This document shows, piece by piece, positions 1-64,000 of a stretch of 64,000 nucleotides of DNA. Below the pieces are notes generated by a model, which saw only the letters and a list, made by a program, of their open reading frames with translations, was not told the origin of the DNA and ran no database searches. The stretch lies in contig NZ_JARUBO010000005.1 of assembly GCF_029626235.1 (NCBI RefSeq), positions 1,210,501 to 1,274,500 of the forward strand. The letters run 5' to 3'. The position numbers were made by a program, and so were the translations under genes. Every line of letters begins with the position of its first letter. Position 1 is the stretch's first letter. The stretch comes from Micromonospora sp. WMMD1120 (GTDB taxonomy: Bacteria > Actinomycetota > Actinomycetes > Mycobacteriales > Micromonosporaceae).

Positions 1-398
1 CGCAACGGCTCGACGCCGAAGGACGCGTCGGTGACCCGGTACTCGTAGCGCCGGAACGTGGCCGAGAACCGGGCGTCGAAATCGGCAGGCACCTCCGTCA
101 TCGCCCGGACCCGCACGTCGGGGGGGAGCAGCCGGGCCAGCCGGCGCACCAGGCGTCCCTCGTGCTGCCGCCACACCTCGGCGGGCAGATCCAGGTGGCA
201 CACCTGTCCCGTGGCGTGCACCCCCGCGTCGGTCCGACCGGCCACCGTCAGCCCGGTGGCCGTACCGACGCCGAGGACCAGGTCCAGGGTCTCGACGAGC
301 ACTCCCGCGACGGTACGGCGGGTCGGCTGCGGGGCCCAGCCGGAGAAATCGGTGCCGTCGTACGAGACGTCCAGCCGGAGCCGGAGCCGCTCGTCCAC
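1..398 (-). CDS. truA: tRNA pseudouridine synthase A, N-terminal part (cut by window edge)
   Basis: Isomerises uridines 38-40 of the tRNA anticodon stem to pseudouridine in the cytoplasm. The visible ~132 residues begin with the family's [13 protein letters not shown] segment and contain GRTDAGVHA, which holds the catalytic aspartate. The start is the GTG at 398, placed 6 nt after a perfect AGGAGG (405-410). The 3' end lies beyond position 1. It follows rplQ, as in many actinobacteria, but a strong hairpin separates the two genes, so truA may be expressed at a lower level than the ribosomal operon. The identification is firm; only the C-terminal half is unseen. Confidence 0.95.
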
Positions 399-418
399 CT
401 CGTACCTCCTGTTACGGG

Positions 419-454
419 TCGGGCCCGACACCCCAGGTGGGGTGCCGGGCCCGA
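419..454 (-). terminator. Hairpin after rplQ, end of alpha ribosomal block
   Basis: A 16-bp stem with one mismatch and the loop AGGT begins 13 nt after the rplQ stop codon and ends just before the truA ribosome binding site. It has no T-tract, which is usual for actinobacterial terminators. It may end or attenuate the ribosomal transcript before truA. Confidence 0.65.
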
Positions 455-466
455 AACAGCCCTCGA

Positions 467-1033
467 TCAGGCCTTGTTCTCGGTGTTCTCGGTGGCCTCG
501 TCGCTGTCCTCGCGGGCGGCGGCGGTGTCACCGGACGCCGACACCGGCGCCTCGGCGTCCTGGTCGGCCGGGGCCGACTGCGGGGCGTCCTCGGCCGGGG
601 CAAGCGCCTCGACCTTGTCCTGCTGCGCGGCCTTGCGGGCGGCGGTCTTCTTGTTCGCCTTCGGCTCGGCGACCTGAAGCTCCTCCACCAGCTCGATGAT
701 CGCCATCGGAGCGGCGTCACCCTTGCGCGGACCGGTCTTCACGATCCGGGTGTAACCGCCGGGCCGGTTGGCGTACCGGGGCGCGATCTGGTCGAACAGG
801 GCGTAGACCACGTCCTTGTCCTTGACGACACCCAGCACCCGCCGCCGCGAGGCGAGGTCACCGCGCTTGGCCTTGGTGATGAGCTGCTCGGCCAGCGGAC
901 GCAGCCGCCGGGCCTTCGTCTCGGTGGTCTGGATCTTGCCGTGCTGGAACAGCGCGGTGGCCAGGTTGGCCAGCATCAGCCGCTCGTGCGCGGGGCTGCC
1001 GCCGAGGCGGGGGCCCTTGGTGGGCGTGGGCAT
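467..1033 (-). CDS. rplQ: 50S ribosomal protein bL17
   Basis: Large-subunit protein near the peptide exit tunnel. The 188-residue product starts [19 protein letters not shown], the usual bL17 N-terminus, and has a conserved core to about residue 117. A ~70-residue tail rich in Ala, Glu, Asp and Ser follows, making it longer than the ~127-residue E. coli protein; such acidic tails occur in actinobacterial bL17. It is the last ribosomal gene of the rpsM-rpsK-rpsD-rpoA-rplQ (alpha) block, 34 nt downstream of rpoA. Confidence 0.97.
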
Positions 1034-1067
1034 GCTTGGTGCTCCTCAGTTGTGGCGGCAGCGCGGA

Positions 1068-2090
1068 CTAGAGCTGCTCGGTCTCGCGGTAGTCGTCGGT
1101 GTCGTAGTCGGCCTCGCCGAAGGTGTCCACGACGTGCGCCGGGTCGAAGTTCGGAGCCGAGTCCTTCAGCCCGAGACCCATCCCGGCGAGCTTCATCTTG
1201 ACCTCGTCGATCGACTTCTGACCGAAGTTGCGGATGTCGAGGAGGTCGGCCTCGGTACGCCCGATGAGCTCACCAACGGAGTTGATGCCCTCGCGCTTGA
1301 GGCAGTTGTAGGAGCGGACGGTCAGGTCCAGCTCCTCGATCGGCAGGGCGAGGTCCGCCGCCAGCTGGGCGTCCTGCGGGGACGGCCCGATGTCGATGCC
1401 CTCGGCGGTCTCGTCCAGCTCCCGGGCCAGCCCGAACAGCTCGACGAGCGTCGAACCGGCGGAGGCCAGCGCGGTACGCGGACCCATCGACGGCTTGGTC
1501 TCGACGTCGATGATCAGCCGGTCGAAGTCGGTGCGCTGCTCGACACGGGTCGCCTCGACGCGGTACGTCACCTTCAGCACCGGCGAGTAGATCGAGTCGA
1601 CCGGGATCCGGCCGATCTCGGCGCCGGACTGCTTGTTCTGCGCCGCCGTCACGTAGCCCCGACCCCGCTCGACGGTCAGCTCCATGTCGAGCCGGCCCTT
1701 GCCGTTCAGGGTCGCGAGCTTGAGGTCCGGGTTGTGCACCGAGACGCCGGCCGGCGGCTGGATGTCACCAGCGGTCACGTCGCCCGGGCCCTGCTTGCGC
1801 AGGTACATGCTGACCGGCTCGTCGTGCTCGGAGCTGACGCACAGCTCCTTGATGTTCATGACGAGCTCGACCACGTCCTCCTTGACGCCGGGGATCGTGG
1901 TGAACTCGTGCAGCACACCGTCGATCTTGATCGAGGTGACGGCCGCGCCCGGGATCGACGACAGCAGCGTACGCCGCAGCGAGTTACCCAGGGTGTAGCC
2001 GAAGCCCGGCTCCAGCGGCTCGATGGCGAACCGGGACCGGGTCTCGTTGATCGACTCCTCGGAGAGGGAGGGTCGCTGGCTGATGAGCAT
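1068..2090 (-). CDS. rpoA: RNA polymerase alpha subunit
   Basis: Scaffold for RNA polymerase assembly; its C-terminal domain contacts UP elements and activators. The 340-residue protein starts [19 protein letters not shown] at the ATG ending at 2090. The reading frame runs 30 codons further upstream, but those residues do not resemble the family. The dimerising N-terminal domain spans about 1-230 and contains [16 protein letters not shown]. The C-terminal domain (about 255-330) contains the helix-hairpin-helix-like [20 protein letters not shown]. It lies between rpsD and rplQ, as in most bacteria. Confidence 0.98.
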
Positions 2091-2189
2091 CTTTTCTCTT
2101 CTCTTCCGGGGACGCCCGCTATTTGACGCCCACGACACAAACTGTTCCGGTGGCCCGCCCTGCCGGACGGGCCACCGCAACGAGCCCGA

Positions 2190-2816
2190 CTACTTGGAGT
2201 AGAGCTCGACGATCAGCTGCTCCTGGACCTGCGTGTCGATGACCTGCCGGGCCGGGAGGGAGTGCACGAGCACCTTCATCTGGCTCGGGATGGCCTCGAG
2301 CCACGCCGGAACCGTCTTCGAGCCGGCCTGGGCCTGCGCGACGATGAACGGGGTGAGCTCCTTGCTCTTGCCCCGAACCTCGATGATGTCGTGCTCCTTG
2401 ACGCGGTACGACGGGATGTCGACCTTCTTGCCGTTCACCGTGAAGTGACCGTGCTTGACCAGCTGGCGGGCCATGTCCCGGGACTGGGCGAAGCCGGCCC
2501 GGTAGACCACGTTGTCCAGCCGCGACTCGAGGATCTGCAGGAGGACCTCACCGGTCTTGGCCTGCTTGCCGACGGCTTCCTCGTAGTAACCGCGGAACTG
2601 CTTCTCCAGCACGCCGTACACGCGGCGGGCCTTCTGCTTCTCACGGAGCTGGAGCAGGTACTCCGTCTCCTTGGTGCGGCCGCGGCCGTGCTGCCCGGGC
2701 GGGAACGGCCGGGACTCGAACGGGCACTTCGGACCATCGCACTTGCTGCCCTTGAGGAACAGCTTCATCTTCTCCCGCCGGCAACGGCGGCAGTCAGCAC
2801 CGGTGTAACGAGCCAT
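2190..2816 (-). CDS. rpsD: 30S ribosomal protein uS4
   Basis: Primary 16S rRNA-binding protein that nucleates 30S assembly and is often an autogenous regulator of the alpha operon. The product has 208 residues. Four N-terminal cysteines (C9, C12, C26, C31) form a likely zinc site, so this is the zinc-binding ('C+') form of uS4. The S4 RNA-binding domain is visible around residues 95-155 (RLDNVVYRAGFAQSRDMARQ, then VNGKKVDIPSYRV). It lies 99 nt upstream of rpoA and 13 nt downstream of rpsK. Confidence 0.98.
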   Translation of the reverse strand: MARYTGADCRRCRREKMKLFLKGSKCDGPKCPFESRPFPPGQHGRGRTKETEYLLQLREKQKARRVYGVLEKQFRGYYEEAVGKQAKTGEVLLQILESRLDNVVYRAGFAQSRDMARQLVKHGHFTVNGKKVDIPSYRVKEHDIIEVRGKSKELTPFIVAQAQAGSKTVPAWLEAIPSQMKVLVHSLPARQVIDTQVQEQLIVELYSK

Positions 2817-2829
2817 CTCTCTCTACCTC

Positions 2830-3237
2830 TCAGACCCGGCGACGCTTCGGCGGACGGCACCCGTTGTGCGGCTGCGGGGTGACGTCGGAGATCTGCCCGA
2901 CCTCGAGGCCCACGGCCTGCAGCGAACGGATGGCGGTCTCCCGGCCGGAGCCGGGACCCTTGACGAACACGTCGACCTTGCGCATGCCGTGCTCCATGGC
3001 GCGACGCGCGGCGGCCTCGGCGGCCAGCTGCGCGGCGAACGGAGTCGACTTGCGGGAGCCCTTGAAGCCGACCTGGCCGGCGGAGGCCCAGGAGATGACC
3101 GCACCGGTCGGGTCCGTGATGGACACGATGGTGTTGTTGAACGTGCTCTTGATATGCGCCTGCCCGTGGGCGACGTTCTTGCGTTCCTTGCGCCGGACCT
3201 TCTTGACAGCGGCTCCGGCACGAGCCTTCGGTGGCAT
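2830..3237 (-). CDS. rpsK: 30S ribosomal protein uS11
   Basis: Platform protein of the small subunit near the E site and the Shine-Dalgarno helix. The 135-residue product starts [19 protein letters not shown] at the ATG ending at 3237; a longer in-frame start upstream lacks family similarity. The diagnostic segment [16 protein letters not shown] and the C-terminal [18 protein letters not shown] are present. It sits between rpsM (117 nt upstream) and rpsD (13 nt downstream). Confidence 0.98.
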
Positions 3238-3354
3238 AAGTCTGTGCGCTCCTGATTGGTTTCTGGCTTGTCGCCCCGTTGATGACGTAGACACCGGTTC
3301 CGGTTGGAGCCCGGCCTACCTCGGCGGAGAACGACCAGAATTCCGGTTAAAGAA

Positions 3355-3735
3355 CTACTTCTTGCCGGGCTTCTTCTTGCCGGCGACGGTCCGCTTCGGG
3401 CCCTTGCGGGTCCGGGCGTTGGTCTTGGTCCGCTGGCCACGCACGGGCAGGCCCCGGCGGTGCCGGATGCCGGCGTAGCAGCCGATCTCGACCTTGCGGC
3501 GGATGTCAGCGGCGACCTCGCGGCGCAGGTCACCTTCAACCTTGTAGTTGCCCTCGATGTGGTCGCGGAGCTGCACGAGCTCCTCGTCCGTGAGGTCCCG
3601 AGCGCGCTTGTCCGGCGAGATGCCGGTGGCGGCGAGCGTCTCCAGGGCGCGGGTGCGACCGACCCCGAAGATGTAGGTGAGCGCGATCTCCAACCGCTTC
3701 TCGCGGGGGAGATCAACGCCGACTAGACGTGCCAT
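3355..3735 (-). CDS. rpsM: 30S ribosomal protein uS13
   Basis: Head protein of the small subunit; it contacts the P-site tRNA and forms intersubunit bridges with uL5. The 126-residue product starts [19 protein letters not shown] and contains the helix-hairpin-helix [15 protein letters not shown] and the basic tail [20 protein letters not shown]. It is the first of the rpsM-rpsK-rpsD-rpoA-rplQ series and lies 268 nt downstream of rpmJ, the widest gap inside this block. Confidence 0.98.
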
Positions 3736-4003
3736 GTGCGGGCGTACTCCTCGTGATGTGTGGCGGAGGTGTGGACCCGTCCCACCCCGCTACCGGCCGT
3801 CCCGTCCTTCCGACGCGGTGCGCGCCGGCGACCGGGATCGGTCGCTGCCCGAGCGGGCCCCGGCCTCCGACCGGGGGTCAGCCACGAGAGGAGTACGTCT
3901 TCACGTACCGCTCGCGGCTGGGACGAGCATGTGTGATGTGTGGTGTCGCTGGGATCTGCCTGGACCAACGCCACCCGGCCGTGTTCCGGCCGGACGGGCT
4001 GAG

Positions 4004-4117
4004 TCAGCCCTGGCGCTGCTTGTGGCGCGGGTCGCTGCAGATGACCATGACCCGGCCGTGCCGGCGGATAACCCGGCACTTGTTGCAGATCCTCTTGACG
4101 CTCGGCTTGACCTTCAC
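4004..4117 (-). CDS. rpmJ: 50S ribosomal protein bL36
   Basis: Smallest large-subunit protein, bound near 23S helices 42 and 97. The 37-residue product [17 protein letters not shown] ... DPRHKQRQG is a full-length zinc-ribbon bL36: CNKC, a further Cys in VMVICSDP, and the His in DPRHK supply the metal ligands. The start is taken as the GTG at 4117, 5 nt after GTAAGG. An in-frame ATG six codons upstream would give an N-terminus unusual for the family. It lies between infA and rpsM, as in most bacteria. Confidence 0.95.
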
Positions 4118-4206
4118 GGTTGCCTTACTTCCCATCTGGGCCCGGGGACGCGAATGCGACACCGGACGTCGAAGACGGACACGGGACTTCCCGGCCGTCG
4201 TCAGGA

Positions 4207-4428
4207 CTACTTGTAGCGGTAGACGATGCGCCCGCGGGTCAGGTCGTACGGCGAGAGTTCGACGACGACCCGGTCCTCCGGAAGAATGCGGATGTAGTGC
4301 TGCCGCATCTTGCCGCTGATGTGAGCCAACACCTTGTGACCGTTCGCGAGCTCCACCCGGAACATGGCGTTCGGCAGGGGCTCGATGACCCGACCCTCGA
4401 TCTCAATGGCTCCGTCTTTTTTCGGCAT
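4207..4428 (-). CDS. infA: Translation initiation factor IF-1
   Basis: Binds the 30S A site during initiation. The 73-residue single OB-fold (S1-like) protein starts [19 protein letters not shown] and carries [19 protein letters not shown] and the C-terminus [12 protein letters not shown], all typical. It lies 89 nt upstream of rpmJ. About 320 nt of non-genic DNA with a palindromic element separates it from the next gene upstream, so a promoter for the alpha block probably lies there. Confidence 0.98.
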
Positions 4429-4747
4429 GTCCTCCGCTGTCCTGACGTCGATTGCTCCGGGCGACCCACAACGCCTTACACGGAAATCTGACCAGAATCA
4501 GAAGACCGCGCCAGCCGCGGCTCCGACTCCCACCGAAGCGCAGGGTGGGCATGCCGGAGTGGACGCTGTGCGCCGATCAGAAAGTGTACGCCCGCCAGCA
4601 GGCACCCGCCAAACCGGCACCCACCCCACCCCCGGACCCCCAACCGCCAACCCCCACCCCGGCCCCCACCCCATCCGGTCGATCATGAAGTTGTGGTCAC
4701 GACACGCCGCGCCCGGTGACCATAACTTCATGATCAGCCGGCAGGGC
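4429..4747. other. Intergenic region upstream of infA
   Basis: No protein of recognisable type is encoded here. The right part holds a long inverted repeat (4681-4735). The left part (about 4440-4560) is the likely promoter region for infA-rpmJ, but I see no convincing -35/-10 pair. The stretch 4600-4680 is C-rich and of low complexity. Confidence 0.6.
4681..4735. repeat. Palindromic repeat element, copy A
   Basis: Two 20-nt arms (4681-4700 and 4716-4735) are inverted repeats with one mismatch around a 15-nt GC-rich loop. The arms begin with GATCATGAAGTT. A related copy in the opposite orientation lies at 5168-5223, so the element flanks the small membrane gene on both sides. It has no coding capacity and looks like a small non-autonomous repeat. 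Confidence 0.85.
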
Positions 4748-4993
4748 TCATGCGGGGGCGCATCCTGGGGGCGGGGCGTGGGGGTTGTTCTTCTTGGGGA
4801 GGCTTGGGAACCCCGGGCCAACCAGGCCGGCCAGCGTGCGGGCCAGCAGCACCACGCCCAACGGGCCGGCCACCCAGCCCGGCCAGAGGTAGAGCAGTTC
4901 CCTGCTGAACAGGGAGGCCGCCGCCCAGATGGTCACCACGATGGCGACGACGCTCAGGTACGGCACCCAGATCTCGACCAACCAGTGCGCCAT
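4748..4993 (-). CDS. Small two-helix membrane protein of unknown function
   Basis: The 81-residue product starts MAHWLVEIWVPYLSVVAIV at the ATG ending at 4993. Two hydrophobic stretches (about residues 9-27 and 35-53) predict two membrane passes joined by a short loop; the tail is Pro/Lys-rich. The frame extends upstream through a 43-bp tandem repeat, but that part looks non-coding. The gene lies between map and infA, bounded on each side by a copy of the same palindromic element. I do not recognise the family, and nothing here indicates a function. Confidence 0.6.
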   Translation of the reverse strand: MAHWLVEIWVPYLSVVAIVVTIWAAASLFSRELLYLWPGWVAGPLGVVLLARTLAGLVGPGFPSLPKKNNPHAPPPGCAPA

Positions 4994-5021
4994 ACCGCCA
5001 AGGCCGGCGGGGCGGCTCAGC

Positions 5022-5107
5022 CGGGATGTCCACCGCCGGCGGAGTGGCTGCGACCGGCACCAGGCGGGATGTCCACCGCCGGCGAAGTGGCTGCGGCCGG
5101 CACCAGG
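5022..5107. repeat. 43-bp tandem repeat, two copies
   Basis: Two adjacent 43-nt units (5022-5064 and 5065-5107) begin CGGGATGTCCACCGCCGGCG and differ at two positions; a third copy is begun at 5108. They lie just upstream of the 81-residue membrane protein gene on the minus strand. Confidence 0.9.
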
Positions 5108-5167
5108 CGGGACCGCTGCGGTGGTGCCACCGCCTCCCAGCCCCCGTCCCACCCGTCAAGGCTGGCT

Positions 5168-5223
5168 GATCATGAAGTTGTCGTTCGCGCCACCGGCGTG
5201 TCGTGACCATAACTTCAGGATCA
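5168..5223. repeat. Palindromic repeat element, copy B
   Basis: Imperfect inverted repeat with arms TGATCATGAAGTTGT (5168-5182) and the complement of TGATCCTGAAGTTATGGT (5206-5223). Its right half is the reverse complement of the left half of copy A, including the GTCACGACACGCC stretch. It lies 22 nt after the map stop codon and could also fold as a terminator for map. Confidence 0.8.
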
Positions 5224-5244
5224 ACCTCGGGGTGGGGCGGGTGT

Positions 5245-6096
5245 TCAGGCGGTCGTCGACACGGCGGGCTGGCGGGCCGTCACCAGGTCGCCCAGGCGGG
5301 CCCGGCCGCCGTCGAAGGCGGTGAGGACCCAGACCCCGTCCGGCAACAGTGCCATCGAGTGCTCGACGTGGGCCGCCATCGAGCCGTCCCGGGTCACCAC
5401 CGTCCAACCGTCGGCCAATTCGACGGTACGCGGGGACGCCATGGTGATCATCGGCTCGATGGCCAGCGCCATGCCGGGAACCAGTCGGGGGCCCTTGCCC
5501 GGCCGACCATGGTTCAGCACGTGCGGGTCCTGGTGCATCTCGGTGCCGATCCCGTGCCCGCCGTACCCGTCGACGATGCCGTACCGCCCGCCCTTGCGCA
5601 CGGCGGTCTCCACAGCGTGTGAGATGTCGGTGAGTCGGCCCCTGCCGCTGGCGGCGCCACGCGCGGCGGCGGCGATCCCGGCCCACATCGCGTCCTCGGC
5701 GACAGCGGCCATCTTCAGCAGCGCCGGGTCGACCTCGCCGACCCCGACGGTGATCGCGGAGTCGCCGTGCCACCCGTCCAGCACCGCGCCGCAGTCGATC
5801 GAGATCAGGTCGCCGTCCTGAAGGACCTGCTTGGGCGACGGGATGGCGTGCACGACCTGCTCGTTGACCGAGGAGCAGATGGACGCCGGAAAACCGTGGT
5901 AGCCCTTGAACGACGGAACGGCCCCCGCCTCGCGGATGGTCGCCTCGGCGATGGCGTCCAGATCGGCGGTGCTCACGCCCGGAGCGACAGCCTCCCGCAT
6001 GCGGCGCAGCGCCTCGGCCACCACCAGGCCGGCGGCCCGCATCTTCTCGATCTGGTCAGGGGTCTTCAGCTGGATGTCCAGCTGGGGACGACGCAT
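5245..6096 (-). CDS. map: Methionine aminopeptidase, type I
   Basis: Removes the initiator methionine from nascent proteins. The 283-residue product has the pita-bread fold signatures: YHGFPASICSSVNEQVVH with the substrate-binding His, the metal ligands in ISIDCGAVLDGWHGDSA, the His of GYGGHGIGTEMHQDP, and two Glu ligands in AIEPMITM and VEHSMAL. There is no N-terminal SH3-binding extension, so it is the short type Ia form. It closes the secY-adk-map group, 87 nt after adk, as in many Gram-positive bacteria. Confidence 0.98.
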   Translation of the reverse strand: MRRPQLDIQLKTPDQIEKMRAAGLVVAEALRRMREAVAPGVSTADLDAIAEATIREAGAVPSFKGYHGFPASICSSVNEQVVHAIPSPKQVLQDGDLISIDCGAVLDGWHGDSAITVGVGEVDPALLKMAAVAEDAMWAGIAAAARGAASGRGRLTDISHAVETAVRKGGRYGIVDGYGGHGIGTEMHQDPHVLNHGRPGKGPRLVPGMALAIEPMITMASPRTVELADGWTVVTRDGSMAAHVEHSMALLPDGVWVLTAFDGGRARLGDLVTARQPAVSTTA

Positions 6097-6183
6097 GGAG
6101 CGGTTACCTTTCGTGGCCGTTCAGCGGGGCACGTCCTGCGTACCCCGCTGTTCGCACTCTATCCGCCGCGGCCCGGCGGGACC

Positions 6184-6837
6184 TCAGCCGCTGTACGACC
6201 GCAGGGCGTCGATGGCCCGGGTGGTGACGTCCTCCACCGGCCCGGTCGCGTCGATGCCGACCAGCTTGCCCTGGGCGCCGTAGTAGTCGACCAGGGGCGC
6301 GGTCTTCGCGCTGTATTCCCGGAGCCGCGTGGCGATGGTCTCCGGCTTGTCGTCGTCGCGCTGGAACAGCTCGGCGCCGCACCGGTCGCAGATGCCCGGC
6401 CGGGTCGTCGCGTCGAACTCGACGTGCCAGATCTTGCCGCAGCCCCGGCAGGTACGCCGACCGGACAGCCGCCGGATCACCTCGTCGTCGTCGACGACCA
6501 ACTCCAGGACGAGGTCCAGGGCGGTGCCCAGGTCGGCGAGGAGCTTGTCCAGCGCGGCGGCCTGCGGAGTCGTCCGCGGGAAGCCGTCGAGCAGGAAGCC
6601 CTCGCTGGCGTCGGCCTCGGCCAGCCGGTCCCGGACCATGTTGATGGTGACCTCGTCCGGGACCAGCTCGCCCGCGTCCATGTACCGCTTCGCCTCGACG
6701 CCCAGCGGCGTGCCCTGGGTGACGTTCGACCGGAAGATGTCCCCGGTCGAGATCTTCGGCACCGAGAGGTGTGCGGCGATGAACTCGGCCTGTGTGCCCT
6801 TGCCCGCGCCCGGCGGGCCAACCAGAACGAGTCTCAT
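6184..6837 (-). CDS. adk: Adenylate kinase
   Basis: Catalyses ATP + AMP to 2 ADP in the cytoplasm. The 217-residue product has the P-loop [12 protein letters not shown], the AMP-binding ISTGDIFR and the lid motif [10 protein letters not shown]. It is a long-lid form with a zinc site made by CRGC ... CDRC (about residues 127-153), typical of Gram-positive and actinobacterial enzymes. Its ATG follows the secY TAG stop with no spacing (TAGATG), which implies translational coupling. Confidence 0.98.
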
Positions 6838-8166
6838 CTACCGCAGGAACCCTTCGTAGTTCCGCTGCATGAGTTGGCTCTCGATCTGCTTCACGGTCTC
6901 CAGACCGACGCCGACCATGATGAGCACAGCGGTGCCGCCGAACGGGAAGTTCTGGTACTGCTGGTTGTCCAGCCAGATGAAGAAGAAGTTCGGCAGGATC
7001 GAGATGATGCCGAGGTAGAGCGCGCCCGGCAGGGTGATCCGGCTGAGGATGAAGTCCAGGTAGTCGGCGGTCGGCTTACCCGGGCGGATGCCCGGCACGA
7101 AGCCGCCGTACTTCTTCATGTTGTCCGCGACCTCGGTCGGGTTGAACGTGATCGAGACGTAGAAGTACGTGAAGAAGATGATCAGCAGGAAGTAGACCGC
7201 GATGTAGATCGGGCTGCTCGGGTTGACCAGGTTGTTCTGGATCCACGCCTGCGTCTTGCCCGGGTCGTTCTGGTCGAAGAACTGCAACGCCAGTTGCGGC
7301 AGGTAGAGCAGCGACGAGCCGAAGATGACCGGGATGACACCCGCCTGGTTGACCTTCAGCGGGATGTAGGTCGAGGTGCCGCCGTACATCCGCCGGCCGA
7401 TCATCCGCTTGGCGTACTGCACCGGGATGCGGCGCTGCGCCTGCTCGATGAAGGTGACAGCGGTGATGACCACCAGGACCAGCACGATGACCAGGGCGAA
7501 CATGTCCCAGCCCTTGCTGGTCTTGATCTGCCAACCCTCGCTGGGCAGCCGGGCCGCGATCGAGGTGAAGATCAGGACGGACATGCCGTTGCCGACGCCG
7601 CGGTCGGTGATCAACTCGCCGAGCCACATGACCATGCCGGTGCCGGCGGTCATCGTCATCACCAGGATGGTCAGCGTCAGCCAGTCCGGGATGCCGGTGC
7701 CGGTCGGGATGATCGGGAACTGGTCGCACCTGTTCTGGAACAGCTGACCGGAGCGGGCCAGCGCCACGAACGCCGACGCCTGGAGCACACCGAGACCCAG
7801 GGTCAGGTAGCGGGTGTACTGGGTGATCTTCGCCTGGCCGGCCTGGCCCTCCTTGCGGAGCTGCTCGAGGCGGGGGATCACGACGGTCAACAGCTGCAGG
7901 ATGATCGACGCGGTGATGTAGGGCATGATGCCCAGCGCGAACACCGAGAGCTGGAGCAGCGCTCCGCCGGAGAAGAGGTTGAGCAGGTTCACCACCGAGG
8001 TGGTGTCACCCTGGATGGTGTCGAGGCACTTCTGCACGTTGCCGTACGAGACGCCCGGGCTGGGGAGCGTGGCGCCCAGCCGGTAGACCGCGATGATGCC
8101 TACTGTGAACAGCAGCTTCTTGCGCAGGTCAGGCGTACGGAACGCACTGAGAAAGGCGGACAGCAA
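6838..8166 (-). CDS. secY: Protein translocase subunit SecY
   Basis: Channel subunit of the Sec translocon in the cytoplasmic membrane. The start chosen is the TTG at 8166, 6 nt after a perfect AGGAGG; this gives the usual N-terminus (LLSAFLSAFRTPDLRKKLL) and 442 residues. Ten hydrophobic segments are visible, together with the plug/TM2 region and the cytoplasmic loop RRIPVQYAKRMIGRRMYGG. It lies downstream of rplO across a 233-nt gap with a strong hairpin. Its partner secE is elsewhere in this window. Confidence 0.97.
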   Translation of the reverse strand: MLSAFLSAFRTPDLRKKLLFTVGIIAVYRLGATLPSPGVSYGNVQKCLDTIQGDTTSVVNLLNLFSGGALLQLSVFALGIMPYITASIILQLLTVVIPRLEQLRKEGQAGQAKITQYTRYLTLGLGVLQASAFVALARSGQLFQNRCDQFPIIPTGTGIPDWLTLTILVMTMTAGTGMVMWLGELITDRGVGNGMSVLIFTSIAARLPSEGWQIKTSKGWDMFALVIVLVLVVITAVTFIEQAQRRIPVQYAKRMIGRRMYGGTSTYIPLKVNQAGVIPVIFGSSLLYLPQLALQFFDQNDPGKTQAWIQNNLVNPSSPIYIAVYFLLIIFFTYFYVSITFNPTEVADNMKKYGGFVPGIRPGKPTADYLDFILSRITLPGALYLGIISILPNFFFIWLDNQQYQNFPFGGTAVLIMVGVGLETVKQIESQLMQRNYEGFLR

Positions 8167-8346
8167 CTTCTTCCTCCTGCGCGCGGCGGGCCGCCGGTGA
8201 TCCCTGGCGGGTCGGGGTGGATCACGGGCGAGTGCCCGCAACCCATGGCTGGGATGGGACTCTAACAGCCCCAACCCGGTCCGGGCAGATGTGCCCGACT
8301 ACATAAATCGATTCCGATGTTACCTGGCGCTCATGGCCCCGGGCAG

Positions 8347-8392
8347 ACCATGGCGCCCGCCAGTTGCTCACAACTGGACGGGCGCCATGGGT
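8347..8392 (-). terminator. Hairpin between rplO and secY
   Basis: A near-perfect stem of about 19 bp with loop CTCA starts 8 nt after the rplO stop codon. It lacks a T-tract. It probably reduces read-through from the ribosomal spc genes into secY-adk-map or marks an mRNA processing point; secY may then have its own promoter in 8170-8340. Confidence 0.7.
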
Positions 8393-8399
8393 GTACGCC

Positions 8400-8843
8400 T
8401 TACAGCTCGGTGACGGAGCCACCGGCGGCGGCGATCTTCTCCTTGGCCGACGCACTGAACGCGTGCGCGGACACCTGGAGCGCCACACCCCCGAGGTCCC
8501 CGGTGCCGAGGACCTTTACCGGGTGGCCCTTGCGGACCGCGCCGGCCTCGACCAGCTCCAGCGGACCGACCTGACCACCGTTCGGGAACAGCTCAGCGAG
8601 CCGGTCCAGGTTGACCACCTGGAAGACGACCTTGAACTTGTTCTTGAAGCCCTTCATCTTCGGCAGGCGCATGTGGATGGGCATCTGCCCACCCTCGAAC
8701 GCCGCCGAGATGTTCTTGCGGGCCTTGGAGCCCTTGGTACCGCGACCAGCGGTCTTGCCCTTGGAACCCTCACCGCGACCCACGCGGGTCTTCGCGGTCT
8801 TGGCACCGGGCGCCGGGCGCAGGTGGTGCACCTTGATCGTCAT
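8400..8843 (-). CDS. rplO: 50S ribosomal protein uL15
   Basis: Late-assembly large-subunit protein. The 147-residue product starts [20 protein letters not shown] and contains the Gly/Lys-rich [20 protein letters not shown] followed by [18 protein letters not shown]. Its ATG overlaps the rpmD TAA stop by 1 nt (TAATG). It ends the ribosomal part of the spc block. Confidence 0.98.
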
Positions 8844-9025
8844 TACTCGACCTCCTCGACCTTCACGAGGTGGTTCACAGTGAAGATCATGCCGCGGATC
8901 TCGGGCCGGTCCTCCTTGACCACCACGTCGTTGATCCGCTTGAGACCGAGCGAACGCAGCGAGTCACGCTGGTTCTGCTTGGTCCCGATACCGGACCGGA
9001 CCTGGGTGACCTTCAGGCGTGCCAT
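8843..9025 (-). CDS. rpmD: 50S ribosomal protein uL30
   Basis: Small large-subunit protein. The 60-residue product starts [20 protein letters not shown] and has the conserved [15 protein letters not shown]. The start is the ATG ending at 9025, which overlaps the rpsE TGA stop by 1 nt; the upstream continuation of this frame lies within rpsE and is not used. The gene also overlaps rplO by 1 nt, so rpsE-rpmD-rplO form a coupled set. Confidence 0.98.
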
Positions 9026-9639
9026 CAGCTCGCCACCCCCGCCCGCGACGCCAGCATGGCGGCCGGCGCGACGTCCTCCACCGGCAGGCCACGACGCGAC
9101 GCGACCTGCTCGGGGGACTCGAGCCCCTTCAGGGCCGCCACGGTGGCGTGCACGATGTTGATCGGGTTCGACGAGCCGAGGCTCTTGGAGAGCACGTCGT
9201 GGATCCCCGCGCACTCCAGCACGGCGCGCACCGGACCACCGGCGATGACACCCGTACCGGCCGAGGCCGGCTTGAGCAGCACCACACCGGCGGCGTCCTC
9301 GCCCTGCACCGGGTGCGGGATCGAGGCGCCGATGCGCGGGACCTTGAAGAAGTGCTTCTTGGCCTCCTCGACGCCCTTGGCGATGGCCGCGGGCACCTCC
9401 TTGGCCTTTCCGTAGCCCACGCCGACCGTGCCGTCGCCGTCGCCCACGATCACCAGGGCGGTGAAGCTGAAGCGACGACCACCCTTCACGACCTTGGCGA
9501 CGCGGTTGATCGCGACGACCCGCTCAAGGTGCGGGGTCTTCTCGACGGGCGCGTTTCCGCGGCCGCCCTCACGGCGGTTGTCGCGGCGACCACCCTCGTT
9601 GCCACCGGACCCGCCGCCACGGCGCTGTTGACCTGGCAT
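9025..9639 (-). CDS. rpsE: 30S ribosomal protein uS5
   Basis: Small-subunit protein at the mRNA entry site, involved in accuracy. The 204-residue product has a Gly/Arg-rich N-terminal extension of about 30 residues, then the double-stranded RNA-binding fold ([20 protein letters not shown]) and the C-terminal domain with [20 protein letters not shown]. It lies 33 nt downstream of rplR and overlaps rpmD by 1 nt. Confidence 0.98.
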
Positions 9640-9672
9640 CAGCAGCCTTCCTTCTCTCTCGTGACGGGGTTG

Positions 9673-10062
9673 TTAGAACTCGAGCCCGGCTTCGCGGGCG
9701 GCGTCGGCAAGCGCGGCGACCCGCCCCGCGTACCGGTTGCCACCGCGGTCGAAGACGACCTTGGAGACGCCGGCGGCCTTGGCCCGCTCGGCGAGCAGCG
9801 CGCCCACCTTGCCAGCCAGGGCGCTCTTGTCGCCCTCCGCGCCACGCAGCGAGCCGTCCAGCGTCGACGCCGAGGCCAGGGTGTGACCCTTGGTGTCGTC
9901 GACGATCTGGGCGACGATGTGCCGCAGGGAGCGGGTGACGACCAGGCGCGGACGCTCGGCCGTACCGCTGACGTTCTTGCGGACGCGGAAGTGTCGACGC
10001 GCACGCCCGACGGCGCGCTTGGCGGCGACGCCGCGGCGGCGCTTGAGCAGCGTGGCGCTCAC
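9673..10062 (-). CDS. rplR: 50S ribosomal protein uL18
   Basis: 5S rRNA-binding protein of the central protuberance. The 129-residue product contains [19 protein letters not shown] and the C-terminal [20 protein letters not shown], both typical. The start is GTG at 10062; the sequence GTGA makes a 4-nt overlap with the rplF stop, so the two are probably translationally coupled. Confidence 0.98.
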
Positions 10063-10601
10063 TTCTTACCTGCCTTTCCGGCCTTGCGGCGGATGACCTC
10101 GCCCTGGTACTTCACGCCCTTGCCCTTGTAGGGCTCCGGCGGGCGGATCTTCCGGATGTTGGCGGCGACCTCACCGACCTGCTGCTTGTCGATGCCAGCC
10201 ACGTGGAACAGGGTCGGCCGCTCCACTGTGAAGGTGATGCCCGCCGGGGCGGAGACGACCACCGGGTGCGAGAACCCGAGCGCGAACTCGAGGTCCGAGC
10301 CCTTGGCGGTGACCCGGTAACCGGTGCCGGCGATCTCCAGGCTCTTACGGTAGCCCTCGGTGACCCCGACGATCATGTTGGCGACCAGCGTACGGGTCAG
10401 GCCGTGGAGCTCCTTGGCCTTGCGCTCGTCGTTGGGCCGGTTGACGTTCAGCTGGCCGTCCTCGGCCCGCTCGATCGTGATCGGCTCGGCGAGGGTGTGC
10501 TCAAGCTGGCCCTTGGGCCCCTTGACCTTGACGGTCTGCCCGTCGATCGTGATGTCGACGCCGGCTGGTACCGGGATCGACTTACGTCCAATTCGCGACA
10601 T
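10059..10601 (-). CDS. rplF: 50S ribosomal protein uL6
   Basis: Large-subunit protein near the sarcin-ricin loop and factor-binding site. The 180-residue product starts [19 protein letters not shown] at the ATG ending at 10601; 16 further upstream codons in frame do not resemble the family. Both repeated alpha/beta domains are present, ending with [19 protein letters not shown]. It lies 16 nt after rpsH and overlaps rplR by 4 nt. Confidence 0.98.
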
Positions 10602-10617
10602 TTCTACCTGTCTCCCG

Positions 10618-11025
10618 TTACCAGACGAAGGCGAGGACTTCCCCGCCAACGCTCCGCTTGCGGGCCTGCCGGTCGGTCAGCAGCCCCTGGGACGTCGAAA
10701 TGATCGCCACGCCCAGCCCACCGAGCACCCGCGGGAGCCCGTCCGACTTGGCGTACACCCGCAGACCGGGCTTGGACACGCGCTTGATGCCGGCCAGGCT
10801 CCGCTCGCGGTTCTGGCCGTACTTCAGCTCGACGACCAGTCGCTTGCCGACGGCACCCTCCTCGGGCTCCTCGACCGACCAGGTGGCGATGTAACCCTCG
10901 GCCTTCAGGACCTCGGCGATGTTCGCCTTGATCTTGGAGTAGGGCATCTTCACCTGATCGTGGTACGCCTGGTTGGCGTTACGCAGACGCGTGAGCATGT
11001 CTGCGATCGGGTCGGTCATCGTCAT
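10618..11025 (-). CDS. rpsH: 30S ribosomal protein uS8
   Basis: Primary 16S rRNA-binding protein and, in E. coli, the autogenous repressor of the spc operon. The 135-residue product starts [19 protein letters not shown]; a second ATG two codons in is possible. The C-terminus has the conserved [20 protein letters not shown]. The 115-nt spacer upstream, after rpsZ, holds a GC-rich hairpin (11055-11074) that could be a regulatory or processing site. Confidence 0.97.
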
Positions 11026-11054
11026 GGATTTCGTCAGCCTTTCTCGCCGGGGTT

Positions 11055-11074
11055 CCCGGGGCAGCAGCCCCGGG
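11055..11074 (-). other. Hairpin in the rpsZ-rpsH spacer
   Basis: An 8-bp perfect GC stem (CCCGGGGC/GCCCCGGG) with a 4-nt loop lies 29 nt upstream of the rpsH start. Its role is unknown; an mRNA control element or processing site is possible. Confidence 0.45.
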
Positions 11075-11140
11075 CCTACGGCGAAGAGCAATACCTAATC
11101 GGTGCAGGAGTCCCAGCCGACGGCCGGGACGCGGTCGCCC

Positions 11141-11326
11141 TTACCAGGAAGCCTTGGACACGCCCGGCAGCTCACCGCGGTGAGCCATCTCCCGGATGCA
11201 GACCCGGCAGAGCCCGAACTTGCGGTAGACCGCCTTCGGACGCCCGCACCGCTGGCAGCGGGTGTACGCGCGAACCGAGAACTTCGGCTTCGCGGCCGCC
11301 TTGATGATCAGCGCCTTCTTGGCCAT
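11141..11326 (-). CDS. rpsZ: 30S ribosomal protein uS14, zinc-binding type Z
   Basis: Head protein of the small subunit. The 61-residue product has C24-x2-C27 and C40-x2-C43, the zinc ribbon that defines the short type-Z form (rpsN1/rpsZ), rather than the longer zinc-independent form induced under zinc limitation. It lies 1 nt after rplE (11328) and 115 nt before rpsH. Confidence 0.98.
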
Positions 11327-11327
11327 C

Positions 11328-11894
11328 TCAGTTCTCCTTGAACGGGAAGCCCAGGAGCTTGAGCAGCGCCCGGCCCTCGTCGTCGGTCGTGGCGGTCGTG
11401 ACCACCGTGATGTCCATGCCCCGCTGCCGATCGATCTTGTCCTGATCGATCTCGTGGAACACCGACTGCTCGGTCAGACCGAACGTGTAGTTGCCATGCC
11501 CGTCCAGCTTGCGCCCGTCCAGGCCGCGGAAGTCGCGGATACGCGGCAGCGCGATGGAGAGCAGCCGGTCGAGGAACTCCCACATCCGGTCGCCACGAAG
11601 GGTGACCTTCGCGCCGATCGGCATGCCCTCGCGGAGCTTGAACTGCGCGATGGACTTGGTCGCCCGCCGCACCTGCGGCTTCTGGCCGGTGATCGTGGCG
11701 AGGTCACGGACCGCACCGTCGATCAGCTTGGCGTCGCGAGCAGCCTCGCCGACACCCATGTTGACGACGATCTTGACCAGCCGCGGCACCTGCATGGGGT
11801 TGCCGTAGCTGTGCTGCTCGCGCAGCTGGGCCACGATCTCGTTGCGGTACCGCTCCTTGAGGCGCGGCATGGTCTTTTCGGTAGCCGTGGTCAT
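11328..11894 (-). CDS. rplE: 50S ribosomal protein uL5
   Basis: 5S rRNA-binding protein that contacts the P-site tRNA. The 188-residue product starts [19 protein letters not shown] and carries [36 protein letters not shown] and [17 protein letters not shown]. The ATG at 11894 overlaps the rplX stop by 1 nt; a GTG one codon upstream (11897) is an alternative start. Confidence 0.97.
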
Positions 11895-12214
11895 CACAGG
11901 TCCTTACCGGTGCTACGCGCGATGCGGACCTTCTGGCCGTTGTCGTCGATCCGGTAACCGACGCGGGTCGGCTTGCCGTCGGAGTCCAGGACCTGCACGT
12001 TCGAGACGTGGATCGGGGCCTCCTGGGTGACGATGCCGCCGGTCTTGGCGCCACGCTGGGTGGTGCTGATGCGGGTGTGCTTCTTGACCCGGTTCACGCC
12101 CTCGACGAGGACCTTGTCCTGCCGCGGGTAGGCCGCGATGACCTTGCCCTTGGCACCCTTGTCCTTGCCGGCGATGACGACGACCGTGTCGCCCTTCTTG
12201 ACCTTCACGGTCAC
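11894..12214 (-). CDS. rplX: 50S ribosomal protein uL24
   Basis: Assembly-initiating large-subunit protein. The 106-residue product starts at the GTG at 12214, four nt after GGAGG, giving [20 protein letters not shown]. This KOW motif and [17 protein letters not shown] are diagnostic. The start overlaps the rplN TGA stop by 4 nt (GTGA), and the end overlaps rplE by 1 nt. A longer open frame upstream lies inside rplN and is not used. Confidence 0.97.
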
Positions 12215-12579
12215 AACACCTCCGGCGCGAGGGAAATAATCTTCATGAACCGCTTGTCCCGCAGCTCCCGACCCACCGGGCCGAAGATGCGGGTACCACG
12301 CGGGTCCCCACCGTCCTTGATGATGACGGCGGCGTTCTCGTCGAAGCGGATGTACGAGCCGTCCGGCCGCCGCTTCTCCTTGGCCGTGCGAACGACGACA
12401 GCCTTGACGACGTCGCCCTTCTTCACACCGGCACCGGGGATCGCGTCCTTGACCGTGGCCACGATGACGTCGCCGATGCTCGCGTAGCGCCGACCGGAGC
12501 CACCGAGAACCCGGATGCACAGGATCTCCCGAGCACCCGTGTTGTCGGCGACGCGCAGTCGCGACTCCTGCTGAATCAC
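12211..12579 (-). CDS. rplN: 50S ribosomal protein uL14
   Basis: Large-subunit protein that forms bridge B8. The 122-residue product is full length: [39 protein letters not shown] and the C-terminus [14 protein letters not shown]. It is the first gene of the spc block, separated from rpsQ by 97 nt that include a perfect 10-bp hairpin. Confidence 0.98.
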
Positions 12580-12603
12580 GTCTATCTCCTATGTCTGCCG
12601 GTT

Positions 12604-12627
12604 CTCCGGCCGCCGGAGCGGCCGGAG
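12604..12627 (-). terminator. Hairpin at the S10/spc operon boundary
   Basis: Perfect 10-bp stem CTCCGGCCGC/GCGGCCGGAG with loop CGGA, about 50 nt after the rpsQ stop codon and 24 nt upstream of rplN. It coincides with the classical end of the S10 operon and may be its terminator or a processing site. Confidence 0.6.
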
Positions 12628-12676
12628 CCTGGCGGAACCTACGCCCGACGCGACGCCGGGCGAGCTCGAGCCTTCG

Positions 12677-12955
12677 CTACTTGGCCTTTTCCAGGATCTC
12701 CACGATCCGCCAACGCTTGGTGGCGCTCAGCGGCCGGGTCTCCATGATGAGAACCCGGTCACCGGTGCCAGCGGCGTTCTGCTCGTCGTGCACCTTCAGC
12801 TTGCTCGTACGACGCATGATCTTGCCGTAGAGCGCGTGCCGAACCCGGTCCTCGACCTCGACCACGACGGTCTTGTCCATCTTGTCGCTGACCACCAGGC
12901 CCTCACGGACCTTGCGGCGGGACCGCGCGGTGGCGGTGGCGGTGTCTTCGGTCAT
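12677..12955 (-). CDS. rpsQ: 30S ribosomal protein uS17
   Basis: Primary 16S rRNA-binding protein with an OB fold. The 92-residue product contains [20 protein letters not shown] and [20 protein letters not shown], both typical, after a short Thr/Ala-rich N-terminus. The start overlaps the rpmC stop by 4 nt (ATGA). It is the last gene of the S10 block. Confidence 0.98.
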
Positions 12956-13188
12956 GATGCAGTCACCTCAGTCGGCGCGGCCGAGAGCCCCAGCTCGCGC
13001 TCGCGCATGATCGTGTAGATCCGGGCGATCTCCCGACGGATGACCTGCAGCCGCCGGTTGTTGTCCAGCTGCCCGGTTGCGGCCTGCACGCGGAGGTTGA
13101 ACAGCTCCGCCTTGGCCTCCCGCAGCTTCGTGACCAGCTCCTCCTCGGAGAGCTCACGCAGCTCGGTCGCCTTAACGCCCGCTGCCAT
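12952..13188 (-). CDS. rpmC: 50S ribosomal protein uL29
   Basis: Exit-tunnel protein contacting the signal recognition particle. The 78-residue coiled-coil protein has [20 protein letters not shown] and [20 protein letters not shown]. It overlaps rplP by 1 nt (TGATG) at its start and rpsQ by 4 nt at its end, a coupled arrangement. Confidence 0.98.
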
Positions 13189-13613
13189 CAGGATTCACCC
13201 ACTTCGCGCGTAACAATGCGGCACTTCATCGGGAGCTTGTGGATCGCGCGACGCATGGCCTCTCGCGCGGTCTGCTCGTTGGGGAAGGACATCTCGAAGA
13301 GGACCCGCCCCGGCTTGACGTTGGCGACCCACCACTCCGGCGAACCCTTACCGGAACCCATCCGGGTCTCGGCCGGCTTCTTGGTGAGGGCCTGGTCCGG
13401 GAAGATCGTGATCCAGACCTTGCCACCACGCTTGATGTGGCGAGTCATCGCGATACGTGCCGACTCGATCTGTCGGTTGGTCACGTACGCCGGCTCGAGA
13501 GCCTGGATCCCGAACTCGCCGAACACCACCCGGTTACCACCCTTGGACGCGCCACTGCGGTCCGGGTGGTGCGGCTTGCGGAAGCCCTTCGGGGGCTTGC
13601 GCGGCATCAGCAT
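13188..13613 (-). CDS. rplP: 50S ribosomal protein uL16
   Basis: Large-subunit protein that helps position the A-site tRNA. The 141-residue product starts [19 protein letters not shown]; the first ATG at 13613 is favoured because GGAGG lies 8 nt upstream and uL16 usually begins MLx[15 protein letters not shown] [20 protein letters not shown] and [19 protein letters not shown] are visible. It follows rpsC by 3 nt. Confidence 0.97.
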
Positions 13614-13616
13614 CTG

Positions 13617-14486
13617 TCAGCCCTCCTGCTGCGTTTCTGCCGGAGCAGCCGCGGCGGCGACAGCGGAGCTGTCCACCGGCTCGCCGCTCGGCGTCTCGGC
13701 CTGCTGCGCGATCGTGGTCGCAGCGGCACGACCGGCCTCGGTGCCACCAGCCGTGGTGCCGGACGAACCCGACCGACCACGGCGCGGACGCTCGGGACGG
13801 TCGCCACGCTCACCACGACGCGGGCGGGACGGACCGGCCTCGGCCGGAGCCTCCCGGCCCGGGACGGCGTCGCCCTTGTAGATCCAGACCTTCACACCGA
13901 TCCGACCGAACGTGGTACGGGCCTCGAAGAAGCCGTACTCGATGTTGGCCCGCAGCGTGTGCAGCGGGACCCGGCCCTCGCGGTAGAACTCGGTCCGGCT
14001 CATCTCGGCGCCACCCAGGCGACCCGAGACCTGAACCCGGATGCCCTTGCAGACCGGGTTCTTCATCGCCGACTGCATGGCCTTGCGCATCGCCCGACGG
14101 AAGCTGACCCGGCTGGACAGCTGCTCGGCCACGCCCTGCGCGACCAGCTGGGCGTCCGACTCGGGGTTCTTCACCTCGATGATGTTCAGCTGAACCTGCT
14201 TGCCGGTGAGCTTCTCCAGCTCGCCGCGGATCCGGTCGGCCTCCGCGCCCTTACGGCCGATGACGATGCCCGGCCGGGCGGTGTGGATGTCGACCCGGAC
14301 CCGGTCACGGGTGCGCTCGATGTCGACCTTGGAGATTCCGGCGCGCTCGAGGCCCTTGGACATCATCCGGCGGATCTTGACATCCTCGCCGATGTAGTCC
14401 TTGTAGAGCTTGTCCGCGAACCAGCGGGACTTCCAGTCGGTCGAGATGCCGAGCCGGAACCCAGTGGGGTGAACCTTCTGACCCAT
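13617..14486 (-). CDS. rpsC: 30S ribosomal protein uS3
   Basis: Small-subunit protein at the mRNA entry tunnel. The 289-residue product starts [19 protein letters not shown] and contains the KH-domain loop [16 protein letters not shown] and the C-terminal IKVWIY-type [13 protein letters not shown]. About 75 residues follow the core, rich in Arg/Gly, then Ala/Thr/Glu, longer than the E. coli protein and common in actinobacteria. It overlaps rplV by 1 nt and precedes rplP by 3 nt. Confidence 0.98.
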
Positions 14487-14944
14487 TACTCGGCGTCCTC
14501 CGTCTTGCTCTGCGCTTCGGCCGGTGCGGCCTCCGTGGCCGGGGCGGCCTTCTTCGCCGCGGCCTTCCTCGGCGCTGCCGGCGCGACCGCTTCGACCGCC
14601 ACGGTGATGTGACAGGTGCGCTTGCGGATGCGGTACGCCCGACCCTGCGCCCGCGGCTGGAACCGCTTCATCGTCGGGCCCTCGTCCACGAACGCCTCGC
14701 TGACGAGCAGCGCGTCGGGGTCCAGCCGCTCGTTGTTCTCCGCGTTGGCGATCGCGCTAGCGAGCACCTTGTACACCTGCTCGCTCGCAGCCTGCGGCGC
14801 GAACTGCAGCACCGTGAGCGCCTCCTTCGCGGGCAGGCCGCGGACGAGGTTGACCACCCGGCGCGCCTTCATCGGCGAGATGCGCACGTGCCGCGCAACC
14901 GCCCGCGCGCCCGGAAGCACCGGAGCGTCGCCCTTTCCTGGCAT
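14486..14944 (-). CDS. rplV: 50S ribosomal protein uL22
   Basis: Lines the peptide exit tunnel. The 152-residue product contains [20 protein letters not shown] and [20 protein letters not shown], the tunnel beta-hairpin region. A ~35-residue Ala/Lys/Glu tail extends the usual ~110-residue protein, as in other actinobacteria. The stop overlaps the rpsC ATG by 1 nt (TAATG). Confidence 0.98.
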
Positions 14945-14985
14945 CGCTGTAACCCCTTGTTCCCTCTATCCGTATGCCCGCGGCG

Positions 14986-15267
14986 TCAGCGCCGACGGCT
15001 CTTCCGGTCGTCCTTCTCGTGACCCTTGAACGTACGGGTCAGCGCGAACTCGCCGAGCTTGTGCCCGACCATCGCCTCGGTCACGAACACCGGGACGTGC
15101 TTGCGTCCGTCGTGCACGGCGATCGTGTGCCCGAGCATCTCCGGGATGATCGTCGAGCGCCGCGACCAGGTCTTGATCACGTTTTTGGAGCCCTTGTCGT
15201 TCTGGACCTCCACCTTCTTGAGCAGGTGGTCGTCGACGAACGGGCCCTTCTTCAGGCTGCGAGGCAT
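14986..15267 (-). CDS. rpsS: 30S ribosomal protein uS19
   Basis: Head protein near the A site. The 93-residue product starts [19 protein letters not shown] and contains [20 protein letters not shown] and [17 protein letters not shown]. It lies 12 nt after rplB and 41 nt before rplV. Confidence 0.98.
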
Positions 15268-15279
15268 GTCTTATCTCCC

Positions 15280-16119
15280 TCAGCCGCGCTTACGCGTGGC
15301 GTAGCGGCGGCGGACGATCAGCCGGTCACTCGGCTGGCCCTTACGGCGGGTGCGGCCCTCGGGCTTACCCTGCGGGTTGACCGGGTGGCGACCACCGGAG
15401 GTCTTACCCTCACCACCACCGTGCGGGTGGTCGACCGGGTTCATGGCGACACCACGGACGGTCGGGCGCTTGCCCTTCCACCGCATCCGGCCGGCCTTAC
15501 CCCAGTTGATGTTCGACTGGTCGGCGTTGCCGATCTCGCCGACGCTCGCGCGGCAGCGGACGTCCACCCGCCGGATCTCACCGGACGGCATACGCAGGGT
15601 CGCGTACGCGCCCTCGCGGCCGAGTAGCTGGATGCCGACGCCGGCGGAACGGGCCAGCTTGGCCCCGCCGCCCGGACGCAGCTCCACGTTGTGGATCGTG
15701 GTACCGACCGGGATGTTGCGCAGCGGGAGGTTGTTACCCGGCTTGATGTCGGCGCCCGGGCCGGACTCGACGCGGTCGCCCTGCTTCAGGTCCTTCGGCG
15801 CGATGATGTACCGCTTCTCGCCGTCGGCGTAGTGCAGCAGCGCGATGCGCGCGGTGCGGTTCGGGTCGTACTCGATGTGCGCGACCTTCGCCGGCACGCC
15901 GTCCTTGTCGACCCGCTTGAAGTCGATCAGACGGTACTGGCGCTTGTGACCGCCGCCGTGGTGCCGCGTGGTGATCCGGCCGTGGGCGTTACGCCCGCCC
16001 TTCTTCGGCAGCGGAGCCAGCAGCGACTTCTCCGGCGTGGACCGGGTGATCTCGGCGAAGTCCGCGACACTCGAGCCACGTCGGCCCGGCGTCGTCGGCT
16101 TGTACTTACGGATAGCCAT
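15280..16119 (-). CDS. rplB: 50S ribosomal protein uL2
   Basis: Large-subunit protein essential for subunit association and peptidyl transfer. The 279-residue product starts [20 protein letters not shown] and has the conserved loop [18 protein letters not shown], which includes the histidine near the peptidyl-transferase centre, and a basic C-terminus. It lies 12 nt after rplW. Confidence 0.98.
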
Positions 16120-16131
16120 TGTCTACACCCC

Positions 16132-16434
16132 TCAGCTGACCGGGCCGCCGAAGGCCTCGATGCGGTCACCGTCAGCCAGCTTCACGATCGCCCGCTTGGT
16201 CGCCTTGCGCTGACCGAAGCCGGTCCTGGTGCGCTTGCGCTTGCCCTGGCGGTTGAGCGTGTTGACCGTCAGGACGCGGACGTCGAAGATCTGCTGGATA
16301 GCGATCTTGATCTCGGTCTTGTTCGCGTCCGGGTGCACCAGGAAGGTGTACCAGTTCCGGTTCAGCTCGCTGTAGCTCTTCTCCGAGACGACCGGCGCCA
16401 CGATGATGTCGCGCGGGTCGGCGATCGTGCTCAC
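16132..16434 (-). CDS. rplW: 50S ribosomal protein uL23
   Basis: Exit-tunnel protein that docks trigger factor and the signal recognition particle. The 100-residue product has [36 protein letters not shown] and [19 protein letters not shown]. The start is GTG at 16434, overlapping the rplD TGA by 4 nt (GTGA). Confidence 0.98.
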
Positions 16435-17081
16435 TTGCCACCCTCCTCGGTGGTCTCGGCGGGCACGCCCAGGAACTCGTCCAGGGCGTCCTTGGTGAAG
16501 ACCACGTCGTCGGCCACGAGCACGTCGTACGTGTTCAGCTGGCCGGACTCGATCAGGTGCACCCGCGGCTCGTTGCGCAGCGACACCCAGTTCAGCTCGT
16601 CGGTGCTGCTCAGCACGACCAGGACCCGACGGGCCTCGGTGAGCTTCGCCAGCGTGGCCAGGGCCGCCTTGGTGGACGGCTTCTCGCCCGAGACGAACGC
16701 CTCGACCACGTGCACCTGGCCGGCGCGGGCCCGGTCGGAGAGGGCGCCACGCAGGGCGGCGGCCTTCATCTTCTTCGGGGTCCGCTGGCTGTAGTCACGC
16801 GGCACGGGACCGTGCACGACGCCACCACCGGCGAACTGCGGCGCGCGGATCGAGCCCTGCCGGGCGCGACCGGTGCCCTTCTGCTTGTACGGCTTCTTGC
16901 CGCCGCCGGCGACCTCGCCGCGGGTCTTGGTCTTGTGCGTGCCCTGTCGGGCCGCCGCGAGCTGGGCCACCACGACCTGGTGCATCAGCGCGACGTTGGC
17001 CTGCACGTCGAAGATGTCCGCCGGCAGCTCGACCGAGCCGCTGGTGGTGCCTTCGACGGTGCGCACGTCAACGGTGGTCAC
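16431..17081 (-). CDS. rplD: 50S ribosomal protein uL4
   Basis: Tunnel-constriction protein; in E. coli it is the autogenous regulator of the S10 operon. The 216-residue product contains the extended loop [20 protein letters not shown] and [20 protein letters not shown]. It starts at GTG (17081) with a 4-nt overlap with rplC and ends with a 4-nt overlap with rplW. Confidence 0.98.
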
Positions 17082-17743
17082 TTGGCCGCACCGCCCTTCT
17101 TCACCTTGCTCTTGGCCGCGGTACGGACCAGAACCAGCGCGCCCTTGGGGCCAGGAATGGCGCCCCGGACGAGCAGGAGGTTGTTCTCGGTGTCGACCGC
17201 CTGGACGGTGAGGTTCTGCACGGTGAAGCGCACGCCACCCATCCGACCGGCCATCCGGGTGCCCTTGAAGACACGACCCGGAGTGGCGCAGGCGCCGATG
17301 GAGCCGGGCGAGCGGTGCTTGCGCTCGACACCGTGGCCGGCGCCCAGACCGTGGAAGCCGTGCCGCTTCATGGCGCCGGCGTAGCCCTTGCCCTTGGTCT
17401 TGCCGGTGACGTCGATGGTGACGCCGGCCGGGAACTCCTCGACAGTGACTTCCTGCCCGAGGGAGTATTCCCCGGCGTCCGTGGTGCGCAGCTCGACGAT
17501 GTGCCGGCGCGGCGCCACGTCCGCCTTGGCGAAGTGCCCGCTGATCGGCTTCTTGACCTTGCGCGGGTCGATGGTGCCGTAGGCCAGCTGGACCGCTGAG
17601 TAACCGTCCTTCTCGGCGCTACGAACCTGGCTGATGACGCACGGGCCGGCCTCGACCACGGTCACGGGAACAACACGGTTGTTGTCCCAGACCTGGGTCA
17701 TGCCGAGCTTGGCGCCCAGGATCCCCTTGACTTGCCTGTCCAT
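17078..17743 (-). CDS. rplC: 50S ribosomal protein uL3
   Basis: Early-assembly protein reaching toward the peptidyl-transferase centre. The 221-residue product starts [19 protein letters not shown] and has the central loop [20 protein letters not shown] followed by [18 protein letters not shown]. It lies 11 nt after rpsJ. Confidence 0.98.
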
Positions 17744-17754
17744 TTGTCCGGTCC

Positions 17755-18063
17755 CTACAGCTTGATCTCGATGTCGACGCCAGCCGGCAGGTCGAGGCGC
17801 ATGAGCGAGTCGACCGTCTTCGGGGTCGGGTCGATGATGTCGATCAGCCGCTTGTGCGTGCGCATCTCGAAGTGCTCGCGCGAGTCCTTGTACTTGTGCG
17901 GCGAGCGGATAACGCAGAAACGGTTGATCTCCGTGGGCAGCGGCACCGGGCCCGCGACCTGCGCCCCGGTGCGCGTCACCGTCTCGACGATCTTCCGAGC
18001 CGAGGAGTCGACGACCTCGTGGTCATAGGCCTTGAGCCGGATGCGGATCTTCTGTCCCGCCAT
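17755..18063 (-). CDS. rpsJ: 30S ribosomal protein uS10 (NusE)
   Basis: Small-subunit head protein that also acts as NusE, linking ribosomes to NusG and antitermination complexes. The 102-residue product starts [19 protein letters not shown] at the ATG ending at 18063; the longer upstream frame is non-coding. [19 protein letters not shown] and [19 protein letters not shown] are diagnostic. It is the first gene of the S10 block and has its own leader. Confidence 0.98.
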
Positions 18064-18258
18064 GGTGGCTTCTGTTCCTTCTCTCGATGCCGCTGTGTTG
18101 CGGGCGCCTGCACCGGCTGGCACAGGCCCACTTCGCCGACCCCCGCGGTCGGGCGTGTCGCGCCCTCGGGCCGAGCTCCGCCCCATTGTTCCGGAGTGGT
18201 GCTGACCGCGCGGTGGGTCAAGGCGCCGATCGCATAACCGCGACCTGAACGCCGTGCG

Positions 18259-18291
18259 AGGGTGGTTGGCGACTGGGCCGCCAACCACCCT
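18259..18291 (-). terminator. Hairpin between tuf and rpsJ
   Basis: Perfect 13-bp stem (AGGGTGGTTGGCG and its complement) with a 7-nt loop, about 120 nt downstream of tuf. Because a possible rpsJ promoter lies upstream of it, it could be the tuf terminator or an attenuator in the S10 leader. Confidence 0.6.
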
Positions 18292-18368
18292 ACGCTCGAC
18301 TGTCTCGCCACCCGGAGGTTCAGCGAAAGCCGAACACAGGCGACGAACTGTCGTTACGCAACCTGACT

Positions 18369-18398
18369 AGTATGCCGCACGACCGGCGGCGGGTCTAA
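18369..18398 (-). promoter_or_regulatory. Possible promoter of the S10 operon
   Basis: On the minus strand TTAGAC and CATACT are spaced by 18 nt, each a partial match to the sigma-70-type consensus. It starts 16 nt after the tuf stop codon and about 300 nt upstream of rpsJ. Confidence 0.4.
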
Positions 18399-18413
18399 TC
18401 GGGGTTACCTAGT

Positions 18414-19607
18414 TCACTTCGTGATCTTGGTGACGAACCCGGCGCCGACGGTACGGCCACCCTCGCGGATCGCGAACTTGAGGTTCTCCTCCATGGCGAT
18501 GGGCTGGATCAGCTTCACCGACATCGAGGTGTTGTCACCCGGCATGACCATCTCGGTGCCCTCGGGGAGGGTGACGACACCGGTGACGTCAGTGGTCCGG
18601 AAGTAGAACTGCGGACGGTAGTTCTGGAAGAACGGGGTGTGGCGGCCACCCTCCTCCTTGGAGAGGATGTAGACCGTCGCCTCGAACTCCGTGTGCGGGG
18701 TGGTCGTGCCCGGCTTGATGACAACCATGCCGCGCTCGACGTCCTCGCGCTTGGTGCCCCGCAGCAGCAGGCCGACGTTCTCACCTGCGCGGGCGTCGTC
18801 CAGGGTCTTCCGGAACATCTCGATCGCGGTGACCTTGGTCTTGAAGCCCTTCTCCTTGATGCCGACGATCTCGACGTCCTCGTTCGGCAGCAGGACGCCG
18901 CGCTCGACGCGGCCGGTGACGACGGTGCCACGACCGGTGATCGTGAACACGTCCTCAACGGGCATGAGGAACGGCTTCTCGGTCTCGCGCTCCGGCTGCG
19001 GGATCGAGGTGTCGACAGCGGTCATCAGGTCCAGCAGCTTGCCGGTCCACTCGGGGTCACCCTCGAGGGCCTTCAGCGCCGAGACCCGCACGACCGGCAG
19101 GTCGTCACCCGGGTACTCCTGCGAGGAGAGCAGCTCGCGGACCTCGAGCTCGACGAGCTCCAGGAGCTCCTCGTCGTCGACCATGTCGCTCTTGTTGAGC
19201 GCCACGACGATGTACGGCACACCAACCTGACGGGCCAGCAGCACGTGCTCGCGGGTCTGCGGCATCGGACCGTCGGTCGCCGCCACCACCAGGATCGCGC
19301 CGTCCATCTGCGCGGCACCGGTGATCATGTTCTTGATGTAGTCGGCGTGGCCGGGGCAGTCGACGTGCGCGTAGTGCCGCGCCTCGGTCTGGTACTCGAC
19401 GTGCGCGATCGAGATCGTGATACCGCGGGCCTTCTCCTCCGGCGCCTTGTCGATCTCGTCGAACGGCGTGTAGGGGTTCAGGTCGGGGTACTGGTCGTGC
19501 AGGACCTTGGTGATGGCCGCCGTCAGCGTCGTCTTACCGTGGTCGATGTGACCAATGGTGCCGATGTTGACGTGCGGCTTAGTCCGCTCGAACTTAGCCT
19601 TCGCCAC
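18414..19607 (-). CDS. tuf: Translation elongation factor Tu
   Basis: GTPase that delivers aminoacyl-tRNA to the ribosome. The 397-residue product has the G motifs [18 protein letters not shown] and NKSD, the switch I sequence EKARGITI, and domains 2 and 3 ([29 protein letters not shown]). It is the last gene of the rpsL-rpsG-fusA-tuf series, 214 nt after fusA, and may have its own promoter in that gap. Confidence 0.99.
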
Positions 19608-19682
19608 TGGTGTCCTCCTGTGGACTTCTTGGTTCGTACGCCCGGCGCGCCGGTCGGCGCTTAGGACTCTGTCGACAGCCTT

Positions 19683-19701
19683 TCCGGCCTGAACGGCCGG
19701 A
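19683..19701 (-). other. Small hairpin in fusA-tuf spacer
   Basis: TCCGGCC and GGCCGGA form a 7-bp stem with a 5-nt loop about 75 nt upstream of the tuf start. It may shape the tuf leader. Confidence 0.35.
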
Positions 19702-19760
19702 GAGCCTTTGTGGGTTCTGCGGCGATGAAGCCTACAGGCCCGGTCTCATGCGATCCGATC

Positions 19761-19800
19761 GTGGTGGCCGCGGGCGGGTGAACCTCCCGCGACCAACCAC
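19761..19800 (-). terminator. Hairpin downstream of fusA
   Basis: Imperfect stem of about 14 bp (GTGGTGGCCGCGGG against the complement of CCCGCGACCAACCAC) starting 21 nt after the fusA stop codon. It may limit read-through from fusA into tuf, fitting separate control of the very abundant EF-Tu. Confidence 0.55.
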
Positions 19801-19821
19801 GAATCACCTGCTCAGAGCGAT

Positions 19822-21918
<2,097 letters not shown>

Positions 21919-21992
21919 TTCAATCCCTACTTATCGTCGTCTCGACTCAACTGGTGGCGGTTCCGGCGCCCGGTGGCGCCGGAACCAGGGTG

Positions 21993-22463
21993 TTACCAGC
22001 GGTAGTGCGCGAAGGCCTTGTTGGACTCGGCCATCTTGTGCGTGTCCTCGCGCCGCTTGACGGCGGCACCGAGGCCGTTGCTCGCGTCCAGCAGCTCGTT
22101 CATCAGCCGCTCGACCATGGTCTTCTCGCGCCGGGCGCGGGAGTACGTCACCAGCCAGCGCAGGCCCAGGGTGGTCGCCCGGGTCGGGCGGACCTCGACC
22201 GGAACCTGGTAGGTGGCGCCACCGACACGGCGGCTGCGCACCTCGAGGGTCGGCTTGACGTTGTCCATCGCCCGCTTGAGGGTGACGACCGGGTCGGTGC
22301 CGGACTTCTCGCGGCAGCCCTCGAGGGCCGCGTACACGATCGACTCGGCGAGCTGGCGCTTGCCGCGCAGCAGGATCTTGTTCACCAGCTGGGTGACCAG
22401 CGGCGAGTTGTACACCGGGTCAGCGACCAGCGGCCGCCGCGGAGCGGGTCCCTTACGCGGCAT
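21993..22463 (-). CDS. rpsG: 30S ribosomal protein uS7
   Basis: Nucleates assembly of the 30S head; in E. coli it represses the str operon. The 156-residue product starts [20 protein letters not shown] at the ATG ending at 22463. [20 protein letters not shown] and [20 protein letters not shown] are diagnostic. It begins 1 nt after the rpsL stop. Confidence 0.98.
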
Positions 22464-22464
22464 G

Positions 22465-22839
22465 TCAGCTCTTCTCCTTCTTCGCGCCGTAGCGGCTGCG
22501 TGCCTGCTTGCGGTTGCGGACACCCTGGGTGTCAAGCGAACCGCGAACGATCTTGTAACGCACGCCGGGGAGGTCCTTCACCCGGCCACCGCGGACGAGC
22601 ACGATCGAGTGCTCCTGCAGGTTGTGACCGACGCCCGGGATGTAGGCGGTCACCTCGATCTGGCTGCTGAGCTTCACGCGAGCGACCTTGCGCAGCGCCG
22701 AGTTCGGCTTCTTCGGGGTGGTGGTGTACACGCGGGTGCACACGCCGCGCCGCTGAGGGGAACCCTTCAGCGCCGGGGTCTTGGTCTTGGTCGTCTTCGC
22801 CTGGCGGCCCTTTCGGACCAGCTGCTGGATCGTGGGCAC
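22465..22839 (-). CDS. rpsL: 30S ribosomal protein uS12
   Basis: Decoding-centre protein and streptomycin target determinant. The 124-residue product has [11 protein letters not shown] with Lys43 and the loop [18 protein letters not shown] with Lys88 and Asp89 (the residue beta-methylthiolated by RimO in some bacteria). Both lysines are the wild-type, streptomycin-sensitive residues. It is the first gene of the str operon and is preceded by a well-formed promoter and a ~290-nt leader. Confidence 0.98.
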
Positions 22840-23107
22840 CGGGTTTCTCCGCTCCCTTCGGCCGCGTTCGCGGCCGCGCCGTCTGCTCGTTAGCCGGCCT
22901 GGTGACCGGCTCTCCTACATTCCGACCAGGGCCGCCTCGCGGAGACCCCGGCACCCGCGGTCGGGCGTGTCGCCCTCGTCACGGCCCGGTTGCGCCGCTC
23001 TCGCGTGCGAACCGGGTTTGTGTCACCGGCGCGCGGGTCGCCCCGCCCCGGGTCTTTGGCTTTGTCGTGCCGCCGCCCGGACCCCGGATGCAGCGCACGC
23101 ACGAGTT

Positions 23108-23125
23108 GCCCGGGCATGCCCGGGC
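23108..23125. promoter_or_regulatory. Palindrome near the str operon transcription start
   Basis: The 18-nt sequence GCCCGGGCATGCCCGGGC is a perfect palindrome about 10 nt downstream of the predicted -10 box. It could be an operator for a dimeric regulator or form a 5'-end hairpin in the mRNA; neither is shown. Confidence 0.45.
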
Positions 23126-23135
23126 ACAAGGGGAA

Positions 23136-23164
23136 AGAGTACCTACCACAACCGCCCAGGTCAA
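23136..23164 (-). promoter_or_regulatory. Putative promoter of rpsL-rpsG-fusA-tuf
   Basis: Minus-strand TTGACC and TACTCT are separated by exactly 17 nt, a good match for the main vegetative sigma factor of actinobacteria. The predicted transcript would have a leader of about 290 nt before rpsL. Confidence 0.6.
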
Positions 23165-23331
23165 AACGGAATGGCCCGGCGACTGTCCAACACTCGCCGG
23201 CCGGATCTCGTTCTGCCTCGTCGCCCGCGATGGGCACCTACGAACACAAGTGTACCGGCTTCCCCACCGAAGCACCCGTCGCCCCCGACCGGGACCGGAA
23301 GAGCTCCTGTCGGGAGGGCCGTCAGGTGCCC

Positions 23332-24273
23332 CTAACTGAACGCCAACAGCAGCGCCAGCCCGAGGCCCAGGACGCTGAGCAGCGCTCCCGCCGCCCCGCA
23401 GCTGATCCCGGCCAGCGCCAGCCCTCGACCGGTGAACCGGACCGTGGCGGGCGCGGCCGGACGGCGGATCTGCCGCTGAGCGACCAGCCCGGTGACGACC
23501 GCCGCCGCGCCGGCCAGGACGCCGAGGGCGGTGAACGCCCCGGAGGCCCACGCCCCGCCCTCGTCCGAGAAGGCCACGCCGAAGCAGATGACGAGCAGCG
23601 AGACCAGTACCGACGCGATGCCCGCCACCAGCGATCCGATGGCCAGCCCGGAGGTGACCGGCGGCACGTCCAGGTGCACCACGGCGAACGGCGTACCCGG
23701 CACCGCCTCCACCCGCTTCGGTGGGAGCCGCTGGTCGTCGGTGGGCGGCGGCGGAACCGGCGCGCCACCCCACCCGCCGGCATGACCCGGCGGCGGAGGC
23801 CAACCGGGCGGCCCGGACAGCGGCGGACCCGACGGCGGCGGACCCCAACCCTGCGGGCCCGACGCTGGCGGACCCCAACCGGGCGGCCCCGACGGCTGCG
23901 GACCCCAACCAGGCGGCCCCCAACCGGGCGGACCCGACGGCTGCGGACCCCAACCAGGCGGCCCCGACGGCTGCGGACCCCAACCAGGCGGCCCCCAACC
24001 GGGCGGACCCGACGGCTGCGGACCCCAGCCGGGCGGCGCGGGCGTCGGCGTCGCGCCCGAGACCGGGTACGGCTGATCGGAACCGGGCGGCGGCGACATC
24101 AGCCCGCCGTGGTCGGGCGCGGGAGGCGGCGACGCGCCCGGACCCGAGGTGGCAGCGGCGGCATCTGGCGCACCGGCCGGACCCGGCTGAGCCGTCCCCG
24201 CCGACTCGGAGGGCGTCGGTCGGTCGGGATCGCCGGCCGGTTCGTCAGCAGGGGGCCGCGCCGGTTCCGTCAC
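23332..24273 (-). CDS. Pro/Gly/Trp-repeat membrane protein, DUF4190-like C-terminus
   Basis: The 313-residue product has no recognised enzymatic motif. Residues ~1-170 are hydrophilic and dominated by Pro, Gly and Ala, with a run of WGPQPSGPPG-type repeats at about 80-150. Residues ~195-313 hold about four hydrophobic segments (LAIGSLVAGIASVLVSLLVI, AFTALGVLAGAAAVVTGLVA, LALAGISCGAAGALLSVLGL) resembling DUF4190 proteins. The start is GTG at 24273, 5 nt after AGGAG. The long cytosolic Pro-rich tail suggests protein-protein interaction. It lies between rpoC and rpsL, and its job is unknown. Confidence 0.8.
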   Translation of the reverse strand: MTEPARPPADEPAGDPDRPTPSESAGTAQPGPAGAPDAAAATSGPGASPPPAPDHGGLMSPPPGSDQPYPVSGATPTPAPPGWGPQPSGPPGWGPPGWGPQPSGPPGWGPQPSGPPGWGPPGWGPQPSGPPGWGPPASGPQGWGPPPSGPPLSGPPGWPPPPGHAGGWGGAPVPPPPTDDQRLPPKRVEAVPGTPFAVVHLDVPPVTSGLAIGSLVAGIASVLVSLLVICFGVAFSDEGGAWASGAFTALGVLAGAAAVVTGLVAQRQIRRPAAPATVRFTGRGLALAGISCGAAGALLSVLGLGLALLLAFS

Positions 24274-24368
24274 GAGTACTCCTGTCGAAAGGCCGCCGCC
24301 GCACGGCGGACACCGGCCAGGCTACCGCCGCGAGTGTCGGCGCCCGCGCCCGGCGCGGAACCGCGGGT

Positions 24369-24737
24369 TCAGTCCATGTTCGTCGGGTAGTCCTGGCCGA
24401 ACGGCGCGCCGGCCAACCGGACCACCCCGATGACCACCGCGACCACCACACTGACCGCGACCAGCACGAGGCCCGTCCAGGCCATCCGCTCCCCGCGCCG
24501 CAGCCAGGCGCCGCCGGTCAGGAAACCCCCCGAGGCGTACGCCTCGCGGCGCGCCTGCCGGGCCAGCAGCAGCGCCACCGTCGCCGGGACCACGCCACCG
24601 ATGAACAGACCCGTCAGCATGCCGAGCAGCCCCAGCGCGAAGACCGCCCGCGCCTTGGTGGCACGGGCCGGGTCCGGGTCCAGTGGATGACGCAGGTCCT
24701 GCGGCGCGACGGGCACCTGCCCGGGTGCTGTCGTCAT
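24369..24737 (-). CDS. Small integral membrane protein
   Basis: The 122-residue product starts MTTAPGQVPVAPQDLRHPL at the ATG ending at 24737; an upstream ATG in frame is possible. After a Pro-rich N-terminus of about 30 residues come hydrophobic stretches at ~32-58 and ~83-108, with a charged ARQARREAY loop between. It resembles the adjacent DUF4190-like protein in layout. It lies 95 nt upstream of that gene on the same strand, so the two may be co-transcribed after rpoC. Function unknown. Confidence 0.75.
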   Translation of the reverse strand: MTTAPGQVPVAPQDLRHPLDPDPARATKARAVFALGLLGMLTGLFIGGVVPATVALLLARQARREAYASGGFLTGGAWLRRGERMAWTGLVLVAVSVVVAVVIGVVRLAGAPFGQDYPTNMD

Positions 24738-24784
24738 CCACCCATCATGCCGAACCCGGGCGGCAGGCGGGTGGGGCACCGACG

Positions 24785-24820
24785 CGACGAGGCCCCCGGC
24801 AGGTGCCGGGGGCCTCGTCG
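24785..24820 (-). terminator. Strong hairpin terminator after rpoC
   Basis: Perfect 16-bp stem CGACGAGGCCCCCGGC and its complement with loop AGGT, starting 12 nt after the rpoC stop codon. It lacks a T-tract but is the strongest short hairpin in this part of the window and the probable end of the rpoB-rpoC transcript. Confidence 0.8.
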
Positions 24821-24832
24821 TGTGACTGGTGC

Positions 24833-28720
<3,888 letters not shown>

Positions 28721-28763
28721 TATGTCCCCTATGTCGTCGTCTTTAAAGCTAGCTATACCGGGG

Positions 28764-28833
28764 GGTTCGGGACGGGGTGACCGACGGAACGATCAAGCCT
28801 GACCGCCTGGAGCCGGTCACCCCGCCCCGAACC
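28764..28833 (-). other. Long stem-loop in the rpoB-rpoC spacer
   Basis: Two 19-nt arms (28764-28782 and 28815-28833) pair with a single mismatch around a 32-nt loop, starting 7 nt after the rpoB stop codon. It could be a processing site or a partial terminator that sets the rpoB:rpoC ratio. Confidence 0.7.
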
Positions 28834-28839
28834 GCCACC

Positions 28840-31800
28840 TCAAACCTCTTCGACCGAGCTCGGCTCGCGCCGGGACAGGTCGATGCCCAGCTCCTCAGCG
28901 GCCCGGAACACCTCGTCGTCGGTCTCGCGCATCTCCAGGGCCACACCGTCGCTGGAGAGCACCTCGACGTTGAGGCACAGCGACTGCAGCTCCTTGAGCA
29001 GCACCTTGAACGACTCCGGGATGCCCGGCTCCGGGATGTTCTCGCCCTTGACGATGGCCTCGTAGACCTTCACCCGGCCGAGCACGTCGTCGGACTTGAT
29101 CGTGAGCAGCTCCTGCAGGGCGTACGCGGCGCCGTACGCCTGCATCGCCCAGCACTCCATCTCACCGAAGCGCTGACCACCGAACTGCGCCTTACCACCC
29201 AGCGGCTGCTGCGTGATCATCGAGTACGGACCGGTCGACCGAGCGTGGATCTTGTCGTCGACCAGGTGGTTGAGCTTCAGGATGTAGATGTAGCCGACCG
29301 CGATCGGGTCCGGCAGCGGCTCACCGGAGCGACCGTCGAACAGCTGCGCCTTACCGCTGGAACCGATCAGCTGCTTGCCGTCGCGGTTGGGCAGCGTGGA
29401 CGCCAGCAGGCCGGAGATCTCGGCCTCGCGGGCACCGTCGAAGACCGGGGTGGCCACGTTGGTGTCACCCTCGGACTCGTGCGCGTCGATCGAGCGCAGC
29501 TGCCGCTTCCACTCGGTGTCGTCGCCCTCGACCTTCCAACCGGTCTTGGCGACCCAACCGAGGTGGGTCTCCAGCACCTGGCCGATGTTCATCCGGCTCG
29601 GCACACCGAGCGGGTTGAGCACGATGTCGACCGGGGTGCCGTCCTCCAGGAACGGCATGTCCTCGATCGGCAGGATCTTCGAGATGACACCCTTGTTGCC
29701 GTGCCGGCCGGCGAGCTTGTCGCCGTCCTGGATCTTGCGCTTCTGGGCCACGTAGACCCGGACCAGCTCGTTGACGCCCGGCGGCAGCTCGTCGCCGTCC
29801 TCGCGGGAGAAGGTACGCACACCGATGACCGTGCCGGTCTCGCCGTGCGGGACCTTCAGCGAGGTGTCCCGAACCTCGCGCGCCTTCTCACCGAAGATCG
29901 CGCGGAGCAGCCGCTCCTCCGGGGTCAGCTCGGTCTCACCCTTGGGCGTGACCTTGCCGACCAGGATGTCGCCGGGGACGACCTCGGCGCCGATCCGGAT
30001 GATGCCGCGCTCGTCGAGGTCGGCGAGCATCTCCTCGCTGACGTTCGGGATGTCGCGGGTGATCTCCTCCGGGCCGAGCTTGGTGTCCCGGGCGTCGACC
30101 TCGTGCTCCTCGATGTGGATCGAGGTGAGCACGTCCTGCTGCACGAGGCGCTGCGACAGGATGATCGCGTCCTCGTAGTTGTGCCCCTCCCAGGTCATGA
30201 AGGCGACGAGCAGGTTACGCCCGAGCGCCATCTCGCCCTCGTCGGTGCACGGCCCGTCGGCGATGACCTGACCGGCCTCGACGCGGTCGCCCTCGAAGAC
30301 CACCGGCTTCTGGTTGACGCAGGAGCCGGCGTTCGAGCGACGGAACTTGTGCAGCAGGTACGTCCGGCGGTGGCCGTCATCCTGGTGGATGGTGACGTAG
30401 TCGGCGCACAGGTCCTCGATCACACCGCCGACCTCGGCGACGACGACGTCACCGGCGTCGACGGCGGCCCGGTACTCCATGCCCGTACCCACCAGCGGCG
30501 CCTCGGCCTTGACCAGCGGCACCGCCTGGCGCTGCATGTTCGCGCCCATGAGTGCCCGGTTGGCGTCGTCGTGCTCGAGGAACGGGATCATCGCGGTCGC
30601 GACCGAGGTCATCTGCCGCGGCGACACGTCCATGTAGTCCACGGCGCCCGGCGCCACGTCCTCGGTCTCGCCGCCCTTACGACGGACCAGGACGCGGTCC
30701 TCGGCGAACGTCCCGTCGGCCCGCAGCGGCGCGTTGGCCTGGGCCTTGACGAAGCGGTCCTCCTCGTCCGCGGTCAGGTAGTCGATCTGGTCGGTGACCC
30801 GACCCTCGACGACCTTCCGGTACGGCGTCTCGATGAAGCCGAACGGGTTGACCCGGGCGAAGGTGGACAGCGCGCCGATCAGACCGATGTTCGGGCCTTC
30901 CGGCGTCTCGATCGGGCACATCCGGCCGTAGTGGGACGGGTGCACGTCGCGGACCTCGAAGCCGGCCCGCTCACGGGACAGACCACCCGGGCCGAGCGCG
31001 CTCAGCCGGCGCCGGTGGGTCAGGCCCGCCAGCGGGTTGGTCTGGTCCATGAACTGGGACAGCTGCGACGTACCGAAGAACTCCTTGATCGCCGCTACCA
31101 CCGGGCGGATGTTGATCAGGGTCTGCGGGGTGATCGCCTCGACGTCCTGCGTGGTCATCCGCTCGCGGACGACCCGCTCCATCCGGGAGAGGCCGACCCG
31201 AACCTGGTTCTGGATCAGCTCACCGACGGTGCGCAGGCGACGGTTGCCGAAGTGGTCGATGTCGTCGGCCTCGTAGCCCTCCTCACCGGCGTGCAGCCGG
31301 CAGAGGTATTCCACGGTGGCGACGATGTCGTCCTCGGTCAGCGTGCCGGTGGTGATCGGCACGTCGAGCTCGAGCTTCTTGTTGAACTTGTAGCGCCCGA
31401 CCTTGGCCACGTCGTACCTCTTCGGGTTGAAGAAGAGGTTGTCGAGCAGGGTCTGGGCGTTCTCGCGCGTCGGCGGCTCGCCGGGGCGCAGCTTGCGGTA
31501 GATGTCTAGCAGCGCCTCGTCGGCGCCGGCGATGTGGTCCTTCTCGAGCGTGGTCATCATCAGCTCGGACCAGCCGAACCGCTCACGGATCCGCTCGGCC
31601 GACCATCCGATGGCCTTGAGCAGGACGGTGACGGCCTGCCGACGCTTACGGTCGATGCGTACGCCGACCGTGTCGCGCTTGTCGATGTCGAACTCCAGCC
31701 AGGCACCCCGACTCGGGATGACCTTGACGCTGGAGAGGTCGCGGTCGGAGGTCTTGTCCGGCTGCTTGTCGAAGTACACGCCCGGAGACCGGACGAGCTG

Positions 31801-32271
31801 GCTGACCACGACACGCTCGGTGCCGTTGATGACGAAGGTGCCCTTGGGCGTCATCATCGGGAAGTCACCCATGAACACCGTCTGGCTCTTGATCTCGCCA
31901 GTGGTGTTGTTGGTGAACTCCGCGGTCACGAAGAGCGGAGCGCAGTAGGTCAGGTCCTTCTCCTTGCACTCCTCGATCGAGGCCTTGACCTCGTCGAAGC
32001 GCGGCGCCGAGAAGGAGAGCGACATGGTGCCGGAGAAGTCCTCAATGGGACTGATCTCTTCAAGGATCTCCGCGAGACCCGAGCGTGCGTGCGGGTCGTC
32101 CGCCGACCGGCCCTGCCAAGCCTCGTTGCCGACGAGCCAGTCGAAGGACTCGTTCTGGATGGCAAGGAGGTTGGGGACCTCGAGGTGTTCGGTGATCCTG
32201 CCGAATGAAACTCGGCGGGGAGCGAATGCGCTCGACGTACGACTGGTCTTCGCAGGGCGGGAAGCTGCCAA
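28840..32271 (-). CDS. rpoB: RNA polymerase beta subunit
   Basis: Catalytic subunit and rifamycin target. The 1143-residue product starts at TTG (32271), 6 nt after GGAAGGA, giving [20 protein letters not shown]. The rifampicin region reads [20 protein letters not shown]: Asp516, His526 and Ser531 (E. coli numbering) are wild type, but Asn518 is Thr and Ser522 is Ala. The C-terminal segment [17 protein letters not shown] is present. Its promoter and hairpin-containing upstream region separate it from rplL. Confidence 0.99.
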
Positions 32272-32398
32272 GATGCGTCCTTCCGAGGACCGGTGCTGCA
32301 GAACGGCTGGTACGCGTGCACTCCAATGACCCCACCAGAATTATCCGTAAACGGACATTTCCGAGCAGGGGTCAAGTCGGAAGGCAGCGCAAACTAGC

Positions 32399-32427
32399 AG
32401 TGTAGCCGAGAGGCTAACCGCTGTCCA
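32399..32427 (-). promoter_or_regulatory. Putative rpoB promoter
   Basis: Minus-strand TGGACA and TACACT with a 17-nt spacer, 5/6 and 4/6 matches to consensus. The predicted start point would give a leader of about 120 nt. A second weaker candidate (TTGACC about 35 nt further downstream) is also visible. Confidence 0.6.
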
Positions 32428-32750
32428 GCCCACCCCGCAGGTCGTTTGCGGAACGCGCCTCGGCCCCCGTCAACCGGGGTCTGCCGGGCCGCTCAGAACG
32501 CAACTCCCCACTGGGCCGCTCGGGTGACCGCGACCGATGGTGCCGTCGCTGTCATACCCACATCGTGGCCGTCGCAAGCGCGGTGTCTTGCTGGTGTCAG
32601 CGTGCCTGGCAGCCCGGTGCCGCGTCAAGGGCCGGTATCCGGGTCGGCTTGGGTTTCCCACTGGCGGGCGACCCGTCCCGCTCGCCCCGGCGACTGCGGT
32701 GGACGGCAGCGCCCCAGGTCAGCGGGCTGTCGCTGGCAGTCACAGCAACA

Positions 32751-32787
32751 CGACGGGCGGCGATCCTTGTCGGATCACCGCCCGTCG
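32751..32787 (-). terminator. Hairpin after rplL
   Basis: CGACGGGCGG-C-GATCC pairs with GGATC-A-CCGCCCGTCG across a short TTGTC loop, 54 nt after the rplL stop codon. It is a likely attenuator or terminator between rplJL and rpoBC. Confidence 0.65.
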
Positions 32788-32840
32788 CTACGCGATGGTG
32801 TCCCGGCTCACTGCCGGGTACGCGCGTGGGGAACGTCAGG

Positions 32841-33230
32841 TCACTTGAGGGTGACCTTGGCGCCCTCACCCTCGAGCTTGGCCTTCGCCTTGTCGGCGGT
32901 CTCCTTGTTGACCTTCTCCAGGATGGCCTTCGGCGCGGACTCGACCGCGTCCTTGGCCTCCTTGAGGCCCAGGCCGGTCAGCTCACGCACGACCTTGATG
33001 ACCTGGATCTTCTTGCCACCGTCAGCCTCGAGGATGACGTCGAACTCGTCCTTCTCCTCCTCGGCCGGGGCCGCGGCGCCACCGGCGCCGCCACCGGCGG
33101 CGGCAACCGCGACCGGAGCGGCAGCGGTGACCTCGAAGACGGTCTCGAACTGCTTCACGAACTCGGAGAGCTCGATCAGCGTCATCTCCTTGAACGCGTC
33201 GAGCAGCTCGTCGGTGCTGAGCTTCGCCAT
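32841..33230 (-). CDS. rplL: 50S ribosomal protein bL12
   Basis: Forms the multimeric stalk that recruits translation GTPases. The 129-residue product has the N-terminal dimerisation domain ([20 protein letters not shown]), an Ala/Gly-rich hinge (about residues 36-58) and the C-terminal domain with [20 protein letters not shown]. It lies 54 nt after rplJ. Confidence 0.98.
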
Positions 33231-33284
33231 GTCTGGCGTCCTTTCCTGAATCTGTTAAGTAAGAACTGGTGCGCCGTGGGGGCC

Positions 33285-33830
33285 TCAGGCCGCCTCGGCG
33301 CCCTCCTTCTCGCGCTTGTCCTGCAGGGCAGCCGCCAGCCGGGCGGTCTTCGACAGCGGGGCCTGGAACAGGGCCGCGGCCTTGCTCAGGTTGCCCTTCA
33401 TCGCGCCGGCCAGCTTGGCCAGCAGCACCTCGCGGGACTCCAGGTCGGCGAGCTTCGTGACCTCGGCCGCGGAAATGGCCTTGCCCTCGAAGACACCGCC
33501 CTTGATGACGAGCTTCGGGTTGGCCTTCGCGAAGTCGCGAAGCCCCTTCGCCGCCTCGACGACGTCGCCCGAAACGAAAGTCAGCGCGGTAGGACCGGTG
33601 AACAGCTCGTCGAGGCCGGTGATGCCCGCGTCCGTCGCGGCACGCTTGGCCAGCGTGTTCTTCGCGACCATGTAGCTGGTCTCGGCGCCGAGCGTGCGCC
33701 GAAGCTGGGTGAGCTGGGAAACCGTCAGACCGCGGTACTCGGTCAGCACGGTGGCGCCCGAGCTGCGGAAGCTCTCGGTCAGCTCAGCGACGGCCGTGGC
33801 CTTGTCGGCTCGGATCGGCTTGTCCGCCAT
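33285..33830 (-). CDS. rplJ: 50S ribosomal protein uL10
   Basis: Stalk base protein that binds bL12 dimers; the uL10-bL12 complex represses its own mRNA in other bacteria. The 181-residue product starts [19 protein letters not shown] 3 nt after AGGAGGGAC-type ribosome binding sequence and carries [19 protein letters not shown] and KNTLAKRA. A leader of about 265 nt with an attenuator precedes it. Confidence 0.98.
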
Positions 33831-34131
33831 GTCCCTCCTCTCTCGTTACTCCAGGCTGGTCCCGCCTCGGCCGAAGCCGGAACGGGGGCGGAGGCAGCGC
33901 GGCAACGAAAAAGCCCCGGCGCAGGGCGCACGGGGCGAGGGCCGGCGGATCGTCACGGTCGGCGGACCGTGTTCACTGCCGAGTTACGCTTGCCGCCCTG
34001 CGCGGGTCGCCCGTTGTCGCGGGACCTTCGACCGTGCCGGGGCACGGTGACCAGCGGTCTCTGGGTGGTTCGTCATCCATGAGAACACGGATGACCGGAT
34101 GAAGACTACGCCCCGTCGCCACCAGCGCCAA
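33831..34131 (-). promoter_or_regulatory. rplJ leader (L10-leader-like) with promoter
   Basis: A possible promoter (TTGGCG, 17 nt, TAGTCT; 34103-34131) is followed by a ~265-nt structured leader ending in an intrinsic terminator (33908-33936) 72 nt before the rplJ start. This matches the layout of known ribosomal L10 leaders, where uL10-bL12 binding controls expression. The uL10-binding kink-turn itself was not identified by eye. Confidence 0.5.
33908..33936 (-). terminator. Intrinsic terminator/attenuator in the rplJ leader
   Basis: Minus-strand stem GCCCCG-T-GCGC / GCGCCGGGGC with loop CCT followed directly by TTTTT. It is the only hairpin in this part of the window with a proper T-tract, and it lies between the predicted promoter and rplJ. 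Confidence 0.75.
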
Positions 34132-34169
34132 ATCCAGGTGGGTGAGCCGGGTCACCGGCGCCGGCGCCG

Positions 34170-34859
34170 TCAGCCCTGGGCGCGCCGCCGCCACAGGTAA
34201 CCGCCGACCACCGCCGCGCTCCAGGCCAGCCCCCACACTGTCAACCCCACCAGGGTCAGGGCGGCGGCGTCACCCCCGGCGGCGCGCGCGGCGGCCATGA
34301 TCGGCGGTGCCAGCCAGGGCGCCACCGAGTTGGACAACCCGAACACCACGGCGCCGACGCCGCCGAGGGCCAGCACCGCGACGCCGTACCCGGCGCCGCC
34401 GACCGCCGCCCGGCTGGCCAGCGCGCCAAGAGCAACAGCAGCGGGTACGACGAGCAGGTGCGCCCACAGCCCCAGCGCGAGCCCGACCGGGATGGACCGG
34501 TCCCCCGGCTCGACCGGGCCGGACACCCCGCCCACCAGCCACGGGAAGAGCAGCGCGACGGCGACCGTCACCAGCGCGGCCAGGGCGGCGGCGAGCAACC
34601 CGGCCGTCCGCTCCCGGGCCACCCCCACCAACACCTGGGCGAGCCGACGCTGCACGTCCGGCTCGACGTCCAGGAGGATCTTGGTCTGCCAGGCGAGCAC
34701 CGGAAAGAGCACCACGGCCGAGACGCCGTACGCCTCCGCCGGCTGAGCCCGCCCACCGCCGTAGAGGATGCCGAGCGCGACGAGGCCGGCGAGCAGCGGC
34801 GCCAGCGCCCGCCCGGTCCGCAGGAAGCCGGCCAGCCGCATCCGGATCAGGGCGTTCAC
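34170..34859 (-). CDS. ABC transporter permease-like membrane protein
   Basis: The 229-residue product starts at GTG (34859), 4 nt after GGGAGG, with a 4-nt overlap with the upstream ATPase gene. It has about six hydrophobic segments ([78 protein letters not shown]). No substrate-binding protein is encoded nearby, which favours an exporter. The frame is open further upstream through the ATPase gene, but that part is not its translation. Confidence 0.85.
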   Translation of the reverse strand: MNALIRMRLAGFLRTGRALAPLLAGLVALGILYGGGRAQPAEAYGVSAVVLFPVLAWQTKILLDVEPDVQRRLAQVLVGVARERTAGLLAAALAALVTVAVALLFPWLVGGVSGPVEPGDRSIPVGLALGLWAHLLVVPAAVALGALASRAAVGGAGYGVAVLALGGVGAVVFGLSNSVAPWLAPPIMAAARAAGGDAAALTLVGLTVWGLAWSAAVVGGYLWRRRAQG

Positions 34860-35746
34860 CGGACCTCCCCCGCCGCCGGGCCGAGCACCGCGTCGCCGGC
34901 GTCCGGCTGCTCCCCCGTCGACGCCCCGGTGGCCGTCGACGGCGGCGCGGCGGGTCGGGCCGGACCAGCCGCCCGGGACGGCTCGCCGGGTCGCGCCTGC
35001 GGTGCGGCGGGGGAGGCGTCGGCGCGTACCCGCAGAATCTGGTGGCCCTCGGCGCGCAACCGGGCGACGGCGCCGGCCACCCGCGCGGCCGGGACCGCCA
35101 CCTCGACCACGGCGATCGTCTCGTCCGCCTCCGACGCCTCCTCGGACAGCGACCCGTCGGCGACCAGCCACCGGCGCGCGGCCGGTAGCCGGACGGTCTC
35201 CCCACGGTGGTCGCTGACCAGGACGGACCCCTCGGCGGCCAGCACCTCGTCGATCAGCTCGGGCACCAGCTCGCGGGTGGCCGCGTCCAGCCCCTCCCAC
35301 GGCTCGTCGAGCACCAGCAGGCCCGGCCGGAGCAGCATCGCCTGGGCGAGACCCACCTTCTGGGCGGTGCCCTTGGACAGCTCCGGCAGTCGGACCGAGC
35401 GGAAGGCGGACAGCCCGAGCCGGTCGGTCCAGGACGCCACCGCCGCGTCGGCCGCGGCTCTGCCCAGCCCCGCCACCCGGGCCATCCCGGTCAGATAGCG
35501 GGCCACTGTGAACGGCTGGTCGGCGGGGAATCGTTCGGGAACCCAGCCCACCCGCCCCGGACGGCCGGTGACCCGGCCCCGGCCCGGCCGCAGCACCCCG
35601 GTGGCGACCTGGAGCAGCGTGGACTTGCCCGCCCCGTTGCGACCGAGCACGATCGCCACCTCGCCCGGACCGAGCCGCGCGTCGATGCCCCGCAGCACCC
35701 ACGGGCCCCGCCGGTGGTACCGCAACCACACGTTCTCCAGCCGCAT
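34856..35746 (-). CDS. ABC transporter ATP-binding protein
   Basis: The 296-residue product starts MRLENVWLRYHRRGPWVLRG. Its ATPase core has Walker A GRNGAGKST, the signature ELSKGTAQKVGLAQAM (a variant of LSGGQ, here LSKGT), Walker B LLVLDEP and the switch His in VSDHRGE. An extra ~95-residue C-terminal part has a small alpha/beta region (AVVEVAVPAARVAGAVARLR) and a Pro/Ala-rich tail. With the overlapping permease it forms a two-gene exporter-like unit placed between rplA and rplJ. Substrate unknown. Confidence 0.9.
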   Translation of the reverse strand: MRLENVWLRYHRRGPWVLRGIDARLGPGEVAIVLGRNGAGKSTLLQVATGVLRPGRGRVTGRPGRVGWVPERFPADQPFTVARYLTGMARVAGLGRAAADAAVASWTDRLGLSAFRSVRLPELSKGTAQKVGLAQAMLLRPGLLVLDEPWEGLDAATRELVPELIDEVLAAEGSVLVSDHRGETVRLPAARRWLVADGSLSEEASEADETIAVVEVAVPAARVAGAVARLRAEGHQILRVRADASPAAPQARPGEPSRAAGPARPAAPPSTATGASTGEQPDAGDAVLGPAAGEVR

Positions 35747-35772
35747 GGGTCGAGCCTGCCACACGTCAGACG

Positions 35773-35810
35773 CGCCGGGGCGCCGCCACTGTCGTGGCGG
35801 CGCCCCGGCG
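35773..35810 (-). terminator. Strong hairpin terminator after rplA
   Basis: Perfect 17-bp stem CGCCGGGGCGCCGCCAC with its complement and loop TGTC, starting 15 nt after the rplA stop codon. It separates the rplK-rplA transcript from the ABC transporter genes. Confidence 0.8.
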
Positions 35811-35825
35811 GAGCGAACTGTCGAC

Positions 35826-36542
35826 TCAGGCCTCGGCCGAGTCCTCCCGGAGGTTCTTGACCACGTTCGGGTCGACCGGGACACCCGGGCCCATCGTGGT
35901 GGTCACGACGACCTTGCGGAGGTACTTGCCCTTGGCGGCGGACGGCTTCGCCCGCAGCACCTCGTCGAGCACGGCGGCGTAGTTGTCCACCAGCTGGTTC
36001 TCGCTGAAGGACGCCTTGCCGATGATCAGGTGCAGGTTGGAGTGCTTGTCCACCCGGAAGGTGATCTTGCCGCCCTTGATGTCCTGTACCGCCTTGGTGA
36101 CGTCCATGGTCACCGTGCCGGTCTTCGGGTTCGGCATGAGACCGCGCGGGCCCAGGATCCGCGCGATCCGGCCGATCTTGGCCATCTGGTCCGGCGTGGC
36201 GATCGCCGCGTCGAAGTCGAGCCAACCGCCCTGGATCCGGGCGACCAGCTCGTCGGTGCCCACCTCGTCCGCACCGGCCGCGGCGGCCTCCTCGGCCTTC
36301 GCGCCGCCGGCGAACACGATCACGCGGGCGGTCTTACCGGTGCCGTGCGGCAGGTTGACGGTGCCACGCACCATCTGGTCCGCCTTGCGGGGGTCGACGC
36401 CGAGGCGCATCGCGACCTCGACCGTGGCGTCGAACTTGACGTTGGTGGTCTCCTTGGCCAGCTTCACGGCCTCGGCGGGGGTGTAGAGCTTGGACCGGTC
36501 GATGACGTCGGCGGCCTTGCGGTAGCTCTTGCTGCGCTGCAT
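35826..36542 (-). CDS. rplA: 50S ribosomal protein uL1
   Basis: L1-stalk protein that helps release E-site tRNA; an autogenous repressor of the L11 operon in many bacteria. The 238-residue product contains [19 protein letters not shown] and [17 protein letters not shown], both diagnostic. The ATG is 9 nt after AGGAG. It lies 79 nt after rplK. Confidence 0.98.
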
Positions 36543-36621
36543 TGCTGATTACTCCTGTGGTCTCTGGCGGGCCGCTCGGCGCGGGCCCTCCCACGATCGG
36601 GTCGGACGGCTGGCGCCGACG

Positions 36622-37053
36622 TCAGTCGTTGACGTTGATGCCCATCGAACGGGCGGTGCCGGCGATGATCTTCTCGGCCTGGTCCAGGCTGTTGGCGTTG
36701 AGGTCGGCCATCTTCTTCTCGGCGATCTCGCGCAGCTGGGCGCGGCTGACCGAGCCGACCTTGGTGGTGTGCGGAACACCCGAACCCTTCTGCACACCGG
36801 CGGCCTTGATCAGCAGCCGGGCGGCGGGCGGGGTCTTCAGCACGAAGGTGAAGGACCGGTCCTCGTACACGCTGATCTCGGCGGGGACGATGTCGCCCCG
36901 CTGGGACTCGGTCTGCGCGTTGTACGACTTGCAGAACTCCATGATGTTGACGCCGTGCTGGCCGAGCGCGGGGCCGACCGGCGGCGCCGGCGTGGCCTGG
37001 CCCGCGGGCAGCTGAAGCGTGAACGTCTTGACGAGCTTCTTCTTCGGAGGCAT
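36622..37053 (-). CDS. rplK: 50S ribosomal protein uL11
   Basis: Component of the GTPase-associated centre and thiopeptide-binding site, needed for stringent-response signalling. The 143-residue product contains [38 protein letters not shown] and the C-terminal [12 protein letters not shown]. The proline-rich hinge next to the thiopeptide site looks wild type. It lies 185 nt after nusG. Confidence 0.98.
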
Positions 37054-37238
37054 GTCACTTCCTGGGCTTGGAGCGGGGAAAATGCGGCTGTCGCCGCCTC
37101 GGGGCGCGCACGGTCAGCGCGGTGCGACAGCGGCGACATTCAAGAGTAGCGCAGGCCGCAGCCCACCCGTCCGCCGAGGTCGGGCGGGAGCGCGTACGCC
37201 GACGTCGGCGGCGGGACGGGCCCGCCGCCGACGACCAA

Positions 37239-37961
37239 TCAGATCTTGGCGACCTGGTTGAAGTTGAGCTCCACCGGCGTCTCCCGGCCGAAGATCGACA
37301 CCAGCACCTTGAGCTTCTGCTGGTCGGCGTTGATCTCGCTGATCGTGGCCGGCAGCGACGCGAACGCGCCGTCGGTGACGGTGACCGAGTCACCCACCTC
37401 GAAGTCGAGGACCTTGACCTCGGGCTTGGCCTTCTTCTGCTCGGTCTCCACGGCCGGCGCCAGCCACTTCAGCACCTCGTCGAGGGAGAGCGGGGCGGGC
37501 CGGTCGGCCCGGTCGGTCGCGCCGACGAAGCCGGTCACACCCGGGGTGTTCCGGACACACGAGTAGGACTCGGCGGTCAGCTCCATCCGAACCAGGATGT
37601 AGCCCGGGAAGACCTTGGCCTGGACCTGCGAACGCTTACCGTTCTTGACCTCGACCTCCTCCCGGGTCGGCACCTCGACCTGGTAGATGAAGTCCTCCAT
37701 GTCGAGGCTCGTGATCCGGGTCTCGAGGTTGGTCTTGACCTTGTTCTCGTAGCCGGCGTACGAGTGCACCACGTACCAGTCGCCCGGCGCGTAGCGCAGC
37801 TTCTGCCGCAACTCCGCCACCGCGTCGTAGTCCTCGTCCGGTGCGGGCTCGGTCGTCGGGAATTCCGGCTCGCTGGCGGCCTCGACCGACTCGTCACCAG
37901 CCGCCGTCGCGACGGTGGACTGCTCGTCCACCGGTCCGGCGGTCTCGTCGTACTCAGGCAC
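37239..37961 (-). CDS. nusG: Transcription termination/antitermination factor NusG
   Basis: Couples RNA polymerase to Rho and to ribosomes through uS10. The 240-residue product starts at GTG (37961). An acidic N-terminal extension of about 60 residues precedes the NGN domain ([32 protein letters not shown]), followed by a KOW domain ([20 protein letters not shown]). The extension is longer than in E. coli (181 residues) but normal for actinobacteria. It lies 39 nt after secE. Confidence 0.98.
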
Positions 37962-38000
37962 GCTCGCTCACTTCCGTCACTATCGGCTGGAGGCAGCCGG

Positions 38001-38393
38001 TCAGTCCGAGTTGCCGAAGACGAACAGCACGACCTTGGCGAAGCCGAAGTCGAGCAGGCCCACGATCGTCAGCATGACCGCGACGAACGTCACCACCACG
38101 GCGGTGTACGTCAGCAACTCCTTGCGGGTCGGCCAGATGACCTTACGCAGTTCGGCTACGACCTCGCGGAAAAACCGGGCGATGCGACCGAACACGCCCA
38201 CCCGACCGGTTTCCGACCGGGTCGTCGGCCGGCTGTCCGCCGACTCCGCACGGGCACGGGACCGCGTGGCGGTGCCGCCCCGGGAGACCGGCTCGTCCGC
38301 GCTGGAGGCGTCGTCGTCGGCTGCCTCGTCGACGAGTTCGTCGTCGAGACGATCGTCGCCGGCGTCCTCGCCGTGCCGCTTGTTGTCGGCCAC
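38001..38393 (-). CDS. secE: Protein translocase subunit SecE
   Basis: Clamp subunit of the SecYEG channel. The start is the GTG at 38393, 5 nt after GGAGG, giving 130 residues. The first ~70 are polar and acidic (DDRLDDELVDEAADDDAS). The conserved amphipathic segment FFREVVAELRKVIWPTRKEL and one membrane helix (TYTAVVVTFVAVMLTIVGLL) follow. It is the short single-span form with a long acidic N-terminus, and it lies 213 nt after tRNA-Trp. Confidence 0.95.
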   Translation of the reverse strand: MADNKRHGEDAGDDRLDDELVDEAADDDASSADEPVSRGGTATRSRARAESADSRPTTRSETGRVGVFGRIARFFREVVAELRKVIWPTRKELLTYTAVVVTFVAVMLTIVGLLDFGFAKVVLFVFGNSD

Positions 38394-38605
38394 TTCGCCC
38401 TCCGTCGCGGAATCTGGGGTCGTACGCCGGGTGGCGTACGCGGCGTTGGTCACGCCGGCCGGACCCAACCGTCCCGCGACGGGCCGCGGCCGGTGGATCA
38501 CCGGAGGGCCCGACTGCCTCGGAACCACCCCGCCGATGCCACCACCACGGGCCGGACGCCGCCACTGTGGCGGCGCGACCCACGGGAACGGTCAGGCCTG
38601 AGGCG

Positions 38606-38678
<73 letters not shown>

Positions 38679-38807
38679 ATGCGGCAACAGTCGCCCCACC
38701 CGGCCACACACGACCGAGCAGGGGTCACTTGCCCCACGGCGGACCAGTGTACGGGTACCCGCCCGACTTTCCCAACCGGTCTCGCCGTCACGCGTGGCGG
38801 ACCCGGC

Positions 38808-39200
38808 TCAGCGCGTCGTCCGGATGGTCGCCCGCGCCTGGGACAGCACCTTCTCCCCACCGCAGATGGCGGTCACGTCGAGACGGGTGAGACCGTCCTC
38901 GGTCACCTCACGGACCCGTGCGGTCACCTCGATCTCGGTCCCCTCGTCATCGTCCGGGACCACCACCGGACGGGTGAAGCGGACACCGTAGTCGACCACC
39001 GCGTCCGGCGCGCCGGCCCAGCCGGTGATCGCTCGACCCACCAGCGCCATGGTGAACATGCCGTGCGCGATCACCCCGGGCAGACCCACACCGGTGGCGA
39101 CCCGGTCGCTCCAGTGGATCGGGTTGAAGTCCCCCGACGCGCCGGCGTACTGGACCAGGTCCGCGCGCGTCACCCGGAACGTCTGTGCTGGCAACTCCAT
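38808..39200 (-). CDS. MaoC-like (R)-specific enoyl/hydroxyacyl dehydratase, HadB-like
   Basis: Hot-dog-fold hydratase. The 130-residue product carries the hydratase-2 motif YAGASGDFNPIHWSD with the catalytic Asp/His pair, followed by GVIAHGMFTMALVG. In mycobacteria the neighbours hadA-hadB-hadC dehydrate hydroxyacyl-ACP in fatty acid/mycolate elongation, and the same order rpmG-hadA-hadB-trpT-secE occurs here. The HadA-like partner ends 1 nt upstream. A non-mycolate organism would use the pair for something else, possibly fatty-acid elongation. Confidence 0.88.
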   Translation of the reverse strand: MELPAQTFRVTRADLVQYAGASGDFNPIHWSDRVATGVGLPGVIAHGMFTMALVGRAITGWAGAPDAVVDYGVRFTRPVVVPDDDEGTEIEVTARVREVTEDGLTRLDVTAICGGEKVLSQARATIRTTR

Positions 39201-39201
39201 C

Positions 39202-39648
39202 TCAGCTCTCCCCGCGTACGACGTACTTGGCCCAGACCGCGACGACCGGTTCCCCGCCGACGGTGCTCACGTCGGTGCGGGTGGTCAGGAAGCCGTGCCC
39301 ACCCCGGGTGCTGACGTCCTCGATGGTGTTCGTGCAGACCAGCTCGTCGCCCGCGACCACCGGCCGGGTGTACGCGAAGCGCTGGTCGCCGTGCACCACC
39401 CGGCTGTAGTCGACGCCCAGCGCCGGGTCCTCGATGATCTGCCGGCTCGCGGCCATCGTGATCACGAAGGGAAAGGTCGGCGGGGCCACCACGTCGGGGT
39501 GGCCCAGCGCCTTCGCGGCGTCCGGGTCGTGGTGGGCCGGATCGGTGGCGCCGATGGCGGTGGCGAACTCACGGATCTTTTCTCGGCCGACCTGGTAGGG
39601 GGCGGTCGGCGGATACGTCCGGCCGACGAAGGAAGGGTCCAGAGGCAT
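39202..39648 (-). CDS. MaoC N-terminal-type dehydratase, HadA/HadC-like
   Basis: The 148-residue product has the FAS1-type dehydratase domain: FVGRTYPPTAPYQVGREKIR, ATDPAHHDPDAAK and PPTFPFVITM, then VHGDQRFAYTRPVVAGDELV. It lacks the complete hydratase-2 motif, so it is probably the non-catalytic partner that forms a heterodimer with the HadB-like protein encoded 1 nt downstream. It lies between rpmG and the HadB-like gene. The ribosome binding site is weak. Confidence 0.87.
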   Translation of the reverse strand: MPLDPSFVGRTYPPTAPYQVGREKIREFATAIGATDPAHHDPDAAKALGHPDVVAPPTFPFVITMAASRQIIEDPALGVDYSRVVHGDQRFAYTRPVVAGDELVCTNTIEDVSTRGGHGFLTTRTDVSTVGGEPVVAVWAKYVVRGES

Positions 39649-39747
39649 GCCGCGAACCTACACGGAAAGCACGATCGCCGACCTGACGGTCAACACGGCG
39701 GTAGCCGTGCCGGACCGGGCAGATCGGCGATCGGAAGAGCAGGACGA

Positions 39748-39774
39748 CGAGGGCCGGCGCAGTGCCGGCCCTCG
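39748..39774 (-). terminator. Hairpin directly after rpmG
   Basis: Perfect 11-bp stem CGAGGGCCGGC/GCCGGCCCTCG with a 5-nt loop, starting 1 nt after the rpmG stop codon. It likely terminates the short rpmG transcript before the hadA-like gene. Confidence 0.75.
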
Positions 39775-39775
39775 G

Positions 39776-39943
39776 TCAGCGGGTCTCGCGGTGGACCGTG
39801 TGCCGACCGTCGCGCGGGCAGAACTTCTTCAGCTCGATGCGGTCGGGGTCGTTGCGCCGGTTCTTGCGCGTGATGTAGTTGCGCTCCTTGCACTCCACAC
39901 ACGCCAAAGTGATCTTCGGCCGGACATCGGTAGCCTTCGCCAC
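39776..39943 (-). CDS. rpmG: 50S ribosomal protein bL33, zinc site incomplete
   Basis: The 55-residue product [20 protein letters not shown] ... HRETR starts at GTG (39943) with GGAAGG upstream. It is a full-length bL33. The first half of the zinc ribbon (CVEC) is intact, but the second half reads FCPRDGRH where C+ forms have CPxC, so one of four cysteines is missing. A strong hairpin follows the stop codon. Its place beside the hadA-like gene matches mycobacterial rpmG2. Confidence 0.95.
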
Positions 39944-40018
39944 GGCGGAGTGCCTTCCTCGCTAACGGAAACAACTACGACGCGCCAGCTTAGACGCTGA
40001 CAGCGCGGACATGCAAAG

Positions 40019-40037
40019 TGGGCGCCGGAAGCGCCCA
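40019..40037 (-). terminator. Hairpin after tRNA-Met
   Basis: TGGGCGC/GCGCCCA with a 5-nt loop followed by CTTT on the minus strand, 40 nt after the tRNA-Met 3' end. A probable end of the tRNA-Thr/tRNA-Met transcript. Confidence 0.6.
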
Positions 40038-40076
40038 TTTCTTACGACCACCGGCAACGAGCCCGGAAGACGAGAG

Positions 40077-40149
40077 TAGCGGTGGCCGGACTTGAACCGG
40101 CGACACAGCGATTATGAGCCGCTTGCTCTACCATCTGAGCTACACCGCT
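40077..40149 (-). tRNA. tRNA-Met (anticodon CAT)
   Basis: The 73-nt cloverleaf begins AGCGGTGTAGCTCAGATGG, with acceptor stem AGCGGTG/CACCGCT, anticodon loop CTCATAA with CAT, T arm GGTTCAAGTCC and discriminator A. The first acceptor base pair is A-T, so it is not shown to be an initiator type by a C1-A72 mismatch; it is probably an elongator tRNA-Met. CCA is not encoded. Confidence 0.95.
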
Positions 40150-40173
40150 GCGATGGGTCCAGCTGAACCCTCG

Positions 40174-40246
40174 AGCCCCCTTACGGAATCGAACCGTAGA
40201 CCTTCTCCTTACCATGGAGACGCTCTGCCGACTGAGCTAAGGGGGC
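40174..40246 (-). tRNA. tRNA-Thr (anticodon GGT)
   Basis: The 73-nt cloverleaf begins GCCCCCTTAGCTCAGTCGGC, with acceptor GCCCCCT/AGGGGGC, anticodon stem TCTCC/GGAGA around loop ATGGTAA (anticodon GGT), and T arm GGTTCGATTCC. The discriminator is T and CCA is not encoded. It lies 24 nt upstream of tRNA-Met on the same strand, so they are probably one transcript. Confidence 0.96.
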
Positions 40247-40339
40247 CTGCGCGATCTCCCCGTGGGGCGCGCAGGAGTAAGAGTACACGGCCCGGCTCGC
40301 CAGGTGAAATCGGATCCCCGGTGATCGTCTTCGCCCTGC

Positions 40340-42865
40340 TCAGGGCACGACACGCAGGCGCGGCAGCTCCCCGTTGGCGACAGTGTCCGGCTCGACCTGG
40401 GCGCCGAACCAGGCGGCCAACCGCTCGTACGGCAGGGGCCTGCTGAACAGGAAGCCCTGCCCGATCTCACAACCGATGTCCTGGAGCAGCTCGAGGGTCA
40501 GCTCGCTCTCCACGCCCTCGGCGACCACGGCCAGCCCGAACTGCTGGGAGAGGGTCACCACGGCGTTGACGATGGCCAGATCCCCGGGGTCGGTCGCCAT
40601 GCCCTGCACGAAGGAGCGGTCCACCTTCACCTCGTGCACCGGCAGTCGGCGCAGGTGCGCCAGGGACGAGTCGCCGGTGCCGAAGTCGTCCACCGACAGC
40701 CGGACACCCAGGTCGCGCAGTCGTCGGAGGGTCGGGATGGGCCGGTCCGTGCCGTCCAGCACCCCCGACTCGGTGATCTCCAGGGTCAGGCGTTGCGCCG
40801 GCACCCCGTACTCGGAGAGCAGCTCCTGGACCCGGTCCGGGAAGTGCTGGTCGATGAGCGTTCGGGCGGCGAGGTTGACGGCGATGGGCAGCGGCTGGTT
40901 GGCCTCGGCCCAGTCCCGGCTGCGCCGCAGACCCTCGCGGAGCACCACCTCGGTGAGGCGGCTCAACTGACCGGTGTGCTCGGCCACCGCGACGAAGTCC
41001 TCGGGTGCGACGGTGCCGTGCGCCGGATGCTCCCACCGGGCCAGGCACTCGACACCGACCAGACGCCGGTCGCCCAGGGTGACCTTCGGCTGGAAGTAGA
41101 CCTCCAGCTCGTTCTGGTCGAGAGCCTGACGCAGGTCGCCGGCGAGACCCAACCGGCGCATCGACCGGGACTCCAGGGCCGGGTTGAACAGCTGCACGCT
41201 GCCCGGCACCGACTTGGCCGCCGTGGCCGCCAGGTCGACCCGGAGCAGCAGGGTGGCGGCATCGCCGCCATGATCCGGGTGTACGGCCACACCGACAGCG
41301 GTGTTCACGTCGAGCGTCAGCGCGTCGAAGACCATCTCGTCGCGGATCTGGTCGCGTAGCTGGGCGGCCAGCTCGACAGCCGCCTCGGCGCTCTCCAGGC
41401 GGAGCGTGACCAGGAACTCGTCGCCGCCCACCCGGCCGACGAGGGCCGACGACGGCGCGCTCGCCCGCAACCGGGTCGCCACCTCGGCGAGCACCTTGTC
41501 CCCGGCGGCGTGGCCGAGGGACTCGTTGACCTGGCGCAGCCCGTCCACGTCGAAGAGCAGCAACGCCACCACCTCGCCGGGGGCGGCGATCCGGAAGGAC
41601 TCCTCCAACGCTGCGGTGATCCGCCGGCGGTTGGGCAGCCGGGTCAGCGCGTCGTGGTACGCGTCGTGCCGGAGCCGGTCGACCAGCCGGGAGTTTTCCA
41701 GGGCGACGGCGGCGTGCGCCGCCACAGTCTCGAAGATGGGGATGTCCGCCGGGGCGAAGTGACCCACGTCGCTGAGCCGGTTGACGACCTCCAACGTGCC
41801 GATCACCGCCTGCCCCGACCGCAGCGGCACCGCGATGACATCCTTGATCTTGGAGTCGGCGAGTGCCGAGCGCAGCGCCGGATCACCACCGAAGGCCCGA
41901 CCGAGAGCGATGGTCCGGCCCGACTCACGGGTCTTCTCCCGGAACACCGCCGGCGTACGGGCGACGTCGAGCAGACCCCGATCGTCCAGGCGCGCGGTCA
42001 GCAGCACCTCCGGGTGCCGGCCGTGCGCGGGAAGCCACAGCGTGGCGTACTCGGCCTGCATCAGGGAGCGGACCCGGCCGAGCAGGGCATCGGTCAGGTT
42101 GCCCTCCTGACCCGCCTCGCTCATCGCCCGGGTCAGCTCATACATGTCACCGAGCGTGCGGTGCTGCCTGATGAACTGCGAATAGGAGCGGTAGAGCAGC
42201 ACGCCGGCCACCGCCAGCGCCAACAACAGCAGGCTCGACCAGAGGGTCGTCGCCAGCGCGATGAGGATGATCATCCCGATCGCGACGTTCAGCGCGGTGG
42301 TCAACAGGACCTGGATGGCGGTGCTCGTCGTCTCCCGCGTGCCCTGCCAGCCCTGGAGGAGCGTGATCACGCCGACCACGGCGATCAGGCTGATCAGCGC
42401 GTTGGCGGCGACGGCGGCGAAGAGCGAACCCCACGTCGCCGGCCCCACCCCGTCGTGCGGCGGTCGGGCGGCCAGCACCAGCCCAGCGACGGAGGAGCCG
42501 GCCGCCGCCCGGGCGACGTTGAACCAGTATTTCGGCGGCGCGTAGCCGCGGTGCATCTGGGTGAACAACTCGGCCAGGGTGGCCACGACCACCATGAGCA
42601 CCGGCGAGAGCCAGAACAGGGCGAGCACCAGCGGGATCTCGCTGAGCGTCACCACCACCGCCTGGCGGCGGACGACGAAGCTGAGCGTGGGTATGCCAGC
42701 GGCAGTCATCACCACCAGCAGCACCAACGCTGTCGGCCAGTCCGACAAGCGGATCGGCACCGACAGCGCCAGGACCAACGACCCGACCAGGGCGATCCCG
42801 GCTAGGGGGGCCGTGATCAGCCAGGCATGCTCGGTCGTACGACGTCGGACAGTCTTAGGTGACAC
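40340..42865 (-). CDS. Membrane-anchored GAF-GGDEF-EAL protein (c-di-GMP turnover)
   Basis: The 841-residue protein has about six to eight membrane segments (~15-235), a GAF-like domain (~250-395), a GGDEF domain (~405-560) and an EAL domain (~580-830). VGGDEFLVTL keeps the cyclase signature; the RxxD inhibitory site before it is absent. In the EAL domain the motif reads ECL, but ligand residues in NLAARTL, LEITES, VDDFGTG, VKVDRSF, VAEGVESE and GQGFLFSRPL are kept. It may therefore both make and degrade c-di-GMP, under sensory control. The start is GTG at 42865. Confidence 0.93.
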   Translation of the reverse strand: MSPKTVRRRTTEHAWLITAPLAGIALVGSLVLALSVPIRLSDWPTALVLLVVMTAAGIPTLSFVVRRQAVVVTLSEIPLVLALFWLSPVLMVVVATLAELFTQMHRGYAPPKYWFNVARAAAGSSVAGLVLAARPPHDGVGPATWGSLFAAVAANALISLIAVVGVITLLQGWQGTRETTSTAIQVLLTTALNVAIGMIILIALATTLWSSLLLLALAVAGVLLYRSYSQFIRQHRTLGDMYELTRAMSEAGQEGNLTDALLGRVRSLMQAEYATLWLPAHGRHPEVLLTARLDDRGLLDVARTPAVFREKTRESGRTIALGRAFGGDPALRSALADSKIKDVIAVPLRSGQAVIGTLEVVNRLSDVGHFAPADIPIFETVAAHAAVALENSRLVDRLRHDAYHDALTRLPNRRRITAALEESFRIAAPGEVVALLLFDVDGLRQVNESLGHAAGDKVLAEVATRLRASAPSSALVGRVGGDEFLVTLRLESAEAAVELAAQLRDQIRDEMVFDALTLDVNTAVGVAVHPDHGGDAATLLLRVDLAATAAKSVPGSVQLFNPALESRSMRRLGLAGDLRQALDQNELEVYFQPKVTLGDRRLVGVECLARWEHPAHGTVAPEDFVAVAEHTGQLSRLTEVVLREGLRRSRDWAEANQPLPIAVNLAARTLIDQHFPDRVQELLSEYGVPAQRLTLEITESGVLDGTDRPIPTLRRLRDLGVRLSVDDFGTGDSSLAHLRRLPVHEVKVDRSFVQGMATDPGDLAIVNAVVTLSQQFGLAVVAEGVESELTLELLQDIGCEIGQGFLFSRPLPYERLAAWFGAQVEPDTVANGELPRLRVVP

Positions 42866-42907
42866 CGCACCGCCCTGTCATCGGTCACGCCGTCCGCCAC
42901 GCCAGGG

Positions 42908-43087
42908 TTACCGAGCGGTGACTGACTGCGCTCCACTCGAAACCGAAACGCTGTGGCCAGTGGGGGCGCCCCATTCGATAGCCGTGGACTGGAAGCCACT
43001 GCCAAGTTGGGTGCCCAGGAGACCAACGGCCAGCGCGGCGAGGGCGATGGTCGCCAAGCGCAGCCGGCCATACTTTCGACCAGACAT
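42908..43087 (-). CDS. Small exported or membrane peptide, unknown
   Basis: A 59-residue frame starting MSGRKYGRLRLATIALAAL, with AGGAG placed 6 nt before the ATG at 43087. A basic N-terminus is followed by a hydrophobic stretch (~12-28), then a polar tail rich in Ser, Thr and Gly. This fits a signal peptide or a single membrane anchor with an extracellular tail of about 30 residues. It lies upstream of the c-di-GMP enzyme gene, 42 nt apart, and could be co-transcribed. I do not recognise the family. Confidence 0.55.
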   Translation of the reverse strand: MSGRKYGRLRLATIALAALAVGLLGTQLGSGFQSTAIEWGAPTGHSVSVSSGAQSVTAR

Positions 43088-43603
43088 TTGGAACTCCTGT
43101 CGGCTGGGGGCCTGCGAGGGGATGGAGATTCCACGATGGTGCCACAGCGACGTCCGCCTGGAAAGTTTCCCACCCGCGATCGAGCCAACCGCCCGCCGAG
43201 CTGACCCGCTCGGGCGGACAGTCACAACGTCCGGCCAGACGATCTGCTGATCGACCCACACTCAAACGCTCAACAAACGACCTAGCAGAGGAAAGCTCGC
43301 CTACTAGGCGTATCAGTTGAATCGAACTGCATGTCCCCTGCCCCGGCTACGCACACTACTCGCCGCTACCCCGCCGCAACAGGTCACTGTCATCTATATC
43401 CCGCAGTTCGGCCAGAACAGTCGCGGCATCCCGCCGTACGCGTCAACGGTGGCCGGGCGCGACGGCTCGGTGGGACGCGACGGCCTGGCGCTCGGCGGCT
43501 CCGGTGCGCGGTGGCGCGGCGGCTCCGGTGCGCGGTGGCGCGGCGGCTCCGGTGCGCGGCGGCTCGCCGCTCGGCGGGTCGACGCACGGCCGGTCACCCG
43601 GAT
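43088..43603. other. Intergenic region with short repeats
   Basis: The 516-nt gap between the epoxide hydrolase and the 59-residue peptide gene holds a small palindrome CGCCTACTAGGCG (43298-43310) and a 24-bp tandem repeat (43497-43561). No protein of recognisable type is encoded. The middle (43200-43350) is less GC-rich than its surroundings and may hold the promoter of the small peptide gene. Confidence 0.5.
43497..43561. repeat. 24-bp tandem repeat, about 2.7 copies
   Basis: Unit GGCTCCGGTGCGCGGTGGCG plus CGGC occurs at 43497-43520 and 43521-43544 identically, with a partial third copy from 43545. It lies just after the epoxide hydrolase stop codon. Confidence 0.9.
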
Positions 43604-44797
43604 TCAGGGTGTCCGCAGTGGCCGAAAGACCGCGCGCACCTCGGCGGTGAAGAGCTCGGGTTCCTCCCAGGCGGCGAAGTGGCCGCCGCTGGCCGCCTCG
43701 TTGAAGTACGCCAGGCCGGGATAGACGGCCTCGGCCCAACTCCGCGGGGCGGCGAAGATCTCGCCGGGAAAGGTGGTGAATCCGACCGGGACCCGCACCG
43801 GCGGGAGCGCCTGACCGGCCGCCCGCGCCGCTGCCTGCATCCGGCCCGCCTCCCAGTACCACCGTGCGGCCGAGGCACCGGTGCCGGTGAACCAGTAGAG
43901 CGTGATGTTGTCGATGATCGTGTCGCGGGTGAGTTGGCCGGTGGCCTCGCCGCCGACGAACACGCGGGACATCTTGTAGTAGCTGTCCGTGTCGTGGTCG
44001 AGCATCCACGCCGCCAGCCCCACCGGGGAGTCCAGCAGCGAGTAACCGATCGTCTGCGGCCGGGTGGACTGCTCCAGGAAATAGCCGAAGCCATCCGTCG
44101 TGAAAAGGTTGAGCGCGTCGAACGCGGCCCGCTCCTCGGCGGACGTCACCGGCAGTTTGTCCTTGATGCCGATAGCCCCGGCGAGCAGGTTGAGGTGGAT
44201 GCCGAGCAGCCCGTCGGGTGCCTGCCGACCCATCGCGTCCGTGACGGAGGCGCCGACGTCGCCACCCTGGGCCACGTAGCGCGAGTAACCGAGCCGGTCC
44301 ATGAGCGTCGCCCACGCCTGTGCCATTCGAGCCGAATCCCAGCCGAGGTCGGTGGGCTCACCCGAGAAGCCGTAGCCGGGCAGGGACGGCAGCACCAGGT
44401 GGAAGGCGTCCTCCGCCGTACCGCCGTGCGCCGTCGGATCGGTGAGCGGCCCGACCACCCCGAGCAGCTCGACAACCGAACCCGGCCAGCCGTGCGTCAT
44501 GATCAGCGGCAGGGCGTCCTCGTGTGGCGACCGCACGTGGACGAAGTGGATCTCGACGCCGTCGATGAGGGTCGTGTACTGCGGCAACGCGTTCAGCCTC
44601 GTCTCGAACGCACGCCAGTCGTACTCGTTCGTCCAGTAGCGGGCCAGCGCCTGCATCGTCGCCAGCTGCACGCCCTGGGAACGGTCGGTGACCAGTTCAC
44701 GGGTCGGCCACCGCATGGCCGCTATCCGGCGACGAAGGTCAGCGATCGCCTCCTCCGGCGTATCGAGCCGGAAGGGACGGATCTCGTCGTCGGACAT
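43604..44797 (-). CDS. Epoxide hydrolase (EHN domain + alpha/beta hydrolase)
   Basis: Hydrolyses epoxides to diols. The 397-residue product starts MSDDEIRPFRLDTPEEAIA; an ATG 15 codons upstream is possible. The N-terminal EHN domain (~1-110) ends in YTTLIDGVEIHFVHVRS. The hydrolase domain has the oxyanion motif THGWPGS, the nucleophile Asp in AQGGDVGAS, and the catalytic His in SGGHFAAWEEPE. The family includes microsomal-type and juvenile hormone epoxide hydrolases. It stands alone between repeats and tRNA-Tyr; the natural substrate cannot be deduced. Confidence 0.9.
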   Translation of the reverse strand: MSDDEIRPFRLDTPEEAIADLRRRIAAMRWPTRELVTDRSQGVQLATMQALARYWTNEYDWRAFETRLNALPQYTTLIDGVEIHFVHVRSPHEDALPLIMTHGWPGSVVELLGVVGPLTDPTAHGGTAEDAFHLVLPSLPGYGFSGEPTDLGWDSARMAQAWATLMDRLGYSRYVAQGGDVGASVTDAMGRQAPDGLLGIHLNLLAGAIGIKDKLPVTSAEERAAFDALNLFTTDGFGYFLEQSTRPQTIGYSLLDSPVGLAAWMLDHDTDSYYKMSRVFVGGEATGQLTRDTIIDNITLYWFTGTGASAARWYWEAGRMQAAARAAGQALPPVRVPVGFTTFPGEIFAAPRSWAEAVYPGLAYFNEAASGGHFAAWEEPELFTAEVRAVFRPLRTP

Positions 44798-44977
44798 CTC
44801 TCCCACCGCCTGGCGAACCGAGGTAGCCGACGCCGGAAGCACCGGTGCGGGCTGGAATTCGCCCAGTTTCGCAGCAGCCCGCTGGTCCCCGGGCCGAAAC
44901 GCGACACAACCCCTCCAACGGGCTGCGTCGGCAGGACATCCACTCGCGCGGCTCTCCAGGGTTGGACCAACGACACC

Positions 44978-45011
44978 GGCCCCTGATCAGCAGCTCTGCT
45001 GGTCAGGGGCC
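44978..45011 (-). terminator. Hairpin after tRNA-Tyr
   Basis: GGCCCCTGATCAGCAG pairs with CTGCTGGTCAGGGGCC with one G-T pair, about 12 nt after the tRNA-Tyr CCA end. A strong terminator for the tRNA. Confidence 0.75.
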
Positions 45012-45022
45012 GTGTCTGCACC

Positions 45023-45106
45023 TGGTGGCGGGTAGAGGATTCGAACCTCTGTAGCTTTCGCGACGGATTTACAGTCCGCTCCCATTGGCCGCTCGGGCAA
45101 CCCGCC
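45023..45106 (-). tRNA. tRNA-Tyr (anticodon GTA), CCA encoded
   Basis: The cloverleaf begins GGCGGGTTGCCCGAGCGGCC, with acceptor stem GGCGGGT/ACCCGCC, anticodon loop CTGTAAA with GTA, a long variable arm (GTCGCGAAAGCTAC region) and T arm GGTTCGAATCC. Discriminator A is followed by an encoded CCA, unlike the other three tRNAs in this window. It is a single-gene unit with a strong terminator. Confidence 0.96.
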
Positions 45107-45253
45107 AGGGCACCCCACCGCGTCGCAACGCGGCGGCGAGAGCAAGAATAGCGGCTGCCCCCGGGCCCGACGCAACCGGGTACGGTCAGGGGGTCGTGCC
45201 GCTGGTCGGCGGCCGACGGCACGCCCAGACCGCCGGACAGCAGGAGCAGAAAC

Positions 45254-45748
45254 ATGGCAGCGAACCCGTCGTTCGACATCGTGAGCAAGGTCGACCGCCA
45301 GGAGGTCGACAACGCCCTCCGGCAGGCGGAGAAGGAGCTTTCGACGCGGTTCGACTTCCGCGGCACGGGCGCGGAGATCTCCTGGTCGGGCGAGGAGGCG
45401 ATCGGTATCCAGGCGGAGACCGAGGAGCGGGCGCGCGCCGCGCTGGACGTGTTCAAGGAGAAGCTGGTCAAGCGGAACATCTCGCTGAAGTCGCTGGACG
45501 CTGGCGAGCCCCGCCCGTCGGGCAAGACCTTCAAGATCGACTGCAAGGTGATCCAGGGCATCGAGACGGACAAGGCCAAGGCGATCAGCAAGAAGATCCG
45601 GGACGAGGGCCCCAAGGGCGTGCAGGCCCAGATCCAGGGCGACCAGTTGCGGGTCACCGGCAAGAAGAAGGACGACCTCCAGGCGGTCATCACGCTGCTC
45701 AAGGGCGAGGACTTCGGGGTCGCCCTCCAGTTCAACAACTACCGGTAG
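45254..45748 (+). CDS. YajQ-family cyclic-di-GMP-binding protein
   Basis: Cytosolic protein with two ferredoxin-like domains; Xanthomonas and Pseudomonas members bind c-di-GMP and affect transcription, others bind nucleotides or tRNA. The 164-residue product starts [19 protein letters not shown] and has [27 protein letters not shown] and [14 protein letters not shown], all family hallmarks. The ATG follows AGGAG. It is the first plus-strand gene of the window, divergent from tRNA-Tyr, and lies about 2.4 kb from a c-di-GMP turnover enzyme gene, although no co-transcription is possible. Confidence 0.95.
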
Positions 45749-45751
45749 GCG

Positions 45752-46279
45752 TCAGCGGACGACGCGGTACCAGTGCGCGGTCTCGCCCGGAACGGGTGCC
45801 AGCCGCACCCGTTCACCGCCCGGGTCGTCGAAGATGCGCACCCCGTCGCCGAGCAGCACGGGCGCGAAGAAGATCAGCACCTCCTCGAGCAGGCCGGCCC
45901 GGAGGCACTGCCGGGCGACGTCCGCGCCGAGAACGTTGACGTACCGCTCGCCGGCGGCCTCCCTGGCCTGCGCGACGGCGTCGTGCAGGCCGCCGACGAA
46001 CGTGATGTCCGGGGGTGGCTCGGCCGGAGGTTGGTGGGTCAACACGAACACCGGCCCGTGGTACTGGCCACCGAAGGCGCCTTCACTGTCGGTGCCGCGG
46101 TTGGGGTCGTCGCCGCCGTAGGTGCGGTTGCCGGCCAGGATCGCTCCGACGTTGGCCAGCAGACGCTCCGCCGTCGGGTTCGCACCGGTGAGGTGTTCGG
46201 TCAGCCAGGACATGTCGCCGCCCGGTCCGGCGATGTAGCCGTCGAGCGACGCCGTCGCCGAGTACAGCAGCTTGGCCAT
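45752..46279 (-). CDS. Dihydrofolate reductase-family (RibD C-terminal-like) protein
   Basis: The 175-residue product starts MAKLLYSATASLDGYIAGPG, typical of the RibD_C/DHFR-like family, and contains ANVGAILAGNRTYGG and NVLGADVARQCLRAGLLEEV with the terminal LLGDGVRIFD. Members bind NADPH and reduce varied substrates; most actinobacterial paralogues are uncharacterised. The ATG follows GGGGAAG. It is convergent with the yajQ-like gene, with 3 nt between the stop codons. Confidence 0.9.
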   Translation of the reverse strand: MAKLLYSATASLDGYIAGPGGDMSWLTEHLTGANPTAERLLANVGAILAGNRTYGGDDPNRGTDSEGAFGGQYHGPVFVLTHQPPAEPPPDITFVGGLHDAVAQAREAAGERYVNVLGADVARQCLRAGLLEEVLIFFAPVLLGDGVRIFDDPGGERVRLAPVPGETAHWYRVVR

Positions 46280-46340
46280 GGGACTTCCCCTCTCCGGGGT
46301 TCAGCTTGCATCCGGTACCCGGGTACAGGCTTACCGTCGA

Positions 46341-46738
46341 ATGGTGAGCGACGCACACCCACCGGCCAGTGTGACCTGGGTTCCCGGTTCCTGCCGCCTG
46401 CCGACCGTCGAACTTCCCGTTCGCCTCGCCGAGTTCGACAGCTTCTTCGCCGGGTCGGTCCGGCGGTTCGAGCGGCCGTCCGCGCAGCGTCTGCGACTAC
46501 ACCTCGACGGTACGGAGGAGGTGGAGCGCACCGCACGGGACCGGTGTGCCCGGGAGTCGGCGTGCTGCTCGTTCTTCACCTTCGGGATCGTTCGGGGCGG
46601 CCCCGACGCGCTGACGCTGGAGGTGCGGGTGCGGCCGGCTGCGACGACCTCAGCGTCTGTGCCGACAGCCCGTGCTGTCCCCTGCCGTTCCCGGACGATG
46701 CGGACGGGATGCTGCCCGCCGACGCCAGCACCCACTGA
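46341..46738 (+). pseudogene. Small CCSFF-motif protein gene with apparent frameshift
   Basis: The gene starts at ATG (46341). The first ~95 residues (WVPGSCRLPTVELPVRLAEF ... ESACCSFFTFGIV) resemble small actinobacterial proteins of unknown function. Near 46620-46645 the strongly GC3-biased coding frame changes to +1 and runs to TGA at 46738, encoding CDDLSVCADSPCCPLPF. The 398-nt total is not divisible by three, so one base appears lost. The alternative is read-through in the first frame, which would run on into the repeat region. Either a pseudogene or a sequencing error. Confidence 0.6.
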
Positions 46739-46897
46739 GATCGACTCGACTTTCAGGATGTCGGGGCATCCCGCGCCCCGGGACACCCCGGCTTCCTTGA
46801 AACCGAGTCGATCAAGGTCGTGCGGACCCGTCGGCGCGGAGACCGAGTCGACCAAGACCCAAGGGCCCCCCAGCGCGGCGGAGACCGAGTCGATCAG
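46739..46897. repeat. Palindromic GATC-ended element plus half-copies
   Basis: An inverted repeat spans 46739-46813: GATCGACTCGACTTTCAGGA on the left and the complement of CTTGAAACCGAGTCGATC on the right, with GC-rich arms inside. Two further copies of ACCGAGTCGA(T/C)CA occur at 46842 and 46884, each preceded by CGGAG. The cluster lies between the frameshifted gene and the MFS gene. Confidence 0.8.
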
Positions 46898-46915
46898 GGC
46901 TCGCCCAGCGCGGTG

Positions 46916-48175
46916 TCAGGCGGCGACGGGCTGCTCGGTACGTACCGCTGTGGTTTCCGCCCGGGCGATGGGCCCGGCGGGTAGCGCGGCGACAGCGGCC
47001 CCGACGGCGACCGCCGCCCCGGCGAACAGGAACGCCCACCGGACGCCGCCGGCGTGGTCCACGATCAGGCCGGCCACCGAGCCACCGGCGGCGCTCGCCG
47101 CGACCGCCACGGTGACCACCCAGGTGTACGCCTCGTTCAGCATGCTGGTCGGGGCGATCCGACCGACCAGGGTGTTCTCCAGGGTCAGCGCGGGCGCGAT
47201 GGTGGCCCCGCCGGCGATCAGCGCGACGCCCAACGCCAGCGGGGTGGGCATCACCGCGAAGACGGCGAAGGTGCCGGCCAGCGCGGCGAGCAGCACCGCG
47301 AACTGGCGGGTCATGTTCGGCGCCGGCTTGCGCAGGCCGAACCAGAAACCGCCGATGGCGCTGCCGACACCCCAGACCGCGAGCAGGAGACCGGCCAGGC
47401 TCTCCGGGTCGTCGGTGGTGTGGCCGCTCGCGTAGGCCGGGACGATCACTCCGGCGGCGCCGAACGCGATGCCCAGGCCGGCGACGCAGAGCAGCAGGGC
47501 CGGGAATCCGGCGACCCGCAGCGGACCGAGCCCGCGGGCGTGGTGCTCGCGCGGGTGCGGGCGCCAGCCGCGCATCACCTGGCCGAGAGCGACGGCGGTG
47601 GTGCCCACGAGGGTCACCACTGCCGCCCCGATCAGCGCGGCCGCCGCGTCGGCGACCAGGACGAAGCCGGCGACGAGCAGCGGGCCGAGCACGAAGACGA
47701 TCTCGAAGAGCGTGGTCTCGGCGGCCAGGGCGGTGTTGCGCAGGGCGTACCGGCCGGAGTTGGGGCCGGTCAGGTCGTTCCAGGCGCCCCGGATGGCGGC
47801 GGTGAGCGGCGGGAAGGTGGCGCCGGCAACGCCGGACGCGAGGTAGATGACGGCGAGCGCGTCGTCGCCCGAGCGGCTGGCCAGCAGCAGGCCGGTGAGG
47901 GCCAGCGGGTGGGCCACGGCGGTGACCAGCAGGACGGGGCTCGGGCCGACCCGGTCGGCGATCCGCCCGGCCACCGGGCTGAGCGCGGCGCCGGCGATGG
48001 CGTAGATCCCGCCCGCTACGGCGGCCAGCGCGTACCGCCCGGTGACCTGCTCCACGACCAGCAGCAGCGCCAGCGGGGTCATGCCGATGCCGAGCCGCCC
48101 GATGATGCCGGTGATCAGCAACATCGGTGCGCCCGGGATCCGCCAGACACCCAGGTACTGACGCAGCGCGACCAC
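46916..48175 (-). CDS. Major facilitator superfamily transporter
   Basis: The 419-residue membrane protein starts at GTG (48175), 6 nt after GGGAGG. About 12 hydrophobic segments can be drawn. The first-loop motif is [12 protein letters not shown], a version of the MFS motif [11 protein letters not shown] marks the start of the second half. The layout resembles drug or sugar efflux carriers, but the substrate is unclear. It is convergent with the frameshifted gene and lies after a strong hairpin terminator behind htpX. Confidence 0.88.
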
Positions 48176-48267
48176 TTCGAACCTCCCGAAGAGTGTAATG
48201 AGCGTGGGCCCGTAACGACCCTAACGCCGGGACCCGGGCGGGAGACACCGATATCCGGCCGCAGACG

Positions 48268-48308
48268 GCACTCCGCCCGCACCCGGCGAGCGGGTACGGG
48301 CGGAGTGC
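48268..48308 (-). terminator. Hairpin terminator after htpX
   Basis: GCACTCCGCCCG pairs perfectly with CGGGCGGAGTGC, with an inner ACCCG/CGGGT stem and a 5-nt loop, starting 13 nt after the htpX stop codon. It lies between htpX and the MFS gene. Confidence 0.8.
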
Positions 48309-48321
48309 GCGAATCAGCCGG

Positions 48322-49197
48322 TCAGCGCTGGAACTGCACCGGCCCCGAGTTGGCAGCCATCTGCTCCAGCCGGGCGACGCGGTCCTCCATCTTCGGGTGG
48401 GTGGAGAAGAGCGCCGCCACGCCGCCGCCCCGGAACGGGTTGGCGATCATGAGGTGCGCGGTGCTGGTGAGCTGACCCTCGGCCGGCAGCGGCCGACGCC
48501 GGGCCACCGCGTCGATCTTGCGCAGCGCGCTGGCCAGGGCGAGCGGGTCACGGCTCAACTCCGCGCCCGAGGCGTCCGCCTGGAACTCGCGGCTCCGGCT
48601 GATCGCCAACTGGATCACGGTGGCCGCGATCGGGCCGAGGATCAGGGTGAGCAGCAGCACAGCCGGGTTCGGCCGGTCCTCGTCGTCCCCACCGCCCAGC
48701 GGGATGAAGAACGCGAGGTTCGCCAGCAGGGTGATGATGCTGGCCAAACCCGCCGCCACGCTGGAGATCAGGATGTCCCGGTTGTAGACGTGCGACAGCT
48801 CGTGCCCGATCACACCGCGCAGCTCGCGGTAGTCGAGGATCTCGGTGATGCCCTGCGTCACGCAGACCGCCGCGTGCTGCGGGTTACGACCCGTGGCGAA
48901 CGCGTTGGGCTGTGCCGTCGGGCTCACGTAGAGGCGCGGCATCGGCTGCCGGGCGTCGGCGGCCAACTCCCGCACCATCCGGTACAGCTCGGGGAACTGT
49001 GCCTCGCTGACCGGTTGCGCCCCCATCGAGCGCAGCGCGATCTTGTCGGAGAAGAAGTAGGAAACGCCGTTCATGACCAGCGACACGAGCACGGCGATGA
49101 CCAGACCGCCGCTGCCGCCGAACCAGTAACCCACCGCGAGGATCAGGGCGGAGAGCAGGCCGAGCAGCGCCGCGGTCTTCAGACGGTTGTGGTGCAC
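48322..49197 (-). CDS. htpX: Membrane zinc metalloprotease HtpX
   Basis: M48 protease involved in membrane-protein quality control. The start is GTG (49197), 5 nt after GGAG, giving 291 residues that begin [19 protein letters not shown]. Two N-terminal membrane helices, the zinc motif in [14 protein letters not shown] (HELSH), two more hydrophobic stretches and the third ligand region [13 protein letters not shown] are present. Length matches the family. The frame is open 22 codons upstream, but with no better start. Confidence 0.94.
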
Positions 49198-49309
49198 GAT
49201 GTCTCCTTCGGTGCACGGATCGCCGGGATCCGCTGACCGGTTCAACAACCCGGTACCCGCCAACCATCCGTTACAACGCTGAGAGTTGACTGAGACTCAT
49301 CCGCGCAGG

Positions 49310-50797
49310 TCAACGGCCGGCCAGGTCGAGCACCAGCTGCGGCGCGACACCCACCACCACGGCGGCCACCGTCGTCGCGGCCAGCACCAGCGCCACCACA
49401 CCCCCCAGGGGTACGCCCACAGCGCCGCCGCCGTCCGCGGAGGCGGTCGGCGTCGGCGTCCAGAGCGCGGCGGTCACCCGCAGGTAGTAGGCGAGCCCGA
49501 GCACCGCGTTCAGCGCCACCACCAGCGCCAGCCAACCCGCGCCGCCGTCCAGCAGCGCCCGCACCACTGTCACCTTGGCGAACAACCCGGCCAGCCCGGG
49601 CGGCAGGCCGGCCAGGCCCACCAGCGCGAGACCGAACCCGGCGGCCCGCCACGGGTGCCGGCGTGCCGCCCCGCGCAGGTCGTCGACGGTGCCGCCGTCC
49701 GCGCCCACCGGCCGCAGCGCGGTCACCCCGGAGAACGCGGCCAGCTCCAACACCACGAAGAAGACGGCGTACGCGACAGCGGCGGCGTACGCGGCGGCGC
49801 GGGCGTCGTCGGTGCGCCCGGCGGCCAGCGCCAAGGCGCCCAGCGGGGCGAGGATGTAGCCGGCCTGCGCCACCGACGACCAGGCGAGCAGCCGGACGGT
49901 CCGCCGCTGCCGCAGGGCGACCAGGTTGCCGACGGTCATGGTGAGCACCGCGAGCACCGCCAGCACCGGGCCGGTCTGGTCCGCCGGCAGCGCCCGCTGC
50001 ACCACGGCGAGCAGCGCGACCAGGCCGCCCAGCTTCGACGCCGTGGACAGGTACGCGGCCACCGGCAGCGGCGCTCCGTCGTAGGTGGCCGGCGCCCAGG
50101 CGTGGAACGGCACCGCCGCCACCTTGAAGGCCAGCCCGACCAGCAGCACCGCCACCGCCGCGGTGGTCAGCGGCAACTCCCGCAGCTCCGGGCGTTCGGC
50201 GAGCACACCGCCGAGCCGGTCCAGGTGCAGGCTCCCGGTCACCGCGTACAGCAGCGCCGCGCCGAGCAGGGTCAGCGTGGTCGCGACAACGCTGACCACG
50301 AAGAAGGTCACCGCGGCCTCGGCGCTCGCGAGGCTCCCCCGGCGCAGGCCGACGAGCACGTACAGCGGAAGGGTCAACGTCTCCAGAGCGACGATGAGCG
50401 TGATCAGGTCGCCGGCCGCGCCGAGCACCACGCCGCCGGTCATCGAGCAGGCAAGCAGGAAGCAGTATTCCCCCACCGGCGACCGCCCGGCCCGCAGCGC
50501 CGGCACGGACAGCCCGAGCACGCCCACAGTGAGCAGGGCGATCACCGCGCCGACAAGCGCCGCCCGGCCGTTGAACACCCAGGAGCAGTCGGCCCCCACG
50601 CAGAACGTGCGGCGCTGTGCGCCCGCGCCGACCAGGGCGCAGCCGACGGCGGTGCCGACCGCGCCGAGCGCCGCCACCGCGATCGTGGCCCGGGGGCGCG
50701 CCAGCACCAGGTCGGTGACGAGGACGAGCACGGCGGTGCCGGCCGCCAGGTAGGCCGGCAGCAGCGCGACGCTGTCCACACTCTGCACGCCCGTCAC
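49310..50797 (-). CDS. nuoN: NADH-quinone oxidoreductase subunit N
   Basis: Antiporter-like proton-pumping subunit of Complex I. The 495-residue product has ~14 hydrophobic segments, with the conserved Lys-containing stretches FKVAAVPFHAWAPATYDG and LSTASKLGGLVAL. It starts at GTG (50797). It is the last gene of the nuoI-J-K-L-M-N unit, 55 nt after nuoM; that gap is mostly a REP-like element. Confidence 0.95.
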   Translation of the reverse strand: MTGVQSVDSVALLPAYLAAGTAVLVLVTDLVLARPRATIAVAALGAVGTAVGCALVGAGAQRRTFCVGADCSWVFNGRAALVGAVIALLTVGVLGLSVPALRAGRSPVGEYCFLLACSMTGGVVLGAAGDLITLIVALETLTLPLYVLVGLRRGSLASAEAAVTFFVVSVVATTLTLLGAALLYAVTGSLHLDRLGGVLAERPELRELPLTTAAVAVLLVGLAFKVAAVPFHAWAPATYDGAPLPVAAYLSTASKLGGLVALLAVVQRALPADQTGPVLAVLAVLTMTVGNLVALRQRRTVRLLAWSSVAQAGYILAPLGALALAAGRTDDARAAAYAAAVAYAVFFVVLELAAFSGVTALRPVGADGGTVDDLRGAARRHPWRAAGFGLALVGLAGLPPGLAGLFAKVTVVRALLDGGAGWLALVVALNAVLGLAYYLRVTAALWTPTPTASADGGGAVGVPLGGVVALVLAATTVAAVVVGVAPQLVLDLAGR

Positions 50798-50810
50798 CGG
50801 AGCTCACCTT

Positions 50811-50855
50811 CGTTCGCGACTGCGGGGCTCCGCTTCGCTGCACTCCTCGCGCTCA
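50811..50855. repeat. REP-like element between nuoM and nuoN
   Basis: Begins CGTTCGCGACTGCGGGGCTC and ends ACTCCTCGCGCTCA, including the nuoM stop codon. A sister copy with the same ends and a different centre lies at 52373-52419. Confidence 0.85.
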
Positions 50856-52361
50856 CCGGCCGACCACCCCGATCAACGCGTCGACGGGGGCTTCGGCGAC
50901 ACCGAGGACCAGCGTCGGCGCCAGCCCGATGGCCAACGCGAGCAGCACCAGCGGCACCCACGCGGTCAGCTCCGCACCGGCGAGGCCCGGGGCGACCGGC
51001 CCGACGGCCGGGCTCGGCCGCTGGTGGGTGACCTGCCGCAACAGCCGCAGGAAATACGCGGCGGTGAGCGCCCCGCCGACCGCCGCCAGCACCCCGAGCG
51101 TGGTCCAGAGCGGGCCGCCCACCTGCACGGCCGCGACAACCGCGAACGCCTCGCCCCAGAACCCGGCCAACCCGGGTAGGCCGAGCGACGCGATCGCCGC
51201 GAACGCGAGCAATCCGGCCAGCTGGGGCGCGGTCTCGCGCAGCCCGGACAGTTCGGCGAGCGAACCCGTGCCGGTACGGTCCTTCACCGCGCCGGCCAGG
51301 AAGAACAGCAGGCCGGTGATCACCCCGTGCGCGATGTTGCCGATCAACGCCGCCTGGATGCCGGTGGCGGTCAGGGTGGCCACCCCCAGCAGCACGAAAC
51401 CCATGTGCCCGACGCTGGAGTACGCGATCAGCCGCTTCACGTCCGCCTGCGCCAGGCAGACCAGCGAGCCGACCAGGATCGCGGCGACCGCCAGCACGCC
51501 GAGCACCGGCGCCGCCCAGCGGGCGCCCTCCGGGGCCACCCCCACCGCGACCCGGATCAGCCCGTACGTGCCCATCTTCAGCAGCACCCCGGCCAACACC
51601 ACACTGCCCACGGTGGGGGCCTGGGTGTGCGCGTCGGGCAGCCAGGAGTGCAGCGGCCACAGCGGGCTCTTCACCGCGAACGCCACAGCGAGCAGTGTGA
51701 ACGCCGCCAACTGGGTGCCCCGGGACAGCCCCGCGCCACCGGTCAACGCCATCAGGTCGGCGGTGCCGGCGGCGGCGACCACCACGTACACACCGACCAG
51801 GAGCAACACCGAGCCGAAGAGCGTGTAGAGCGCGAACTTGCGGGCCGCCCGACGCCGGTCCGCGCCGCCCCAGCCGGCGATGATCGCGTACATCGGCAGC
51901 AGGACGACCTCGAAGAAGAGGAAGAACAACACCAGATCCAGGGCGAGGAAGGTGCCCAGGATGCCCACCTCGACCACCAGCAGCAACGCCACCAGCGTCC
52001 GGCCGCTGCCGCCGTCCGGCACCCGCCACACCGTGTACGCGCAGCAGAGCAGCGTGAGCAGCGCGGTCAACACCACGAGCGGCCAGGAGATGCCGTCCAC
52101 GCCGAGGTGGAAACGCAACTCCAGACCGGGCACCCACCGCAGATCCAGGTGATGCCACGGGAACACCGCCGGTTCGGTGCCCGACCAGACCAGCCAGTCC
52201 CGACGGCCGAACACCAACCCCACAGCGGCCAGCAGGGTCAGCGCCGCCGCGACCGTCCCGACCAGCCGGGCCGCCCGGTCCCGGGGCGTCGCCGCCACCG
52301 CGACCGCGCCCAGCGCCGGCAGCACCAGCACGGCGACCAGCAACACCTGCCCGAACGTCAT
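50853..52361 (-). CDS. nuoM: NADH-quinone oxidoreductase subunit M
   Basis: Antiporter-like subunit. The 502-residue product has ~14 membrane segments, GVDGISWPLVVL, the conserved Glu in FFFEVVLLPMYAI, the Lys in FAVKSPLWPLHSWLPDAHTQ and LKMGTYGLIRV. The ATG lies 55 nt after nuoL. The stop codon lies inside a REP-like element. Key charged residues for proton transfer are all visible. Confidence 0.96.
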   Translation of the reverse strand: MTFGQVLLVAVLVLPALGAVAVAATPRDRAARLVGTVAAALTLLAAVGLVFGRRDWLVWSGTEPAVFPWHHLDLRWVPGLELRFHLGVDGISWPLVVLTALLTLLCCAYTVWRVPDGGSGRTLVALLLVVEVGILGTFLALDLVLFFLFFEVVLLPMYAIIAGWGGADRRRAARKFALYTLFGSVLLLVGVYVVVAAAGTADLMALTGGAGLSRGTQLAAFTLLAVAFAVKSPLWPLHSWLPDAHTQAPTVGSVVLAGVLLKMGTYGLIRVAVGVAPEGARWAAPVLGVLAVAAILVGSLVCLAQADVKRLIAYSSVGHMGFVLLGVATLTATGIQAALIGNIAHGVITGLLFFLAGAVKDRTGTGSLAELSGLRETAPQLAGLLAFAAIASLGLPGLAGFWGEAFAVVAAVQVGGPLWTTLGVLAAVGGALTAAYFLRLLRQVTHQRPSPAVGPVAPGLAGAELTAWVPLVLLALAIGLAPTLVLGVAEAPVDALIGVVGR

Positions 52362-52372
52362 CGGACCGCCCT

Positions 52373-52419
52373 CGTTCGCGACTGCGGGGCTCGCAGACCC
52401 GGCTCACTCCTCGCACTCA
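52373..52419. repeat. REP-like element between nuoL and nuoM
   Basis: Shares CGTTCGCGACTGCGGGGCTC and the ACTCCTCGC..CTCA end with the element at 50811; its centre reads GCAGACCCGGCTC. It includes the nuoL stop codon and is placed just like its sister copy. Confidence 0.85.
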
Positions 52420-54354
52420 CCCGGTTCCCCCGATCAGGGCGGCAGCCACGCCGACCAGCAGCGCGCCGGCCAGCACGCCGACGGCGGCCCTCGGCAACGC
52501 CGCCCGGTGCAGCGCGGCCAGCGCCGCGCCCAGGCCGGACGCGGCGCGCCCACTGCCCTCGACCGCGCCGTCCACCAGCACCTCGTCACCGGTACGCGCG
52601 GCGCTGGCCAGCGCGCGGACCGGGCGTACGACAATGGCGTGCTGGACGTCGTCGAGCCGGAACGCGCGGGCGAAGACCGGCCCCAACGGACCCAGCGCGG
52701 CCGCCGGGTCGGCGGCCCGGTCGCGGCGCCAACCCAGCGTCACCAGCAGGGCCCCGACCAGCAGGAAGGCCAGCGGCAGCAGCACCCCCAGCCCGAGGTG
52801 GACCAGGCCGTCCTCGGAGCCCGCCACCGGGACGGTGGGGAACCGCAGGCGGTCGGCGAACGCGGGGACGAAGCCGGCCAGGCCGAGCAGCGCGGCCGGC
52901 ACGGTCAGCAGCAGCACCGGCCAGCGCAGCACGGCCGGTGGGTCGTGCGGCCGGACCAGCGGCAGGCGCGGTTCGCCGAAGAAGGCGCGCAGCAGCAGCC
53001 GACCGGCGTACCAGGCGGTGATCGCCACGCCGACCAACCCGGCGACCCAGACCAGCCAGCCCACCCAGGAGGGCGCCGGGCCGGTGCCGTCCAGCGCGGC
53101 GGCCTCGGCGACCGTCAGCACGCCGTCCTTGCTCCAGAAACCCGCCAGTGGCGGCACCCCGGCCAGCGCGCCCAGCCCCACCACGGTGCACCAGAACGTG
53201 ACAGGCATGCTGCGCCGCAGCCCGCCCATCTCGGACATCAGCGTGGTGCCGACCGCGTGGATGACGGCCCCCGCGGCGAGGAACAGCAGGGCCTTGAACG
53301 CGGCGTGGGTGAGCAGGTGGAACAGCGCCGCCGACGGTGAGCCCACCGCCAGCGCGCCGGTCATGTAGCCGAGCTGGGACACCGTCGACCAGGCCAGCAC
53401 CCGTTTGATGTCGTCCTGGGCGGTGGCCGCGAGCGCGCCGAGCAGCACCGTGATCGCGCCGAGCACCCCCAGCACGGTCAGGGTCACCGGCGCGGCGGTG
53501 AACAGCGGGTAGAGCCGGGCCACCGCGTACACGCCGGCGGCGACCATCGTCGCGGCGTGGATCAGCGCGGAGATCGGCGTCGGGCCGGCCATCGCGTCCG
53601 GCAGCCAGGTGTGCAGCGGGAACTGGGCGCTCTTGCCGGCCACACCGGCGAGCAGCAGCAGCCCGGCGGCGGTCAGCGTCACGCCGGAGTGGTCGTGGGC
53701 GAGCACGTCGCTGATCCGGAAGCTGCCCGTCGACACGCCGAGCAGCGCGATGCCGAGCAGGAACCCGACGTCACCGACCCGGGTCACCAGGAACGCCTTC
53801 ATGGCGGCGGCGGGAGCGCCGGGCAGTCGGCGGTCGTGGGCGATGAGCAGGTACGAGCACAGACCCATCACCTCCCAGCCGACCAGCAGCATGATCAGGT
53901 CACCGGCGACCACCACCAGCAGCATCGCCCCGGTGAAGAGGCTGATCTGCGCGGCGTACGGCGGGTAGCGGTGGTCGACGTCGAGGTCGTCGTGCGGACC
54001 CCGCCGCAGGTAGCCGATCGAGTAGACCTGCACGGCCAGGGCGACAGCGGTGACCGCCACCGCCACCAGTGCGGCGGCGCCGTCCAGCCGTACGCCGAGG
54101 GTCACCGCCAGGCCGCCGAGGTCGACCCAGGTGGTCGACGTCTCCGTCGGACCGTCGACGGTCAGCAGCAGCGCCACGGCCAGGGCCAGCGCGCCGGCCG
54201 CACCGGTGACACCGAGCGCGACGGCCGCCGTCCGGGCCCGGTCTCCCCCGGTCGCGTCCGCGTCCCGGTCCCGCGGGGCCGGCGGCAACAGCAGGCCGAG
54301 CAGCCCGGCGACCAGGGGTACGGCGGGCAGCGCCGCGCCGAGCAGCCCGGTCAC
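52417..54354 (-). CDS. nuoL: NADH-quinone oxidoreductase subunit L
   Basis: Largest antiporter-like subunit of the distal membrane arm. The 645-residue product starts at GTG (54354), overlapping nuoK by 4 nt. It contains the conserved Glu in [14 protein letters not shown], Lys in [36 protein letters not shown] and [18 protein letters not shown]. The C-terminal lateral helix region is present. Normal length. Confidence 0.97.
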
Positions 54355-54713
54355 CGGTTCGCCTCCGTGCTCGTGGCGGCCGGCTCCCGCGCACCGGCGG
54401 GGTGCGGCGGCTCGGTCAGCGGCACGTCGTCCACCGCCACCGTCCGCCGCAGCCGGTAGAGCTGGAGGACGATCGCCAGCCCCACCCCGATCTCGGCGGC
54501 GGCGAGGACGATCACGAACAGGGCGAAGACCTGCCCCGAGTGCGGGAGCACGGCACGGGCGGTGGTGTCGGCGGTGACCAGGATCAGGTTGACCGCGTTG
54601 AGCATCAGCTCGACCGACATCAGCACCAGCACCGCGTTGCGGCGGCGCAGCACGCCGTACACGCCGAGACCGAACAGCAGCGCGGCGGTGACGTACGGGA
54701 TGACCGGCCTCAC
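54351..54713 (-). CDS. nuoK: NADH-quinone oxidoreductase subunit K
   Basis: Three-helix membrane subunit that links the quinone site to the pumps. The 120-residue product has the two conserved membrane glutamates in [14 protein letters not shown] and [16 protein letters not shown]-terminal polar extension of about 20 residues is longer than usual. It starts at GTG (54713) and overlaps both nuoJ and nuoL by 4 nt. Confidence 0.97.
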
Positions 54714-55270
54714 CGGCGTCCCCCGGGCTCGACCTCGACCGGGTCGGTCACCGCCGCCGTGCTGTGCGGAGCAGCACGGCCGATCTCCGGTCGGGACAGC
54801 ACTATCGCGCCCACCAGGGCGGACAGCAGCAGCACCGACAGCACCTCGAACGGCAGCACCCAGGACTGGAAGATCTGTTCGCCCAGCCGCTCGGCGGTGC
54901 CGGCGGTGGGCAGGTCGACGGCGCTCCAGCGGTACGCGTCGACGAGCAGCACGGCCAGCCCCAGCCCGGCCCCGCCGCCGATGAGCGCGGCCGGCCAGCC
55001 CTGCCGGTCCAGATCGTCCGACGCGCCGATCGGGGCGCGGGTCAGCATGACCGCGAACAGCAGCAGCACCACCACCGCGCCCACGTAGATCAACACCTGC
55101 ACCCAGGCCACCAGCTCGGCGCTGAGCACCAGGAAGTCACCGGCCAACGCGGCCAGGCACACCACCAGGTAGAGCCCGGCGCGGACCAGGTGTTTCGTCG
55201 TCACCACCAGCGCACCGGCGCCGACCGCCACCGCCCCGAGGGCGAGCAGCAGCACGTCCGCCCCGGTCAC
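54710..55270 (-). CDS. nuoJ: NADH-quinone oxidoreductase subunit J
   Basis: Five-helix subunit with the pi-bulge helix. The 186-residue product contains [18 protein letters not shown] and the conserved [15 protein letters not shown]. It starts at GTG (55270), 25 nt after nuoI, and overlaps nuoK by 4 nt. Confidence 0.96.
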
Positions 55271-55295
55271 CGGAGGGTCTCCAACGCCGAGGCGG

Positions 55296-55895
55296 TCACG
55301 AGGCGGCGCCGGGTTCGGGGCGTACCCCTGGAGAGGCCGGACGGGCGGTCGCCGCCTTGCGCGCGGCGGACGTCTCCTCCTTGGCCGGCTCGCCGTTGGG
55401 GTCGTGCGCCTGCGGCGGCGGGACGGTGGCCATCCACTGACCGAGGTGGTCCTTGTCGTGCAGCAGGTCCTTGATGTCGTACTCCGAGTACTCGAACTCG
55501 GGCGACCAGTAGAGGGCGTCGAACGGGCAGACCTCGATGCAGATGCCGCAGTACATGCAGAGCGAGAAGTCGATGTCGAAGCGGTCGAGCACGTTGCGCT
55601 GGCGGGGGCGGGCGGCGCCGGGCACCGCCACCTCCTCCTTGTGCGAGTCGATGTAGATGCACCAGTCCGGGCACTCCCGGGCGCAGAGCATGCAGACCGT
55701 GCAGTTCTCCTCGGACAGCGCGATCACGCCCCGGGAGCGGGGCGGCAGGTCGGGTGCCACGTCCGGGTACTGCTGGGTGGTCGACCGGCTGGTCATCGTC
55801 TTGAGGGTGACCGCCAGCCCCTTCACCAGGCCCGCGCCGGGCAGGCCACGCTCGCCGGCGCCGCCGCGCTCGCTGGGGTCGCTCATGTCGACCAT
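55296..55895 (-). CDS. nuoI: NADH-quinone oxidoreductase subunit I
   Basis: Peripheral-arm subunit carrying two [4Fe-4S] clusters (N6a, N6b) toward NuoB. The 199-residue product has [14 protein letters not shown] and [14 protein letters not shown], each a CxxCxxCxxxCP motif, and a ~50-residue Pro/Ala-rich tail. An ATG three codons in (55886) is a possible start. It is the first gene of the six-gene nuoI-N unit. In complete operons it follows nuoH, but here the Uma2-like gene lies upstream on the opposite strand. Confidence 0.96.
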
Positions 55896-55990
55896 CCTGC
55901 CCTGTGCCCACGGCGCGCGCGACCACCACCCACAGGTCGAAGGCGGTACCGTGGTCGCGGGGAGAACGAACGCACCCGGAAGGACCTGCC

Positions 55991-56566
55991 ATGACCGCCG
56001 CGCTGCAGAGCGACCACCCGCCCGAGAGCGAGTGGACGACTGACGATCTGGATGCGCTGCCCGAGGATGGCCGCCGCCGGGAACTGCTCGATGGAGTGCT
56101 GCTGATGTCCCCCTCCCCCACCCGCATCCACCAGACCATCGCCGGTCGCCTGATGGCCGCGCTCGACGAGGAGTGCCCGGACGGCTACGACGTGACCCAG
56201 GGGGTCGAGGTGCGGATCAACCGCACCCGGTCGTTCATCCCCGACGTGTTGATCACCACCTCGACCGCGGCGGCCCGCGAGCCGTCGAGGTACGAGCCGC
56301 ACGAGGTGGTCCTCGCCGTCGAGATCGTCTCACCGAGCACCCGTTCCATCGACCGGGTGCTGAAGCCGGCGCTGTACGCCCAGGCCGGCATCCCCTACTA
56401 CTGGCGGATCGAGACCGAGGGCGGCGCGCTGGAGGTGGTCACCCACCGGATCGACGCGGTCAACGAGGTCTACACCGAGACCGGGCGGTGGACGAAGTTC
56501 GTCGACACCGGCGAGCCCTTCCCCATCAACCTGCCGGTCGCCCGGATCACGCCTCGGGCCCACTGA
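55991..56566 (+). CDS. Uma2-family (DUF820) nuclease-like protein
   Basis: The 191-residue product belongs to the PD-(D/E)xK-fold Uma2 family: [31 protein letters not shown] and [19 protein letters not shown] carry the Glu, Asp and Glu/Lys positions of the putative active site. The ATG at 55991 follows AAGGACC. Members occur in many copies in actinobacteria; the cellular role is unknown. It interrupts the nuo genes and its 3' end overlaps the convergent SnoaL-like gene by 20 bp. Confidence 0.9.
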
Positions 56567-56978
56567 CCACGGTCGGCGGCAGCATCTCGACGCCGAGCTG
56601 CTGGAGCAGCTGGAACAGCTCGTTGCAGCTCCACACCTCGACGATCCGGCCCTCCGTGCCGAAGCGCAGGAACGTGGCCCCGGAGTAGCTGACCACCTGC
56701 CCGGTCGGCGGCACCGGCCCGAACTGCCCGACCTGGGTGCCGGCCGCCCGCCAGTGCACCGCCACCCGCTCGCCGGAGGCGACCACGTCGACGATCTTGT
56801 AGCGCAGGTCCGGGAACGCCGCCCGGCGTTCCCGGTGCCAGGCCAGCGTCGCCTCCGGCCCGGTGCCGCCGCCCAGCCCCGGGCACTGCTCGCCGACCAG
56901 CTCGTACGCCGACTCCTCGCGGCGGGCGTTCCACACGTCGGCGATGAACCGCCGGGCCGCCGCCTCCACATCCGTCAT
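56547..56978 (-). CDS. SnoaL-like (NTF2-fold) protein
   Basis: The 143-residue product has the ester-cyclase/SnoaL layout: FIADVWNARREESAYELVGE, HRERRAAFPDLRYKIVDVVA, ERVAVHWRAAGTQVG and GRIVEVWSCNELFQLLQQLG. This fold includes polyketide cyclases and many proteins of unknown role. No polyketide genes are close. It converges with the Uma2-like gene, and their 3' ends overlap by 20 bp. Confidence 0.85.
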   Translation of the reverse strand: MTDVEAAARRFIADVWNARREESAYELVGEQCPGLGGGTGPEATLAWHRERRAAFPDLRYKIVDVVASGERVAVHWRAAGTQVGQFGPVPPTGQVVSYSGATFLRFGTEGRIVEVWSCNELFQLLQQLGVEMLPPTVVSGPEA

Positions 56979-57057
56979 GCCGGGGAGGGTAACCGGACGC
57001 CCGGTCGTAGATCCGTAAGGATGGGGTAGAGACAGGGGACCGAACCGGGAGGATCAC

Positions 57058-58077
57058 GTGGGCGAGGAAACAGGCGGGAAGTACGTCGAGCCGGGCGGCG
57101 AGTTCACCCGGGACCAGCGGTACATCGCCACTCGGATCACCGAGGACGGGCGCGACGGCTATCCGGTGGAGCCCGGTCGCTACCGGCTGGCGGTCAGCCG
57201 GGCCTGCCCGTGGGCCAACCGCCTGATCATCGTACGGCGGCTGCTCGGCCTGGAGGACGCCCTCTCGATGGCGGTGGCCGGCCCGACCCACGACGCGCGG
57301 AGCTGGACGTTCGACCTCGACCCGGACGGGCGGGACCCGGTGCTCGGCATCGAACGCCTCCAGGAGGCGTACTTCAAGCGCTTCCCCGGCTACGACCGTG
57401 GCATCACCGTGCCGGCGATCGTGGACGTGCCGACCGGGCAGGTGGTGACGAACGACTACGCGCAGATGAGCCTGGACCTGTCCACGCAGTGGCGCGCGTA
57501 CCACCGCGACGGCGCCCCCCAGCTCTACCCCGAGCACCTGCGTACGCAGATCGACGAGGTCAACGAGGTGGTGTTCCGGGACGTCAACAACGGCGTCTAC
57601 CGGTGCGGGTTCGCCGGCAGCCAGGAGGCGTACGACAAGGCGTACCACCGGCTCTTCGACCGGCTGGACTGGCTGACCGAGCGACTGACCGACCAGCGTT
57701 ACCTGGTGGGCGACACCATCACCGAGGCCGACGTGCGGCTGTTCACCACGCTGGTCCGCTTCGACCCGGTCTACCACGGCCACTTCAAGTGCAACAGGCA
57801 GAAGCTGAGCGAGATGCCGGTGCTGTGGGCGTACGCCCGGGATCTGTTCCAGACCCCCGGTTTCGGCGACACCATCGACTTCGACCACATCAAGCGGCAC
57901 TACTACGAGGTGCACCGCGACATCAACCCGACCGGGATCGTGCCGCTCGGCCCCGACCTGTCCAACTGGCTCACCCCGCACGGTCGGGAGGCGCTGGGTG
58001 GTCGCCCGTTCGGCGACGGCACCCCACCCCCACCCCCCACCGAGACCGTAGACCCAACCCACACCCCCCTCCCCTGA
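57058..58077 (+). CDS. Glutathionyl-hydroquinone reductase-like (Xi-class GST)
   Basis: The 339-residue product has the catalytic CPWA motif in LAVSRACPWANRLIIVRRLL, VPAIVDVPTGQVVTND and the helical domain with GDTITEADVRLFTTLVRFDP and GHFKCNRQKL. Xi-class enzymes reduce S-conjugated hydroquinones. Actinobacteria use mycothiol, so the thiol used here may be mycothiol. The start is GTG (57058) after GGGAGG. It lies divergent from the SnoaL-like gene and upstream of a repeat block. Confidence 0.92.
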   Translation: MGEETGGKYVEPGGEFTRDQRYIATRITEDGRDGYPVEPGRYRLAVSRACPWANRLIIVRRLLGLEDALSMAVAGPTHDARSWTFDLDPDGRDPVLGIERLQEAYFKRFPGYDRGITVPAIVDVPTGQVVTNDYAQMSLDLSTQWRAYHRDGAPQLYPEHLRTQIDEVNEVVFRDVNNGVYRCGFAGSQEAYDKAYHRLFDRLDWLTERLTDQRYLVGDTITEADVRLFTTLVRFDPVYHGHFKCNRQKLSEMPVLWAYARDLFQTPGFGDTIDFDHIKRHYYEVHRDINPTGIVPLGPDLSNWLTPHGREALGGRPFGDGTPPPPPTETVDPTHTPLP

Positions 58078-58100
58078 CCCCACGCCCCCACCCTCCCGCC

Positions 58101-58218
58101 CCCGCTGATCTTGACTCCCGCTCCCGCTGATCTTGACTCCCGCTCCCGCCGATCTTGCACTTAGGTATGCCGAAACACCCGCTTTGCGGGTTTTTGTCAC
58201 CACAGAAAACGCAAGATC
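58101..58218. repeat. 22-bp tandem repeats and palindromic GATCTTGC element
   Basis: GATCTTGACTCCCGCTCCCG repeats with a 22-nt period (58107, 58129), then a GATCTTGC...GCAAGATC element spans 58151-58218. Inside it the hairpin ACCCGC-TTT-GCGGGT followed by TTTT (58177-58195) could terminate transcription of the GST gene; the A-rich left side could serve nuoH as well. Confidence 0.85.
58177..58195 (+). terminator. Intrinsic terminator after the GST gene
   Basis: Stem ACCCGC/GCGGGT with loop TTT and a T5 tract (T4 beyond the stem) on the plus strand, 100 nt after the GST stop codon. It lies within the palindromic element. Confidence 0.7.
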
Positions 58219-58254
58219 GACGGGGGAGGGCGGGACGCGGGGCCGCGGGCGCGG

Positions 58255-59217
58255 TTAGAGGGTTAGGCGGACTGTTGCGGTCAGGACGAGCTGGGCCAGG
58301 GAGGCGGGGACCAGCACCAGCCAGCAGAGGCGTTGGAGTTGGTCCTCGCGCAGCCGGGGGTAGGACACCCGGAGCCAGATGATCACGAAGGACACGGCGA
58401 AGACCTTGAGCAGGGTCCAGAGCCAGCCCAACTGCTCGTCGGCGAACGGGCCCTGCCAGCCGCCGAGGAACAGCACGGTGGTCAGCGCGGCGATCACCAC
58501 GATCCCGACGTACTCGGCGAGCAGGAAGAACGCGAACCGCAGCCCGGTGTACTCGGTCATGTAGCCGAAGACCAGTTCCGAGTCGGCCACCGGCATGTCG
58601 AACGGCGGTCGGCGGATCTCGGCCAGCCCGGCGACGAAAAATACGATCATGGCGGGCGCCTGCCACAGCAACCACCACGGTCGCCACGCCTCCACGATGC
58701 CCGGCAGGCTGAGCGTGCCCGCCGCCATCGCCACCGAGGCGGCCGCGAGCACCAGCGGCAACTCGTAGCCGAGTAGCTGCGCGGCGCCCCGCAACCCGCC
58801 GAGCAGGCTGTACTTGTTCGCCGACGCCCACGCCGACATGAGCACCGCCACCACCCCGACGCCGACCACCGCCAGCACGAAGAACAGGCCGATGTCCAGC
58901 GGTTGCCCGACCAGGTCGTTCGGGCCGAGCGGGATGACCAGCAGCACCAGCAGGTAGGGCACCAGCGCCACCGCCGGCGCCAGCCGGAACACCGCCCGGT
59001 CGGCCTCGCGCGGGGTGATGTCCTCCTTCTGCACGAACTTCACGCCGTCGGCCACGAGCTGCGCCCACCCGTGGAAGCCACCCGCGTACATCGGGCCGAG
59101 CCGGCCCTGCATGTGCGCCATCACCTTGTGCTCGGCCTGGCCGACCAGCAACGGCAGGGTGAGGAACGCGACCACCACGCCGCCGATCCGCAGCACCAGC
59201 TCCAACCAGAGCGGCAT
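58255..59217 (-). CDS. nuoH: NADH-quinone oxidoreductase subunit H
   Basis: Membrane subunit that forms the quinone chamber with NuoB and NuoD. The 320-residue product starts MPLWLELVLRIGGVVVAFL at the ATG ending at 59217, which overlaps the nuoC stop by 1 nt. Eight membrane helices, EHKVMAHMQGRLGPMYAGG and RRPPFDMPVADSELVFGYM are visible. The canonical ETNRxPFD reads EIRRPPFD here. nuoD, normally before nuoE-H or fused to nuoC, is absent at this position. Confidence 0.96.
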   Translation of the reverse strand: MPLWLELVLRIGGVVVAFLTLPLLVGQAEHKVMAHMQGRLGPMYAGGFHGWAQLVADGVKFVQKEDITPREADRAVFRLAPAVALVPYLLVLLVIPLGPNDLVGQPLDIGLFFVLAVVGVGVVAVLMSAWASANKYSLLGGLRGAAQLLGYELPLVLAAASVAMAAGTLSLPGIVEAWRPWWLLWQAPAMIVFFVAGLAEIRRPPFDMPVADSELVFGYMTEYTGLRFAFFLLAEYVGIVVIAALTTVLFLGGWQGPFADEQLGWLWTLLKVFAVSFVIIWLRVSYPRLREDQLQRLCWLVLVPASLAQLVLTATVRLTL

Positions 59218-60041
59218 CAGGCCGTACCCCCGTCGTGGCCAATCGGGTCGTCGCCCGCCGGCCCGGCAGAGCCCGGGTCGGTCGGTGCCGGGCCCGCGCC
59301 GGACCCGGGCCTGTCGGTCGGCGCCGGGCCGTCGGCGGTGCCGGCGGGTCGGGGTGTACGCGCCGGACGGGCCCCCGGGGCGGGCCGCGCCGGACGCCCG
59401 CCGGCGGGCCGGGCCGGGGTGCCGCCACGCGGCCCCTCCCCGACCCCACCGGCGCCGGCCGGGGTGGGCGTGGGACCCCACTCGCCCGGGGCGGGGACGC
59501 CCGGCGGGCGGATCGGTCGACGCCCGCCGCCGGCCTCGGACTCGCCCGGCTCCTTCGCGCCCGGCCAGGGCTTGGCCACCCGGGAGGCGAGCACGAACTC
59601 CTTGCGCAGCGGATGGCCCTCGAACTCCGGCGGCAGCAACAGGGGGCGCAACTCCCCGTGACCGGGGAAGTCGATACCGAACATCTCGTGCGTCTCCCGT
59701 TCGTGCCAGGCGGCACCCGGGTAGACGTCGACCACCGACGCGAGGGCGGGCGCGTCGCGGGGCAGGCGGGTACGCAGCAGCACGCCGTGGCGCAACCGCG
59801 TCGACCACAGGTGCGCCACCACGTCGAAGCCCTCGGCCAACTCGTCGACGGCGGAGAGCCAGTCGAAGAAGTCGCAGGCCAGCTCGGCGTCGTCACGGGT
59901 GGTCCGCAGCGCGGTCAGCCAACTCTCCGGTGGCACGTCGACGGTGGCGCGGGCGAACCGTTGCCCGCCGGAGACCGACGAAGTCGCCGCAACCGGCGCG
60001 AGCGACGCCACCAGCCGAGCGCCGACCTCTTCGGGAGTCAT
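59217..60041 (-). CDS. nuoC: NADH-quinone oxidoreductase subunit C with long low-complexity tail
   Basis: Peripheral-arm 30-kDa subunit. The 274-residue product starts MTPEEVGARLVASLAPVAA at the ATG ending at 60041. Residues ~1-160 are the NuoC domain: HERETHEMFGIDFPGHGEL and EFEGHPLRKEFVL. Residues ~165-274 are an extension made mostly of Pro, Gly, Ala and Arg that is not part of the family. It is directly coupled to nuoH (TGATG), with no nuoD between. Confidence 0.93.
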   Translation of the reverse strand: MTPEEVGARLVASLAPVAATSSVSGGQRFARATVDVPPESWLTALRTTRDDAELACDFFDWLSAVDELAEGFDVVAHLWSTRLRHGVLLRTRLPRDAPALASVVDVYPGAAWHERETHEMFGIDFPGHGELRPLLLPPEFEGHPLRKEFVLASRVAKPWPGAKEPGESEAGGGRRPIRPPGVPAPGEWGPTPTPAGAGGVGEGPRGGTPARPAGGRPARPAPGARPARTPRPAGTADGPAPTDRPGSGAGPAPTDPGSAGPAGDDPIGHDGGTA

Positions 60042-60136
60042 GCCGCTGATCCTAGTGCCGCCCCGGCCTCCACCTGGCCGGCGGCGATCTGCCGGCTTCG
60101 GGTACGGCACGGCCTGCGGCGGGGAAAGATGAGGGC

Positions 60137-61183
60137 GTGCGCGCTGTGACTGTGCAACCCGGAGTCGCCGACTCGCTGTACCTCGTCGAGGATCAGCCGG
60201 AGCCGCCCGCCGAGGAGGGCTCGATCCTGGTCGAGGCGCTTGCCGTCGGCATCTGCGGCACCGACCACGAGATCATCGCCGGGGACTACGGCGAGGCGCC
60301 GCCGGGCGCCGATCGCCTGATCATCGGGCACGAGTCGCTGGGCCGGGTGATCGAGGACGCCAGCGGCACCGTGCGACCCGGCGACCTGGTGGCCGGGATC
60401 GTCCGGCACGCCGACCCGGTCCCCTGCCTCAACTGCGCCGTCGGCGAGTGGGACATGTGCCGCAACGGTCAGTACACCGAGCACGGCATCAAGGCGCTGC
60501 CGGGGTTCGCCCGCGACCGCTGGCGGATCGACCCCTCCTACGTGGTCCGGCTGGACCCGGCGTTGGCGCAGGTGGGTGTGCTGCTGGAGCCGACGAGTGT
60601 GGTGGCGAAGGCCTGGGACCACATCGAACGGATCGGGCACCGGGCCGAGTGGCAACCGCAGACCGTGTTGGTGACCGGCGCCGGGCCGATCGGGCTGCTG
60701 GCCGCGTTGCTCGGCACCCAGCGCGGGCTCACCGTGCACGTGTTGGACCGGGCGACCGACGGGCCGAAGCCGGAGCTGGTCGCCGGGCTCGGCGCGACCT
60801 ACCACGCGGTGCCGGTCAACGACCTGCCGTTCGAACCGGACGTGGTGGTGGAGTGCACCGGGGCGCCGACCGTCGTCCTCGACGTGATGTGCAAGGCGGC
60901 GCCGAACGGGATCGTCTGCCTGGCCGGGGTGTCCAGCGGCGGCCGGACCATCGACTTCGACGCCGGTGCGCTCAACCGGGAGCTGGTGCTGGAGAACAAC
61001 GTGGTGTTCGGCTCGGTGAACGCCAACCGACGGCACTGGACGATGGCGGCGCAGGCGCTCGCCCGCGCGGACCAGATCTGGCTGGAGTCGCTGATCACCC
61101 GGCGGGTGCCGGTGAACAGGTACGCCGACGCGTACACCCCGGGGCCGGACGACATCAAGGTGGTGCTCGAGTTCGCGTCCTGA
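60137..61183 (+). CDS. Zinc-dependent glucose 1-dehydrogenase-like enzyme
   Basis: Medium-chain dehydrogenase. The 348-residue product starts at GTG (60137) and has AVGICGTDHEII with the catalytic Cys, IIGHESLGRVIE with the His and Glu ligands, CLNCAVGEWDMC of the structural region and the nucleotide-binding VLVTGAGPIGLLAALLG. This matches archaeal-type glucose dehydrogenases (oxidation of glucose or another aldose to the lactone with NAD(P)). The substrate is not provable from sequence. It separates nuoC from nuoB. Confidence 0.88.
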   Translation: MRAVTVQPGVADSLYLVEDQPEPPAEEGSILVEALAVGICGTDHEIIAGDYGEAPPGADRLIIGHESLGRVIEDASGTVRPGDLVAGIVRHADPVPCLNCAVGEWDMCRNGQYTEHGIKALPGFARDRWRIDPSYVVRLDPALAQVGVLLEPTSVVAKAWDHIERIGHRAEWQPQTVLVTGAGPIGLLAALLGTQRGLTVHVLDRATDGPKPELVAGLGATYHAVPVNDLPFEPDVVVECTGAPTVVLDVMCKAAPNGIVCLAGVSSGGRTIDFDAGALNRELVLENNVVFGSVNANRRHWTMAAQALARADQIWLESLITRRVPVNRYADAYTPGPDDIKVVLEFAS

Positions 61184-61199
61184 GCGGACGTGCCCGGTC

Positions 61200-62090
61200 C
61201 TAGATGCCGGGCAACCGACCGTTGCGGAACAGGTCGACGAAGAGTTGGTGGTCCTGTCGGGCACGCACCCCGTACGCGTGCGCGAAGTCCACCAGGTGGT
61301 TGACGAAACCGGGCTCGTCGCCGTCCACCGCCGCGACGATCGCCTCCTCGGTGGAGTAGTCCACCAGGTCGTGGCTGGACTCGTCGTCGGCGACCGAGTG
61401 CATCCGGGCCACCGCCCGTCCCAGGTCGACGAGCACCCCGGTCAGCTCCTCCGGCTCGTTCACGTCGGACCAGTCCAGGTCGGCGGCGTTGTCGATCGTC
61501 GTCTGCGCGGCGAGCAGGTCGACCCGGGTGTTGAGCCGGGCCTGCTGGAGCACCCGGCGCAGCACCCCGTCGGCGTTGTCCAGCGTGATAGAGCCGATCG
61601 CGTCGTCACCGCCGGCGGCGATCGCCCGCAGCTCGGTCAGGTACGACCGGGCGAAGCCGGCCACCAGTTCCCCGATCGCCGTGTCGGAGAGCGCCTTGCC
61701 GTAGCCGAGCAGCGCCACGCTGGCCGGCAGCCGCCGCAGGTCCCAGGTGAACGGCCCGACGTACGCCTCGTCGAAGTCGTTGACGTTGACGTTGACGTTG
61801 AACACCAACTGCCCGGAGGCGTTCATGTAGGTGCCGAAGTTCTCCGCGTGCAGGTCGCCATGGATCCATACCCGGCCGGTCCGCTCGTCGAGGAAGCGGT
61901 CGTCGGCGAAGTCACCGAGCTGGTCGGCGTAGAAGAGCGCGGCGCTGCCCCGGTAGAAGGCGAACGGGGAGGCCGCCATCTTCCGGAGCCTACGCCGGAA
62001 CGCGGCCGGGTCGATCGCCATCGACGCCCCGAACTCCGCGCTGAGCACGTCGACGATGTGCGTCGCGCGCTGGCCCCCTGAGCTGCTCAT
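61200..62090 (-). CDS. DUF2252 protein with repeat insertion
   Basis: The 296-residue product (start MSSSGGQRATHIVDVLSAE; GTG at 62165 and ATG at 62144 are alternatives, none has a clear ribosome binding site) carries the kinase-like motifs SPFAFYRGSAALFY, IHGDLHAENFG and NDFDEA. A run NVNVNVNDFDE arises from three GTTGAC units in the DNA where the family usually has VNDFDE. The family resembles aminoglycoside-phosphotransferase-type folds, function unknown. It converges with the dehydrogenase gene, with 16 nt between them. Confidence 0.82.
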   Translation of the reverse strand: MSSSGGQRATHIVDVLSAEFGASMAIDPAAFRRRLRKMAASPFAFYRGSAALFYADQLGDFADDRFLDERTGRVWIHGDLHAENFGTYMNASGQLVFNVNVNVNDFDEAYVGPFTWDLRRLPASVALLGYGKALSDTAIGELVAGFARSYLTELRAIAAGGDDAIGSITLDNADGVLRRVLQQARLNTRVDLLAAQTTIDNAADLDWSDVNEPEELTGVLVDLGRAVARMHSVADDESSHDLVDYSTEEAIVAAVDGDEPGFVNHLVDFAHAYGVRARQDHQLFVDLFRNGRLPGI

Positions 62091-62270
62091 GGTGCGCAGG
62101 GTAGTGCGGCGGTTCCAGAACGAGGTGGCGATCCGTCCGGTCATCGACCATGATGTCTCGGTCACGGCACGGGGGCTGGGACACCACGGTTACGACGATC
62201 GATCGCACCGCCCGCAGCGGGCGTGCGCGTGCCCCTTGCCGGACGTCGACCATGGAGGACCAGAAACACC

Positions 62271-63188
62271 ATGATCAAACGTACGGGGACACTGCTCACC
62301 GCCGCCCTGCTCGGCCTGACCGCGACGATCGGCTGGGCCGGACCGGCCGCCGCCGCGCCGGCCGACGCTCCTACCGTCACGGTGAGCCGGCTGGTGCTCG
62401 AACCGACCGAACGCGGCTACCGCGGCAGCATTCGCGTGACGGTCACCAACAACAGTGACAGCACGGATCACGTCACGTTCCAGATCCGGGAGGCGGTGGC
62501 GGGCTCCTTCTCCGGTGGGCCCGAGTCGCTCTGCGAATCGGACGGCGTGTCGGAGGGGCGACTGGTCCGTTCCTGCGCCTTCCCGCGCAGTTCCGAGCTG
62601 GCCCCGGGTGAGCGCCGTCAGGCCACCGTCGACTTCCAGGTGCTGACCAGTCCCCGCAGCTACCCGATGATCGCGGACGGTGGCCTGGTCACCGTGCAGT
62701 CAGCGAACGTCGGGTCGTTGGAGACCATCCCGTTCAGCGCGCGGTTCCGCTCCCTCGACGGCACGCTGACCCGTCCGCAGACGTACGTTCAGGACGCCCT
62801 GACGAACGCGTCCGTCGAGCTGATCGGTCCGGTGACCGACGGCCCGGAGAACACCCGACGGGTGCCGTTCCGGGTCCGGTACTCGGGTGACGCTCGGCAG
62901 CTCGCCAACTCGCTCACCGCCACGCCGTTGCCCGCCGGGTCGATGATCCTCTTCACCGAACCCTTCGACGGCCCGGTCTACAGCGCACAGGCCTTCGTGC
63001 CGGGTGGGCTCCTGATGCAGGGCGAGGAGCGCGACGTGGCACTCTACATCACCCGGCCGACCGACCCGGCGGACGAGTCGAACCCGATCACCCTGGAGCT
63101 GAAGACCCACTACTGGGACGAGACGGTTCCCGACGTGGACCCGAGCGACAACACCGTCACGTTCAACCTGGCCCTGCCGACCAGCTGA
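62271..63188 (+). CDS. Secreted protein of unknown function
   Basis: The 305-residue product starts MIKRTGTLLTAALLGLTATI and has a typical Sec signal peptide ending near AAAA-PADAP (about residue 32). The mature part is rich in beta-strand-like segments (GSIRVTVTNNSDSTDHVTFQ, then a C-terminal NTVTFNLALPTS), suggesting Ig- or fibronectin-like beta-sandwich repeats. There is no catalytic motif. GGAGGA lies 12 nt before the ATG, a rather long spacing. It is divergent from the DUF2252 gene and convergent with nuoB. Confidence 0.8.
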   Translation: MIKRTGTLLTAALLGLTATIGWAGPAAAAPADAPTVTVSRLVLEPTERGYRGSIRVTVTNNSDSTDHVTFQIREAVAGSFSGGPESLCESDGVSEGRLVRSCAFPRSSELAPGERRQATVDFQVLTSPRSYPMIADGGLVTVQSANVGSLETIPFSARFRSLDGTLTRPQTYVQDALTNASVELIGPVTDGPENTRRVPFRVRYSGDARQLANSLTATPLPAGSMILFTEPFDGPVYSAQAFVPGGLLMQGEERDVALYITRPTDPADESNPITLELKTHYWDETVPDVDPSDNTVTFNLALPTS

Positions 63189-63242
63189 CCCACCAGCGGC
63201 GGGCCGTCATCCGGACCAGCTCCGGGTGGCGGCCTGCAGCCG

Positions 63243-63824
63243 TCAGCGCGCCGTGGGTGGGCGGACCGGCGGGGCGGTGAGCGAGTCGACCGAGCGGGGC
63301 GCGGCGGCCTCGCGGGGTGGCGCGTCCAGCGGCGCGGCCAACGCGTCCCGCTGCGGCACCCCGCCGATGCCGGACTGCTCGGCCGCGATCTTCTCCTGCA
63401 GGCGCAGGATGCCGTGCAGCAACGCCTCCGGTCGGGGCGGGCAGCCGGGCACGTACACGTCGACCGGAATGAGCTGGTCGACGCCCTTGGTCACCGAGTA
63501 CGAGTCCCAGTAGGGGCCGCCGCAGTTCGAGCAGGCGCCGAACGAGATGACGTACTTCGGCTCGGGCATCTGGTCGTAGAGCCGCTTGATCGCCGGGGCC
63601 ATCTTGTCGGTCACCGTGCCCGAGACGACCATCAGATCGGCCTGCCGGGGGCCGTGGGCGAACGGGATCACGCCGAGCCGGATGAAGTCGTGCCGGCCCA
63701 TGCTGGTGGCGATGAACTCGATCGCGCAGCAGGCGAGGCCGAAGTTGAACACCCAGAGCGAGTAGCGGCGTCCCCAGTTCAACACGAACCGGATCGGCTC
63801 ACCGAGCACCGCCGGTAGCTGCAC
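63243..63824 (-). CDS. nuoB: NADH-quinone oxidoreductase subunit B
   Basis: Carries the terminal [4Fe-4S] cluster N2 that reduces quinone. The 193-residue product starts at GTG (63824), giving [20 protein letters not shown]. The cluster ligands are in [19 protein letters not shown] and [15 protein letters not shown] ~45-residue Ala/Pro-rich tail follows. It lies 3.2 kb upstream of nuoC, separated by three unrelated genes. nuoA is not seen before it in the remaining ~175 nt. Confidence 0.95.
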
Positions 63825-63990
63825 GGACGCCCCCTCTCTCCTCCACCGACAGTGAATCACAGTCGGATGTCGCGGACCGGACAGGCCGACACCGCGCTCC
63901 GCTGCAACCCCGAGGCCCGCTCAGGACTTTTAACGGGGTACGGCGCGCCGAGCAGGGGCGCCGCCAACGGGGACCACGGGAGGACTCTTG

Positions 63991-64000
63991 ATGAACACTC
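63991..64000 (+). CDS. Start of a plus-strand gene cut by the window edge
   Basis: An ATG at 63991 is preceded by GGGAGGA (63979-63985) with 5-6 nt spacing, a strong ribosome binding site. Only three codons (MNT) are visible, so the product cannot be identified. Confidence 0.45.

What the first reader, a model, noticed from the sequence alone, without database searches (positions are those of the whole stretch)
49310..63824. Incomplete Complex I gene set broken into three pieces by unrelated genes
nuoI-J-K-L-M-N, nuoC-nuoH and nuoB share strand and relative order with a normal nuo operon, but plus- and minus-strand genes for a Uma2-like nuclease, a SnoaL-like protein, an Xi-class GST, a glucose-dehydrogenase-like enzyme, a DUF2252 protein and a secreted protein sit between the blocks. 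nuoD, E, F and G are missing from the window, and nuoA is not seen. Complex I lacking the NADH module is known from other actinomycetes; a nuo set without D next to C and H would also lose the quinone-site partner of NuoB. Either nuoD is elsewhere, or this is a variant complex that borrows subunits.
Basis: partly seen in the sequence, partly recalled or inferred. Interest (0 to 1): 0.7.

Follow-up and report, generated by a model that had tools for sequence, protein, structure and literature searches.

The report
Scattered second Complex I with methyltransferase
A Micromonospora bacterium carries a second version of respiratory Complex I without the NADH-oxidising part; its genes have drifted to five places on the chromosome but still make a full 11-subunit set, next to genes for a ferredoxin-reducing enzyme and for a relative of a human Complex I methyltransferase, and its quinone-binding residues are altered.

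Summary
In detail: nuoN2-M2-L2-K2-J2-I2, nuoH2-nuoC2 and nuoB2 are intact and separated by unrelated genes; A, D, E, F and G are not in the window. But the set is complete in the genome: an orphan nuoD2 lies about 312 kb away and an orphan nuoA2 about 1.48 Mb away, besides a canonical nuo1. The arrangement is conserved across Micromonospora; outgroups keep nuo2 compact except for nuoD2.
(1) korAB, 2-oxoacid:ferredoxin oxidoreductase genes, lie divergently beside nuoA2 (own genome, 14/14 genus loci) and beside the outgroup clusters that keep nuoA2 (9/9 named): a likely ferredoxin source. (2) nuoD2 is linked to a MidA/NDUFAF7-family methyltransferase gene (35/35 genus, 75/80 named loci) and has the arginine that NDUFAF7 methylates (127/127); NuoD1 has Thr (30/30). 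(3) The quinone-ligand Tyr of NuoD is Trp (127/127), NuoB R87 is Ala, NuoH E216 hydrophobic, NuoA D79 Ala, while the pump residues tested are kept.
Best reading: a ferredoxin-fed, proton-pumping Complex I-like enzyme with an altered acceptor site and its own methyltransferase. Electron transfer, acceptor and methylation are inferred.

The parts
49310..50797 (-). nuoN2 (495 aa)
   Evidence: PF00361 E 2.4e-47; E133, K217, K247, K395 kept in 42 of 42 aligned
50853..52361 (-). nuoM2 (502 aa)
   Evidence: PF00361 E 4.4e-74; E144, K234, K265, E407 kept in 45 of 45 aligned
52417..54354 (-). nuoL2 (645 aa)
   Evidence: PF00361 E 9.1e-76, PF00662 E 1.2e-9; E144, K229, K399 kept in 46 of 46 aligned
54351..54713 (-). 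nuoK2 (120 aa)
   Evidence: PF00420 E 1.4e-25; E36, E72 kept in 46 of 46 aligned
54710..55270 (-). nuoJ2 (186 aa)
   Evidence: PF00499 E 1.3e-34; Y59 kept in 47 of 47 aligned
55296..55895 (-). nuoI2 (199 aa), two CxxCxxCxxxCP motifs
   Evidence: Fer4 E 2.3e-11; motifs read in the translation
55904..56566 (+). interrupting gene: Uma2-family protein
   Evidence: PF05685 E 3e-24; between H2 and I2 in 15 of 26 genus loci
56547..56978 (-). interrupting gene: SnoaL-like protein
   Evidence: PF07366 E 9.5e-26; 22 of 26 genus loci
57058..58077 (+). interrupting gene: glutathione S-transferase (GST_C_2/GST_N_2)
   Evidence: PF13410 E 1.2e-13; 26 of 26 genus loci
58255..59217 (-). nuoH2 (320 aa); positions E216 and R37 changed
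   Evidence: PF00146 E 8.1e-103; start at 59217; residues
59217..60110 (-). nuoC2 (297 aa), overlaps the start of nuoH2
   Evidence: PF00329 E 4.2e-36
60137..61183 (+). interrupting gene: glucose-dehydrogenase-like (Glu_dehyd_C)
   Evidence: PF16912 E 1.3e-76; 29 of 29 genus loci
61200..62165 (-). interrupting gene: DUF2252 protein, shorter than in relatives
   Evidence: PF10009 E 1.1e-57; 27 of 29 genus loci
62223..63188 (+). interrupting gene: putative secreted protein, no Pfam hit
63243..63860 (-). nuoB2 (205 aa); four N2 cysteines kept, position R87 is Ala
   Evidence: PF01058 E 3.8e-28; residues
48322..49197 (-). M48-family peptidase gene behind nuoN2; a conserved neighbour of type-2 sets
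   Evidence: PF01435 E 4.7e-33; follows N2 in 24 of 26 genus stretches, beside N2 or I2 in many outgroup stretches

Best explanation
This is a complete second Complex I-like enzyme of 11 subunits (A2, B2, C2, D2, H2-N2) without the NADH module, encoded in five places in Micromonospora: B2; C2-H2; I2-N2; D2 with MidA; A2 beside korAB. A 2-oxoacid:ferredoxin oxidoreductase (KorAB) most likely reduces ferredoxin, which feeds electrons through NuoI2 and NuoB2 to an acceptor, probably menaquinone, in a rebuilt chamber, and the conserved antiporter arm pumps protons. A MidA/NDUFAF7-family methyltransferase encoded next to nuoD2 dimethylates the arginine near cluster N2 during assembly; NuoD1 of the same cell lacks that arginine. 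Shown: gene set, places, conservation, residues, linkages. Inferred: ferredoxin transfer, acceptor, direction, pumping, methylation.
For: Orphan nuoD2 and nuoA2 in the same genome. Among 36 genus relatives: D2 in 35, A2 35, C2 35, B2 34, H2 34. Purifying selection on close pairs: dN/dS D2 0.05-0.10 (7 pairs), H2 0.04-0.06 (6 pairs), the other subunits under 0.3 except one K2 pair at 0.39. korA (TIGR03710, above cut-off) and korB (TIGR02177, just below cut-off) lie divergently 1.9 kb from own nuoA2, 0.2-1.9 kb in 14 of 14 genus nuoA2 loci, 0.4-3.7 kb from nuoA2 in 9 of 9 named outgroup clusters with nuoA2 in place and in G042, and beside nuoB2 in 3 of 6 reduced sets. Pump residues kept. Arg at the NDUFS2-R85 site in 127 of 127 NuoD2, Thr in 30 of 30 NuoD1. 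MidA in 46 of 47 genomes with NuoD2, clearly in 0 of 14 without; upstream on the same strand in 35 of 35 genus loci and 73 of 80 named loci, 2 more close by on the other strand. In a phylum sample, 15 of 16 class members with D2 have a PF02636 gene, all 15 within 7 kb and in three arrangements, and 0 of 21 class members without D2 have one. NDUFAF7 methylates R85 of NDUFS2; the P. denitrificans residue is methylated, E. coli's is not, T. thermophilus has Thr (PMC3829151, PMC3750175, passages).
Against: No expression, purification or mass-spectrometric data. The quinone-ligand Tyr is lost, so 'menaquinone' may be wrong. korAB genes also occur in bacteria without nuo2 (recalled, not tested here), three reduced sets (G044, G045, G058) show no korAB in the stretch held, and G046, G048 and G055 show none in the 1.4-2.5 kb held upstream of A2; no ferredoxin gene was identified. 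MidA evolves faster than NuoD2 (dN/dS 0.25-0.34) and hits no NCBIfam model. One class member (G288) has D2 but no PF02636 hit; of 65 more distant genomes with a NuoD-like hit below 1e-100, 24 lack a PF02636 hit, and their residues were not read. E. coli NuoCD has the Arg without methylation, so Arg alone proves nothing.
Confidence: 0.65

Rival explanations
1. Hybrid complex: type-2 subunits replace or mix with nuo1 subunits in one Complex I, as suggested in print for Streptomyces nuo2.
For: PMC9239103 proposes a hybrid machinery (passage). Six sampled genomes (G041, G044, G045, G057, G058, G060) have B2-C2 (five with I2 seen, five with D2) but no type-2 H or A found, so there a second peripheral module would need nuo1's membrane arm.
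Against: In Micromonospora a full own set exists, including C2 and D2, which the printed argument took to be missing. Ten of eleven type-2 subunits were aligned to their nuo1 counterparts and are 33-52% identical over the aligned parts (J gave no hit), and residues around the acceptor chamber changed together in A2, B2, D2 and H2.
Confidence: 0.13
2. Enzyme with a non-quinone acceptor: the remodelled chamber no longer serves quinone.
For: Quinone-ligand Tyr is Trp in 127 of 127 and in 240 of 240 listed database proteins; NuoB R87 is Ala in 54 of 54; NuoH E216 is V/I/L in 52 of 52; a stretch of about 41 residues with the SMESLIHHFK motif is missing from 127 of 127 NuoD2. Sets without an own membrane arm keep the Trp.
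Against: The quinone-ligand His is kept in 127 of 127; the NiFe-ligand Cys motifs of group 4 hydrogenases are absent; Trp could still allow quinone binding.
Confidence: 0.18
3. Degenerating relic operon.
For: Scattering and insertion of unrelated genes; gaps of 1.2-4.9 kb between B2 and C2 in the genus.
Against: Frames intact, purifying selection, the tested cofactor and pump residues kept, genus-wide retention.
Confidence: 0.03

Closest known systems
Streptomyces nuo2 cluster (SCO4599-SCO4608) with separate nuoD2
   Same: Second nuo set without E, F, G and with nuoD2 outside the cluster (PMC8388888, PMC9239103, passages).
   Different: In print it is said to lack C (and D, L); here C2 and D2 are present, and a C2 gene also lies in the Embleya cluster. 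In Micromonospora the cluster is split further and nuoA2 is separate. The Trp/Arg residues, MidA and korAB linkages are not mentioned in the passages seen.
11-subunit Complex I-like enzymes (Desulfitobacterium; cyanobacterial NDH-1)
   Same: No NADH module, same core subunits; a 2-oxoacid:ferredoxin oxidoreductase (PFOR) with ferredoxin is a proposed donor in Desulfitobacterium (PMC11238625, passages).
   Different: NdhH of 6hum keeps the quinone-ligand Tyr (alignment; organism recalled); here it is Trp. The host is an aerobic actinomycete (recalled) that also has nuo1 with E, F and G.
Canonical Complex I (nuo1 of the same genome; 8e9g)
   Same: Homologous core, N2 ligands, pump residues.
   Different: Thr instead of Arg at the R85 site, Tyr instead of Trp, NADH module present.
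NDUFAF7/MidA methyltransferase and NDUFS2 Arg85
   Same: A PF02636 gene beside a NuoD that carries the target arginine; a DVGAGRGEL stretch is present.
   Different: Bacterial, tied to one of two NuoD paralogues; activity not tested. Similarity to the solved DUF185 structure 1zkd is weak (E 8e-9) and no NCBIfam model matches.

Membership tests
Complex I-like enzyme, 11-subunit type | A, B, C, D, H, I, J, K, L, M, N all encoded | tested here: met
   (A2 and D2 elsewhere on the chromosome)
Complex I-like enzyme, 11-subunit type | no own NADH module (E, F, G) | tested here: inconclusive
   No E, F or G among the frames scanned in the set, beside it, or beside D2 and A2; nuo1 has all three. A genome-wide search for orphan E, F, G copies was not made.
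Complex I-like enzyme, 11-subunit type | FeS ligands of N2 (NuoB) and the two clusters of NuoI | tested here: met
   NuoB four Cys in 54 of 54 full-set sequences; NuoI read in one sequence
Complex I-like enzyme, 11-subunit type | proton-pump residues of K, L, M, N | tested here: met
   (residue numbers recalled, mapped by alignment)
Canonical quinone-reducing Complex I | conserved His and Tyr quinone ligands in NuoD | tested here: not met
   His kept, Tyr replaced by Trp in 127 of 127
Group 4 NiFe hydrogenase | two CxxC NiFe motifs in the large subunit | tested here: not met
   alignments with HycE and Mbh
NDUFAF7/MidA | PF02636 domain | tested here: met
   E 1.9e-18, above cut-off
NDUFAF7/MidA | symmetric dimethylation of the NuoD arginine | not testable with these tools
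   target Arg present in 127 of 127; needs mass spectrometry
KorAB 2-oxoacid:ferredoxin oxidoreductase | alpha and beta subunit models | tested here: met
   alpha TIGR03710 651.7 bits, cut-off 482.75; beta TIGR02177 249.6 bits, just under its cut-off of 261.9; Pfam POR_N, POR, TPP_enzyme_C. Substrate not tested.

The most novel reading that the evidence does not exclude
Actinomycetes have a widespread Complex I paralogue, fed by KorAB and ferredoxin, that keeps the proton-pumping arm but no longer reduces quinone in the canonical way: a Trp-based, methylarginine-tuned site serves another acceptor or works in reverse (proton-motive force driving ferredoxin reduction for KorAB). A dedicated NDUFAF7-type methylase matures it, and some lineages keep only its B-C-D-I module.
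Probability: 0.2. Interest if true: 0.82.

Novelty: new variant of a known kind. Interest (0 to 1): 0.65.

Why it matters
The tyrosine that binds the quinone head group is called strictly conserved in the Complex I literature (PMC8119997, passage); a large natural clade with Trp there, with changed NuoB, NuoH and NuoA residues and an intact pump, is a natural experiment on how acceptor chemistry couples to pumping. One cell with a methylatable and a non-methylatable NuoD makes the role of NDUFAF7 methylation testable in bacteria. The korAB linkage suggests the missing electron donor of an NADH-module-free Complex I in an aerobe, and the gene set answers the printed view that Streptomyces-type nuo2 lacks NuoC and NuoD and may be a hybrid.

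Tried and rejected
A C-H fusion from the long frame 58255-59808: rejected, two overlapping genes. A NiFe hydrogenase reading of NuoD2: rejected, no metal-ligand Cys. A decaying operon: rejected. My earlier conclusion that no donor gene is linked to the set was wrong: reading the frames beside nuoA2 again showed korAB; this raised my confidence from 0.6 to 0.65, lowered the two main rivals by 0.02 each and raised interest from 0.6 to 0.65. No paper search on korAB with nuo2 was possible any more; from recall only, Streptomyces korAB lies near its nuo2.

Literature: ten searches (open-access PMC only; listings) and passages from seven papers (PMC3829151, PMC3750175, PMC11238625, PMC8119997, PMC9239103, PMC8388888, PMC9739823). 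No listed paper links MidA/DUF185 to actinobacterial nuoD or describes the Trp, as far as titles and abstract starts show; subscription papers are not covered.

Limits of the counts. The 127 NuoD2 are not independent: 80 named loci (the best 80 of 584 candidates, mostly Micromonosporaceae), 46 relatives and the own gene overlap in species. The 240 database proteins are the best 120 of each of two searches. The 30 NuoD1 are those returned as loci. In one search only matches of at least 42% identity over more than 60% of the query were aligned; the rest were left out uncounted. Of the 5 named loci without MidA, one has only 256 bases upstream. Cluster stretches were fetched for 30 of 36 genus relatives, nuoA2 stretches for 14 of 36. 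One search holds typed coordinates for 58 of the 65 PF02636-positive genomes; 57 pairs were compared (G107 had no NuoD row). Left out are 8 whose NuoD hit is above 1e-100 (G082, G107, G116, G150, G223, G228, G240, G263), while G100 at 9.1e-96 was kept. E. coli residue numbers are recalled; four NuoCD numbers (H228, R249, Y277, D329) did not land on the named residue, so NuoD columns were chosen by motif.
Full report
What is there. The window lies at C5:1210501-1274500 of a 7.15 Mb genome. The minus strand carries nuoN2, M2, L2, K2, J2 and I2, after about 2.4 kb nuoH2 and nuoC2, and after about 3.1 kb nuoB2. To the right the next frame is on the plus strand; ten frames scanned up to about 14 kb beyond the window are not nuo genes.

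Where the missing genes are. PF00346 finds nuoD1 in the canonical nuo1 cluster and one further NuoD, nuoD2, at C5:1586028-1587203. PF00507 finds nuoA1 and an orphan nuoA2 at C5:2750208-2750582. PF00329 finds only nuoC1 and the window's nuoC2. nuo1 carries E, F and G and A-D, H, I, K-N; J was not tested. So the type-2 set A2, B2, C2, D2, H2-N2 is present, in five places. Orphan second copies of E, F or G were not searched for genome-wide.

Conservation. In 36 genus relatives: NuoD2 35 (missing in G023), NuoA2 35 (missing in G010), NuoC2 35 (missing in G005), NuoB2 34 (missing in G001, G005), NuoH2 34 (missing in G005, G010). The four genomes with misses have 560-990 contigs. Cluster stretches were fetched for 30 of the 36. 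In 29 with both B2 and C2 the GDH gene lies between them in 29, DUF2252 in 27, the putative secreted protein in 3; in 26 with both H2 and I2 the GST gene lies between them in 26, SnoaL in 22, Uma2 in 15. I2-J2-K2-L2-M2-N2 is in order in 26 of 26, followed by the M48 peptidase within the stretch in 24. Among 20 named genomes of other genera, nine keep A2 next to B2 (Longispora, Actinocatenispora, Streptosporangium, Planobispora, Planotetraspora, Microbispora, Embleya, two Actinomadura); no D2 hit lies in any of the 20 stretches. Salinispora has B2 and C2 98 bases apart, and Dactylosporangium is compact from B2 on; in Asanoa and Phytohabitans only B2 lies in the stretch. The order of events is inferred: D2 separated first, A2 separated within the Micromonosporaceae, insertions followed. 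dN/dS on close pairs is 0.05-0.10 for D2 and 0.04-0.06 for H2, so function is kept.

The electron donor. Beside own nuoA2, divergent and 1.9 kb away, lie genes for both subunits of a 2-oxoacid:ferredoxin oxidoreductase, KorA and KorB. They are divergent from nuoA2 at 0.2-1.9 kb in 14 of 14 genus nuoA2 loci and at 0.4-3.7 kb in 9 of 9 named outgroup clusters with nuoA2 in place, and in G042. They also lie next to nuoB2 in three of six reduced sets (G041, G057, G060). They were not seen in G044, G045, G058, nor in the 1.4-2.5 kb held upstream of A2 in G046, G048 and G055. So nuoA2 stands at what looks like the ancestral nuo2 site, and the rest moved away. KorAB makes reduced ferredoxin; that this ferredoxin feeds NuoI2 is inferred, and the 2-oxoacid is not known. 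On the other side nuoA2 lies next to a pterin-binding (folP-like) gene in 14 of 14, once at 1.1 kb.

The methyltransferase. A PF02636 gene (E 1.9e-18) lies upstream of nuoD2 on the same strand in 35 of 35 genus loci, in 25 with 8 bases between the aligned ends, stop codon included. In 80 named loci it is upstream on the same strand in 73 (up to 4.1 kb away), close by on the other strand in 2 and not found in 5. In the 61-genome sample 46 of 47 genomes with NuoD2 have it; the exception, G044, has its contig end about 470 bases upstream. Of 14 without NuoD2 none has a clear one; two have weak hits (G041 1.3e-8, G023 8.8e-4). Presence tracks NuoD2 inside two families (f5: G055 both, G040 neither; f12: G060 both, G047 neither, the latter 86% complete). 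In a sample of 248 genomes of the phylum, 15 of 16 class members with NuoD2 have a PF02636 gene, all within 7 kb and in three arrangements, and 0 of 21 without NuoD2 have one. In other classes 42 pairs were compared: 17 have it 7.7-8.4 kb downstream on the same strand, 6 more 9-20.4 kb, 1 at 25.7 kb, 6 within 7 kb on the other strand, 12 on another contig. The roughly 8 kb spacing fits an operon that ends in the methylase gene after nuoN; this is inferred from spacing. Against a strict rule, 24 of 65 distant genomes with a NuoD-like hit below 1e-100 have no PF02636 hit.

The target. NDUFAF7 dimethylates Arg85 of NDUFS2, near cluster N2; T. thermophilus has Thr there (PMC3829151, passages). The residue is methylated in P. 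denitrificans, and present but unmethylated in E. coli (PMC3750175, passages). NuoD2 has Arg in 127 of 127, NuoD1 Thr in 30 of 30. The cell holds one methylatable and one non-methylatable NuoD, and the methylase gene sits with the former. Methylation itself is an inference.

The acceptor site. The NuoD tyrosine that binds the quinone head group is described as strictly conserved (PMC8119997, passage). It is Tyr in 30 of 30 NuoD1 and Trp in 127 of 127 NuoD2, and Trp in 240 of 240 listed database homologues. The His ligand is kept. NuoD2 lacks about 41 residues with the SMESLIHHFK motif in 127 of 127. Other changes against both E. coli and nuo1: NuoB R87 is Ala in 54 of 54 full-set sequences, NuoH E216 is V/I/L and R37 is His in 52 of 52, NuoA D79 is Ala in 28 of 28. 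Kept are the N2 cysteines, NuoH E36, E157, D213 and E228, NuoK E36 and E72, NuoJ Y59, and the tested Lys and Glu of L, M and N; NuoA E81 is E or D. The acceptor side was rebuilt; the pump was not.

Reduced sets. In G041, G045, G057, G058 and G060 the locus is B2-C2-I2-M48 without H2; in G044 the contig ends after C2. D2 lies elsewhere in five of the six (not found in G041), and no type-2 NuoH or NuoA was found in any (G060 has an extra partial NuoH, 47% identical, at a contig end). NuoB R87 and R91 vary there, NuoD2 keeps Trp and Arg. Either these modules dock on the nuo1 membrane arm or they work without one. Type-2 J-N were not searched genome-wide there.

Mechanism. The chain 2-oxoacid, KorAB, ferredoxin, NuoI2-NuoB2, acceptor, with proton pumping, is the best-supported reading. 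The acceptor is the weak point: menaquinone in a changed pose is conservative; a non-quinone acceptor or reverse operation is the bold reading. The hybrid proposed for Streptomyces nuo2 rested on missing C, D and L genes (PMC9239103, passage); here these are present, and a C2 gene is also present in Embleya.

Noticed in passing
L298, L299, L300 (hits in G013, G014, G015, G017, G018, G027, G034): A third set with NuoA- and NuoH-like genes (31-38% identical to type 2) occurs in 7 of 36 genus relatives, with J-, K- and antiporter-like (PF00361) genes around it in the three read; no third NuoD was found in these genomes, so it looks like a membrane-arm-only cluster.
   Followed up: partly
L172-L177 (G060, G044, G057, G058, G045, G041): Type-2 sets reduced to B2-C2-I2 (plus D2 with MidA elsewhere) without type-2 NuoH or NuoA.
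   Followed up: partly
window 61200-62165: The DUF2252 gene lacks 438 bases between codons 226 and 227 that are present in 23 of 27 genus loci with a two-piece match: an in-frame shortening in this genome.
   Followed up: partly
window 48322-49197: An M48 peptidase gene follows nuoN2, or nuoI2 in reduced sets, in several families, suggesting a quality-control or maturation role for the type-2 complex.
   Followed up: partly
window 62223-63188: A protein without Pfam hit is present at this spot in only 3 of 29 genus loci: probably a recent insertion.
   Followed up: partly
L005:5042-6902: A sigma-70-family regulator gene and its neighbour lie upstream of nuoB2 in several relatives; possible regulator.
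   Followed up: no
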